A stretch of DNA of 64,000 nucleotides from Halichondria panicea (taxonomy: Eukaryota; Porifera; Demospongiae; Suberitida; Halichondriidae): NCBI RefSeq assembly GCF_963675165.1, contig NC_087379.1, positions 2,794,201-2,858,200 on the forward strand, in the 5' to 3' direction. This document shows positions 1 to 64,000 of this stretch, piece by piece. A program made the translations under genes and the position numbers. The notes under the pieces are model-generated. The model was not told the origin of the DNA. It searched no databases and worked only from the letters and a program-made list of their open reading frames with translations. Position 1 is the stretch's first letter, and each line of letters opens with the position of its first letter.

Positions 1-576
1 CAGAATTTTTCGAAGGTTCTTTACATCTGCTACAGCATCATGGCAAACATGATCAATCCCTGAATTAGGATATAGGTAATGGTGTACAGATTGTAGACTC
101 ATTTTGTTAATTCCAGGAAGTACAGAATTTCGAGCTGCCTTTAAGAGATGGAATGCATCTGCAAAATAGAGATCTTTTCTTCCCATTGCCACTGGAATCC
201 CAAACTTGTGACAATCACGTCTCAAAAACTCCATGTCAAACTTTTCACTTTTGTATCCAACCAACGTCAGTTTATCTCCTGGGTTAGTTTTCAGTTTCAG
301 GTACTCAAAAAATGTCTTGTACATTTCTTCTAGACTTATAGTGGGTAGTATTATTCCTTCCCTACAAAGGCTCTCATCTTTGATTGTGAATCCATTGGCT
401 TTACTTGCTTCACGGTGGAATGAGCAAGTGGGAAGCACATAAGCATTGAAAATGTCTTCTTCACAGTCGTGGGCCAGAGAAACTGCTGCTAATTGACAAA
501 CCTCGTCTAACTTTTTGTTGAGACCTGTTGTCGCCACGTCAAACAGTATGATGCATGATCCAGAACATTGGGCCAT
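1..576 (-). CDS. DEDDh 3'-5' exonuclease-like protein, motif I altered (partial, runs off left edge)
   Basis: An uninterrupted minus-strand reading frame of 192 codons begins at the ATG at 576 and is still open at base 1, so the 3' end lies outside the window. The fold can be read from its motifs. FDVATTGL (about residues 12-19) sits where DEDDh exonucleases have the D-x-E-T-T-G-L motif I. GYKSEKFDMEFL (about 96-107) carries the motif II aspartate, and HDAVADV near the end is motif III (H-x4-D). In motif I the first Asp is kept but the catalytic Glu is Ala, so metal-dependent nuclease activity is doubtful. It is probably a binding or regulatory relative of TREX/ExoIII-type nucleases; the substrate is unknown. 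The gene at 6433-7308 has the same layout and is divergently oriented. No upstream exon was identified. Family call fairly sure; function unknown. Confidence 0.75.
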   Translation of the reverse strand, partial: MAQCSGSCIILFDVATTGLNKKLDEVCQLAAVSLAHDCEEDIFNAYVLPTCSFHREASKANGFTIKDESLCREGIILPTISLEEMYKTFFEYLKLKTNPGDKLTLVGYKSEKFDMEFLRRDCHKFGIPVAMGRKDLYFADAFHLLKAARNSVLPGINKMSLQSVHHYLYPNSGIDHVCHDAVADVKNLRKIL

Positions 577-845
577 TACTAAATAGAGAAGTAGCTTGGT
601 AAAACCCAACTCACTTAAATGCATGCAGTTTCTCACCACCGTGTAACATAGCAATTGTGAATTAGTTATAATTATAGGCAAGTTCTTGCTAATTCGAGAC
701 ACAAATATCTGAGGTATAGCAAGTGTACTGCTTTTTTTTGCTTTTTTCGTTTTTTGACAACATCATTTTTTATGCATATAATTATTTCTAAAGCACTATA
801 TAATATTATTGCATGCTTGGGAGACGCCTCCATAATTATTATTCT

Positions 846-912
846 CTAGCATCAGGCATAAGGGAGGCACACTGGACGGACCCTAATCCATATTGTCCAG
901 GACCTTGAGTGC
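846..912. repeat. Short dispersed repeat, one of four copies in the left 5.5 kb
   Basis: A unit of about 55-65 bases beginning CTAGCATCAGGCATAAGGGA and running to a GTCCAGGACCTT end recurs in the same orientation at about 1032-1092. It recurs inverted at about 4645-4697 and 5427-5480, where the core reads GGATTAGGGTCCGTTCAG. The four copies differ by a few substitutions. Paired inverted copies could be ends of larger deleted elements, but no matching interior was seen. Confidence 0.6.
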
Positions 913-2595
913 AGTGTATATACAAGCACTCGCCTGATTCCTCTTCTTATCAGTATGCACATGCAGTCTAGACTATATATAATTGTATGTCTCGATGATG
1001 TGCAATCTGAATGCAATCAGGTATGCATGGTCTAGCATCAGGCGTAAGGGAGGCACACTGGACGGACCCTAATCCATAATGTCCAGGACCTTGTGTACGT
1101 CATTATTGCCTGATGACTTGAATAACTGTTGGATCTCACTAAAACCTGTTGTTCAGTGCTCTGTATATGGCATGTTGCATCACTACCATAGCAACCATTA
1201 TTATAGCATATAAGGCCATGCAAAGTCAGTTTCTCAGGCCCTCGCGCTTGGAAATTGGCAGCTTTACAAAAAAGTTAAATATCATGTGACCTCAAATGAA
1301 AATTTGTATGGTTTTTTGGTCATGAATATAATTATGACTAAAATTAATTAGTAAAAATTATGCACTTCCGCTTATTGAGGAAGTTAGGGGTGTGTTTTCA
1401 ATTATTTATCATTAAAATTAATTAATATTTATCAAATGCCTCAATCTGCTTGCTATTTTTTAGGAATAATTTACAAATTGACTTTGCATGGCCTATAATG
1501 CAGTGCAATAATATGGCATGTTGCACTGTGTGCAACATGCTTTTGGACTTATGCCCATGCACTTGTTGAAATGAGTACTCACTACTCAACCCACTAAATC
1601 ACAAAGCTGAGTCTATAATAGCTCTCTGGTTTAGTGGCTAGTTATTATGTGAGTATACCCTATAAGGTGTTCGCGAGTATTAATTTCTGCTATTTCTGCG
1701 AATGCATGGGAGTCAAATTGCAAAAATGTGTACTCGCAGATATTAATTGGAAATGCAACGAAACCACTTGTGAGTAATTAGAAACGCTATGAATCACTCA
1801 TAGAATTAAATATCAGCAAAATGAGTAGAAACAATTGCATGCATGTTTCACGGATGTATAAGTTTGTGCAACAAAACTAACGCTAATTTGTTAAAAGGCA
1901 AGCTGAAAAGCTTGTGAAATAAGTTTGAATGACTAGAATTTTAATACAGCTATACATGAAGTTCTCACCTTCAATTCTCGTATCCGAGTCTTATGCAAGA
2001 GCATCAACTTCACTTGACCTATAGATCTAGTTTAACTTAAATGAGTCTGCAGCGATTCTTTTTATAGGCATGCTGTATTACAGAACATGTGACTTATATC
2101 AGCGTTCAGATTGGTTGGTATGAGCGGCATCACCATGCATATGTACCACAATGCTGCATTCATGTAAATCTCAGGCCACCCCCTGGGACTATCCCCAATC
2201 TATCTCAGGCCATCCCCTGGGATTCTCCCCAATCTATCTCTGGCCATTCCCTGGGACTCTCCAAACATGCAGGTGTTGTTTGCTGCAAATTATATAATAT
2301 AGTGTAGACAAGTGTCAACAAATAAAAAAAAAACTCCCAGGGAGAGGCCCCCATAGAGAATGGGAATGTCCCAGGTAAAGTACCTATTAAAGTGTGAATA
2401 AATTGCAACAACAACACTTTTCTATAAAAAGGATCCCTGTCCATGCACTTATCATAACAGTTAGATACCTCAAGTTTCCTTCAAGTGAGAACCTTTAACC
2501 AACTTTAGCCATAATTATAGCACTGATATACTTATTTGTTGGACACAAGGTAATGTTACAGTTGTATTGAATGTTGAAGTGAGTACCTTAATTAT

Positions 2596-2792
2596 AGGTG
2601 AAACAGGTATAGAGCGTTTTCACCGTTTTAATAGCTCATTTTGCTGGTATTAAATTCTGCTAATTCTTGCTCAAGTTGTGAAATTAATGCTGAAGTGCAA
2701 TTTCCAACTATCTGCGAGTGTATAGTGCGATTTTACTCTCATTCGCAGAAATAGCAGAAATTAATACTCACGAAAATATGTCACCTTAAGGA
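2596..2792. mobile_element. CCTTAAGGTGACATATTTT-ended MITE
   Basis: About 200 bases recognised by the blocks ATTCGCAGAAATAGCAGAAA, TTAATACTCACGAAAATAT and a terminal CACCTTAAGG. Related copies lie near 1668-1800, at 7738-7842 (opposite orientation, half element), around 10130-10512 (interrupted) and at 52618-52809. It has no coding capacity, so it is a non-autonomous element whose superfamily I cannot assign. Confidence 0.6.
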
Positions 2793-3965
2793 TCACTAGT
2801 CTTATAGAGGATCAATATAATTTTATAGTACTTTGTTGCATGTTTGAGCAAACATCAAAGAAACCATGTGCACTGTGCACATATTGCACAGTGAAGCCTC
2901 GAGCTCCCTGCATGCATGGTGCGTAGCTAACAAGTGACCATGCACAGCCAGAAAGCTTGCATGAAAGTTACAACTAACCTGTTGGTATCAAAATAAGGAA
3001 TGCAAAATGTATGAATCTCATTATACTGCAAAAGCGCACATAAATAAGATCTCATTGGTCTATTTACTAATAACATTGTGCTTCTCCCACGTAACAAATC
3101 AGTTACCGTATATCTTCTAATTTATCGGACACTTCTAATTATCCCAGACACAAAGTTATCCCAGACACTCTTCTGGGCAATTTTCGTCTAATACAACGGA
3201 CACTCTGGTGCTTTAACTACATTTGTTCTACATACCTTGAAAAGTTGAGTGACATTCCAAACAACGTAGCTTTATAGCCAGCCAGTATAAGAGTGCTGCA
3301 AGGTAGATAGCTTTGAGGATTAGCTATAGTGCAACTATTCAGTCGCACTTAACTATATAGCTTCTTCTAATTATTCCGGACACTTCGCATGCTCTCTGTT
3401 CCAATTATACCTGCAAAATAATTATTTGTTGTTGTCCGATAAATACGGTATTGCATAACCATTCGTGCAATACGACAGATATTGCATGCTCATGCAAGCA
3501 TAATTATACCAGCCATAATGCATATTAAATTATTATTACATGTACACCAGCTAAATAGTCGTAAGTATCAGCCAAGAGTGTATAATTATTTGTTGCCAGT
3601 GAGTGGGCAGATCAAAGCAATTCAGTGCTCAGTATATGGCATGTTGCATCACTGCCATGGCTACCATATATTGCACTGGATTGTATGCACTTGCACTGTG
3701 TGTAAATGCAGTAGATTTCTTTAAGAGATATCCATTTGGGACTTATGCCCCATCAACCCACCCAATACTCATTTGCTTCCTTTTATAGGCTACTACTTTT
3801 ACAACTACTAGTGGGAAGAAAACCTAAAAATTTACTATGGAATTCAGCAAAACTAATGAATACACTAAATTCCTTCAAAACACATGTCTTTTATTACGAT
3901 TTATATGACCAGTCAGACGAGTTTAACGTCATTGGGCAACAAGTTAGTTATTGCAGGCGCCCTCG

Positions 3966-4052
3966 TGCAACATGCCATATATTGCACTGGATGACATAAT
4001 GCCCACGGGCATTATTATTGCTCCAGTGCAATATATGACATTTTGCACTCTG
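3966..4052. repeat. Inverted-repeat (hairpin) unit
   Basis: The left arm GTGCAACATGCCATATATTG and the following CACTGG are matched in reverse complement by CCAGTGCAATATATGACATT and TTGCAC, with two mismatches. Between them lies a smaller palindrome built on ATAATGCCC/GGGCATTAT. Arm sequence also occurs near 1140-1180, 1500-1530 and 3625-3680, so this is a dispersed foldback repeat. Confidence 0.65.
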
Positions 4053-4079
4053 GCTGGGTAATAACTAATACATAAAGAC

Positions 4080-4629
4080 CAGGGGTGTAGGGAGGGGGAG
4101 GGCTTTGGGGGCTGGAGCCCCCCCTTTCTCTGCAAAAACTACACTAGGAGCCTCACCTTCTCTGATGAGTCTTCAGCCCGGGAATTACTGGTATAGATTA
4201 GTGGCAGACAAACAGCATGTCCAAGAGCTAGCTATACTATACTAGTAACTTTAATTCTTTAGTGCAACTAAGCTAGCTAGCTACGTACGGCTAGCTAGCT
4301 AGCTTTAGCAGTATTATTAATTGAAGCAAGGTGTGGCTATTTCTTGCACATGCGCAATGCACTGTGCAACTGATTAATAATCTATCACAGAGGTTGATTG
4401 AGAAGGTTGATTGAAAGCAGCAACATGTCACAGAAACTGGACCGCTACTTCTCAAGGGCAAGCTCTAGTGCCAGCTTGCCAAGCTCTAGTACATTGATAT
4501 AGAGTTCACTTCCTGGAAATGAGTCATTAATTAGGGGGTGTGGCTTCCGGTATACGAAAAATTTCCTGCTCTCCGCCCGAACCCTAACAGCTCAGCCCCC
4601 CCTTCCTCAAATTCCTGCCTACGCCCCTG
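4080..4629. mobile_element. Non-autonomous DNA transposon, CAGGGG(C/T)GTAG ends, 5-bp target duplication
   Basis: The element begins CAGGGGTGTAGGGAGGG and ends CCTGCCTACGCCCCTG, imperfect inverted termini about 16 bases long. Identical AAGAC pentamers flank it at 4075-4079 and 4630-4634, as a target-site duplication would. No transposase frame remains in 550 bases. The termini resemble hAT-type ends, and the 5-bp duplication would suit a 5-bp-TSD hAT group; that superfamily assignment is inference. Sister copies are at 30710-30863 and 31937-32507. Confidence 0.7.
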
Positions 4630-6176
4630 AAGACTATGCACTCAAGCTAGGTCCTGAACATCATGGATTAGGGTCCGTTCAGTGTACCTCCCTTATATGC
4701 CCGATTCTAGACTATTATATTTACACTGCGTGGCATGGTATGTCGTGGCATTGCATATTATTTGCAGGATGTAAACATTAATTAGCTATATAAACCTAAT
4801 AATTATACATAATTGTATAACCTTACATGTTTATAGTACAATACACTGTTGTAAGTGCAAAAATGGTGCATTGCAGCATATTTTCTCACTCATGCATTCT
4901 GGAGATACCGTGCTATAGCACCTATTAATATATATATATATATAGCTAGCAATGTATAGCTATAATAATTATAATGCCACATGGCTTGCAACAAAGCTGA
5001 AACTGAGAGTATGATAACGATAACTAAAACTCTAGCTCTGTTGCTACAGACCAGAATAGTTCTTAGAAGAAGGGCTTCCTGGCAACTCAATCACCAAAAT
5101 AGCATTATGCATATAAGTATACCACATGTATTTAGAAGAATGATTTGTGGCTGCATGCATGCCAAGCCATGTACTCTGAAGTCGAATTTAGATGACATTG
5201 TCAAAATTCACTATAGCTAGGAAGATAATATAGCTTTTAATTTTTCTATTCAGTGACGTATTTACCAACAGTGCTATAGTACCGTTTTTTCTAATCACTG
5301 TACGTGCTCTGTATACGTGAGCATCACCACAAGGGCATGCATGTACGTGTTACTATAGCTTAATTCATTATTATTATGAACAATTAATAGTAGCTAGCTA
5401 TGGATCAGGCAAGAGTGTCAACCACTCAAGGTCCTGAACATCATGGATTAGGGTCCGTTCAGAGTGCCTCCCTTATGCTTGACTCCTGAGGGAAATTGTG
5501 TGGCCTGAGGTTTTCATATCAGTAATAGTCATGCAAAACAAACGCCAAGTCATGTAAATATAAATATATCCACCACATTTTCTAGTTATACGATATACTG
5601 TTGGAGTCTGAGATTTGAGAATGATCCTGGAAGTTATGTGGTAAATTATGGCTTCATTATTGTTTTATGTGGTAAACTGGTATGCTATGCACACTTGGAA
5701 AATTCTACGGTGGACCTCCAAAGAGCAACCCACGCTATATAACAGCCAAGAGCTCAGGTCTGGATTAAACTTTAATGTAAAGCAACCTCTCAGGAGCGGC
5801 CACCTTTCTGTATACTCTGTATAACGCGAACATTGTTAGGCAAATCCACAAAATATAAGTGCCTCGAAAATTTCACGCTATACGGTATTATGCTTTAGAG
5901 GTAATAATCTCTACTAGCTATCGTACACGAGATAGCAGGTAATTTTCGTTGGTGCACATTTTTGTATAGACTCAGCTAATTTTTAATATTCATATAGCTG
6001 AAGGTTGAACCTAGTGCGGTAGACGTTGTTTTAATTTTCGTATGCCGTACAATACGAAATAGTTATATAAAAAATTCTACCATCTGAAAATAACCTGCTA
6101 TATATATATATGGTATATTAAAGTACAGTGGAACCTCCATAAAACAGACACCATTGGGGAACAGCCTTTTAGCCGT

Positions 6177-6248
6177 TATATATAGAGGAAAGCTCCAAGA
6201 CTCATTTGCAGCAAGAAATGAATCTTGGAGCTTTCCTCTCTATATATA
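6177..6248. repeat. Near-perfect hairpin beside a pogo-like terminus
   Basis: The arm TATATAGAGGAAAGCTCCAA and its continuation to CATTT (6177-6207) pairs with 6216-6248 around an 8-9 base loop, with one two-base insertion and one mismatch. It follows a CAGTGGAACCTCC terminus at 6125 of the pogo-like MITE type, so it may be part of that element's interior. Confidence 0.6.
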
Positions 6249-6432
6249 GAGCATAATACATAGCTGGCAATCGAAACCTCCCAAGGAAGACCACCTAATT
6301 AATTTAACTGCTTTTTTACCTCATAAGGGACAAGCTACAGCTAGATGTTCATGACTGTGCGCCAGTTTTTTTTGGATATCACTATAATTATATAGCTACA
6401 CCTCATGCACACATCTTTATACAGGAGACGTA

Positions 6433-7308
6433 ATGATGATGGAGAAAGCAAAAAATTTTTTTTCTTTCAATTTAGAAAGTACTAGCTTCTACTCACCAAA
6501 GAACGAAGAAAATATTTGTCAAATAGGTGTTCTATCGCACACAGGTGCAAGCAGCTTTAACCGGTACATCATACCAATCGCTGACTTTCACTTCAAAGCT
6601 AGTGAAACAAGTGGTTTTACTACAGGCTATAGGGATGGTAAGAAAGTTCTCCTACTGAATCAGCAGGAAGTTGAGGACACTGTTAGTGAGTCTCAGGCTC
6701 TTTCTGACCTTGTTGCTTTTCTAAACACCAACTCTGAGCCTGGATCTACAATTTGTCTCATTGGTTACAACAGCAGGGGACATGATGTTCCATTTTTAAC
6801 AAAGGCTTTTATTGACTGTGGGATTCCAATGGTCATAGAGGAACGCACTCTCGTCTTCTCAGATGCTTTACCACTGATAAGGAAAATAGCTGAAGATACA
6901 AAAGATCCTCTTGGACAAAAACTAGCCACGTGTGAGAATAAGAAGAGGCAAACAGTACACCGCAAAATGTATGGAATTACACCATGCAATGATACAGATA
7001 GTCATGATGCAATGAGGGATGTCCAACAGTTGAAGGAGATTACTGTTCATCCTGATTTCCCTTTTAACCAGCTTACTGACCACATTGTACCAACTGATGA
7101 CCTGGTAGCAAAAATTACAAAACCTATAGCCCAGGAGTATTTGAAACAAGAAATTCCCTCCAAGCCTACTGAGGCAGAGGAAACCGCTATTCAGAGGCAT
7201 GAGGTTCACAACAACCCCTCTAAAAATACACGAAAGAGGAAACGCTCTAATCAAGAGACGGAAAATGATTTTACTCCTGCAACAATTAAAGATAATGAAA
7301 CACAATAA
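6433..7308 (+). CDS. DEDDh 3'-5' exonuclease-like protein with altered motif I and basic tail
   Basis: Single coding exon of 291 residues. A TTATACAG acceptor-like site lies just upstream, so a 5' non-coding exon is likely. Motif I reads FNLESTS (about residues 12-18), where active enzymes have F-D-x-E-T-T-G: the first catalytic Asp is Asn while the Glu remains. Motif II is GYNSRGHDVPFL (about 110-121) with its Asp, and motif III is SHDAMRDV (about 191-198) with His and Asp. A charged C-terminal extension contains TRKRKRS, a likely nuclear localisation signal. The stop codon overlaps an AATAAA polyadenylation signal. It is a paralog of the gene at 1-576, which has lost the other acidic residue of motif I. 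A binding or regulatory role is more likely than catalysis; the substrate is unknown. Confidence 0.8.
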   Translation: MMMEKAKNFFSFNLESTSFYSPKNEENICQIGVLSHTGASSFNRYIIPIADFHFKASETSGFTTGYRDGKKVLLLNQQEVEDTVSESQALSDLVAFLNTNSEPGSTICLIGYNSRGHDVPFLTKAFIDCGIPMVIEERTLVFSDALPLIRKIAEDTKDPLGQKLATCENKKRQTVHRKMYGITPCNDTDSHDAMRDVQQLKEITVHPDFPFNQLTDHIVPTDDLVAKITKPIAQEYLKQEIPSKPTEAEETAIQRHEVHNNPSKNTRKRKRSNQETENDFTPATIKDNETQ

Positions 7309-7485
7309 AGTTGACAATTAAGCCTATTGTACTTGGAACAGCCAATTAATAGAACAAAGTGATACATATAAAACTATATATAATCATGTGCTGCAATAAA
7401 TTAACACCTATACCTATAGTAATGTGTTTATACTAATTATGCTGATACTATAATTCAAGTGTAATAAATTTTTATATATACTAAC

Positions 7486-10400
7486 TCAAACGTTATTATG
7501 AGGATTGTCTGGTGTGTTCTCAATGCCAAAACTAATGAGCAATTGTCTACGATATTCACACTCATCTTTGTTGTGCATGATCATCAGTAGGTGTGGTCCA
7601 GGTCTTAGCGTACTCAGCTCCACAGGACTAACACCTGCACATTGGAAACACAGTGAATGTTAATTAGCATTTAGATTTAGGTTTAGCGTGACCTTTTTGA
7701 AACATAATTATTATAGCATGACTTGTATAGCTAGTATACCTTAAGGTGACATATTTTTTACAGGTAGATTTGTCTGCGATTTCACTGTTTAGTGAAATTT
7801 TGCTGGTACTAAAATTCTACTCAAGTTGTGAAATTAATGTCATAACGTTTTTTTTTATTTTTTTTTTATTTTATGCAAAACCAAGGTATGCATAAGGGTA
7901 GGTCAGGTAGCTCAGATGGCTAGTGTGAAGACTTCCCCTGGACAACACAAAAACAGAGAAATAGAACAAAAATTAAGGAGCTACGGCTAATTATAATAAT
8001 TATTACACATTTATTGAATAAAAAGCTACTAAGGTTCAATTTAAATGATGAATCAGAGGAGCTGTTGATAACTTCTGGTGGTAAAGAATTCCATTTCGGT
8101 ATTACATCCAGAAAAAAGGAATGTTTGTGGGATAAGGTGCCCACATGTGGTATAAAGAGTATTTGGCTGTGCGGATGACGGGGGGAAGGGGATGGGTGGG
8201 GTGAGAAGACAGAGGGAGGAATACAGGATTGTTGTTGATGATTTTGAAACATACTTTAAGTTTTTGGATATTCCTGCGGTCTTTAAGTGATTTGAGTTGG
8301 AGTTTGTTAAGTAGAGAAGTATAGTCAGATTTCCATTCTTTGGTTATGATTTTGCAGGCAAATGATTGGGTATTCTTCAGTTTCTTGGTGAGTGTTGATT
8401 GATGGGGGTCCCATACTGCGGCGCAGTATTCAAGTTTGGGTAGTACAGTGCTCCTGTAAATTGTATGCTTTGATTGCTGTGATGCATCTTTTAATTTCCT
8501 GTGGAGCAATCCCAATTGTTGTTTGGATGTCCTCACAGTGTTGGTAATGTGCTGAGACCAGGACAGATTCTTAGAGATGGTGACGCCGAGGTACTTGAAA
8601 CATTCCACAATGGGGATTTGCTGGTTTGAAATAGAGAGGGTGAGTGGGATCGCATCCATAGATCTTGTGATGGGTAGAACATTGGTTTTTGTTTTTTTGT
8701 TGTTTAGAAGGAGACCATGTTGTGAACTGCATTAATGTCCTGCTGGAGCTGAGTGAGGTCGTTATCTGAAATTACTGGCCTGTAAAGGAGGATGTCGCCA
8801 GCATATAGTATTAGCTTGGTTCCGGGGCAGAGCTTTATTTCATTCAGCGAGCTCATGAATATAATAAACAGTAGGGGTCCCAAAATAGAGCCTTGAGGGA
8901 CTCCAGACGTTACACGGCACGGTGTTGAGGATGCACTTTCCAGGACGACTCTCTGACTTCTGTTTGATAGGTAGTTTGAGAGCCAATTAAGTTAGCAGTG
9001 GACCCGAGATACCAAGTTTTGAGAGTAACTTAATGATCTGATTGTGGGGGATAAAGTCAAATGCTTTGCGAATATCGAAGAAAACTGCTCCTACTTGTCT
9101 GTTTTTTGATAGTAATTGGTGCCAGTCGTTTGTGACAGCAAGTAGTGCATCCTGAGTTGAGAATCCTGATCTAAAACCAAATTGGTTGTTGGACAGAAGT
9201 TTGTTTGATGTTAGATATAGTGATATTTGATTGTGAACAATTCTCTCGAGAACCTTCGATATTAAGGACAGTATAATGAACTTGGTCTATAGTTAGAAAC
9301 ATCAGATTTATCACCATCAGCTTTGTGAATTGGGGTTACATTTGAGACTTTCCAGGCCGAGGGGACTTTTCCTTGACTGAGGGATAGATAATTACTCGCA
9401 AACGGTCTAGTGTTTGCTCATGAATATTCATGAGTTTTTTCCCTCTTTGCAGGTCCTAAAGAGTCTGCAGTATATGTTTGTATGAATATCAATGCTAGTG
9501 CTATTGTAATGTGTAAGAATTTCATGACTATGAAGATACATGCATGAGAAAAGAAGACATCAAAACTACAAGTACATGAAGTTATTTTTGACACCAATTT
9601 ATGTGAGCAGCAAGTACTTGAAGTAGACTCTCTTGGTTTATAGACGTAGATACATACCTTCCAGAGGGCGACTCAAAGAGATATGAGCTGTAAAACTATA
9701 CATACGGAAGAGCTATATAGCCTCTAGTAGGTAAGTATCCAAAAATATGCACAATTTCTCTATAAACGGAGGGCTAACTGCTGCTGACTTGCCTGTATTC
9801 AAAAGTTCTCTTTGAGTCGCCCTGCCCCTTCCTTCCTATAAATGGATAGAAGCTTCAGTTCAAGATTTCCTGGCCTACCCAGCCTAAAATGTGGCTTCAA
9901 GTAATTGTGTTCTGCGATTTTGATGTATTTCTTGTCTTCAAATGATATGCATCTTCATAGTCATTTCATTTTTGTACAAAACAATAGCAATAGTCTAAGA
10001 GTAGATATTCATATAATGATTGTGCAGTAAGTATACTCTTTCTTGGTCCTGCAAAAGAAAAACAGATCATAAAAAAACTCAATATTCATGAGGAAACACT
10101 AGACCGTAACCTTAATGAGATTCACAATTATATGCGAGTTTTGCGCTCTCATTCGCAGAAATAGCAGAAATTAATACAGTAGAACCTCGATTATCCGGAC
10201 ACCTTGGTTCCAGAAGCAGGCCGGATAAGTGAATATGCCGGATAATCGAATAGATAAACCACGCCTTGATCCACCCACTTTATTGATGAACAGCAGTGCC
10301 ACATGGTTGTCTGCGCATGCGCAAAAGAAAAGCAGGCATGTCTCCATGGTAACAGCTGCAACGCGCATGCGCATTTGAGGGACACGCCCATTTTCTGAAT

Positions 10401-13400
10401 TATGTAATCTGATTAAAAAGAAAACTGCCAAGCCGGATAATCGAGGTTCCGGATAATCGAGGGCCGGATAATCGAGGTTCTACTGTACCCACGAAAATAT
10501 TTCACCTTAAGGTAGCCAAGAGGCACACATAAAGAGATTAGGGCGTGCAACTGACTATATATCAGTCCTTCTTTTTATATGGAGTGGTGTTTAAAACAGA
10601 CATTAAACACATGCAATTTAAAATAATTTTCTTCACTAAAATAATGCATACAGGATATACATAATTATATCCATGCAGATATGTAACATTCTAAAATATT
10701 CCTGGTTTAATTGATTTAGTAAACGAACAATAATGATAGACTTACAGTCAAATCCAGACTGGTCATCCAGTTCACAGTGATAAGACTTGGCCATTGGAAC
10801 AGCCCCAAACTCCACCCTCAGTTTGTGAGTATCCACAACGGCACCATCGTTAATCAAGTGCAAGCCACAAAAGTTTGATTGAGAGCCCATCTCAAAGGAG
10901 CGTTTGACAGTGGACGTCTGCTCGGACACAAGACTTGTGACCACCAGCTCTAGTGTGTGGGCTCCAGGAGCTACGTCAGTGAATGTCATTCCTCCTTGTC
11001 TTTGATATCGAACTGCAGAAGGAGCACACAAATAATTATGAGAAATGTTACTTGTAGCTGTACCGTAGCTACAAATGAAAACTTAAATCTTCCTGAACGT
11101 ACACTAGTGAAGTCTATAATGAAAGCACCGCAGATGCTGATACCTCAGTGGAGATGCCAAAGCTACATAACATAAAGCTATACTAATACTTAATTTTATG
11201 CACATGATGAACATCATTACTTAATTTGCTGCATGCAAACTCATGGAGTGGGTAATGATCGACAATGATTGTTGTTAAAAACGATTGATGCCAAAGTTCA
11301 AGTCTAAAATTAATGGCTGCCATCAGCAGAGCCTTGCAGCTCTCTTCTCACTCTTGCAGCTACCAATAGCTAGCTTTCTAGTGCAGAACTAACTACTAAG
11401 TAGTGTAGCAACAATCGATAAACAAGTTTGGCTACGTGCTCTTTTGAAAAGGCTACAATGGCATTCCAAGTAAGCAAAACTAGGCATAACTCGAGAACGA
11501 AGCATTATTTTGCAAATCCACGAATTAAAATCCAAGAAAACATGACTAGAAGCCTATAGAAACTCTTACTTGCACTTCATTGATCCTTGAGCAGCTGTAG
11601 CAGTCTACACACACACACAGACAGACAGACAGACACGTGCACACACACACATACACACACACTACCGTATACCTCGCTTGCGCATGCGGGCAAAATTAAA
11701 GCTACAGTTTAGCCTTGGTCTTCCGAACACCTAGGGCATGTCCCCACCTCATCCAGATGGCTGAAATATTGGGGATACCAGAATGACTCTTACGAGCCAC
11801 GCCTACCAATAATTCGAGTAGCCTCTGCACGCAAAATCAGCAAACTGATGTCTATAGAGCTCTTAGAAATGTACTATAGTCTTAAACGTGGACAAAATGC
11901 ATCAGTGGACGGAGCAAGGTTAGCAATTAGCTATACGTAAGGCTTCTGCTAAATCAGCAATGCAAAAAGCTTTCAACCACGTGGACACTTAATGCACAGT
12001 GCGAGTAGGTGTTCGCTATATGAATTTGGCCAAATCTTACATCTGAGATTTCAGATGATCGGGGTTCGGATAATCGAGGCAACTGTATAGGGGTTTCACT
12101 AAAACTGAGCCTAATACTTACAATCTTCCTCTACCATTTTCTGGCCGAGAGAGCACGTTACTTTGTTCACTGGCCCACTGACAGAGAAATCCACAGACAC
12201 CGTACCTCCGTTGATTTGTGGGGAATTGTTGATTAGCCTCAGTGCTACTAACGCTCCTTCATTCAGTGCATCTGTAAAACGAAGAGAGAAAGAATTTAGA
12301 ATTGTGCAGAACCTTATACAAATAGGAAACGAAAGTCATTTAAACCAACGTTATGATATCACTGATCTTAGGTGTATAGCCTCCAGGCATGCATTTATGC
12401 TCTTACCAACACAAACAGGTTCAGACTGGTTCCATGTACCATTGTCCAGACAAATCCTTACAGCACTTCCCACGAGTACCAACCCATTCAGACAACTGTA
12501 CTTTGCCACAGATCCTGGCGTCCTCACCGAGGGGAGGGTCAGCATACTGTTGGGAGGGGGGAGCAGCAGGGAGCACTCAATTACTGCAGGGGAATGGGGG
12601 GGGGTCAATGTATACCTTAAGTACTTGTGCAACATAACTATTGAGCTATAAAATTATAGGTATCACCGTACAGTAAACCCAAAAGCATGTGAATGAGGTC
12701 AAGTTTAACAGGAGGGGTTATACCTTCCATAATCCATAACTTTTATGGTGCTAACAGAATTACTCACATGTACAAACTGGGGTGCTCCCAATCCACACTC
12801 CACCAGATAAGGCCAGACACGACCGCTGTGCATCACCCTCAAGTCGATAGCCAGTGTTGCAAGTGTAGGTGGCTACTGAGTGGACGGTTCGACCAGACAC
12901 AGTCACTGTGCCGTCCAGGGGATCACTCAGAATAGGGCACATTATCGCTGCATGCAAAGATAAATCACTATAGCTGAATTAACAAGCAGGAATGACAGTG
13001 ACCCATGCATGGAGTTGGTTAAGACTGCATAATTATTACCTACATCTACATGCATACTGCATAATAATATATAATTATAGCTAACTCTGCAATGGCAGTA
13101 ACTAATCACTGTAATGACAATAATTCTATAATCACGAACCACCCCTACACCTATATTACAACCCAGGCACACATCACCTCACTGTATTTAAAATTGATTT
13201 CTAAGATGGATTTTCTGTTGCTCAATGTATACTCAACGGTATATGTTCTGCTGCATGCTCGGTGTAATCGTATGTATATAGGTTTAAGGGGGCACTTTAA
13301 ATAATATTTTGCGAAACTATAATTATGTACACAATAAGGTTGTAGCCAATTAAGCAGTTGCCACAGATATGGTCAGTGGTGAACTGATTTTGTGACAAGG

Positions 13401-16400
13401 TTACCATAGGCATGCCTATCTGATCATAATGCTCATCAAATAGAGCTGTCACAATACACAACATGAGTTTAACAGAACAACAGAAGGCCTACCATCTTAG
13501 GAAGATGCGAACAAAAGTTGAAAGATTGGATGTCAACAAGGATGGGGTGGTCTCAAGAGAAGATTTCCAGCTTATGAGTGAAAGACTATCTGAGTACAGC
13601 CACCTCACTGAGCAACAAGCTATAGGGCAGTAAATGAGGTATTGATGCCTATTGCTGATAGACTACACCTTACACCTAGTGTAAAACACAGTCTTGAAGA
13701 ATTGGCACCGAAAATAATGCTATCAAGACTACCAGAAACAAGAGAAGCTCTAATGCACAAAAGCCACGATCCTTTGTTTGATGCTATTGGTGATGGCCAC
13801 ATTTCGGTGGAGGAGTTTACAATATATTTGAAAGTGGTGGCCCCGGACATGACAGGGGATGAAGCTGAACATGCTTTTAGCATCATTGATGCTGACAAAA
13901 ACGGAGAAATCAGCCGAGAGGAATTCTTAGCAGCTGCTACCAATTTTTTCTACGGAGTTGAGGAGACAGAGGCTGCTAATGTCTTCATGGGGAAGCTAAT
14001 TGATTAACATAACATGATAGCTAGTAGTATAAACGGTAAAAGAGAGCAACTTTGTAATGAACTTGCGTATTATGAGACACATGAAGCATTAATTTATTTC
14101 AGGCACAACAAAAAACCATGAATGTGTTACAAAGGATTTCGGTTGGTTGATCCTACTGTACATGTAGTTAAAATTTAAAGTGCAGCTAATCGTAACCACC
14201 AACGGCATCAACATAACCGCATGTACACGTATATATACAACGTGTAATAAAATGAGCTGGCAAAGTTTGGATGCACATAAAATTTTAACAAGCAATCAAC
14301 CGCCGTGAAATTACTGGATGCTTCTATTATGCACCGTCAATTACGGTGATAATAATAATCATTACTGAACTATCTGAGCATGCATAATTATATAGAAACC
14401 AGCAACCTTTGACATAGAATCCAGTACAGATTTTATTATGGCGTATTAAAGGTCACTTCGAGGTCAACTTCAACAAAAGAGTGTATGGGTAAAACATTTT
14501 GCCTGCTAAAAAGTGTAAAATTGCGATTATTATATGAAAGGTGTTTTTTTAAGCTTTCAGAAAATCATTAAATCGTTAATAGGAGATGATGATGTTGACG
14601 CATATATAAACACATTTAATTTATTGATAGGAGGACACTGTTGAAACATCTCATACCTTGACACGTGGGGGCTCTCCCGTTCCACACTCCTGTTGGCATA
14701 CACGTGCGAGTGTTCCCCTGGAGACCAGCCAGCTGGTAGCCAAAAATACAAGAGTAGACTGCCACTGAGCCGGGATTATTCTCATCCGTGAAAGACACTA
14801 TTCTGCCATTCTCTGGCACAGTGAGATTGGCACACACACTGGCTGCAAAGGGGTAGATCAATTATTAGCACATGCAGGATATGCATTAAATTTAATCAGT
14901 GATTTGGAGGCATGTGCATGGTACGATACCATGCACATGCCTACTAGGCGGAAGATCTACGACTAGGTAAATCCATTGATTCTAACAAAAACCAAGGCTT
15001 CAGACAGCAATACATTACCATTTCAAAATGAGGTATTTCAGAACCAACATGTACAGTACCATAGACTTGTACAGTACCATTGACCGTGCCTAGATTTAAT
15101 ACGCTTCTGTAGGGAGTTCTATTACATCAGGTTCAAAATGGTATAGCCTTATAACGTACAATCATCATCCTCCAAAATGACTCGTGCTGTTCGGACGTCA
15201 ATGACAAAATTCCTAAAGAAAAATGTGTACACTCGTACAGTGAACTCTTCCCTGCCCTCAGGGAGATTGTCCCGGTAATTGTAGATGAAAAAACACTTCC
15301 GCTCTGAGTCACTGATGTTAAAGAAGATGTAACCAAGAGGGAAATAATCCAGTCTCTCTGCACGTGTGTATATGTGTTGTGCACTTGTTGCACGCTGGGG
15401 TTTGACAGAGTTCCATAATCTTATCATGTACAGTAAAAATAAATGGGGAATACTAACTACAGTGGTAGAAGTGTGCACTTTTTATCTGGCCATAACATAT
15501 ACTGCAGAGCAGCTATAGAACTTAGCGTAAATACACATTCACTACAAGAACTCAATGCACATACACAATGCACTAGACATTAAATTACTATTTGCACATA
15601 ATAATACCAAGAGTAGATAAGAGTAAGAGTGTTGAACTGCTGTAGTATATATAGTGGAACCGCATTTGCCTTGACATGCGTCATCACTGTCGTTACTATT
15701 CGAGTGCTGTTAAGTAAACTGTGGTCTGTGGTTTGTAGCACTGAACTGTGCAATCACAGCATGTGCGGTTTCTGGGAAGTGTTGCTAACATAACTGATTA
15801 CTATCAAGTGATGACGCAGGAGCAGGCAAATGCTGTTACTAGCAGTTCAACACTCTTACTCTTATCTACTCTTGATTATACAAATTACACATTCTGCACA
15901 GTGTCCAACCTAAAGCAGACCCACTCTCAGTCACGAGGAGGCCTCTCATGGTGCCCCGCCCACTAGGCAGGCGGAGACACACCTCCACACCGCTCTCCCC
16001 CTCAAAAGAGCTGTACACACTCTCCTCGAACGTGATCACTGGAAACGAAATCAAAATAGGAGCAAGTAGCAATAAAATTATACAGAATACTACTTATACA
16101 ACATGAGGTTTAAACAGACAAAGGTCAGAAGCCATACAAATTCTCGTCAGAAGGCCGTAAGAGAAAATTAGATCTACTAGCTATATCTTATACATAAAAT
16201 ATGGCTTAGATTTCACAAGCCAACAAAGGTATAGCAGTATGCACCAACCAAGGGCAAACTGCGGCTTTCCCCCCATCCTCCAACAGCTGGTCGGGCCAAA
16301 CCCACCACGGCCTTTTCTTGGCTATATCCAACCATGTTTCACATACTGCATGTGTATATAGACTATAATATAGTACCATCATTGTCCATGATTGTCACTG

Positions 16401-19400
16401 TTGCTTGGAACGGTTGCAGCTCAGAGTTTGCAGAGGTGAGACTAACTGTGAATGTTTCCATTCTCTCAGCACTGTCATCGTCAATAATAGTCACATTCAC
16501 ACATCGTCTCTCCCCCGACCCGATCACGAAGGCTTGGGCCACCTCAACATAGTCAAGGCCACCTAGAGGTTTATTGCACAATGTCATGTTTCTTCAATCA
16601 ACGTAATACTCAAGACAAAATGAATACACCAACAGCAACATTGTGCATGACCATGCATAATATCAGGAGTACATGAATAGGAGTAAGCAACTACTATACA
16701 GCCCATACAAACGTGTTGTTATCTCACTGTGTCATGCCACGTCATACTACATGTGTAAAACGCCCACATCTCAAGTGGCCTACAACCACAATCAAAACAG
16801 TGTGGTTAATTACATACATTGTGCAAGCACACTTGGTAGAATAGGTCCAGGTGGCTAGCTCTTGCACAAAATGAAGAAAAGCAAAGAAACATGAACATAG
16901 CAATTAAAGCAACTGTGATAGAAGTTGCCAAAAGCGTGAATAAAATAATCTAGCATTGGTGAGAAAATTAACTGAAGAAGTAGAGAAGCTACCACAACTA
17001 GAGATGTACCCTGAGAGAAAACAGGTTTTTAATAATTATAATCTCTAAGAAACAGGATGATGGCTTGGTGAAGCTTGCAGACTGCCTGTGCAATCAATAC
17101 AAACAATTTTACATCAAGTGTAAAGGCAAAGATGCATACTTAAATTTTCAAATTCAGTGGTACGATTTCCTACGTTGCATTGCATCTGGGGTAGAAATAA
17201 AGCCCTCAAAAGACTCACAAGTAATCGACTCAGACTATGAAGAAACTCCTACTTTTAGTGCTTGGGCATCCCTTGTTACTGCTGTGTCTCTCAAGGTTGA
17301 CGTTGTTTTCCTCAGACACACAACTTGCAATATTCCATGACATTGCAAGTAAGAGATGGAGCAACTTTAGCAGCTTGTCACACCTCTAGTTTAGTTCTCT
17401 CTATACACGGTAACCTGGCACCACACACAATGCTAACTGCTTTGCATTGCATCAAACATGTTATTCAGCAAAGATTAGTTATGCCAATTCTGTCTTTTTC
17501 TAAGGTTAAGCATTCTCTAGATGATATTAGCTGAGTAGATCTAGATCTATGCTATTCTCTAAGTCTTGTATATAGTTTCAGCCTAGCCTGCACATGCACT
17601 TCACTCTTGTTGACAATTTCTACATGTAAGTGAGCCTACCATGCAGCCATACATGGTCATGTGTACACAAAGTAACCACAGTTTACACTACTACATGTGT
17701 TTGTGACGTAGTGAGATAATAACCAATTTATATGGTGTACATAGTAGTTGCTTACTCCTATTCATGTACTCCTGATAATATACATATCGTTGTTAATGTT
17801 TAAAGTTTACTAAGACTATATAGATTGACTAAAGTGCCATGTTTATTTTACTTTTCAGAGTTTTTTCAGCCTTTACTAAGATCGACAGTTAATGACAATT
17901 ATTTTCCCTAGCCTCCACACATAGCTATAACTTCTAAATTGAATAGCTCCATTGCAGCAAACTTTAGAACGATCATCATAATAAGCACGAGTATACCACA
18001 GCAAGATGTACTACTTGAAGTCTTGGATTGAATAACTCTCCATTGCAGCAAACTTTAGAACGATCATCATAATAAGCACGAGTATACCACAGCAAGATGT
18101 ACTACTTGAAGTCTTGGATTGAATAACTCCATTGCAGCAAACTTTAGAACGATCATCATAAGCATGAGTACCACAGCAAGATGTACTACTTGAAGTCTTG
18201 AATTGAATAACTCCGTTGCAGCAAACTTTAGAAAGATCATCATAAGCACGACTACCACAGCAAGATGTACTACTTGAAGTCTTGGATTGAACAACTCCAT
18301 TGCAGCAAACTTTAGAATGATCATCATAAGCACAACTACCACAGCAAGATGTACTACTTGAAGTTTTGAATTGAACAACTCCATTGCAGCAAGTTAGAAT
18401 TAGGATTGTAGTATCCACAACCTACAGACGTGTACAAGTGGTGTTAGTATGCCACATCAACTGTGTGAACTATTAAAAAAACTCACCACATTCTCCGAAG
18501 CCTAGAAGATTGATGAAGAACAAGAAAAGAAGCGCAAAGTTGACACACTCCTTCATTCTGTTATACTAGCTCCTACAATTACTTAAAACTTTCCTACAAT
18601 TATAATGGTTCAGGTGCCCTATAGTCTAATTATGAAAACTGATCAGATGTCTATTAATTTTATAGTTGATCCAAAGATATATACGATAACTGACGGTAAC
18701 TGACGGCAACCAACAACAAAACTGCATCACTGGCTACAAATCAAACAACAACTACACGACACACATGCACATGTCAGTGAGTATACACACACAAAGCAGC
18801 ACCCAAGATTAGGTGTCCATCAGTAAATGTATATAAGTATTTATATCAATTAATGCAACAAACAGCTCAGTTTATAAAAAGTACTAGCATAGTGGAAATT
18901 ATACCAAAAGCAGCCAATTAGGACATCAGTTTGACTTACTTTTAGCTGATCCATCGCTACTGAAGATCAGAGAGCTTTCCACTTGCATATTCGAGTCCGT
19001 GGTGAAGACCACACACACCTGAAACTGGGGGTCTCCTTCAGTCACAGTGTAAGAGCTTTGCTCAAACTGGGGAGCTATGAAGAGAAAGATTGAAATGCCT
19101 AATACACAATCATGCAGGGCGGTTATTTATTAAATATTCAGTTACTAAAAAGGTGCATGACTAATGACTTCACTGCGAAACACGTCCAAAAATCAGATTA
19201 ATTATCACATTATTATAAACTAGAGCTTGATAATTATAATACACATGAGATATGCACTGTGGACAAGGATACCACAACAAAGAAACCTGGAGTCTTAGAA
19301 ATAACAATGGTTCCTGATCCACAATCATAACTCTAGCTTTCTACTTTAGTGACCCTTTTACATTGTTCTGGTACAGGATCACTTCAGCTGCAAGTTAAGT

Positions 19401-21409
19401 GCTCGAATAAAGGCTGCATGTAGCTAGCCTGAGGAGGTACGACAGACGCGGTGCAGCTCAGGCAATTAGCCTTTGATTGAGCAATAATTATCCGCCCACG
19501 CCCCGTCGTATGTTTTTGCTGAAAGTAATCAGAGGCTAATTGCTTGAGCTGCACCGCGCCTGTCGGACCTCCTCTGGTAGCTAGCTAGCCTTACAGCCAA
19601 TGTGCAGTTTAAGCCTCTCTCGTTTTATTCGACAACAAAGCTTTAACTGCCACTATTAAACCAATAGGCTCCATATCCCGTGGCCGCCCATACGCCTAAA
19701 GTTAATTGCTTTGTCTGAACAGTATTATGTGACTCACTTTCATCGTTATCACCAATGTAGAGCAGGAAAGTTTCAGAGAAGTTTCCAATGGATGTGTTAG
19801 CACTCTTGATCGTTATTCCCACCACCTCCAATAGTCCTTCAAACAACTCATCGTCCACAACAGTGAAGTTCACACACACCAACTCATTCGGAAAGGAAGT
19901 AATGAACTCAGTCATCTCTGGGGGTACGAAAATGTGCTCTTATCAATTAATTGGTGTTGCTTTCCACCAATCAATACTGAAACAAATTATGTGATCTGTG
20001 TGCAGTACGGTATGGTAGCATATGCTATAATTATACATTCTATTATATGTAGTCAAACTGAGAATTCTTTATAAGTACAGTATTATGTATACAATTCCCA
20101 ATGCACGTATAATGCAAAAATAAGGCACGAAGGCCATTCAGGCGGAACACATGACCACGATAATATTTATCGTAATGTGCACTGCCTTGGACTGTAATTA
20201 TTGTCATGTACCAACTACTGACAGCACACACAAGACATATAAGACTCACCCTCAAGGTCAGGTCCGCTAGTTTGCACAACCAGTGGCAGCTCGATGATTC
20301 CACCTGTCAGACAGAGCTGAGACACACCCACATTCTCGGCCACCACCTCTCGATCGGACAACAGCTGAGGACCTGAAGCAATTAATCACAAGGTCAACAG
20401 AATAACAAACAGATGTACATGTCAACCCGACAGCCTATAGCTATACACATTGGTATAAGCAAGTTGACTTGTTAACACACACTATACTTGATGGTAAGGC
20501 ACTAGCTAACTGTCATTATCCATGATGGTGATGGATATTGTGGAGAGCACTTCCCCCCAACGCAAGTCGAGCAGACCAATCAGGAAGAACTCCCTCCCCT
20601 CTACTAGAGAGTCGTCAAGAATAGTCACGTCGAAACACACCAGCTCTTCCGGATGAGGCCTGAACTCATCCACATACACACGAACATAGTCGACTCTCTC
20701 TGTAGAAAAGACACAATCAAAGTGGAGCCGTATTACCTCAGCATAGGTTATTACATACGTGTTTCAATAATTCTAGCCCCCAAATAATACTATACATGTT
20801 GTTGAAAATTCCGAGAGTTGTGATCAAATCAAAGGTGTACGTGTGCAAAGGCTGTAGCTATAAGGATTGTACATGTAAATAGGTGTGCCTGTGTACCTAT
20901 AGCTGCAGGGCAGGGTCCACCAGAACAACGTTCAGCTGAGCCTCGAGTACTGAAGAGACCAAAGCTCCTCTTGTTTGGACCCCCTTTCACACACAATGTG
21001 TCCGTCAATACACCCACATCCTCAGCCACGATGATGGACTCTACCGTAAAATCTGTGTCCATATCGGCTAATAAGGAGAGAACAAAACGCTCTAAAAGAG
21101 AAACTATAATTTTACTATAACATCACATACAGTGGTGAGCTAATTAACTTACATTCAAATCTCTTTTCAATGACATGGTTTCTCAGGCTGCGTTCAGCCA
21201 CCAGTTCTGTAGAGAAAAAAGGCGGTACAGTTGTTGCATAGATATCACATATTCATACCCGCTTCTATCTACAGAAATACAGTAGGCTAGATTGACAGAG
21301 TCATATATAATTCAGTGGGTATAATTATAACATGGGTACCTGCTCTGGGGCATAAGGGAAGTGTCAGAAGGGCACCCCAGGCCCACAGGACTGCACCAAA
21401 CAGCACCAT
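7486..21409 (-). CDS. Secreted Calx-beta / sushi (CCP) / Ig-like repeat extracellular protein, 16 exons
   Basis: Coding exons (minus, 5' to 3'): 21409-21340, 21206-21153, 21067-20897, 20699-20511, 20372-20250, 19917-19738, 19074-18940, 16562-16377, 16038-15910, 15357-15160, 14842-14657, 12947-12768, 12583-12407, 12271-12122, 11012-10746, 7634-7486. They total 2544 nt, 847 residues, with one open frame. Every internal exon is a multiple of three and every intron is phase 1. Residues 1-23 (MVLFGAVLWAWG...) form a signal peptide. Four Calx-beta repeats cover about 42-478, each split by an intron after a GSA-type turn, with marks such as CVNVTIIDDD and TIMDND. Three sushi domains follow (479-659), then two repeats of an Ig-like module with a C-x(n)-C strand and L-x-PG-x-H-x-L. 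No membrane segment is visible, so it is a secreted matrix or adhesion protein. It lacks other aggregation-factor domains. Exons could have been missed in the two longest introns. Confidence 0.82.
7930..9390 (-). mobile_element. CR1/L2/Jockey-like LINE reverse transcriptase remnant
   Basis: Minus-strand translation, across several frames and stops, gives an ordered non-LTR reverse transcriptase: SNVTPIHKADG, NQFGFRSGFSTQDALLA, FFDIRKAFDFIPH (palm motif), YAGDILL in place of the YADD box, KYLGVTISKNLSW, LPKLEYCAAVWDP, and a terminal IPKWNSLPPEV block. The longest intact stretch is 8102-8659; the frame shifts near 8140 before the C-terminal block. The 5' part stops abruptly at about 9390, next to the TIR element at 9402. 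A T-rich tract (7850-7872 on plus) lies past the 3' end. It is dead and sits inside the last intron of the Calx-beta gene. Clade is approximate. Confidence 0.8.
9402..10107. mobile_element. TIR element of the TTAA-flanked family
   Basis: Left end ACGGTCTAGTGTTTGCTCAT is repeated inverted at the right end as a CATGAGGAAACACTAGACCGT block, followed by AACCTTAA. Both termini continue into an ATATTCATGAG palindromic motif. The 706-base interior has no recognisable protein. A relative with complete TTAA flanks lies at 45806-46304. It abuts the truncated 5' edge of the LINE. Confidence 0.65.
10130..10512. mobile_element. Part of a CCTTAAGG-type MITE interrupted by a pogo-like insertion
   Basis: The flanks 10130-10174 (ATTCGCAGAAATAGCAGAAA then TTAA) and 10488-10512 (CCCACGAAAATATTTCACCT) are the two consecutive parts of the MITE seen whole at 2596-2792 and 52618-52809. 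Removing 10177-10485 and one TA copy restores that order, so the host copy was there first. Confidence 0.7.
10177..10485. mobile_element. Pogo/Tigger-like MITE with TA target duplication
   Basis: Termini are CAGTAGAACCTCGATTATCC and the reverse complement GGATAATCGAGGTTCTACTG, flanked by TA on both sides (10175-10176 and 10486-10487). This TIR sequence and the TA target are typical of pogo-like (Tc1/mariner superfamily) non-autonomous elements. The right side carries two or three repeats of CCGGATAATCGAGG. No transposase is present. Confidence 0.8.
11105..11690 (+). repeat. Dispersed 500-600 bp repeat with CA/GACA microsatellite (copy 1)
   Basis: The unit starts near AAAGCACCGCAGATGCTGAT, passes a block GCATTATTTTGCAAATCCAC and ends in a (CA)n/(CAGA)n tract and CCGTATACCTCGCTTGCGC. 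Other copies: 27895-27947 plus 28953-29320 (split by an insertion), 33835-34200 (inverted, incomplete) and 47583-48085 (inverted). Both ends read ATGCCTCGGTG inward, so it may be a decayed DNA element. It lies in the Calx-beta gene's intron 14. Confidence 0.6.
13463..14007 (+). pseudogene. Intronless EF-hand protein copy (sarcoplasmic Ca-binding protein-like), frameshifted
   Basis: Antisense to the Calx-beta gene, inside the intron between sushi exons 14842-14657 and 12947-12768. From the ATG at 13463 one frame reads 56 codons, with an intact EF-hand loop DVNKDGVVSRED, and stops at 13633. From 13627 the next frame continues without a break to a stop at 14007. One missing base around 13625 explains the switch. 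The second half holds FDAIGDGHISVEEF, an EF-hand whose calcium loop is three residues short, and an intact last EF-hand DADKNGEISREE. Helix spacing matches invertebrate sarcoplasmic calcium-binding or calexcitin-like proteins of about 180 residues. The lack of introns suggests a retrocopy, though no poly(A) tail is left. A sequencing error could explain the frameshift but not the shortened loop. Confidence 0.65.
14909..14941. repeat. Perfect 15-bp hairpin with 3-base loop
   Basis: GGCATGTGCATGGTA, loop CGA, then TACCATGCACATGCC. It lies in the intron just upstream of the first sushi exon of the Calx-beta gene. No known structural RNA is recognised. Confidence 0.6.
17065..17534 (+). other. Two overlapping unrecognised reading frames in an intron
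   Basis: Antisense to the Calx-beta gene, in its 2.4-kb intron 7, frames at 17065-17340 (91 codons) and 17325-17534 (69 codons) overlap in different phases, as a frameshifted remnant might. The first contains NFQIQWYDFLRCIASGVEI and an acidic stretch SDYEETPTF. I recognise no domain, signal peptide or splice structure. A decayed mobile-element frame or chance are both possible. Confidence 0.2.
17940..18556 (-). CDS. Galaxin-like Cys-rich secreted protein with 28-residue repeats, apparently frameshifted; nested in an intron
   Basis: Exon 1 (18556-18487) encodes a signal peptide beginning MKECVNFALLFLFFINLL and ends in a GTGAGT donor, phase 1. A 65-nt intron leads to exon 2 at 18421. Exon 2 holds 84-base repeats whose translation, CCNGVVQSKTSS then TSCCGSRAYDDLSKV, has the paired Cys-Cys, CCG-x(2)-Y and CC-x-G pattern of galaxins, secreted proteins first described from coral skeletal matrix. 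In the spliced frame the first unit reads CGYYNPNSN, then a 2-base deletion relative to the other units shifts out of the dicysteine frame and leads to an early stop. The frame from 18418 gives three clean units. The last two units carry 5 and 7 extra bases and shift again. It may be a decaying gene, or the assembly may be imperfect here. It lies wholly within intron 7 (16563-18939) of the Calx-beta gene, same strand. Confidence 0.6.
19283..19660 (+). repeat. Dispersed repeat, copy 1 (interrupted by a foldback MITE)
   Basis: The blocks CTAGCTTTCTACTTTAGTGA, CGAATAAAGGC and the later TTTTATTCGACAACAAAGCT match 50720-50990 in the same order. In this copy the two halves are separated by the foldback element 19432-19573, which is absent from the other copy. 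It lies in intron 6 of the Calx-beta gene. Confidence 0.6.
19432..19573. mobile_element. Foldback MITE with AGGAGGTACGACA termini
   Basis: A 142-base hairpin. The left arm AGGAGGTACGACAGACGCGG continuing to GGCAATTAGCC pairs with GGCTAATTGCTTGAGCTGCA continuing to GACCTCCT. It sits inside the repeat at 19283-19660. It shares only its terminal 12-13 bases with the foldbacks at 34515-35922 and 46316-46484. Confidence 0.75.
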
Positions 21410-21524
21410 CACAATTCCTTTTGTTCAGGATGTGGCATGCTTGTGTAGATGCCATTAGTGATAAGTGATCATGACATTCTTGCACTTGCCACAACAAAAC
21501 ATTTAAAGCTATACTGAACAAACA

Positions 21525-23870
21525 TTACAACTTAGAATCTATGTCTATGGTGTTTCTTGTTGCTAAGTCTTTAACATTGTAGCCTGAAAGAGTTCCATTC
21601 AGTTTGGTGAAAACAGGGATCCTGCGAGGATCAGATACTTCTTCTTCGAGTGGGTATAATCCTTCCATTGCCAGCTGAAAGATGTAACAATACGTTCCAG
21701 GCACTAAAACTAAGTGCTGTCCCTTGTATTTATCATCAGTATAACCAAATGTCTGGTTGCATGGAAATTGTACTATATACGAAGCAGGCTTTTCCAAATT
21801 GTCCAACGAATAAATTGCTGGACAAAAATAGCTCTTGATAAGTTCTCTGAAGTAAGGTTCTTTGTTAGGCCAGCCGTGTAGTCTCAGCCATTGAGAAGCC
21901 ACCATCTCAGCATGATGTGGTTGGAGCCTTCCGAGAACATACCCCTCTGGAATCATGTCAGCTAACACATCGAGAGCACCTTGCAGGGACCTAAAGTTGA
22001 ATGAGGGATTACTACACTATTTAATGGTACCAAAATAATTATACAAATAAAATACCAGATACAATAGGATCCTGGGGACATACCCATTCCGACGAATATC
22101 CATTACATCATTCAAGACAACAGATGTTCTTTCGTGGATACATTTCAATCCATCATTCTGAGAAGTGGATCCGATAGGTCTGAGATGCTCAAGTAGATAA
22201 TCAGCATGCTTGTCTTCTATACCTATAATAACAAAAGTGACTACAGCATTGACCTAGAAACAAGATGCACATAGAGCTTCACCACACACAGCAAAACTAT
22301 GACTTTTTACTGTAAAATTACTTAAAGCAACGATCAGTTCGATTAGAAAAACAGTGTGAAGAACGCCTACAAGTTTAAACTATAAGTAGCCTAACCACTG
22401 TCTCATTAGCAGTTAAAGCAGTCCATGAAAGTGTCTAGTGCGCTCAAACAGCTCATTTTTGTCTCCACACACACACACAAACCGACACAACACACACTAT
22501 ACCCCTGATGCACGCTTGAACACACACAGGCCGGGTAATAATCGGGGCACCTTTGGGCAGTATTAGCACTAAGCATAATTCTAGAATAGGCCTAGTTAGA
22601 GGTGTGATTAGGAAGTGGTTTACCGTATAATACCTCGATTTAAGGTAACACTTTTAATAATCATAGATATAGCTTCTTTTGGAGGTTAAAAAATTGAGGT
22701 TGAAGTTCTGGTGTCGCATATTTAGAGTGTCACATCTAATTGGAGGTAACTCCACTTAGTCTCGATTTCCGGCCGCATAAAAACATGTATTTTCCAGTGG
22801 GCTATAATCGAGGCTAGGATGTGACTCTCAACCTCTATTTAGGACGCGACATTAAAATGCAGTGGAACCCCTCTATAACGGACACCTTTGGGGAACAATG
22901 TTTTGGCCTTTTTACAGAGATGGCCTTTGTTGAGAGGTTGTTTTGTACACAAACAGTTCATTTGGGACCTGGGTGCCTGGCCGTTATATAGCAGCTGGCC
23001 TTTATTCGGAGGTGGTTGCAGAGGTTCCACTGTAATTGTCATCGCAGCTGTCGCTACTTTTAGAGGTCAGAAAATTACCTGAGCTCGAGGGTGTCGCATA
23101 TCTTTGGAAGGTCGCCTTAAATCGAGATCTACAATGTCATGTGATAAAAACCCTAACTGGGCCAGGCATATATGAAAAATATTACTCCAGCCGCCGTCAG
23201 CTGCATCACAACTGTTTTCCCCTTTTAGCTAATTATTTCCGATAGACAAGAATGCTCTTTCGATTAGACTATAAAAGATAATAAGTACAATTTATGCCGA
23301 GGACATTGATATTTTAGAACTATTCACGTTGGAACTCCTGTCTCTTCCCCCAGGTGACCAGATCCGCTTCAGTGAGCACAGTGAGAAGAGCCTCACTAGA
23401 TGTGGCATATGCACCAATGTCCGACACCTGCAACAATAACAGGCAACAGCATACAGTTCACTTTAACATGGATTGTAATACTCACATCTGAGCGTCTTGG
23501 CCAAATATATTGACAGACTACAGCAGTAAATTCTGGCCATTTGTCCACATAGAAGTTAGCCTTCAGCCGTCCTTTGAGGGTATTTCTTAGAGATCCGATT
23601 ATCTGGCTTGACGTATTAAAATAATATTAATATAATAGATTCTAATACCGTAAGACCTTTAAAAAGGCGATAATTACGAAGCCAGAGGTCGCTTCTTCTA
23701 GAGGTTTAACGCAGCTGTCGTCTTAAGACCTAGACCTGGCATTTAATTTATAAGCAGACTCCAGATATTAAATTATAAGTATGACTCACAGAGAGAGATT
23801 TTGGGACTGCAGACTGAAGACTGTCAATCAGTTGCTGGTAGCAGTCATCTGTTACTAGATGTGCTGGCAT
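21525..23870 (-). CDS. GLYAT-like N-acyltransferase paralog 1 (GNAT superfamily)
   Basis: Five coding exons on minus: 23870-23790, 23602-23486, 23427-23328, 22222-22084, 21990-21525, with frame continuity through all junctions, giving 300 residues, close to animal glycine N-acyltransferases (about 295). The N-terminal half contains VDKWPEFTAVVCQYIWPR (about residues 47-64), which fits the GLYAT N-terminal domain. The C-terminal half has the GLYAT hallmark IPEGYVLGRLQPHHAEMV (about 162-179), then SYIVQFPC and FGYTDDKYKGQH. This last stretch is the acyl-CoA loop, but the usual R-G-K-G is K-G-Q-H, so substrate or activity may differ. The family conjugates acyl groups from acyl-CoA to glycine or other amines. 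Exon sizes 117, 100 and 139 recur exactly in the paralog at 31129-33768. A pogo-like MITE lies in intron 3. Confidence 0.82.
22860..23032. mobile_element. Pogo-like MITE, diverged
   Basis: CAGTGGAACCCCTCTATAAC at the left and GGTTCCACTG at the right are inverted ends of the type seen at 10177-10485. TA follows the right end; the left flank is TG, so the target duplication has decayed. It lies in intron 3 of the first GLYAT-like gene. Confidence 0.6.
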
Positions 23871-24284
23871 CTCTCTGGAAGTTCTAAAGAATTTTAACAA
23901 ATTAAAATGGGACAGTGTGACACGCCCTTCAATGTCTTGGCTCGATTACTAGCCCTCGGTCATACTTGAATTACTACATGTATAATTATATAATTATGTA
24001 AAAAGACTATAATACGCCTCATTCACTAGCCCTGGGTCATACTTTAATACACGTAACGTTGTTCCCAGGCTTTAATAGAACAAAGTTGAAAATACCGGTA
24101 CATAGCGACAGCGTTATTTTAGAGACAAGTCACAACTCGCTAAACTTAATTACATGTAGCTTTTTGCATTTTCCCTGTCCCAAACTTCAATAATATGCAT
24201 AGCAATTAATTACTCCAATAACATTTTGAAGCTAAATCAACGACAACGATCACAATTTTTCAGTCCACAATTTTCCTAATTTAT

Positions 24285-27110
24285 TCAATGCCGTTGCCTG
24301 AGAGAAGAGTCAGAAGAACCATCATCAGAACTAGAAACGGATGTGGATAACACATCACCAGTTTCCAGGATATTACTGCTAACCGGATCTGTAGTACCTG
24401 CAGAAAACAATAACAGTACGTTACTGCACGCATGAATGTCCATACGTTCAACTGCACGCATGAATGTCCATATACGTTCAATGCATATAATTATACTATT
24501 CATCTCTATATATAGCTACATGAAACTATATACGTGTGTGAATGACGAGGCTATCTTAATTTCATAGTCACTTATTACCTGATTTAAAAATCCTCCTATG
24601 GCAGCACAATACAATCACAGGTAACAACAGTAGAATCACACCCAGCACCCAACCAACCACCTCTGAGATGGTAACTGCAGGTGAACGACAAAAAAAATCA
24701 ATACACACATTTCGGAATCACTTCCAACTATTGTAAAACTCCGATTAAAGGTTAAACTTAGTCTTAGTTCAGAAAGATGCATAATTATGACTGATGGAAT
24801 CACCTTGAGAACAGTTGCACTGAGCATCACCAGCTGGCTCAAAAGTCCCGTTGACACAACGAGTGTTGTTGTCTCCAAAAATCATGCAATCAGCATTACA
24901 GTGAATATCCAGCTGTGTGTTGTGAGGGACCAACACACCTTGCGACACTTCACCCATGGTTGAGTTTAGCCATGCTCCAGAGGCATTAATAGAATTTGTG
25001 TTGCACTCTGAAAGTATTAGCTGCCACTGATCACTTTTACTAATTTCCACTCCTTCGTTATTAAAGACCACAACAGAAAAACAATTCGAAAAGCTTTCTG
25101 TATGAATACATGTCTTGTAGTTTGCCTGTAGGGTATAATTGTCTGTGGTTGTTTCTGAAGCATTCTCCTCACAAAAGCCCCTGGAGAATCGGAGTTGAAG
25201 TTGAAAGGATGCTGCGCTCTCAGTGCAGAAGCTGTTGATGGAGATTTGTACGCACTGCTCTTTAGTTAAAACGTGTCTTAGGTCAATACCAGTGATCAAT
25301 TCATCTGCATGTAGTATAATTATGCGAGGAAATTAAACTACAGTATAGTATTCACAGTAACCATTTCACACACATAAAATAGCTGTCATGCATGAATACA
25401 CAGAGATTGCATGAGATTGTACATTATATACCTGAGAATGGAAAGGATTCACTGGGAATTTTTTCAGCTGCTGTTTCCACTACTACCAAGATGCTTTTGG
25501 TATTTCCTGTCAAATTAGCAGCTTGGAGAAATGAGGAGTTGAAAGAATGTTCCCTAACATGTGCACCAGGGAGAAACAGTCTTCGAGTGGTTCGGTTATC
25601 TGATATTATGAGCGTGAAACCTTGGACTTCTGGGAGCATACTGGGGTCGATAACTTGGGGAGGAATGTACTGTGTATGCATAGAAGCCATGTGTTACGGT
25701 ATACTGAACATGTCATTTGCCTATAAGGGTCAAAACATAGGTTGCATTCTTTTGAGTTGTAAAAGTACATATACTATAAGCGATAGGATGTTAGAGGCTA
25801 TCAATAGTGCTGCATATCAGCCATACACCTGTGTCTATCGCATGCAAGGAATCTACAGCTGCTTACATTCCACTCCACGTGAATTGTACGAGGCTCCACT
25901 TCCTCTGTGCAAAGTATGGAGACTCTGACGCTAGTAGGACGTGTATCTGCAATTGATACATGTGCATAATCACCAAATGCAATAAATAATTCACCATCAA
26001 TAATGCTAATGTTTGTGAGGGGAGGGCTCTCCAGTCCACAATCCTCTGTCACCGTCCTGACCTCAGAGACACAAGTCTGTCCATTAGCTAGCCATCCAAT
26101 GCATGAAGCAGTGAAGGTCGTATTGCTGACTAATTCTGAGTGTGGGCAGGTGCCACAACCTTGAGAGAAATACAGCAGGTAGCCTCGTATTCCACCAATC
26201 ACTGGGTTTGCCGGAGGAGTCCAGTCCAATCGAAGATTTCTGTTCATTGGGAAAGTCAGGTTGGCTTGGGCTGGTGGGTGAGGCCGAACTGCATAAATCA
26301 ATTAATTGTGTGTACATTTCAATCACATTTTAAATACCTCCTACTCTGATGACAAATTGTTGATAAGGTTCTGCCCCAGTTAGGTGTTGTTGGCATAGAA
26401 TCGTACCACCGTTCATACTGCTGTTAGCAGTGAAGGAGAGAACAGATAAGTAGCCATTCCTATTGCAGGTGATGTTTGCAAAGTAAGGTCCACATGTTGC
26501 ATCATTTTGTCCTTCTGCAGAGCACGTTTGTCCCAATGCAAATACAATGAGATTGGTTTGTCCAGTGTTGATCCCCGAGCAAATAAAACTCGAGTTTTTG
26601 CCTGTCCATTCCATTGAGCCTCTCTGGAGAGGTGCTTGGCAATCACAGGAAATGGGCTCTCCTTCAGCCAGGCAGCTCTCATTCAATGCATTAGCTGTAC
26701 ATGCAACAAAGATATAGTTCTAGTTATAGTCATAGCATACATTCAACTAACTGACACAACTGACCTCTTACATGCAACAAAGAGTTAGTTAGTTTTATAT
26801 CTAGTCGTAGCCGGCATACATAATTATATACATTCAACCAACTGCATGCATGACAACTGACCTTTTAGCTTTCTGCTACAGCTTGAAAAATGGGTGAGAA
26901 TCAGTAGTATTCCCAGGGAGAGGAAGATTTGGAGTCCTACAGCTGAATGCAAGGTATACATACAGAGCAGTCATTTGGATTTTTAACTGGCTACCTGATA
27001 ATCAGTTTAGACTAGATCTAGATCTATATAATTATGGTTCAGAAAATACACACAGGCTGACTCTCTACTGAATAACAACTGCAAGCTATATATGACTTAC
27101 AGTGCATCAT
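24285..27110 (-). CDS. Type I membrane receptor, Ig + two FN3-like domains, Ser-rich tail (intact)
   Basis: Nine coding exons on minus: 27110-27101, 26942-26862, 26694-26338, 26288-25995, 25946-25867, 25669-25432, 25304-24804, 24674-24579, 24397-24285. They sum to 1770 nt with an unbroken frame, 589 residues. MMHSVGLQIFLSLGILLIL is the signal peptide. Residues 31-149 form an Ig-like domain (CDCQAPLQRGSMEWTGK, then GGTILC). FN3-like domains cover about 150-247 (LRLDWTPPANPVIGG) and 248-353 (TIHVEW). A Cys-rich stretch with a degenerate sushi-like end (CNADCMIF, TRCVNGTFEP) reaches 520, then a membrane helix (GVILLLLPVIVLCC) and a 37-residue tail rich in Ser and Asp without Tyr. AATAAA overlaps the stop. 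The intron just before the second FN3 is only about 48 nt. It is divergent from the plus-strand paralog stub at 27329. The ligand is unknown; an adhesion or recognition receptor is inferred. Confidence 0.82.
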
Positions 27111-27328
27111 CTTCTCTCTGGAGAAACTTGGGATGAAATGATTTGGGAATCACAATGCAATGAATGTCATAACAGTTTTGAGCCAACTGTAACCTCGAGT
27201 CAAACCCTATGTTGTCATACCATCCTCTGCAGGAATTTCAACTGGGGAAGTCAAAATGCCACAAAACTGGAGGTATACATAGATCTACCACAAATATACA
27301 TTCTCAAGCAAGCTACTGAAGGAAAGTC
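27111..27328. promoter_or_regulatory. Putative bidirectional promoter between divergent receptor genes
   Basis: The 218 bases separate the start codons of the minus receptor (27110) and the plus receptor stub (27329). They are well conserved with the matching interval of the second block (about 39331-39500), including the stretch AACTGGGGAAGTCAAAATGC. Conservation and position suggest shared regulation; no known factor site is claimed. Confidence 0.45.
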
Positions 27329-27818
27329 ATGTGTTTTCCACCATTGAGGAAACAAGTTAACATTGTAAGCTTCCAGCAAAGCAAATCTGTTTATTCTCTT
27401 CGCACTGGTGATTCGAGCTTACAGTTAATTTGGACTGCTCAGTCATGCTCCAGGAGAGCGTGTGCTTGCAGGAGACATAGTTAATCTTCCATGCATTGTT
27501 AATGACACGGGAGATCAGGGAATAACTTCATGGACTGGAAACTACTCGATATTTGACTGCCCGGATGAGGATTCTATTGCAGATAGGAGAGTATACCTCT
27601 TTCATATTCATTTCAACAACTCACGTGTAGTGGATAAACCGACTTTTTGCAATGACAGAGTATTTGGAAAAATCATCAGCCACAATGGTACTCATTATGT
27701 GTCTGTACTCACAGTTATAACTACTCCTGCTATGAACGGAGGACTTATTTATTGCCACGTGCATGTTAATTCACGCTGGATGCATTTTCTGGAGAAGTGA
27801 AACTTAACTTGGTTGGAG
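27329..27818 (+). pseudogene. Dead exon-1 stub of the plus-strand Ig/FN3 receptor
   Basis: Nearly identical to exon 1 of the intact gene at 39501-39990 but broken. Eight bases are missing in the signal-peptide region (after AAAGCAAATC), which shifts the frame. The Gln codon after the signal peptide has become TAA, and near 27760 the sequence differs by a 5-base length change. The Ig coding stretch after the stop (GITSWTGNYSIFDCPDE) remains readable. None of exons 2-6 is present: similarity to the intact locus stops at about 27890, where a dispersed repeat begins, so the deletion breakpoint lies at a mobile element. Confidence 0.85.
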
Positions 27819-27947
27819 GTGAGTGCACTATACCAAGTATATAATTGTAGAGCTATAATAATTAGATGCCGATTTAGAGCTATAGTATAGTCTGTACTGA
27901 AAGCACCGCAGGTGCTGATGCCTCGGTGGAGATTCCAAAGCTACATA

Positions 27948-28952
27948 AGAGTAAGGCATCTATAATCAGACACAATGGATGTTTAAACACTAAGAAACAA
28001 GCAGTGATAAAAATTCTTTTGCACCATCTGATCAAGCATGTGTTACTATGAATGTATGCAAAAAAAGAATTGATAAATATCAACTACTAAGTCTTCAAGA
28101 GCTGAAAATGTGCTAGTGTCTGATAAATGGTGGTAAGAACAGACAAAAAAATCGATCATCAGCTGAGAGTCACTAGTAATTATGTAAGGACAATAACTAA
28201 ACAATAAAACCCCCAAAGTTGGAGTTGCAAAACGCTTGTATATGTCCATGCAGCAATTATTTCTGCTGAATCACTCGCATATCAATGATGGGGTCAAAGG
28301 TAAAAGGTTATTGGCATCTCACGTACAACTACCAAAAAACATTTAACCTTTGGCCCCATCCAGTTACACGTGATGCCAAGAACATTTGACCTTTGACCCC
28401 AATCGCTGTCTGATCATTGATACGTACGCGAGTGACTCAGCGGAAATAATTACTGCATGGACATACAAGCATTTTGCAACTCCAACTTTGGGGGTTTTAT
28501 TGTTTAGTTATTCATGTCCTTACATAATTACTATGTGACTCTTAGCCTCGACCCCAGGCCGATCCGTCTCCAATTGAACGCTAGGTCGCCTCCTCGGCCT
28601 GGTATTGATTGTATCTGGGCGTGACCGGAAACTGGTACATACATGTAGTTAGAATTATTTGTGCTGTAAAATCTTCAGTTCATCAGTTGCATGGCTAAAA
28701 ATACAGTGATATAATGACGGACACTAGAAATTAATACTGTTAGTCCATGTGGGAAATCGAGATAATGGCAGTACTGCGTCCATAATAATGGTCTAATCAA
28801 GCGCTTGTATAAATTGTGTAGTCAATCAAAGGTAGCAGAAACTTGAGAACCTATAGGTCTGTTCTTTCACAAGAGTGATGCTCCTTCTTCCTTCACACAA
28901 GACAGCTCACACTCTATAGCTATATCTCTGACAATTATAGATGCCTTACTCT
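27948..28952. mobile_element. 1-kb TIR element with AGAGTAAGGCATCTATAAT ends
   Basis: The left end AGAGTAAGGCATCTATAAT is repeated inverted as ATTATAGATGCCTTACTCT at the right end. Its boundaries are set independently by the uninterrupted copy of the host repeat at 11105-11690. It has no protein-coding frame, and its centre is the long foldback at 28166-28542. Confidence 0.7.
28166..28542. repeat. Long foldback with arms of about 150 bp
   Basis: 28166-28310 (AATAAAACCCCCAAAGTTGG and neighbours) is the reverse complement of about 28395-28542 (CCAACTTTGGGGGTTTTATT and neighbours) with scattered mismatches. A shorter inner repeat around GGGGTCAAAGGT / ACCTTTGGCCCC sits between. Transcripts could form a long duplex. 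Confidence 0.75.
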
Positions 28953-29320
28953 AATATAATAGCTTAATTGTATACACATGATGAACATATTTGCATTAAT
29001 TAATTTGCTACATGCAAACTCAAACAGTGGGTAATGAATCGACCATGATTTGTTGTTAAAAACGATCGATGCCAAAATTCAAGTCTAAAATTAATGGCTG
29101 GCTACGTGCTCTTCTGAAAAGGTTGCAATGGCTTCCAAGTTAAGCAAAACTAGGCATACCTCGAGAATGAAGCATTATTTTGCAAATCCACGAATTAAAA
29201 TCCAAGACTATAGAAGCCTATACTTGCACTTCATTGATCCTTGAGCAGCTGTAGCATGCAGTCTATATACACACAGAGACACAGACACACACACACAAAC
29301 ACACTACCGTATACCTCGCT

Positions 29321-30709
29321 TGCTTTTTATATGTAAAACATATTAAGGCCACGTGGTGTTTTAATTAGACCCTGCATTCTACTAGTACTACTTGCATTTC
29401 AGAAATTACTCTGTCCAGCTCTTGATGTTAATATTATGAACTCTGCACCTGTTTGAAAAAACAGCCAGCTTTGCAAAATCTGTGTTCATGTGACCATCTG
29501 AAGGGTGGAGTTGGCTGAAAATTCGCTCTCTGAAACATCCACCTCTCTACAAAATGCACCTCTGTACAAACGCACCTCTCTAAAAAAATTGCACTTGCAC
29601 CACCTATTTTTACTGTATAAAAAACAGCAGCACCAAAATACACCTCTGTAAAAAAAAAAACGGCACATACCTCTGTTAATTTTGGCGGTAATCACCTCCC
29701 ATACGCCCCTCCTTGCAGAATGCAGATTTTCCTAACAAGACCATAATGTGTTTTGGTTTTGTTCAGTTTAATAAAGATTAGGGCCATACTTTTTCTCTGT
29801 TTGCACCTCTTGGATTGATTCCATTATTACGGAAAACATAGCTATCACTAACTGAGTAAAGTATTTTTTTTATCTTGTAGCCACAAACTCAGGGAACACT
29901 CATATAGAGTAGACTACCGAATTTCGTCAGACGTCAATAATCGTCAGCTAAAAGTCAGTAAAATGCACGAACAAAACGAGATTGATTCTAACTAACTGCA
30001 CACACCAATAGGTGGCTATACGACTACTAACCAGCGAAATTTTGGATGGGCCAAGTTGCTTCCAGCCGAAGCTGTGATCACTAGTAAAAACTGTTGATTT
30101 TCGGGGAGTGTAATTTATTTCCGTTTTTGCCAAAACTACAAAGCTAGAGTTAACTGACACATACTGGGCTCAATCTAGAGAGAGTATACAGTACATGCAT
30201 GGTGGAGCAATTGCAGAGTCAGTAAACCTTGCAAAGCTGCATGAGCTAGAGTAGTTTGTATCTGCCGAAAATGAAGTGCTGAGTCAGCAATGAGCCCCAC
30301 CCACATTAATTGTAATCCCCCTTAGCAATGAGCCCCATTGACCCCAGAAAGCTATGGTGCATGGGGCTCATTGCTGAAGTTAACTCTAGCTGTGTAGTTC
30401 TGGAAAAAATGGAATAGATTATACACTCGCCGAAAATCGAATTATTGGACAGTTTTTTCTATAGTGATCACAGCTCTGCTAGAATCTGCTCTGCTGATCA
30501 CAACGCCTCGAGGCATAAAAATGAGTCACCAACCTAAAGCTATAAGTGCATTCATGGTTTTGTTATTACAATCCCCAGCTATTTAATCATTAGCTGTACT
30601 GTAGTCATAGCCTCTCCTTGTAGGAGGTACTAGATAGCTATAGAGCTGAAACAACACTGAAGATCTTGGTGACAAAAATAAAATATACACAACACTTCTA
30701 CTATGATAT
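29321..30709. other. Gene-free intergenic stretch
   Basis: Nothing here looks coding. A run of CACCTCTCTAAAAAAATTGC-like pyrimidine/A-rich motifs at 29530-29690 and a duplicated AGCAATGAGCCCCA phrase at 30288-30340 are the only local structure seen. Confidence 0.5.
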
Positions 30710-30863
30710 CAGTGGCGTAAGAAGCAATTTCTTAATGGGGGGGCTCTAGTTTTTGAAAGAGTAAGGCTATCGACATAGTGCAGCTTGGATAAGTCATCTC
30801 TATACTTAATGGCCTAGAAAGATGGGGCTCCAGCCCCTGGAGCCCCCCCTTCCTACGCTACTG
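30710..30863. mobile_element. Short member of the CAG(G/T)GGCGTA element family
   Basis: Begins CAGTGGCGTAAGAAG and ends CTTCCTACGCTACTG. The flanking pentamers GATAT and AATAT match at four of five bases. It shares the GGAGCCCCCCCTT block with the 550-base copy at 4080-4629. Confidence 0.6.
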
Positions 30864-31128
30864 AATATGATGCACAGTAGGCGTGGATGCTCAGCACAGG
30901 ACTGAGAATCCCAATGCATGGGGAGCTATGAATGATAGTAATAACATCCGCTGGGTTGGCGGGTGTTTGGAGGCAAAACACGGATCAACTTCTGGCATTA
31001 CACAGAAGTGATTGTGCACACATGTTCCGTTCCCAATCCCTCTCCTTCTAAGATACTGCCACGGAACAAAAATTACAATTTGGAGTCTATAATTACGGTG
31101 ATATAATATATATATAATTATATTGGAG

Positions 31129-33768
31129 TCATATGGTTCTTGTTGCTAAGTCCTTAACACTGTAGCCTGAAAGAGTTCCCTTCAGTTTGGTGAAAATAGC
31201 GGCCCTGCGAGGATCAGACACTTCTTCGAGTGGATAAAATTCTTCCATTATCAGCTGAAAGATGTAATAATAGATTGCAGGCACTAAAATTAAATGTTGA
31301 CCCCTGTGCTTTTCATCAGTATAAGCAAATGTCTGGTTGCATGGAAAATGTACTACATACGAAATAGGCTTCTTCAAATTTTCCAACGAATAAGCAGCTG
31401 GACAAAAGTAGCTCTTGATAAGTGCTCTGAAGTAAGGTTCTTTGTTAGGCCAGCCGTGTAGCCTCGGCCATTGAGAAGCCACCATCTCAGCATGGTCTGG
31501 TAGGAGATTTCCGAGAATATACCCTTCTGGAATCATGTCAGCTAACATATCGAGAGCACCTTGCAGGGACCTAAAGTTAATTGAAGAGTATTGGTACAAT
31601 AAACAAGATGCAATTAAGGGTCCTGGGATGTACCTATTCTGACGAATATCCATTACATCATTGAATACCACAGACTTTCTCTCGTGGATACACTTTAGTC
31701 CATCGTTCTGAGAAATGGATCCAGGTGGTCTTAGATGCTCAAGTAGATAATCAGCATGCTTGTCTTCTATACCTGCATAATTATAACTATAGGGGTACAC
31801 ACGGTGCAAGATTCTTGCTCATAGTCCATTTGCGTGGCTTATGACATCATTTAAATTAATGTACATGTTGTAACAGGAGTGCATGAAGAGGAGAATCCAA
31901 CTGTAGCAGTTGTAGTGTAAACCAGGTTACTGTATGCAGGGGCGTAGCTACCATTGTTTCCTGGTTGCCCAGAAACCCCCCCAGGAGCTGCTGAGAAAAT
32001 TGGGCAGGGCTCCCCTATAATTGAAATCATGCAGCCCTGCCCATCTTTTCATGCACGTGGCTGCAAATCAATCATCAGAGCTAGAGATGGCACCATGAAG
32101 CGTTTCACTTTGGCTTTGTCTCAGCTAGTCTCAGCTAGCTAGCTACCTCAAATAAAGAAGACCAAGACTTAAGTTCTAGCATCAATCCCAGTATTCTCAG
32201 ACTCAGCTCTAAGCACAACTTTATTCAGGAAGTATAAGTTTAGAACAATCTCAGCCACATGAAACTTCTCAGGTAAATGACATTTAATTGTGCTCAGCTA
32301 GACTAGCAATACACAATTAATTAACACCTGCCTTTTAGTATGTCTAGCTAGCTTCTCACAAACACATGTAAAAAAGTCAATGAGCAGGTGTGCCCCAATC
32401 AAGAGGGTGTGGCACCGGAAGTGGGCGTGGTCTAAAATGTCGCGGCGCTACTGCGCCGCTGATTTTTCTAAGGAAACCCCTGTCTCAAAAGTCTGGCTAC
32501 GCCCCTGGTATGAGTATGATTATGTCATACCACGTCATTATCAAACCGCATTTTTAAAAATGATATCAGCATACACACACATGGTCTGCTGTGGTTTGTA
32601 CCTCCAGCCCACATTAAATTTTATTCATGGCTAAGTGTTAGTGACGGATTGAGTCCGGGATGTAGAATAGAATGTGCGTGGGAGTCGCATACTCCTCTTC
32701 ATACACTCCTGGTTGTAATGATAGTCCTATGATCATAATGATTGGCATAAAACATAGCTATAGGTTTGTGTATACAATGAAGACAGTGTAGAACTTCGTT
32801 ATGAGGGTCCCGAGAGTCGAGAGTCTGGTGTTGATGTAGACAACATATTTTGAGTTTAGACAGAAGCGCTCAAGATAGAGAAGCAGCTAGCTGGAAACCT
32901 ATTTGTGTAATGTTCGTTTTAGTGGCGGATCGTCACTGAAATGCTCCTCTTGCTAGACCTCAAGGCTGCCTGTGATGTGTGTGAGTTTGACCTACAGTCT
33001 CTCAAGCATCGCTACTGTAAAAACTATAGTTGAAGTAAGTTCACTAACGTCTGTGTGCAGACCTTTGCTGTGGGATGAGAAGTCGTTCAGAGAGTCATGT
33101 AGAATAGTTGTACTGAGTTTAGAGCGAAACCGTTGAAGTATAGAGCAGCTGGAGCAAGTTTTGAACCCTTTATCGACCTCACACTACTACCAATGCATGC
33201 ACTATACCACTACCACTACCACTACCACTACCACGGTTGATCTCGATTGAACCCGATTATAGCCTCGCTTCGCTCGGATAGTCTGAAGTATTGTAATACA
33301 ATTCATGCCGAGGACTTGATATTTTAGCAACACTTACGTTGGAACTCTTGTCTTTTCCCCCAGGTAACCAGGTCTGCTTCAGTGAGCACAGCAAGAAGAG
33401 CCTCACTAGATGTGGCATATGCACCAATGTCTGACACCTGCATGCAACAGGCAACAGTATACATTATAGATACTAGACGTAAATCGAATCATTATTTTGC
33501 TTATGTTATATACATCTGAGCGTCTTGGCCAAATATACTGACAGACTACAGCGTTAAATTCCGGCCACTTATCCACATAGAAGTTAGCCTTCAGTCGTCC
33601 ATTGAGAGCATTTCTTAGAGATCCGATCATCTGAGTTGGTAAAAATTAATAAACTAGATCCGGGCTAACTAAGTCACTCACAGAGAGGGATTTTGGGACT
33701 GCAGTCTGAAGACCAGCAATAAGTTGCTGGTACATGGTAGCAGTCCTGGTCACTAGATGTGCTGGCAT
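31129..33768 (-). CDS. GLYAT-like N-acyltransferase paralog 2 (GNAT superfamily)
   Basis: Five coding exons on minus: 33768-33682, 33630-33514, 33437-33338, 31772-31634, 31570-31129, giving 294 residues. Sizes of exons 2-4 (117, 100, 139) equal those of the paralog at 21525-23870, and the proteins are closely similar throughout (for example IPEGYILGNLLPDHAEMV and WPNKEPYF). The acyl-CoA loop reads FAYTDEKHRGQH, again without the usual R-G-K-G. The last intron is 63 nt, a multiple of three and free of stops, so retention would add 21 residues between RQN and SLQGAL. Intron 3 carries a 571-base transposon. It is the GLYAT member of the second duplicated block; with copy 1 it probably arose by the same segmental duplication as the receptors. 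An enzyme acting on acyl-CoA is likely; the acceptor is unknown. Confidence 0.82.
31937..32507. mobile_element. Non-autonomous DNA transposon, CAGGGGCGTAG ends, 5-bp target duplication
   Basis: Starts CAGGGGCGTAGCTACC and ends TGGCTACGCCCCTG, with identical GTATG pentamers at 31932-31936 and 32508-32512. It has no transposase frame and is inserted in intron 3 of the second GLYAT-like gene. Same family as 4080-4629. Confidence 0.75.
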
Positions 33769-33834
33769 CTCTCTAGTACATCATATACATACTTTTATAA
33801 AGCTATTATTATACAGTCAGATTATGTACATGTA

Positions 33835-34200
33835 ATTATGCCTCGAGGCGTAGCCGCACGAGGGATACGGTAAAGCTGACTGTGTGTGTGTCTGTCTGTC
33901 TGTCTGTGTGTGTATTCCAGCTATAACTGCTCAACGGTTACAATGCAACGAAAACTAACAGCTTCTATAGGCTTCTAGCCACGTTCTCTTGGATTTCGAT
34001 TCGTGGATTAGCAAACTAAAGCTTCTTTCTCGAGTTATGGCTAGTTTGACTCACATTGAAGGCTGTTGCAGTTTCTTCAGAATCTTTCATAGCATCATCT
34101 GTTCCCACAAACTTTCTATTCAACTTATGAGTTAGCCTTGCACTTAAGCGCTAGCTTTTTGTTGGCTACAAGAGTTAGAAAGAGCCAAGCTAGCTAGCTA
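33835..34200 (-). repeat. Dispersed repeat, inverted incomplete copy
   Basis: Starts TAATTATGCCTCGAGGCG, contains a (TGTC)n microsatellite and the block TTGGATTTCGATTCGTGGAT, in the opposite orientation to 11105-11690. Confidence 0.55.
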
Positions 34201-34775
34201 TTTTAGTAGCCATTATTGGCAGACACACCCCTATTCCTGGATGTAGATCTAATGCGCATGCGCGCTCAATACCACGTGTAAGAGAATCCATTTTGCAGAA
34301 TCAGCAATTTTCTTCTTTTGAGGTCCAGGTAAGCCACAAACCAACCTTTTCTTTTGCTTTACTGTGTTTAATGTTCATTCAATTGCTAACACCTATTTGA
34401 AATCATAATTATTGCAAATTATTAACCTTTCTATAACACTCTAATACTTTTGAGCGAAAGCAAAAACATGGCGAGAGGCATTAGCACAGCACCAGCTTGA
34501 ACACTAGTTGTGACACAGAGGAGGTACAACATGGTTGACCTTTTGCTAATGAGTTACTGAGTTACTCCTATAATTATATTGCATTCCTGCAGCATCACAG
34601 GATGTAACGCCCACATGATATTTGTGTTGACTCAGCAGGTATTTTATGCACTGTCAGCGCTATTTTACTTTTCCAAGGCAGGAGACATTTTCTGCTAGTC
34701 TATCAATCTAAAATCTACTGTAAGTGTTACATTAACACATGCAGGAACCATATAAATTCGAAGGCCTACAGCTGT

Positions 34776-35275
34776 TTGTACATTATTAAAAGAAACACTC
34801 AATGCTCTCATGATCTCCACACAAAAAGAACACTTTATACTACGCTTGTTAGATCTATTAACATTTTGTTCGCCATCACAAAAGTGGAACAAATCCAGAG
34901 AAGATCTTCAAAGTTTATTCTGAACCTTTTGCCACTAATAAACTGGCTAGAGTTGCAAGATGTCATATTCGCCGTCACTGAGGTGTCTCTAAAAACCAGC
35001 AGACAACTTCGACATTACTGAGTTCATATCATTCTCTACCAGCAACACAAGACTAATCACAAGCTAGTTCATAAAGGTCATCATCGCTCAAACACAACAA
35101 GACACTTCTACTTCAAAAGATTGGTCAAACTCTGGAACATAGATCTCTCTCACTCGATTTATCGAGAATCAACTCTACAAACATTTTTCTGGGACAGTTT
35201 TCTAGAACGCTTTGACCAATCAATCATCTGCACTTATCACCTAGTTTGTCCCTGTTGCTCTGTATAACTGTATAA
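34776..35275 (+). mobile_element. CR1/L2-like LINE 3' fragment
   Basis: Translation gives KRTLYTTLVRSI, QIQRRSSKFILN, LLPLINWLELQDVIFAV and, after frame changes, an RHFYFKRLVKLWN block, the usual C-terminal order of CR1/L2-type reverse transcriptase proteins. It has stops and frame changes and is dead. Confidence 0.65.
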
Positions 35276-35494
35276 TTATGTATAATAGTATATTCAGGTG
35301 TTCCTTCTAGTGTCAGTATGATCTTAATTTATGACCCATCACAATTATTTTTCACCCTGTCCAAATTAATGTAAAGTCATACTTATTATTATACACTGCA
35401 AGTTTATAGCTCATTTCTTCAACTACAGACTATGCTATTCATTTTCTTGTGTCACAGGATATATAACTACATGTAGGCATTATTTCGAACTTTG

Positions 35495-35672
35495 CGATGG
35501 GTGATCAATTCGCAACAATAAAATCCGCAAAACTTAAATTATTACTAGTATTTACACACGATCTTTGCCAGAACGCAATAGTTAGATGCAAAGGGTCAAA
35601 TTTTCTGCTGATTTGGCTCATTCGCAAATAAAGGTTTTTCACATGCAAAATATTCTAGTAATACGGTATACT
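35495..35672. mobile_element. MITE with TACTAGAATATTTTGC-type ends
   Basis: TTTGCGATGGGTGATCAATT to CTAGTAATACGGTAT, with blocks CAACAATAAAATCCGC and GATCTTTGCCAGAACGCAAT. Inverted copies lie tandemly at 51458-51665 and 51666-51825, which define the family. Confidence 0.6.
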
Positions 35673-36827
35673 GTGGAGTACTGTGATCGTTTGTAGTCTT
35701 TTAGCTAGCTAGGAGAGCAAATTTTGGTGTTATGCTTCCATATATTCTCTTCTTTCTCTGTAGCTACACTCACAATTCCTCCGTGAAACTTGATGATAAA
35801 TTATGACGCGAGGCCACACTTCCTCCAGGTAAATGTGGGCGTTACATCCGGTCGTGCTGCAGGAATGCAATACGGGGGGTAACTTATTAGCAAAAGGTCA
35901 ACCTATGTCGTACCTCCTCTGATTGTGACACTCCCTTCATGCATGTATGACTCATTCACTAGCCCTGGGTCATATTTAAGGCATCATTTTTATGAAAGAT
36001 ATATCAGTTTCCATGATCAAAAGTTATTGATGCACATTTAGCAGTTTCATAGCCGTTGTTCCTAGCCTTCACAAGTATTTGTGATTGTCATGCTATAATT
36101 ATATACTTGACGTACCGGCTCTCCCCTGTCGCTATCATGTTTCGATATTTTGTGCTTTGAGTTTCCCTTACAATAGCCAATTCTTGCTACATTGCGACTT
36201 TATTACACTAAAACTTACATAGGCCTTAACGCGGGTGACTATAGTATTTGCTTCTACACCTGAGTCAAGATCTGCATCAGTGGGTGGATTATGCTAGCAT
36301 ATGACTCAGTACCGAGTTAGTGTTTTATCTCAATGTGCTTAGAGGTAGATTACATATTGAAGGTCTATAATATGGCCTCTATAATTTATATTGCGCTCGT
36401 GGTTTACACTGAGGGAAAATGTCTTGAGTATAATACCAAGGCCTAACTAACAGTTCAGACTCCCACATAATTATAACACTCAGAGTATTTGCATGCCAAC
36501 ACAAGTCAGTAAATTAAACATGTAGATCTAGGTATAATTTCATAGCGTCTTTTTTGAACTGGGCATGCTCAAAGACTATTTACATTCAATGTAATGTTGA
36601 AAAAAATTGCATAAAAATCTCCACAATAACTTTTGAGGTCAATAATCAGTTCAATACGTCTATATATAACATATTTCAGTCTCGTTTGTCTAGTTCGACA
36701 GGAGAACGGCAGAGTCCAATTTCCTGTTAAAAGCTGCTGATTTCCCATAATTCATAGTATAACATATATACAAAGCAATGTATATAACCCATGAAAAAAC
36801 TGAAAAATAGCACAAGTTACGCCTACC

Positions 36828-39330
36828 TTATCTTCGTTTCTTATGGCCAATTTTCGCAGCTATCATTAGAACTGCTATTATCATTAGAACTGCTACCACT
36901 CCAACCACACCAGCAATCACCTCAATTGAGTCTGACAAAAAAACAGCCAAAATAGATTAGCAGCTCAAGCACACACACATTGATTGAAATCACCTTGAGA
37001 ACAGTCGCACTGAGCCTCACCATGCAGCTGGCTCAAAGGTCCCATTGACACAACGAGTGTTGTTATCTCCGACAAGCATATGGCAATCAGGGTTACAGTG
37101 AATATCCAGCTGTGTGTTGTGAGGGACCAACACACCTTGTGACACTTCACCCATAGTTGAGTTTAGCCATATACTCCAGAGGCATTTATAAAACTTGTGT
37201 TGCACTCCGAAAGTATTAGTTGCTGTTAATCACTTGCACTAATTTCCACTCCTTCATCATTAAAGACCACAACAGAAAAACAATTCGAAATGCTTTTTGT
37301 ATGAATACAATGTCTTGTAGTTTGCCTGTAGGGTATAATTGTTTGTGAAGCATTCTCCTCACAAAAGCCCCTGGAGAATCGGAGTTGAACTTGAAAGGAA
37401 GCTGCGCTCTCAGTGCAGAAGCTGTTGATCGAGACTTGTACGCACTGCTCCTTAGTTAAAACTTGTCTTAGGTCAATGCCAGCAATCAATTCATCCATCT
37501 GCAGTATTATATGCGAGGAAAATTTAAATATGTCACTGACAGTATTCACAGTAACCATTTCACAAACATAAAACAGCCGCCATGCATGAATGCACAAAGA
37601 TTGCATGAGATTGTGTGTTGTACCTGAAAATGGAAAGGATTCACTACTGGAAATTGTTTCAGCTGCTGTTTCTGCTACTACCCAGATGGTTTTGGTATTT
37701 TCTGTAAAATTAGCAGCTTGGAGAAATGAGGAGTTGAAAGAGTAATTCCTAACTTGTGCACCAGAAAGAAACAGTCTTCGAGTGGTTTGGTTATCTGATA
37801 TTATGAGCGTGAAACCTTGGATTTTTAGGAACATACTGGGGTGGATATCTTGGGGAGGAATGTACTGCATATAATTATGTGTATGCATAATTATAGAGCC
37901 ATGTGTTATGCATGGTATACTGATTTGCCTATAAGGGTCAAAACATAAGTTGCATTGTAAAAAAGTACATACTATAAGCGATAGAATGTTAGAGGCTATC
38001 AATAGTGCTGCATATCAACCATACACCTGTGTCTATCGCGTGCAAGGAATCTACAGCTGCTTACATTCCACTCCAGGTGAATTGTACGAGGCTCCACTTC
38101 CTCTGTGCAAAGTATGGAGACTCTGACGTTAGTAGGACGTGTATCTGCAATTAATTACATGTGCATAATAACAAAGCAAACAGAATTCAATGAATAATTC
38201 ACCATTAATAATGCTGATGTTTGTGAGGGGAGGGCTCTCCAGTCCACAATCCTCTGTCACTGTCCTGACCTCAGAGACACAAGTCTGTCCATTAGCTAGC
38301 CATCCAATGCATGAAGCAGTGAAGGTCGTATTGCTGACTAATTCTGAGTGTGGGCAGGTGCCACAACCTTGAGAGAAATACAGCATACAGGTAGCCTCGT
38401 ATTCCACCAATCACTAGGTTTGCCAGAGGAGTCCAGTCCAATCGAAGATTTCTGTTCATTGGGAAAGTCAGATTGGCTTGGGCTGGTGGGTCAGGCCGAA
38501 CTGCATAAATCGATTAATTGTGTGTACATTTCAAATCACATTTTAAATACCTCCTACTCTGATGAAAAATTGTTGATTAGGTTCTGCCTCATGCAGTTAG
38601 GTGTTTTTGGCATAAAATCGTACCACCGTTCATACTGCTGTTAGCAGTGAAGGAGAGAACAGATAAGTAGCCATTCCTATTGCAGGTGATGTTTGCAAAG
38701 TAAGGTCCACATGTTGCGTCATTTTGTCCCTCTGCAGAGCACGTTTGTCCCAATGCAAATACAATGAGATTGGTTTGTCCAGTGTTGATCCCCGAGCAGA
38801 GTTTTTGCCTGTCCATTCCATTGAGCCTCTCTGGAGAGGTGCTTGGCAATCACAGGAAATAGGCTCTCCTTCAGCCAGGCAGCTCTCATTCAATGCATTA
38901 ACTGTACATGCAACAAAGATATATATAGTTCTAGAATATAGTCATAGCATACATTTAACCAACTGCATGACACAACTGACCTCTTTATGCATCAAAGAGT
39001 TATATCTAGTCGTATCCGGCATACATACATTCAACCAACTGCACTGATGACAACTGACCTTTTAGCTTTCTGCTACAGCTTGCAAAATGGGTGAGAATCA
39101 GTAGCATTCCCAGGGAGAGGAAGATTTGGAGTCCTATAACTGAAATACAAGGTATATATATAGGTACAGAGCAATCATTTGGATTTTGATAATAGAACTG
39201 GCTACCTATTAAACAGATAATCAGTTTAGACTATAATTATGGTTCAGAAAATACACATAGGCTGACTCTAGTAGTACTGAATTTCAACTGCAAGCTATAA
39301 GACTTACCTTCTCTCTGGAGAAACTTGGAT
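36828..39330 (-). pseudogene. Broken duplicate of the minus-strand Ig/FN3 receptor
   Basis: Aligns by eye, exon for exon, to the intact gene at 24285-27110. Five lesions are visible: (1) a 10-base deletion removes the first-exon ATGATGCAC at about 39312; (2) a 10-base deletion in the Ig exon at about 38798; (3) a 4-base insertion in the first FN3 exon at about 38385; (4) a nonsense codon at 37226-37228 after GVEISASD; (5) a 4-base insertion at about 37036 in the Cys-rich exon. The membrane exon (36942-36828) differs from the intact gene: it encodes VIAGVVGVVAVLMIIAVLMI and a short KIGHKKRR tail ending in a stop, so exon exchange or strong divergence occurred there. No intact product is possible without readthrough. 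The adjacent plus-strand partner at 39501 is intact. Confidence 0.85.
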
Positions 39331-39500
39331 TCGATGTCATAACAGTTTTGATCAGGCTGTGACCTCGAGTCAAACCCTATGTTGTCATACCATCCTCTGC
39401 AGGAATTTCAACTGGGGAAGTCAAAATGCCACAAAACTGGAGGTATATACATAGATCTACCACAAATATACATTCTCAAGCAAGCTACTGAAGGAAAATC

Positions 39501-42064
39501 ATGTGTTTTCCACCATTGAGGAGACAAGTTAACATTGTAAGTTTCCAGCAAAGCAAATCAGTCATTCTGTTTATTCTCTTCGCACTGGTGATTCGAGCTT
39601 ACAGTCAATTTGGACTGCTCAGCCATGCTCCAGGAGAGTGTGTGCTTGCAGGAGACATAGTAAATCTTTCATGCATTGTTAATGACACGGGAGATCAGGG
39701 AATAACTTCATGGACTGGAAACTACTCGATATTTGACTGCCCGGATGAGGATTCTATTGCAGATAGGAGAGTATACCTCTTTCATATTCATTTCAACAAC
39801 TCACGTGTAGTGGATAAACCGACTTTTTGCAATGACAGAGTATTTGGAAAAATCATCAGCCACAATGGCACTCATTATGTGTCTGTACTCACAGTTATAA
39901 CTACTCCTGCTATGAACGGAGGACTTATTTATTGCCATGACTTGTTCACGCCGGATGCATTTTCTGGAGAAGTGAAACTTAAGGTTGGAGGTGAGTGCAC
40001 TAATTATGCCGATTTAAAGCTAGTATACTGATAATAAAAAGACACATGCACTATAGTTGTATAGGCTAACTTGCATTATGTGTAAACTCTTCTCAGCAAA
40101 GCAAAGTACGAAGCTATATAGGTTACTATAAAATAGTACGGAGCAAATTCATTTTCAACAATGCATACTCTTCCGTTTTAATACATGTACACCCGCAGTT
40201 CATCCCAACCCACCCCCTTCATTCAACGTTACCTTCCTCGAAAGTGACCAAGGCACGGGATTCAGAATAGTGTGGAGGGAGCCAAACAATACTGTGGGGG
40301 GTATAGGAAGTTATATAACGGAGGTGAACGACAGCGAGTGTGGTGTCTGCAGCAATATAGGAAATGTGACAGGAAATGAACTATCCTGCTACAACTGGAC
40401 AGCCAGTGGGCAGGTGTGCAATGTACTTGTATGGAGTGTTTCGGCAGATTGTGGATTTGAGAGTGAGGAGCCGGCAATCTTTAAGATTCACCTACAGAGT
40501 AGGTTTCCTATAATTATAAGCAATTATAACTCATCACAATGTGTATAGATTTCATTTTTCGTAGAAGGTTAACACAATCATGCATGCATGATAAATACAT
40601 GCACATTCTGCACTGTTTATATAATTATAATTATACACACGCATTCAGCTCCTGATGCTCCTATTTTCAAGATTGTTTCACCAATGTATTCAGCAGAACT
40701 GCAGACCATTACAGTGAGTCTGGAACCAGCAGAGGTGAGTACAAAAAACGATCATGCTGTACAATAGCTTAAATTACTGAACTATATATAATTATAGCTT
40801 AATGATTATTGTATATAATTATATAGGGACTCCGTGATGAGTATGGGCTGCCAGTGACATATTGGGTGCACATTGAAGACGTTGTGTCTGGTAGTACCTG
40901 TGCTAAACTAGCTCAGTCATGTGCTCCAGATCATTGTGAAGTGACTATTGATCTAGAAGGGAACTGCCAGTTTGATGGTGCTAATGAGAGTGGCCACTTT
41001 TCCGTTAGTGCATTAGCTAGCACCATTATTGGGAAATCTTTGACTACTTATCCTAACGAAATTGGTGAGTTATTGAAATTTGATGTCTATAATTAGCCAT
41101 ATCTGGAGTGCACTCCGGCGGTCATAGCCAGGACATTGCCGACAGTTTATCTTATCTAAAAGTACCTAATGATTTCTGGTTACTTCCAAACTTATATATA
41201 TAAAATTATGATTCACCCGCTTATCATTCTACTGCTAACGACCTTTCATTTTCGATGCATGCCCATAATTACTAGATTCTGTGAATAATCTTGTGGAACT
41301 GAATGTTTTAATGGAACAAGACTATACTCTGATGATAGCTGAGTTTGTAGATGCCTTCACAAAACTTTCACTTCAATATGGAGATACATGTGATACTCTC
41401 GTGTTTGAAAAACAGACCTTCACAGAACCAAAAGACTTCACCAATTGCATGGCACTGTACAACATTCAGCTCTCCGACTGCTTTATTGCAACACTGTCAG
41501 CTGACAATGGATCACTTGCCATCAACATTAGGGGACATTTTCATGGTAGGAAATGCTTGCATGTGTTTTTGTTACCCACATCCCTTCTCAATAAATATAT
41601 CTGTCTGTATAATCATCATTTCACATGATAAGTTACTGAACCTCTGTTTGCTTTGTGGCTATCCTTTCACAGACTATGTAAAGACTAGTGACCACAGAAT
41701 CCTTATCAGTGTCGGAGTCACGTTGATGCTGTCAGTGACCTTTAATCTTGTGCTGATTATTTGTGTAGTGAAATTTCTAAGGAGAGCAAAGCAGGAAATC
41801 CCTACCACCGAGCCCACTGAACCTGCAAATCACAGAGTGCTCAATCCAGTTTACGAGGAAATTGATGAATTAAATTTTGTTGATGCTGGTAATGCTACTT
41901 TAACGTTTGAGCCAGACACAATTCGAAATGATTGCTACCAGATCAAGCCGGATCCTAAGACAAAAAGAAATGGCTGCTATCATCATGTGCTAGATCCCTC
42001 GACAACAGGAAGTGCTTGTTACCAACCTTCTACGACTTCTCACCATGCAATAGACATTCAGTAA
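39501..42064 (+). CDS. Type I membrane receptor, Ig + two FN3-like domains, tyrosine-motif tail (intact)
   Basis: Six exons: 39501-39990, 40199-40498, 40649-40734, 40827-41064, 41276-41545, 41673-42064. Total 1776 nt, 591 residues, unbroken. A signal sequence (SVILFILFALVIRAYS) follows an N-terminal extension. The Ig-like domain reaches about 163 (SWTGNYSIFDCPDED, NGGLIYC). FN3-like domains span about 164-263 (FRIVWREPNNTVGG) and 264-371, then a Cys-containing region to 461. One membrane helix (VTLMLSVTFNLVLIICVV) precedes a tail of about 95 residues. The tail has NPVYEEI (Tyr about 522), matching the classic pYEEI Src-family SH2 ligand, and three 14-residue-spaced tyrosines in C-Y contexts (about 550, 564, 578). 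Intron phases 1,1,0,1,1 match the minus-strand receptor at 24285-27110, so the two are paralogs. A signalling receptor is inferred; the ligand is unknown. Confidence 0.85.
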
Positions 42065-42412
42065 TTGAATGAAAACTGAGGTTGCAAGTTTAGCAGAACT
42101 AACTAACTCATTATAGTTATTGATTATTGTATATAGCTGCACAATATTTATATTGTTGAAATTTAGCTGGAGTGCAGTATACCTATATAGGCCTTGGCTT
42201 GGTAGATTAATGGCCACATGCATTTACTGTGTTACATGCACATTGCTGCATTTTATAAGAGAACCATTCCTCTTCTGTTGCAAATTATTGAAACCTCTTA
42301 GCCTGAGCTCAATGCAGTTTTCAGTTTGCTAGCTGCTTTAGAGTTTGCTCCAAGCTAAGACTGTAACGTGTTGCATGCGCAAGACCACAGGACCCACTAT
42401 ATAGGTCGAGGG

Positions 42413-42826
42413 TAGGGGTTGGTAGATTATCTCGAGATATTACCTATTATGCGATTCTTTTATGCTCAAGTTAACAGCCTATTATTCTTTTCAAATCGCC
42501 TATTATTCACATTATTCCTCCAAAGTACAACATAGACATACATAGTCCAACATAGTCCTCGCACAAGTAACATCAAACTATAAATAATGGCCACAGGATT
42601 CGCTAAATAGAATGCTAAGGAGATAATCAACCACCATGCAGTCTATACTTCCATCAGGCCTACAAATGTTTTTACTATGATTCGTACTGACCTGTACGAA
42701 GTCTTCCAAACCTGCCTATTATTCTCATAATTGTATAAAGGTGCCTATTATGCAAGCATAATTTTCACACACAAAAATGTGCCTATTATGCTCAAAATTA
42801 TGCCAGCATAATCTACCAACTCCTAG
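42413..42826. mobile_element. MITE with TAGGGGTTGGTAGATTAT ends
   Basis: The left TAGGGGTTGGTAGATTAT and right ATAATCTACCAACTCCTA are inverted with one mismatch. The interior repeats CCTATTATTC/GCCTATTATGC motifs several times and has no coding capacity. Confidence 0.7.
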
Positions 42827-44913
42827 TCGAGGGGCTGAATGCAGCTGTGACAACGTCCTTACCGAGTAAACCGAACTATCCAACTGTCACACTTGCAATT
42901 GGGATTGCGAATCATCATCGCGTCTAATTCAATGTGCTTTGATTGTCAATATACTGGTGGCACAAAACACAGATTGCACCCCTTTTTTCAATACAGAAAC
43001 CATGCAATTGGGTGCATATCATCAGGATCAAAATTAATTTTGTTGACCCCATACATTATTCCATTTCCATCGAAGCATAATTACTTGTAACCTCTCCTCT
43101 CAGCTGACTTGTAATGCCATTACCCGACAACAAATAAGTGATTTGTGACACTAACATCGTATTGAATTTGATCACAGGTGAGATGACTATCACACGCTAA
43201 CCATTCTGGTAAACTGAACGTCCCTCTCAAGGGCATGGTTTATGAGACAGATATTTAATGGTTTAGCTATTCTTTTTACATTGAATTAAGGAAAAAACAT
43301 TTTAATTGACCACATGCATGCATGTACATTTAAGTGGTGCCAAATGTTTTGTAGTGAAATCTACTATAGGTATCTGTTACAACAGTAACTGTTTTTATGA
43401 ACAGAAAATAGCTGTATTTCGATATGCTAGAGTATAGCCAATTAGCGTTAAATCTAATTAATTGCAATGGTGAAAATGGTGTCTCGTAATACCCAAACCA
43501 AAGAAAGCTGGCATTAACTGCGAACAAAGCACTTTCTCTAGAATTTTTTTGTTACATGCAAAGCCTATTGACCATAGTAGTTAGTGAACAGGCCTATAGC
43601 TCCCTCCAGATTACTGCAGGGTGGGTCACAAGGTCAGGAACATTATATGTCTCATAATAATACCTCCTTGTCGCTATACATCTATGACAAAGTCCCAGAC
43701 TTTAGCCGTTGGTCTTTTTCTATAACCACTATAGTCTAACAACTGTTTACTAATCACCACATTGAGGGTTTGCACTTTAGTGCTCTAGTTTTATATTTTG
43801 CTTCGTTGTTGAATAAAAGCGAGCAAAAACTATAAGAAACTAAGAAAGCTTGAACCTTACGTTGGCCTAGATGTATACACCTAGATGTACACGCAGCTTT
43901 GGCTCACACACTAAACCCCAAATTAACGCTGAGGGTTTGCACCTCATGCAGTGCTCTATAGTTTAAACAGTTGTAAACCAGTGACCACAATCATCAGACA
44001 GACTAGCTAGCTATAGCTTCGCCAGAAGTACATGTCATGCAGTTTAGAAACGTAACATGCATGTAGTTATTATGCGCATACCTGTAATCTGAAAAGGGTA
44101 CACTTACAAGTCCAAAAAGTACATGTATACCAACCATATCTTTTAATGCCCCTCTAAAATCTGTATACAAATAATTACAGGCCAGTAATATTGCCTAAGC
44201 AAGCACATATAATAAATTATTCTTACTAAAGAACTATGACAACCATAATTATACACACTTTTATGAATGAAGCAATTTAAGCTGCTCAATTCTACTCACC
44301 ATGGTGAGTAGAATTGTTATGCATGCATGCATGCATAATAATTATCTCCAGAGAGATAGCCGTACTAGCTGAACAACGCCCTCTCCATGACTGCTATACT
44401 CACTCTCGCAGCCATGTATACCCTCTTTCGTACGAGTACTGTGTGTGGGGTCTGGGGAGGGGGCTAGGACAAAGTCGGAAAGGACGTGTGTGGGAGGATT
44501 CATATTGTCAGAAAACCACCAAAGCACGCGGAAATACAGAATGTACTAAGTACGTCGGTCATACAGAATTTAACGTAGTGGCAGCATATAATTATACACA
44601 CGTACATGCACTTTACATTAGGAATTGGCATACTGCAAGTGTATGCATGCATGGGCGGATAAATTTGGCGATTTGGCGAATCAAGGTGGAGCTAGTTTGC
44701 CAAAATTAAAACAAGTTTTAGTTTGATACTCAGTCCCGGGTATACAGTATAATTAAATAGCCTCATTTGCCAAATTTACCCTGTATATACGGTATATATA
44801 GTTTGTACATGACTTTTGTACCAATAATTATTAGTAATCAACAGGCATAAATCAGTGCACATGCATGCCCAGAGCATCATTAAAAAGTAAAACATCATAT
44901 GTATACGTGTACA
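42827..44913. other. Gene-free intergenic stretch with palindrome and repeat remnants
   Basis: No coding frame is recognisable. It contains an inverted pair around AACTGTTTACTAATCACCAC (43740) and AAACAGTTGTAAACCAGTGA (43965), a probable old TIR element, and the 30-base palindrome at 44287-44316. Confidence 0.5.
44287..44316. repeat. Perfect 30-bp palindrome
   Basis: CAATTCTACTCACCA joined directly to its reverse complement TGGTGAGTAGAATTG with no spacer, followed by (GCAT)n. It could be a protein-binding site or a remnant of an inverted insertion. Confidence 0.8.
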
Positions 44914-47900
44914 TTACTTGAGTACAAAACTTTTTATCCTGTATCCACAAAACTCAAACATAGATTCTGGGCTAGGTGGTGGTGCTGTTTCACTGGTATC
45001 ATAGTTGGGTGATGAATATCCAGCCAAAAGCAATGCTCGACACATTTCATTCTTGACGATTGAGTAGAGTCCTTTTCCCCGATACTCAGGTGCAGTGTAC
45101 CCAAACCCCATTTGCCCATCTGGAAATTGCACCATGAATGAAATTGGGATGGTAGGAAACTCCATTGTAAAGAGCCCAATACTTTCATAGTGCTCGATAC
45201 TGTACTTAATGTAGTGTTCTCTGTGTGGCATATCATGATAGTAGGGCCAGCTATCGCTTACAATCTTGAAATGATGTGGCTGAAGTTTTCCGATGAAATA
45301 GCTTTCTGGGCATTCTCTGAAACAAAGTCATAAATTCAGCATGATTGTCTTTATTAGACGAATGCACTTACATTTTAGGAGGTTCTTCGCTTCGAGTGAA
45401 GTGGTAAGGTGTTCCAACATATACGCAGCTCAGAGTATTGAACTCTTTTACTTTTACTGCTGCATCACAATCTATGTTTCTCAGAAAGTAGTCTGCATGC
45501 TCACTTTCTATTCCTGAAAACATTAGGCAGTCTGGTAGTTAAAGTATAGTAATGTATTTGCATGGAAAAGGGTGGCCGGTCAGCACAGTCTTAATAAAAC
45601 TAGGCCAGGGGAAGCAAATTGGGCAAAAGAAAATGTACGGCAGCATATGCATGCACTGAAAACTAGGGGGGTTCAGGGGCATGCTCCCCGGGAAAATGTG
45701 GACATTTTAGGGCCTTAGATCAATGCCTATTAAAGAAACTGCCAGATCCTGGGGGGAGGGGGCGAATTACTCCTCTTACTCCCCCTCAATGAAGCCCTGG
45801 TCTATTTAAGGTTACGGTGAACTGTTTGCTCATGAATAGAATATTCATGGAAAACTATAAAAGCCATGATAGAAACATACATGATGGTGTATCATTCTGT
45901 ACGAGCATCTTCCTGCAGTGGAAGCTCTGAGCGATCAAGTTACACAAACTAGTAAACTAAACACATTTTAAACTTCCAAAAACATTAGCTCTGTGTTCTT
46001 GCTCTTATACGATGCTTCTTACCAGGGGGGCTTGAAGTGTTTTTTTCTTTCCAGGCCAATAAACTCTCACAAAATAATAATAATTTATGTAGACCTAACT
46101 CTACTTAAAATGGCCATCAAAGCCAAGGAAAATAGCCTCTTGTGAACCTTCAGTGGCCTTTTTTCAAAACAATATCTTCGAAGCTATCTAGTATCTAGTG
46201 TCTATTCGAGCCATGAATCGGCTACTACGTTTCAGCTGGACTTCCAACTCATTCTAGCTGCTCACGATCAGCTCATGAATAATTAATGAGTACTGTAACC
46301 TTAAATTAGCACCAGAGGAGGTACGACAACATCACGTGCGCGGACAATCGAATGTCAATCAACAGCAACAAAAAAGTAGTATGGGTGTGGTCTGCATGAT
46401 TAACGGCCTCTCCCATCATTAGCATCTTTGCTGCATGTTAATTGACATTCCATTGCCCACACACGTGATGTTATCGTACCTCCTATGAATTAGGGGCTAT
46501 TATATGACTCTGACTATAGTAACATAGAGGGAGGGGGATTAGAAACGGAGCACGTGCGCACAATCACTTCGATCTGTGTTATGCATGCAAGTCTGTTGAT
46601 CTGTGTTTCGCCTCTTGAAAGTGATAACTATAGGAGCCTCCAGAACACCCTATCCCACAATATCTGCCAACTACTCTATGTTGTAACTATGGCACAGAAT
46701 CAAAGCTAGGTACTGTGCTGCTAAAAAGGTTATGACTTGCCTTTTATGTACTGTCTGTTCCCCCAGGCAATCAGCTTTCCTTCAGTCAGAACTGAGACCA
46801 GAGCCTTGCTGGATGTGGTGTAGGCACTAATGTCTGCTACCTGGCCATGATCGAAGAGAAATGTATGTATAAGCTGAGATGTACTGGGTATATGCGAAAA
46901 GACTGTTAGAAAGGTTTTCGCAGAACAGCAATATTAAATTCATGGTATATAAACGTTCACGGTACATGCATGCTTATAACCATCAAAACCACGAACATTT
47001 ATATCCTTGAAATATACCCGCTATATACGGTATTCTTTACCATAATACATGTATACAGTCAGTGGAACCTCCGATAAAGCTATAGGACCGTCGTAGAAAT
47101 AGAAAGAAGGAAATCTGCTAGTATACTTCCATCCTTAAAATCTCTACAAAAATTGTTGGCAAGAGTATTTCAACAAGCACTATAGACTAAGTGGTATACA
47201 GTACGTATCTTCGACTTTGGTCTATAGAGAGAGCGAGTGAATAGAATTTCACACAACAATTTGAACATGCATGCATGTAGGGTACAGTACACAGAGACGC
47301 GTAGGGCATATTTACAAAATAACTAAAAAAACTATCGAGGGAGGCTCTGCTTCAGGAGAAACTCTACACAGATAATTATAATAAACACAAACTATACATG
47401 GTAATATCGTAGCTGGCAAAATATTTGTGGTTGAAGCTCTGACCACAAATGAAGCGACCTTGCCTACGTACCTACAGTGCTAGTGCAAGTAGCAACCACA
47501 AAGATATTCTCCACAAAGTGACTAAATATTGCTCAACCACAAATGTTTCCCACTGAAAATTACCTGCTATACGGTATAGCCACAGTAATTATGCCTCGGT
47601 GCACATGCGCACGCGAGGTATACAGTTGTGTTCGTGTGTCTGTGTAGACTGCTACAGCTGCTTTAGGATCGATAAAGTGCAAGTAAGAGTTTCTAGTCAT
47701 GTTTTCTTGGATTTTTGATTCAAAATAATGCTTGGTTCTCGAGTTTTGCTTACTTGGAATGCCATTGCAGCCTTTTCAGAAGAGTGCGTAGCAAAGTAGC
47801 AAAACTTGTCCATGGAGTGTTGCTACTCTACTTTGTAGTTAGCTCTGCACTTTGAACGCTAGTAGTGAGAAGAGAGCTGCAAAGCTCTACGATGCAACAG

Positions 47901-48623
47901 CCATTAATTTTAGACTTTGGGCATCTTTTTTAGCAACAATCATGGTCCCACTCTTTGAATTTCTCTGTGATTCTGCCCGCATGCAGCAAAATTATGTTCA
48001 TCGTGATATCACGTGTGTTAGCAAAGCTTTATGTCATGTAGGTTTGGCACATCTACCGAGGCATCAGCACCTGTGGTGCTTCTAAAAACACATAACTGAT
48101 AAAAATGTTATTTGGACTTTTTGTACCGTATAGCGCAAAATTCTCGAGCGCTTAACTTTTGTGAAACTTCCTCTAAAAACGTTTCGTGGAATAAATTTTC
48201 GCGGTTCTTGGTATATATGTCAATGCACGCTGCATCAGCGCAGCCATTAGCTATGTTCGTTAACCCATTTTTGTGGAGGATTACTAACCCTCAAAAACAG
48301 CGAAAATTACAATGTATACGGTATATTTATCTGTACACTTACTATATAACTTGAAATAATAAATTTATACCTCTGATATTCTTGGCCAGATCAACTGAGC
48401 TACAACGGCAGAGAAGTCGGGCCATTTATCCAAGTATAGATTGGCTTCCAGTTTTTCACTTTGCACATTGGTGATGATATCCACTACCTAAAAGTTCATG
48501 CATGGAAACCGGCTATCATGATATCACACTCAGTTAGCTTACTCTAGCTGACTTTGGTAGGCCTAGCAATAGCTGTCTCTTGAGCTTAGCTAGGTCAGAC
48601 TCCTTTACCTTCAATACAGGCAT
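44914..48623 (-). CDS. GLYAT-like N-acyltransferase paralog 3 (GNAT superfamily), with a GC-AG intron
   Basis: Five coding exons on minus: 48623-48543, 48487-48371, 46840-46741, 45513-45372, 45316-44914, 280 residues in an open frame. Exon 2 and exon 3 sizes (117, 100) match the other two GLYAT-like genes. The N-terminal LDKWPDFSAVVAQLIWPR and the C-terminal CPESYFIGKLQPHHFKIV define the family. Unlike its paralogs it keeps the acyl-CoA loop GYTAPEYRGKGLY, so it is the best candidate for an active enzyme. Intron 3 has a donor AAAAG/GCAAGT: only this GC donor restores both frame and the paralog exon length. The start codon lies about 10 bases from a TIR element (48634-49239). Introns contain a TTAA element, a foldback MITE and a dispersed repeat. 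Confidence 0.82.
45806..46304. mobile_element. TTAA-flanked TIR element
   Basis: TTAAGGTTACGGTGAACTGT at the left and TACTGTAACCTTAA at the right, with TTAA at both outer edges, and inner ATGAATA-type motifs as in 9402-10107. TTAA target duplication is typical of piggyBac and Kolobok groups; with no transposase the group stays open. It lies in intron 3 of GLYAT-like gene 3. Confidence 0.65.
46316..46484. mobile_element. Foldback MITE with AGGAGGTACGACA termini
   Basis: AGGAGGTACGACAACATCAC to CGAATGTCAAT pairs with ATTGACATTCCATTGCCCAC to GTACCTCCT. The 169-base element lies 11 bases beyond the TTAA element. Its stem differs completely from the foldback at 19432-19573 apart from the terminal 12-13 bases. 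Confidence 0.75.
47583..48085 (-). repeat. Dispersed 500 bp repeat, inverted copy
   Basis: Begins TAATTATGCCTCGGTGCACA and ends CCGAGGCATCAGCACCTGTG. It is the most complete copy for defining the two ends of the family of 11105-11690. It lies in intron 2 of GLYAT-like gene 3. Confidence 0.65.
48124..48323. mobile_element. TACCGTATAGCGC-type MITE
   Basis: TACCGTATAGCGCAAAATTC at the left and TGTATACGGTA at the right. It is a decayed relative of the near-perfect copy at 59404-59634. Confidence 0.55.
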
Positions 48624-48633
48624 GACACATTTT

Positions 48634-49239
48634 ATTAGACTCACCAGCCAGCCCTTCCTCGGGGTAAGGGACTTTGCCTATCTGAGAGTTGTGCCGGTGG
48701 AATTTTAATGAGTTGCATGACATCATGTATGACATCATCATGTGGTTTGTAATGTCTGACATGCGTGGGTTGCAAATTAATAGCTACACAATTACAAATA
48801 AGCTCCCCTTGCTTAGTTTGTGGCAGAGAAACCAAGAAACCATGAGAACTGGTGGTAGAAGGCTACTGTAAAGCCCTTTCCATCCCCACATACTTTCAGA
48901 CTGGAAAGATTTTCTCCAATGTAAGACAATTAAGTGGTGCAAATCATCTACATACTAAAGTCACTGGAGGATTTGTCTCAATTGCAGCTTGATTGATAAG
49001 CTCTGCTTGGTCGCTTAATCTTGCACTAGCACAGTCTTGCCCATCCCCATTATTTTATTATTATCATGCATTCTATACCACAAAGAAACTAACTAAGCGA
49101 TACTGTGGGCGTAAGAATGTCACATGACATTGATACTGCACTCTGATTGGTCATTACCAGATTCAGGTAACGGCACACAACTCTCAGATAGGCAATCCAC
49201 CAGTCCCTTACCCCGAGGAAGGGCTGGCTGGCGAGTCTA
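48634..49239. mobile_element. TIR element abutting the start of GLYAT-like gene 3
   Basis: ATTAGACTCACCAGCCAGCC to CTATCTGAGAGTTGTGCC at the left is matched inverted by GGCACACAACTCTCAGATAG to GGCTGGCTGGCGAGTCTAA at the right: TIRs of about 65-75 bases, with 6 extra bases in the right one. Its left edge is about 10 bases upstream of the gene's ATG, so the 5' leader or promoter of that gene would lie within the element. Confidence 0.7.
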
Positions 49240-50182
49240 ACATTTTATAATTATTAGAACACCTTATGTTATGTAATATTTACTACTACTACCTTAATTA
49301 ATTAACCATGATTTAATGTTTATGTTGATATCATACTCTTTCTCATTGTTAACGCTCCACTTCCTCCCTTTGTTGTTGTGTGAGCCTTTGGGGCCCTGCT
49401 CCACGTATTTAAGGATTTTGTTATTGTACTTTTTTGCCTCACTTCACTTTACTTTACTTGTATTGTTAGTTGATGTTTCAAAGAATTTGGTTAAGCTACA
49501 CTGTCAAGTCAATTTGTCTGTAACTAGTTGTTGTTGCCTACAGCTAGGAGCCTGTCTCTAGCTAATTTTTCTAGCCTGTCTAGAATCCCTCTACACCAAG
49601 ATAAGAGCTCAACACACAAGGGACTTTTGAGCTACAGCCAGAGGAGGTAGGACACCCATCGCGTGCATCTCAGCAATTAACAATCCACGTTTAACTGCAA
49701 AGATTTACATTTTTTGCATGAAAAGTGAGAATCTTCAAGCAGCCAAAACAGCAGCGATCCCATGGTCATTTTCTCTAAAATTTAGCTATCATGTAGAAAG
49801 GATGGTACTAACTTATGGATCAGCGATCCCAGTGGGCTCTCGGCTCAATAGCTTGAAACTCGCTCAAAGCTAGTGGTTTTCACTGTACATAAGCTACTAT
49901 GGAGAGCAGTCTAGGGAGGTTAACTCAGGTTAGTTGCCAATTTCCATAACAGTTTACAATGTTCGAGATTACTAGAAAGCGATGTGAGCTTGCTAGACAC
50001 AGGCACCATAGCTACATTGAAATCTAAGGAAAGGTTAAAGGTCAAGAGCCTATAACGTAAACATTGTATGCCACACATTCCATGGTCATGTGACGTATGA
50101 CACATGTCCTGCCACCTCTGAGCTACAGCCTATCCAATCTGATTCAAAGGAGGGAGGAACCACTTGACCTTATTAATTATAT

Positions 50183-50467
50183 AAGGCCACTCCAAGTGAT
50201 ACTCTGGTTTCTGGTCCACCGCCCGCATCAGATTTTATTCTTGGATTTCTATCTCATTATTGGATTTCTATCACAGTCATTATTTCTACTACGCATGCGC
50301 AGAATGGTCCATGTGGTACAAAATAGTGTGATAATGATATTCATTTGCAAAATAATGAGATTCATAAGGTGAAATTGATAATGACATAATGAGAAAAGCC
50401 GCCCGCCCGCATGCAATTAGAAAAACTTCAGGACCAGAAACCAGAGTGTCACTTGGAGTGGCCTAAG
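50183..50467. mobile_element. MITE with 35-bp inverted ends
   Basis: AGGCCACTCCAAGTGATACT through GGTTTCTGGTCC is repeated inverted as GGACCAGAAACCAGAGTGTC through GGAGTGGCCT, with one mismatch. The 285-base element has no coding content. Confidence 0.75.
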
Positions 50468-50664
50468 GTCACTAATTGGATTTCTAGACTGAGGCACATT
50501 TTTTGGTAAGGGCATAATTATATAATAGGCACCTTTATAACTAGAGCACTAAAGTGCAAACCTTCGGCTTGTGACATGACTATGAAGAAACCAGAGGCAA
50601 TGAATGCAGTGCATGTATAGTATGTATACAGCAACTCAGAGAAAAACTAACGACGTAAAAGAGC

Positions 50665-50990
50665 ATGAAAGTTGTTGCTACAAATGGTGCATGGTACACA
50701 TGCACTGTGGTCTATGATCACAGTGAAGAAGCTGGGGTCTTAGAGAAGTATGGTCCTGGTGCTAGGGTCCGGTATATATCCAGAGTCAGCAAAGAAGCCT
50801 CCCAAGACAACAAACCAGTCACAATTCTAGCTTTCTACTTCAGTGACCCTTTTCCATTGTTCCTGGTACGGGATCACTTCAGCTGAAAATACGTAGGCCT
50901 ACCTCGAATAAAGGCCGGGTGTATAATAGCGTAAAGTTCAAGCTTCTTAGGTTTTATTCAACAACGAAGCTTTAACATCAAAATCTTCCA
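50665..50990 (+). repeat. Dispersed repeat, copy 2, with a short reading frame
   Basis: Matches 19283-19660 without the foldback insertion. A 73-codon frame (50665-50886) includes VTILAFYFSDPFPLFLVR and is followed by CGAATAAAGGC, a polyadenylation-like signal. The frame is broken in the other copy. The protein is unrecognised; it is likely the tail of a transposable element. Confidence 0.45.
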
Positions 50991-51457
50991 CTATTAAATT
51001 ATTGTGTGAAGGCTATCCTTGCTGTAAACGGAATCCAGTTGAGTGGATTCATGTGTCACAAACAGACAAACAAACAAGATGACTACTATACCCACTAGCT
51101 GCGGCACGGCCTCGGGTAACATTTATGGGACACAATTATGAGAATAATAGTCAGGTTTTAGTAAAAACATTTGTTATCTCCTTGGTATTAGTGTTAATGG
51201 CTATTATTAACCCGTGGCGGCACCACAGGTTATAGTAGTCGGTCAGTCTAGCTCTCTGTCTATCTGTCGTTCTGTGTATTCTGAGTCTACTTACCTGGAT
51301 GCGATAGCACTGTGTTTGTACCGTGGATAGCCTCAACACAACAAAATAGTAGTTTTAAATTTGGCAAATTTTTCTGTTAAACCCTATTATGCCCCAATGA
51401 CTTAAAACCATTACATGTACTAGAATGAATATTTTGTTGGTTAAAAACTTTTGCAAA

Positions 51458-51825
51458 TACCGTATTACTTTGCGGGTGAAAAACCTTTGCGAATGAGCCA
51501 AATCAGCAGATAATTTGACCCTTTGCGATCTAACTATTGGGTTCTGGCAAGGATCGTGTGTATTTACTAGTAATAATTTAGGTTTTACGGATTTTATTGT
51601 TGCGAATTGATCAACCCTCGCAAATTCACAAATGTTTGATTCTCGCAAAACATTCTAGTAATACGGTGAGCCAAATCAGCAGAAAATTTGACCCCTTGCG
51701 ATCTAAATATTGCATTCTGGCAAGGATCATAATATAATAGCACTGGTTTTGTGAATTGATCAACCCTCGCAAATTTTGCATATTCACATATTTATTATGC
51801 TCGCAAAACATTCTAGTAATACGGT
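51458..51825. mobile_element. Two tandem MITE copies (CCGTATTAC...GTAATACGGT family)
   Basis: 51458-51665 starts ACCGTATTACTTTGCGGG and ends CATTCTAGTAATACGGT. From 51666 a second partial copy repeats GAGCCAAATCAGCAGAAAAT to TCTAGTAATACGGTAT at 51825. Inverted relative to 35495-35672. Confidence 0.6.
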
Positions 51826-52617
51826 ATGCCTCAAAATTAAGCCATAATTTACCAGGGCCTAATTCAAAGTTTGCTCATTCATGATAAATTGTTTACACAA
51901 TACTTGTACCCAATCCATGGTATGTTTCGCAGAACATACGTATAAAGAATTTCGCATTTAATTTTCGGGGGCTAGTTTCAGCCTTTTTATGCATGTAATG
52001 CATGGGCTTGTAAAAAGTGTGACAATTAAAAGAGTGGCTGATCGAGTACCTTTTATAGACACGTAGTAATTTTTAACCTTCGGTAGCTACCAAGACTCCA
52101 CGACGTGTATCAAAGTCTACATATTAGAATTCACCAGAGTCCAGGTAGAGCAAGCTCCTTTTGCTCCTTTTCAACCATCACCACTGCTACAAAAATACTC
52201 AAACAAAATCGGCGCTTTCAGATTTTTCTCTGTTTTTAGGGTTACTAATTTTGGCGGATTTGTAGCAAATTCATTACCACAATATTAATATGTATATACA
52301 AGTTTTAAGGTTGAATGGAAAGTTTGGAGTCAGATAAAGATGAAAAAAGGGCTAGCTTGCTTAGTATACTCTCAAAGTACATTTTCGTTTTATTATTAGC
52401 GCGGACATAATTTAGCGAATTCGGTAAAACTCGCTAAAATTAGTATCAGTTTATCATCATTAAGGTAGTTTACTTTGTAGTGTACAACATACATGGAATG
52501 AGCATCTCGATGAGTGCTTCAATGGCACACTCTCTTGTACGTGTCACTGGGTATCACACTGCGTCTTTCTCAGAGATAAGAGGCGACTTTAAGCCTGAAA
52601 CCAGAACGGGTACCATA

Positions 52618-52809
52618 CTTTAGTCACATGTACATTTGTTTGCGATTTCACTGTTTAGCTCATTTTGCTGGTATTAAATTCTTTCTCGTTATTCATAATT
52701 ACTCGCGTGGTTTCATTTGCAATTTCCAATTATCTGCGAGTATACACATTACTCTTTCATTTGCAGAAATAGCAGAAATTAATACTCGCGAAAATATGCC
52801 ACCTTAAGG
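52618..52809. mobile_element. CCTTAAGGTG-type MITE copy
   Basis: Carries the same ordered blocks as 2596-2792 (CTCATTTTGCTGGTATTAAA, CAGAAATAGCAGAAATTAAT, GCCACCTTAAGG). Confidence 0.6.
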
Positions 52810-54072
52810 TAGGGTAGGTTGCACTATATAGTAGGGGATTGGCAATGGAAGCGACTTTGTGTTTCCCCGCGGTTTTAATCGAATTAATTACTTCTAACGT
52901 GCATGGGAATGAACAATTCATGAACATTGTTTTGCTTTCCGTAAAAAGTCCACGAGAAGTTCTCTGCATGTATGCTAAACATATCTCATATTTTTGGCCG
53001 TTTGGGACACAGCACACTACACTTAGTTACACAGCCTTAACTATAATTATCATGAAAAATCACTCTGTGTAGTACAGTACCTCTAGCTACTTCACTACCA
53101 GGGTGTCATACAGGGAGGGGAAAGGGGGGATATCCCCCCCCTAAAATTTGCATTCAGGTACTAGTTGGGGTCCATAGCTAGCAATTTTGCATACTATCAG
53201 GGTTTGAAATAACAGTTGACCTTTTTTTAGCAAAATTTTCTTCTTATTTCCCCCTCTACGTACTTCAAAATCCTGTATGACATCCCTGACGACATATCTC
53301 TTCCAAATGATACTCACCATTAAGTGTTGGGGGGGGGGGTCATTGAGAAGCATGCATTGGACACAATAATTGTCCGAACACAGATAGCATGGGACGGCTT
53401 CAGAGCCACTACATATAGACTTCAATGTAGAAGCATCACGTGAACCACTTCCGTTGCCAATCCTTTTCTTCTATGGTTGCACACACAAACATTACTTTTA
53501 TGGTACAGTCCTGGTACTACTACAGTCCTGGTACTACACACACTGTACACATAATTATAGCATTGCAAACTGTCCTTATTACAATTTTAAATTGACATAC
53601 GCTGTTCCCTACAGGCATATATACAGGACGTCACACAGCGAGAAGGGGGGTATCCCCTGGCTCAACCCCCCCCCCTAAAATCATTTATTTACTATAGAGA
53701 AATTTTATTTACGACTGAGTATATAGCATAGAAGAATTCAAATTCACCTCATCCAGACCAACCAAAATAAAATTTCAGGGGGAGGTTGTACCTAGTCGAC
53801 GCCACACTCCGGATGCCCTATTCCTCCCTACTTCAAATTCCCATGCCAGCCCTCCCTGGCACTCCCTGGCATGCACATTATATGGAAGGGCATACTGTTA
53901 CACAAGTACAATCGCATACACTGTGGCTATCTCCTATTTTTTTGCTGTCCCAAGCTAGAACTCCACCTGTCTCTTGCCTCAGGATATAGTGCATGCAGGT
54001 AAGAATATCCCACCAACATGCATGACTGTATGTGTGTGCAGAGCAACATGGGTGTCAGTATGATAGCTAGTT

Positions 54073-55892
54073 CTAAAAATAGTAACAGCAAAAATTGCTG
54101 ACACGTCAAACAAATAGACTCCACAACTCTCATATGCAATGAATGTCTACACAACAAATTGACCTAAACATTGGAGCATTATGAATCAGTGATCTGTCTA
54201 TTATTAACTAATTGCAATAATTATCACAACACACTGAGATTAAGTTAAGTGCCCAAGCAACACTTAAAAATCGAAGCTATATAACTCTAATCAGATTGCA
54301 GTGGCCGGGGACACAAACAGTCATATAGGAAGAGTGCAGCTAGGGGGGTATTTGTAAATGTACGAGACACACTAAGGCTGCCAGATCGCCTGACAAATAA
54401 GATTGAGGACAAAATTGATGATGGACTTGGTACAGGAATAACTCAAGCGACACACAATACTCCATTCTATCTGCAATGCCTCAATGAGCAGAAGGTATGT
54501 ATGTACATGTATATAGATAAACTCACAAACTGAGTGGGGGTCAACAATAACATCTTCATTTGTCCCTGTGGGACACATTAAGTTATGAAAAATGTTGCCC
54601 ACTACATAAATTCAAAAAGCCGGAAACAGTGAGGCGTGAATCTATTCTTAGAGCCAGTTCTAAAAATAGTAACAATAATCTTCCATATATGGTGCACTTC
54701 CTATGAGATAAACAAAAGCAGTTTTATACAGACCTGCTGCTTTGTCACAGCACCTGAGCTGAGCTGCCCACATTGGCAATACTGGTAAAATGCTGAGAAG
54801 GGAGTTAGACACCAGGAATATCAAAATTGGAGTGCATGCAAACAAGGTTAAAAATAATAGTGTTACCTAAAAGGATTCCAGACGTGTTGTGACAGTGGGT
54901 TTGAGAAACCATTTTTCTTTGGAAGACTTTTGCCTCTTTCTGAAGTGTTTGCTTCTGAAGTGCATCAATTTAGAGTACATGCATACTTAACAGGTACTGT
55001 GTTTGAAGGAGTTGCATCTCTCCTATACCATATATAGGCCTGTGCATGAATAAATATCCAAAAATGAATGGTATTATTTAACTATAAAATTATTGAGCAT
55101 TTGATTGTGTACTCACGCTCACGGAAGACGTTCCTTGTCATTGAGGAGCCATGCAGTTGGTTAGTCTCATGGATCAGCCGTTGGTAACACCAACCAGTCT
55201 TGTATCATGGAGACTGTGTAGGAGCAACGCTGTACAGTGCAGTGTAGGTGACCCACTCTGGATCTGGTACATGGTGCACGGTATGGGCAAAGGTTTGACC
55301 CTGCAGGGTGCATAGGGAACAATTGCTTGTACGGGATAACCCCATGAACTTATACACTTTACATGAGCTTTGCAAAACCAGCCCCTCCCCCAAACACGAA
55401 TTTTCTAACATAGAAAGAGTCAATGCAAGCAGCAGTATGTTATAATTATAATGCACACTGGTAAATTCTGTACCTAATTGCACACATGCAGAATAATACA
55501 TGGAGCTATTAACCAAAAAGCGTTTCAAGTCTTATAATTATGCTCCAGCTTCTAGCTTATATGCTCCAGCTCCTAGCTTATATGCTCCAGCTCCAGCTTC
55601 TAGACCTAGGGAAAGCTTCACCAACATCTCTACCCACTTCTCCACAATAGAATGTAGACTGAAGTGTTCTGCATGCTCATTCATTCATTGTCGATGGCCA
55701 CTGCACTGCACTAGGGTTGATGTTTTTTGATACTTGCCATCAATCTTGTGTAACATCCACGTGGCCGTGGGTGCACAACCAATTTGGAATGGGTGGTCAC
55801 GTGAACTAGGCCTGTTCTAAAAATAGAACTCTCCATATTAGGATTCTTGCGGTGGGGTGGTCCTATAAATAATTGATTTGGGTTAAAAATAG
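54073..55892. promoter_or_regulatory. MEF2-like motifs upstream of Cdc42
   Basis: CTAAAAATAG occurs at 54073-54082, 54660-54669 and 55817-55826, and TTAAAAATAG at 55883-55892. All fit the MEF2 consensus YTAWWWWTAR. The first two share a longer AGTTCTAAAAATAGTAACA context and could be repeat copies. Binding is untested. The rest of this interval has no recognisable gene; a short imperfect tandem repeat (TATGCTCCAGCT units) lies at 55540-55605. Confidence 0.3.
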
Positions 55893-55955
55893 ACCTCAAG
55901 AATTGGGTGCGCCATCTTTTTGTGGTTAGTAAAGAAGAACAGTTTAGCAAGTTAG

Positions 55956-57769
<1,814 letters not shown>

Positions 57770-58478
57770 GAAACTGTTTTTAGCGTTTGTGTTTACAAAA
57801 TGCTGTAACGAACTTAATTAGAGAATATTGTTCTGTATTTGCTTGTTTTATTACAGGACATAATTATTATCATGTTCTTCACCAATTGGTTACATTTCGT
57901 CTAAGGTTATGCATAGCACATTTATTACCGATTTATTAGCAAGTTACATCATCAACATGTAGTTTGTAGTTGTGTGTATGTTCATTTTGTTTGTCTGTGA
58001 ATTTGCTCAGAACTTGTGGTCATCTTTTCTTTACTAGACGATATTGTTTGTGTCCTAAAAAAAAACTTCACTGTTGTATTTATTAACACATTAATTTTGA
58101 CAACTCATCAAATGATAACTGCATGCTAAATTGTGGATTAAAAAATGTGTAATGCTGTCATGTGCACAGGCATGATAATGGTAATAATTATCGGGAGAAA
58201 AACTAGTGTAATGCGTTAATCAAAATCTATGCTTTCATGTTAACTGTACTTATAGCTACGTTTGTATTATGCTGATCGTAATTAAAACTGCAATGAATGG
58301 TTTATCCAGCAAGGAAAGGGTAGCACAATAGGCTCCCAGAACAAAACAAAAACAAATACTGCTATAGAAATGAGAGGTCATTAAGGTGTTATACTGCATG
58401 AATAGTGTCGCAATTGAATTCAAATATGGATTGATAATTAATGATGTGTATAAAAAGTGATACTATAATACGAAAACA
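57770..58478. other. Convergent 3' intergenic region (Cdc42 / CPLANE2)
   Basis: AT-rich DNA with no gene. It should contain the 3' UTRs of both convergent genes; no repeat element is recognised. Confidence 0.6.
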
Positions 58479-61400
58479 CTATGACAGTTCACTGTATGGA
58501 GGGAGAATGCTTAGAATATAGTCTAACGATCTGAGCCCCTCCTCCTTTGCCCTGCCAGACAGTGTGGCCTTTCTCTTCTCATAGGCCAACAGCACCTCTA
58601 CAATGTCATTCATGAGCACAGTGATATCCTATAAGGGCGAGAGCAGGAGGTGGAACAGAGGATGAATACTGTTGTTGTTAGGTAATCAACAGTCAGAGTG
58701 TCTAGAAACTCACACACACACACACTTTGTGAAATCAAGTAAATAAAATGACAAAACAACCCATGAACTACTAACTTAATTGAGAATACACATTCAACAG
58801 CATATATAAATATATAGGTATACACTTTTCTTTACTATAGGCATCAACTAGGAATGGGTGCCTTGCACTTCCTTCCAATTAAGTGTGTGAACTTTTGATT
58901 GTCAAAGGTACACACAATCAAGTACAAGTATAGCTAGGGTGATATCACAACTAAGGGGAATGCTCTCTCACACACACACTATGGAACTGGAAGTAATACA
59001 GAGGGAATGTTACAAAATTAAATTCTATACACAATGTCAAATGACCCACCTCTCTAAAGTGACATTTGAGGTCATAGATCATACCTCAATGGCTGCCCTC
59101 CCATCAGGTACACTGGGGTCTGCTGCATGTCGCTTAGTGTTCACGTTGGAAGTAGGGAGGGCTATGATCTTGTGCTGCCGCTGGAACCTCTCCAACTCTC
59201 TCTCACTCACCTCTCGATTAGAACAGTCAGCACTGGAGAAATAGACAAGAACAACCATTTATATTAATGCACTAACAGGGTATGTACGTTACTTAATATA
59301 TTATTGCCTCCTCAAGCAATAACTACATAAAAGCCACATAAGGGAACAGTTGTACATGTACAGTACCTAGCTTATAGTAGGATTAATTCTCCCTAGCTAC
59401 TGTATACCGTATAGCGCGAAATTTTCGAGGCACTTATATTTCGTGGATTAGCCTCTAAAAGCTATTTCGTTGCACAATGTTCGCGGAATGACTGCTTACC
59501 GGAAGCCACGCCTTTAAATCTATGCATGCTATAGCAGGTAATTCAATTTTTGTGGACTTAATTTTCGTGTAGGATTCTAACCCACGAAATCCGCGAAAAT
59601 TAAGCCCCTCGAAAATTTCGCGCTATACGGTATACAGACAAGACTTTGATGACAGAACAACCGCAACAGGAAAAATACAGGGTACTGTAGTTTTGCAATC
59701 CATTGCTAAGCAATGAGATCTTATCAGTGGCACCACACTGTCTGACTAGTGCAGTAATGTGCTATAATTATGCACACCACATTGACTACATTAGGAGTAC
59801 TCCTGTGACTCTACATGTACAAAACAGTGGAAGGTTTGGGCCCTCTTGCCTCACAGTCTGACTATATACAATATATACTCGTTATACCCACTTAAACCTA
59901 TCACATATGCCAGTGCATTTACAGCCATAGTTTTCTATACTCTGGGACTGCCTACTATTTCCTACACAAGCATCCAAGGTTTCACGCCATTCTCAAATTA
60001 CACCCCCACACACCCACACGCATTGGTAACCATACACCGTAAACAAGAGACGTACTGGGCAAAGCCACTCACTCACTGTGTTCCTATCACCATGTTGAAA
60101 GTGTCAGGAGTTGGTAGAGCTCCAAGTATTGAAGTAAACTGCATAATCCAATAAGCACAGAGTAACAAAACAACAGCCACAACTACAGCCAACATTTCTA
60201 CTCATTGCCTAGCACTATTGTATTGGTTAAGATACCATGCTATAAAAGTGTGGATTTCAAATCTCATTAAAGACGTTCAACCAGTGAATGAAATTGCAAT
60301 CAAATACATATTCAGCCTGGGGGTTAATATATTAGATATAATGATACATGCACACCCTCATCATATCAACTCACCAGCTGTGGTAGAGTTTCCCAACTGT
60401 GCCTGGAGGAAACACAACAAAGGCATTATACTGGAGTTCACATTCACTATCTCACTACTAGGCAAACAATGCACACTAGCTGTGAATGAAAGGCATCCAG
60501 CAGATGTTTAGGACATTGACAAGTGCATGGATCTAGTTCCATATAAACATTGCAGCACTACATTGTCAGGAGTGTGGGAACAAGGTTAATTTTGTATATC
60601 AGTGATGTGCCCAGACTTTTGACAGAAGTGGAGGCTATTTTCAATCCTCAATCTCAAAATCTCAATCTCAAAATTGTTTCTTTTATAGCCTAGACCTAAG
60701 AGACGGTTATTTTTGTCTATAAGTGATTAGTACCGACGAGTGTGGGCACACCCCTATATAATTATACTTATATGAGTATTGCACGCTTTTAAGGCACAAG
60801 AGCAAACGCAACTTTGATCAAGGTGCAGTGGTTTATACTGAAGCTAAATCTCGGCCCAAGTACCTGTCAGAATAGGAGAAGAAGAAGAGTATGCCATCAG
60901 TGGATTGTTTGCAGGTGGGCAGAATGTGGTCAAAGCGTGAGAGCATCCTCTCCCCAACATCCCACAGCTCCAGCTTGACAATCACCGTCCTCTGGTCCGC
61001 CTCCAACTGAGGGGGGTTAAGAGTATGTGTATAGATTAAAAGAAACAAGAATCACCTGCAAGGGATTGCTCACAGTGCTGCAATGTTACCAGCTAATAAT
61101 CATCACCCATATTGCTATCATGCATATAGACAGTATTCATGCACTCCTGAAACACTTTACCATCACTGGCCAGTAGAGAGCGGTGGTCTGAATACCGAGG
61201 GTCTCCTCGTGAACACACGGGATGTCTGCAGAGGGGGTACTGTAAAGGAGTATACATGTTCATCACCCAACAAATACATTACGCTCAAATCTAGTCAGCT
61301 GGGTTTGTTAAGCAATGTATTACGACTTGCCTATTATGCTCAAAACTAAGGCTTACAATACTCAACAATAAGCACACATTGTATTAAGTGCAAAATTATT

Positions 61401-62060
61401 GCTTCAAAGCGATCATCAAGAGATTGCATAGCGGCTACCAAGAGTCAATAGGTTTACAGAACCTAGCTCTCACCTCTGCCCATTAGCTTGTGCACAGTGC
61501 TGGTCTTGCCCACTCCAGACTTGCCCACTAGGAACAACCGTCGGAACAGAACAGGATACATCTTGCCACCCTGCTCGAACTGGGGCTTCTCGAGGAGACC
61601 TGTGTGTATGGATGGGAAGTACGTATACACTGCATAACGAAACACTAGAACGTTATTCTGATAGCTGTATCTGAACGAAAAGCTACAATGTACATGTACG
61701 TACGTAGATTGAACATAATTATTTCATTGCAAACATGGACACGTACGTATACACATCAACACTACGACTATCACAGGTACACTTCCAAAAAGCTTGGCGA
61801 CTAGGATACTACATAGCATACTGATACGATCATGACATGAGACATTCACACACAATCACCAATGCAATGGGGAGCTTATGCAACTTGTGTAACTTTCAGC
61901 AGCATTTTAGATTATTACCAAACGATTTTCTCTTGTTTCTCCCCAACAGAGCATTGATAAGCCCTCTTGCCTCAGAGGTTTTCTGCCAGTCACGCTGCAC
62001 CACAAAAGCCTCCCGTCTGGCTGGTCTAGAGCCAACTTTCGAAGAGCCAGCATTCTCCAT
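58479..62060 (-). CDS. CPLANE2: CPLANE2 / RSG1, small GTPase of the ciliogenesis and planar polarity effector complex
   Basis: Eight coding exons on minus: 62060-61919, 61599-61474, 61225-61161, 61006-60864, 60402-60375, 60138-60077, 59232-59085, 58628-58479, giving 287 residues in frame. The P-loop is FLVGKSGVGKTS (about 68-79). ETLGIQTTALYWP corresponds to the G2 region. LWDVGERMLSRFDHILPTCK is a diagnostic RSG1 stretch (W-D-x-G-E and FDH-x-LP-x-CK), and FFFSYSDR follows. The guanine-specificity motif position reads MVIGTQHAD rather than N/TKxD, an RSG1-like divergence. Exon 5 is a 28-nt micro-exon. In vertebrates RSG1 works with Fuzzy, Inturned and Wdpcp at the basal body in IFT-A recruitment and ciliogenesis. 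A CCGTATA-type MITE lies in the sixth intron. It is head to head with CEP104. Confidence 0.9.
59404..59634. mobile_element. TACCGTATAGCGCG MITE, nearly perfect inverted ends
   Basis: TACCGTATAGCGCGAAATTT continuing TTCGAGG at the left; CCTCGAAAATTTCGCGCTATACGGTA inverted at the right. Inner CACGAAATCCGCGAAAATTA motifs are also palindromic. The 231-base element has no coding capacity and sits in a CPLANE2 intron. Relatives are at 48124-48323 and near 5820-5890. Confidence 0.75.
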
Positions 62061-62229
62061 TTTCGATTTATAAAAGCAAATGCGGCTTGGTCTCGAAACA
62101 AAATCGGGCCAAGCTTTGATTTAACTCCCTCTTCACTGAATAAGCCAAGTTTCAGCAAAGAGAGAACAAGCAGAGAGCAGAGATAGTTATCTCTGCAGAG
62201 AGCAAGAAGGCATCCAGAGGTGTCACGTC
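62061..62229. promoter_or_regulatory. Bidirectional promoter interval, CPLANE2 / CEP104
   Basis: Only 169 bases separate the two start codons, so both 5' UTRs and both promoters must lie here or overlap the genes. It includes an imperfect palindrome AGAGATAGTTATCTCTGCAG. A convincing full RFX X-box was not seen, though half-site-like GAAAC occurs at 62096. Confidence 0.6.
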
Positions 62230-63884
62230 ATGCCAAAGAAAATACAATTTCGAGTTGTGTACTGCACCGGTTGGGAAGATGACTACCCTCCAAAGGACCT
62301 GGAGGTGAGTTGGAGGGAATTGAGAGTCACTCACGTGTTTACTATTGCTCTACACCTAGGTACACAGTCCATTCATCAAGGGATGGAGATCTCCAAGGTA
62401 GTGAGGTCTATATTAGCACTTCATGAGCTTGTAATTGTGTACTAAAATTCCTCTGTCTTTTGTGTCAATCTTAGATACATCAATAGATAGTGCATAAGTT
62501 TAACCCTTTCATGCATATCGCATGCAACAACTTGAGGTTCATATTCTGTGTTATGGAAACCTCTTAGGTGCTGTTTCGATTATCATGTGTTATGTGCAAA
62601 CGTAGTGACTTCCACCCTTGGCGTATAGCAAAGAGAGAATGCCCCCTCCCCCCTCCCCTAGTGACCTACATCCCCTCCCTGTGCAGGTACTGCCTCTACC
62701 CCCAGGAGCTGGTGCTGCGAATGGACCCTCCTGCAAGAGTGAGGAAACTGCAGCTTCTCTCACATCAATACATGATTGGTGAGGGATTTCTGGGTGGGGT
62801 CATTAGCCAAGCTTTAACTTCAATTAACATCTATTTTCACGTTATAGGATTGTGACACTTTTCCAATCATCTGCATGCAATTGATAATTAATTTTTTCCT
62901 TCCAGCTTCCAAGATTGACCTGTATGTTGGTGAGCTACCTTCGGACACTCACACGTCTCTTGAGGCTGCCCACTTCAAGAGGCTGGGTTACGTCTCACTG
63001 TCGGACAATGAGCAGACTGGATACAGGGTGAGTGGTGGCTGGATGCTTGTATTGCCCCGATTGTGTACCGTACGTATAGCGGGTAGCCTTGGCGATTAAA
63101 GGATAATTGACCATACCATTATTGATCACGTGTGAGATTGCATCTTGAAGTATAATTGGCTAATTTTAATTGGGCGACCCTCACCTAGATTTGCCAATCA
63201 CCAATTATATCTGCTGTACGGTATTATGTGTTCTGTGCACTGTATAGTGTGCATGTAGTATTAAACATTTCAGGAGGTTATGTTTTGGAGACGAAACCAC
63301 TGTCCCTTGTTGAGGGGCATTTAATACAGTGTCCCTTTCTCAGAGGGTCCTTTATTGGAGGTTGTACATGTATGTGTGTTAATGTACTATTCATTGTCTC
63401 TCCAGTCTAGAGAGTTGAAATCTGTCAATCTGGACTGTGCTGGTCACCTCATCAAGCTGGTGCTGCAGCCCAACCACATCAACAGGCTCAACCTCTTCAA
63501 TCAGGTACATTATACTATAGTGACACTGACTTCATTAGGACATGCGCTCACATATATTATGTACAATATTATTGTTATGCATGATTATATGCTTACAATT
63601 TTGTTTAGAACTGTTACCACCTGTACATGCATAGTACATGTAGCTGTATGTAAGCTGTACAGCTTAGTTAGTGCATGTTGTTATCGTACAGTGCAGCTAG
63701 TTGTCATTGAACTATACAAATTATCAAGGACGTACCGGTACTAACCGCCCCCCCCCTCCCACACACACAGGTGAGCTTGGTGGCTCTTAATGTGATTGGG
63801 GACCAACACTCGTTGCCTAGAGTGGGAGTGAGCAGCTCACTACCAAAACATCCCAGTCACTACATCGAGAAAAGCAAGGCAGAT
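62230..63884 (+). CDS. CEP104: CEP104, N-terminal part (gene continues past window)
   Basis: Six exons seen: 62230-62304, 62360-62397, 62687-62778, 62906-63027, 63406-63504, 63771-63884 (ending at a GTGAGT donor), 180 codons so far. It starts MPKKIQFRVVYCTGWEDDYP and continues with GWRSPR, YPQELVLRM, RVRKLQLLSHQYMI, RLGYVSLSDNEQTG, RELKSVNLDC and NQVSLVALNVIGD, the ordered signature of the N-terminal jelly-roll domain of CEP104. In other animals this protein caps ciliary tips and binds tubulin, EB proteins and CP110/CEP97. The coiled coil and TOG domains expected downstream are beyond the window edge. A pyrimidine-rich tract (CCCCCCCCTCCC) precedes exon 6. Confidence 0.93.
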
Positions 63885-64000
63885 GTGAGTGTATGTATAG
63901 AACACACTGTGCAAGCTCAATTGTATAATACGTAGTAGCCTACGCCACACGTTGTCCATATGCTTCCCATGGTTTAGTTTGCAGCATGGTTCTGTATGTC

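What the first reader, a model, noticed from the sequence alone, without database searches (positions are those of the whole stretch)
24285..42064. Reciprocal pseudogenisation of a divergent receptor pair after block duplication
Two blocks each contain GLYAT-like gene (minus), Ig/FN3 receptor (minus) and Ig/FN3 receptor (plus). In block 1 the minus receptor is intact and the plus one is a stub with an 8-base deletion and a nonsense codon. In block 2 the minus receptor has at least five lesions and the plus one is intact. So one functional pair survives, split over two blocks. The dead copies stay nearly identical to the live ones, suggesting recent loss, ongoing gene conversion, or haplotype variation in which other individuals carry different live copies.
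Basis: partly seen in the sequence, partly recalled or inferred. Interest (0 to 1): 0.8.

Follow-up and report, generated by a model that had tools for sequence, protein, structure and literature searches.

The report
Split survivors of duplicated receptor pair
Two back-to-back cell-surface receptor genes were copied together and each copy then lost the opposite partner, so one intact pair remains, spread over two neighbouring places; the back-to-back arrangement itself is older and recurs elsewhere in the same genome.

Summary
Block 1 keeps an intact 9-exon minus-strand receptor (589 aa) beside a dead plus-strand stub; block 2 keeps an intact 6-exon plus-strand receptor (591 aa) beside a dead minus-strand copy with a lost start codon, seven frameshifts and a nonsense codon. 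Corrections: the block 1 stub is exon 1 only; the live minus gene has a transmembrane/tail end unlike its relatives, while the dead copy keeps the relatives' intron junction; similarity is uneven (core about 4% substitutions, minus exons 6-7 with introns about 13%, neighbouring GLYAT-like genes dS 0.18), so later conversion of the core is likely. Misjoined alleles are unlikely. Beyond the finding, the divergent pair is an old module: a 170-kb cluster on another contig holds 5 minus-type and 10 plus-type genes, three in tight head-to-head pairs, and two pair lineages were duplicated with both members. Eight of 11 full plus-type genes carry a [DN]PxY[DE]x[ILV] tail motif; it is absent from the other three and from minus-type tails. 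Best reading: duplication, then complementary degeneration of a coupled receptor pair. By arrangement the nearest analogue is Dictyostelium tgrB1/tgrC1.

The parts
24285..27110 (-). Live minus-type receptor, 9 exons: 27110-27101, 26942-26862 (signal peptide), 26694-26338 (Ig), 26288-25995 (FN3), 25946-25867, 25669-25432, 25304-24804, 24674-24579 (transmembrane), 24397-24285 (46-residue cytoplasmic end counted, no tyrosine)
27111..27328 (.). Divergent spacer of block 1, 218 nt between the two start codons; promoter role inferred
27329..27820 (+). Dead plus-type stub, exon 1 (signal peptide + Ig) only: -8 nt, TAA, +5 nt, +3 nt
27883..29323 (.). Repeat-element remains directly after the stub (pieces match 11105-11681), where exons 2-6 would be expected
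36827..39330 (-). Dead minus-type copy: start codon lost, seven frameshifts, one TAA; its transmembrane exon (36931-36827) keeps the intron junction of the C3:2.34 Mb paralogues
39331..39500 (.). Divergent spacer of block 2; plus side kept (1 substitution in 114 columns), minus side damaged (27-nt and 12-nt gaps)
39501..42064 (+). Live plus-type receptor, 6 exons: 39501-39990 (signal peptide + Ig), 40199-40498 (FN3), 40649-40734, 40827-41064, 41276-41545, 41673-42064 (transmembrane + tail with NPVYEEI and three more tyrosines)
25771..27830 (.). Low-divergence core shared with block 2 (86 substitutions in 1978 columns); candidate conversion tract
24795..25770 (.). Older, more diverged part of the same homology (122 substitutions in 954 columns)
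21551..22229 (-). GLYAT-like gene region of block 1, 83% identical to 31134-31781; dS 0.18
31134..31781 (-). GLYAT-like gene region of block 2
23286..23876 (.). Colinear flank pieces matching 33297-33774 at 81-83%, showing that the duplication was larger than the receptor core

Best explanation
An old head-to-head pair of receptor genes (a minus-type gene with signal peptide, Ig, FN3 and a short tail; a plus-type gene with Ig, FN3 and a longer tyrosine-bearing tail), probably driven by a shared divergent promoter, was duplicated with a neighbouring gene. Later exchange refreshed the core of the two copies. Block 1 then lost the plus-type gene (truncation to exon 1 plus lesions) and block 2 lost the minus-type gene (nine lesions), so one intact gene of each type survives in complementary blocks 12 kb apart (duplication, degeneration, complementation). 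Shown: gene models, lesions, their polarity, uneven divergence, recurrence of the pair elsewhere. Inferred: promoter sharing, co-expression, selection for keeping one of each, and that the two proteins act together in cell-surface recognition, the plus-type passing the signal through phosphotyrosine docking at [DN]PxY[DE]x[ILV].
For: Open gene models. Lesions fall in opposite genes: 3 in the block 1 plus stub, 8 (start loss and seven frameshifts) in the block 2 minus gene, none counted the other way (Fisher p 0.006). Polarity by three paralogues. Branch changes: block 1 18 nonsynonymous/12 synonymous, block 2 26/9, in the direction of constraint on the live copy. Pair recurrence: Ig matches of minus- and plus-type genes lie 577, 615 and 625 bp apart head to head on C8, 749 and 707 bp in the window. 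C8 pair m754/p757 has open homologous exons with the same phases, 5 of 5 minus exons tried and 5 of 6 plus exons by the automatic model, the sixth seen as an open transmembrane exon. Two pair lineages were duplicated with both members; tree clades of partners mostly agree.
Against: Branch difference is not significant (Fisher p 0.29); the test on block 1 alone is p 0.026 with plain site counts but 0.11 if the neutral nonsynonymous share is 0.72. Three minus-type genes at C3:2.34 Mb have no plus-type gene in the stretches fetched, and two C8 minus-type genes have the nearest divergent plus-type 25 and 28 kb away, so tight pairing is 5 of 10 minus-type genes and 5 of 12 plus-type, both counts including the dead copies. 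Three C1 stretches examined gave no tight pair. p875 is sister to p865 rather than p911 (support 72), and m1 and p2 sit differently in their halves of the tree. The tyrosine motif is missing from p865, p875 and p911, that is from two of four full tight pairs. No expression, binding or population data.
Confidence: 0.65

Rival explanations
1. Ordinary birth-and-death turnover in a clustered receptor family: the two losses are independent and neutral, and the survival of one gene of each type is a coincidence with no coupling between them.
For: Unpaired family members exist: three minus-type genes at C3:2.34 Mb without a plus-type gene nearby and several plus-type genes on C8 without a tight minus-type partner. 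Constraint on the live copy is only weakly shown.
Against: Five head-to-head placements at 577-749 bp, strands uniform for all 5 minus-type and 10 plus-type genes on C8, and two pair lineages duplicated with both members.
Confidence: 0.25
2. Haplotype state: the losses are polymorphic, and other individuals carry different live copies; the assembly shows one haplotype.
For: Low divergence of the core and many indels (34 in the aligned tract) fit an actively changing locus; such variation is reported for tgrB/tgrC in Dictyostelium (passages and section 7 of PMC12324515).
Against: No direct evidence; the nine lesions of the dead minus copy include five in the older, more diverged part, which argues that it has been dead for some time.
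Confidence: 0.2
3. The dead copies are kept as donors: conversion from stub and dead exons feeds sequence variety into the live Ig exons.
For: Step in divergence at 25770; in the split C8 pair the Ig exon is 64.5% identical while neighbouring minus exons are 81-89%, as if that exon had been replaced or diversified.
Against: No donor-to-live tract was identified in the window; the contrast is partly a rate effect.
Confidence: 0.12
4. Assembly artefact: two diverged alleles joined in tandem, or indel errors in the reads.
For: Highly heterozygous animals can give false duplications; Hydractinia Alr1 alleles were kept apart for this reason (passage in PMC11067881).
Against: No N in the window; right flanks do not match at all; transmembrane exons differ; GLYAT dS 0.18 and core/outer divergence steps; most lesions are 2-10 nt, not homopolymer slips.
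Confidence: 0.04

Closest known systems
Dictyostelium tgrB1/tgrC1 allorecognition locus (PMC12324515; abstract, passages and section 7 seen)
   Same: Paired divergent genes described there as sharing a single promoter, transmembrane proteins with Ig-like domains, clustered family with many truncated copies (13 of 25 pair loci there had shortened tgrB), recombination and duplication around the pair.
   Different: Different domains (TIG/IPT there, V-type Ig plus FN3 here), no sequence relation tested, no polymorphism or binding data here; here the intact members are in two different blocks.
Hydractinia Alr allorecognition complex (PMC11067881; passages seen)
   Same: Clustered single-pass transmembrane Ig-superfamily genes recognised by predicted structure rather than sequence, with many pseudogenes.
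   Different: The passages seen do not describe head-to-head pairs; polymorphism there is shown, here unknown.
Vertebrate paired receptors such as KIR, LILR, CD300 (search listing and starts of abstracts only)
   Same: Related ectodomains with different tails in one cluster; one side with tyrosine signalling motifs.
   Different: Ectodomains of plus and minus type are only 29% identical over 271 residues, not near-identical; no charged transmembrane adaptor logic was tested.
Duplication-degeneration-complementation of duplicates (recalled concept)
   Same: Complementary losses leave one full set across two copies.
   Different: Here the unit is a two-gene divergent module, so the complementary losses are whole genes, not regulatory elements.

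Membership tests
Duplicated pseudogene | Intact relative in the same genome and derived frame-breaking lesions in the copy | tested here: met
Duplicated pseudogene | Loss of purifying selection in the copy | tested here: inconclusive
   block 2 26N/9S, block 1 18N/12S, Fisher p 0.29
Head-to-head (bidirectional) gene pair | Divergent start codons less than 1 kb apart | tested here: met
   218 nt between start codons in block 1; Ig matches 577-749 bp apart in five placements
Head-to-head (bidirectional) gene pair | Shared promoter activity and co-expression | not testable with these tools
   no RNA data
Immunoglobulin superfamily (V-type) | Ig fold of the first domain | tested here: met
   AlphaFold2 model pLDDT 76.9; Foldseek rows are antibody/TCR variable domains and similar, best E 1.4e-3, none at 0.001; VIA-align best Z 9.6, rmsd 2.8 over 98 residues (a re-alignment of Foldseek's list)
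Immunoglobulin superfamily (V-type) | Match to a Pfam Ig family | tested here: not met
   0 of 19 Ig exons matched an Ig family at E 0.1; PDB profile best E 0.035, a TCR alpha chain
Fibronectin type III | Profile match to solved FN3 domains | tested here: met
   profile of 16 exons, titin E 1.5e-8, fibronectin 1.6e-5; single exons stay below the Pfam cut-off, 6 of 16 at E up to 0.1
ITIM/ITAM receptors | ITIM ([ILVS]xYxx[ILV]) or two spaced YxxL/I (consensus recalled) in the live plus-type tail | tested here: not met
   NPVYEEI has P at the -2 position and no second YxxL/I follows (read from the sequence); some C8 tails read VYYSAV or VYYSVV, which fits ITIM (by eye)
tgrB/tgrC-like allorecognition pair | High allelic polymorphism and heterophilic binding | not testable with these tools
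   one assembly only
tgrB/tgrC-like allorecognition pair | Paired divergent genes in a cluster with decayed copies | tested here: met
   criterion taken from PMC12324515
GLYAT acyltransferases | Pfam Gly_acyl_tr_C above its cut-off | tested here: not met
   best of three ORFs 15.9 bits against a cut-off of 27; the genome-wide family search rang nowhere, controls included, so it is uninformative
Mis-joined alleles | Alignable flanks at allelic divergence | tested here: not met
   right flanks without match, left flank pieces 78-83% apart from one 30-nt piece, GLYAT dS 0.18

The most novel reading that the evidence does not exclude
The divergent pair is an obligate two-protein recognition module of this animal: the plus-type protein signals through a [DN]PxY[DE]x[ILV] tail, the minus-type protein is its co-expressed ligand or co-receptor, an animal counterpart by convergence of Dictyostelium tgrB1/tgrC1. 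The window catches the module being taken apart into two loci, a live pair assembled in trans, so that allelic combinations of the two halves could recombine, while the live minus gene has in addition swapped its membrane anchor and tail.
Probability: 0.22. Interest if true: 0.8.

Novelty: new variant of a known kind. Interest (0 to 1): 0.5.

Why it matters
Reciprocal loss in duplicated two-gene modules turns a cis pair into a trans pair; it is a natural test of whether the two partners must be kept together. If the old head-to-head receptor pairs prove to be coupled, they would be a new candidate cell-recognition system in this animal, open to direct tests of co-expression, mutual binding and allelic variation. 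If the genes are not coupled, the case is ordinary birth-and-death in a receptor cluster.

Tried and rejected
Misjoined alleles: rejected on flanks, transmembrane exons and divergence. A whole-block recent duplication: rejected because divergence is uneven, with the rate control told against an over-strong conversion claim. A further 3-nt 'lesion' in exon 7 of block 2: rejected as ancestral. A source for the live minus gene's tail: the DNA search of 24285-24700 found only itself; DNA search of this genome skips common words, so this does not show that no source exists. The plus-type tail as a protein query found only itself at E 0.01; the tail motif was found by pattern instead. Structure of minus exon 7: the model is too poor to use (pLDDT 45.3); a weak sequence resemblance to complement control repeats (E 0.036) was not pursued. 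Whether C1 relatives are paired: three stretches fetched gave Ig and FN3 matches but no tight pair; other C1 places were not fetched. p852, p868 and p898 exon 1 gave no open exon in the automatic model; I did not settle whether they are broken or differently spliced. In counting branch changes I dropped codons with a gap in any of five sequences, sites where the three paralogues differ, four sites changed in both, and two sites that touch a stop. In the lesion count the nonsense codon of block 2 and the +3 nt of the stub were left out. Literature; none of the listings that I saw describes this receptor pair, but the library holds open-licence papers only and I read titles and starts of abstracts, except for passages of PMC12324515 and PMC11067881. 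The species was not identified; a sponge-like look is my recollection and comes from no call.
Full report
What is there. The window lies at C3:2794201-2858200 of a 131,455,214-base genome of 39 contigs whose species is not given. The minus-strand receptor of block 1 reads through nine exons to 589 residues, the plus-strand receptor of block 2 through six exons to 591 residues. They are distant relatives of each other, 29% identical over 271 residues. The first domain has no Pfam Ig match in any of 19 family members but a predicted V-type Ig fold; the second is FN3 by profile. Both have a signal peptide-like start and one transmembrane segment (read from the sequence; hydropathy was computed only for C8 genes).

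The dead copies. In the alignment of the two blocks the plus stub of block 1 has an 8-nt deletion, a CAA to TAA change and further +5 and +3 nt, and nothing of exons 2-6 follows: 27831-31100 does not match 40003-46000. Repeat-element remains (27883-29323) begin shortly after the stub. The minus copy of block 2 has lost its start codon and has seven frameshifts and one nonsense codon. With three paralogues at C3:2.34 Mb as outgroups, the frame-breaking indels of exons 2-7 are all in block 2. Lesions fall in opposite genes in the two blocks (3 and 8 as counted, Fisher p 0.006).

Ages. The two blocks are colinear beyond the receptors: 21551-22229, 23286-23605 and 23784-23876 match block 2 at 81-83%, and the GLYAT-like genes have dS 0.18 from 15.5 changes at 99 sites. 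The minus genes have dS 0.086 between blocks and 0.22-0.24 to the paralogues for the live copy. Within the receptor tract the density of substitutions steps at 25770: 86 of 1978 columns against 122 of 954, 0 of 500 shuffles reaching the gain. Noncoding columns show it too, 47 of 676 against 60 of 224. But exons 6-7 are also the faster part between block 1 and the paralogues, and introns 1 and 4 of the core are 13% and 10% diverged, so conversion of the core is likely and not proven.

A tail swap. Homology between the two minus genes ends just past the exon 7 donor. A 16-nt sequence at the start of intron 8 is found in the dead block 2 gene and in the three paralogues, and not at the live block 1 gene, in the 298,300 bases held (where two of the six rows are the same places held under second locus ids). 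The live gene thus seems to carry a replaced membrane anchor and tail; a search with its DNA found only itself.

The pair is an old module. Genome-wide searches with single exons gave 12 matches for the minus Ig exon, 14 for minus exon 7, 17 for plus exon 1 and 32 for the plus FN3 exon, mainly on C3, C8 and C1. In C8:750001-920000 my profiles find 5 minus-type genes, all on the minus strand, and 10 plus-type genes, all on the plus strand. Three are tight head-to-head pairs, Ig matches 577, 615 and 625 bp apart; the window's two are 749 and 707. Two minus-type genes have their nearest divergent plus-type gene 28.1 and 24.9 kb away. The pair m754/p757 and the split pair m764/p801 match along both genes, and so do m872/p875 and m908/p911. 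In all, 5 of 10 minus-type and 5 of 12 plus-type genes in the stretches held are tightly paired, dead copies included. The tree agrees in part: (m754,m764) 94 with (p757,p801) 99, (m872,m908) 100 with (p865,p875,p911) 100; it disagrees in that p875 groups with p865, and in the place of m1.

Tails. The pattern [DN]PxY[DE]x[ILV] occurs eight times in six frames of 234 kb, each time in a plus-type tail: 7 of 10 on C8 and the live gene of the window. It is missing in p865, p875 and p911, which form one clade. The live minus gene has no tyrosine in its cytoplasmic end, the live plus gene four. That the motif docks SH2 or PTB proteins is recalled knowledge, not a test.

How it most likely works. A coupled pair of surface receptors, transcribed from one divergent spacer, was duplicated; either copy could supply either protein, so each block was free to lose one gene, and complementary losses left one of each. 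Steps shown: duplication, lesions, polarity, recurrence of the pair. Steps inferred: promoter sharing, coupling, selection. The change ratio on the live minus branch (18/12) against the dead one (26/9) points the right way but is not significant (Fisher p 0.29).

Known relatives. The nearest system by arrangement is tgrB1/tgrC1 of Dictyostelium, paired divergent genes that share a promoter, with duplicated and shortened copies around them (PMC12324515). Hydractinia Alr genes are the nearest animal case by protein kind, clustered Ig-superfamily genes with pseudogenes (PMC11067881, passages). Neither is a test of membership, since polymorphism and binding could not be examined. I therefore file it as a new variant of a known kind: birth-and-death of clustered receptor genes, with the twist that the unit is a divergent pair and the losses are reciprocal.

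Noticed in passing
window:38595, 38389, 37026 and genome-wide: Three of the 4-nt insertions in the dead minus copy create TGCATG or TGTATG; TGCATG is 3.1 times (window) and 3.5 times (C8 170 kb) more common than its dinucleotide make-up predicts.
   Followed up: partly
G000:C8:756495-756852 against 773014-773356: In the split copy of a C8 pair the minus-type Ig exon is 64.5% identical while neighbouring minus exons are 81-89%, as if the Ig exon had been replaced or diversified.
   Followed up: no
window:36827-36931 and L005, L006: Intron 8 junction shared by the dead block 2 gene and three paralogues but not by the live block 1 gene.
   Followed up: yes
window:44914-45327: Third GLYAT-like ORF on the minus strand, the only one of three to reach Pfam Gly_acyl_tr_C (E 0.016, below cut-off); the first two ORFs read KGQHL or RGQHL where it reads RGKGL (by eye).
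   Followed up: no
window:28170-28540: Long inverted repeat, a foldback-like element, within the repeat remains after the plus stub (by eye).
   Followed up: no
window:17938-18392: Tandem array of an 84-nt unit, 5.3 copies, 93% matches.
   Followed up: no
G000:C8:852211, 868508, 898644: Exon 1 of three closely related plus-type genes gave no open exon in the automatic model, and a search hit at 898605-898982 spans two stops; further decayed or differently spliced copies.
   Followed up: no
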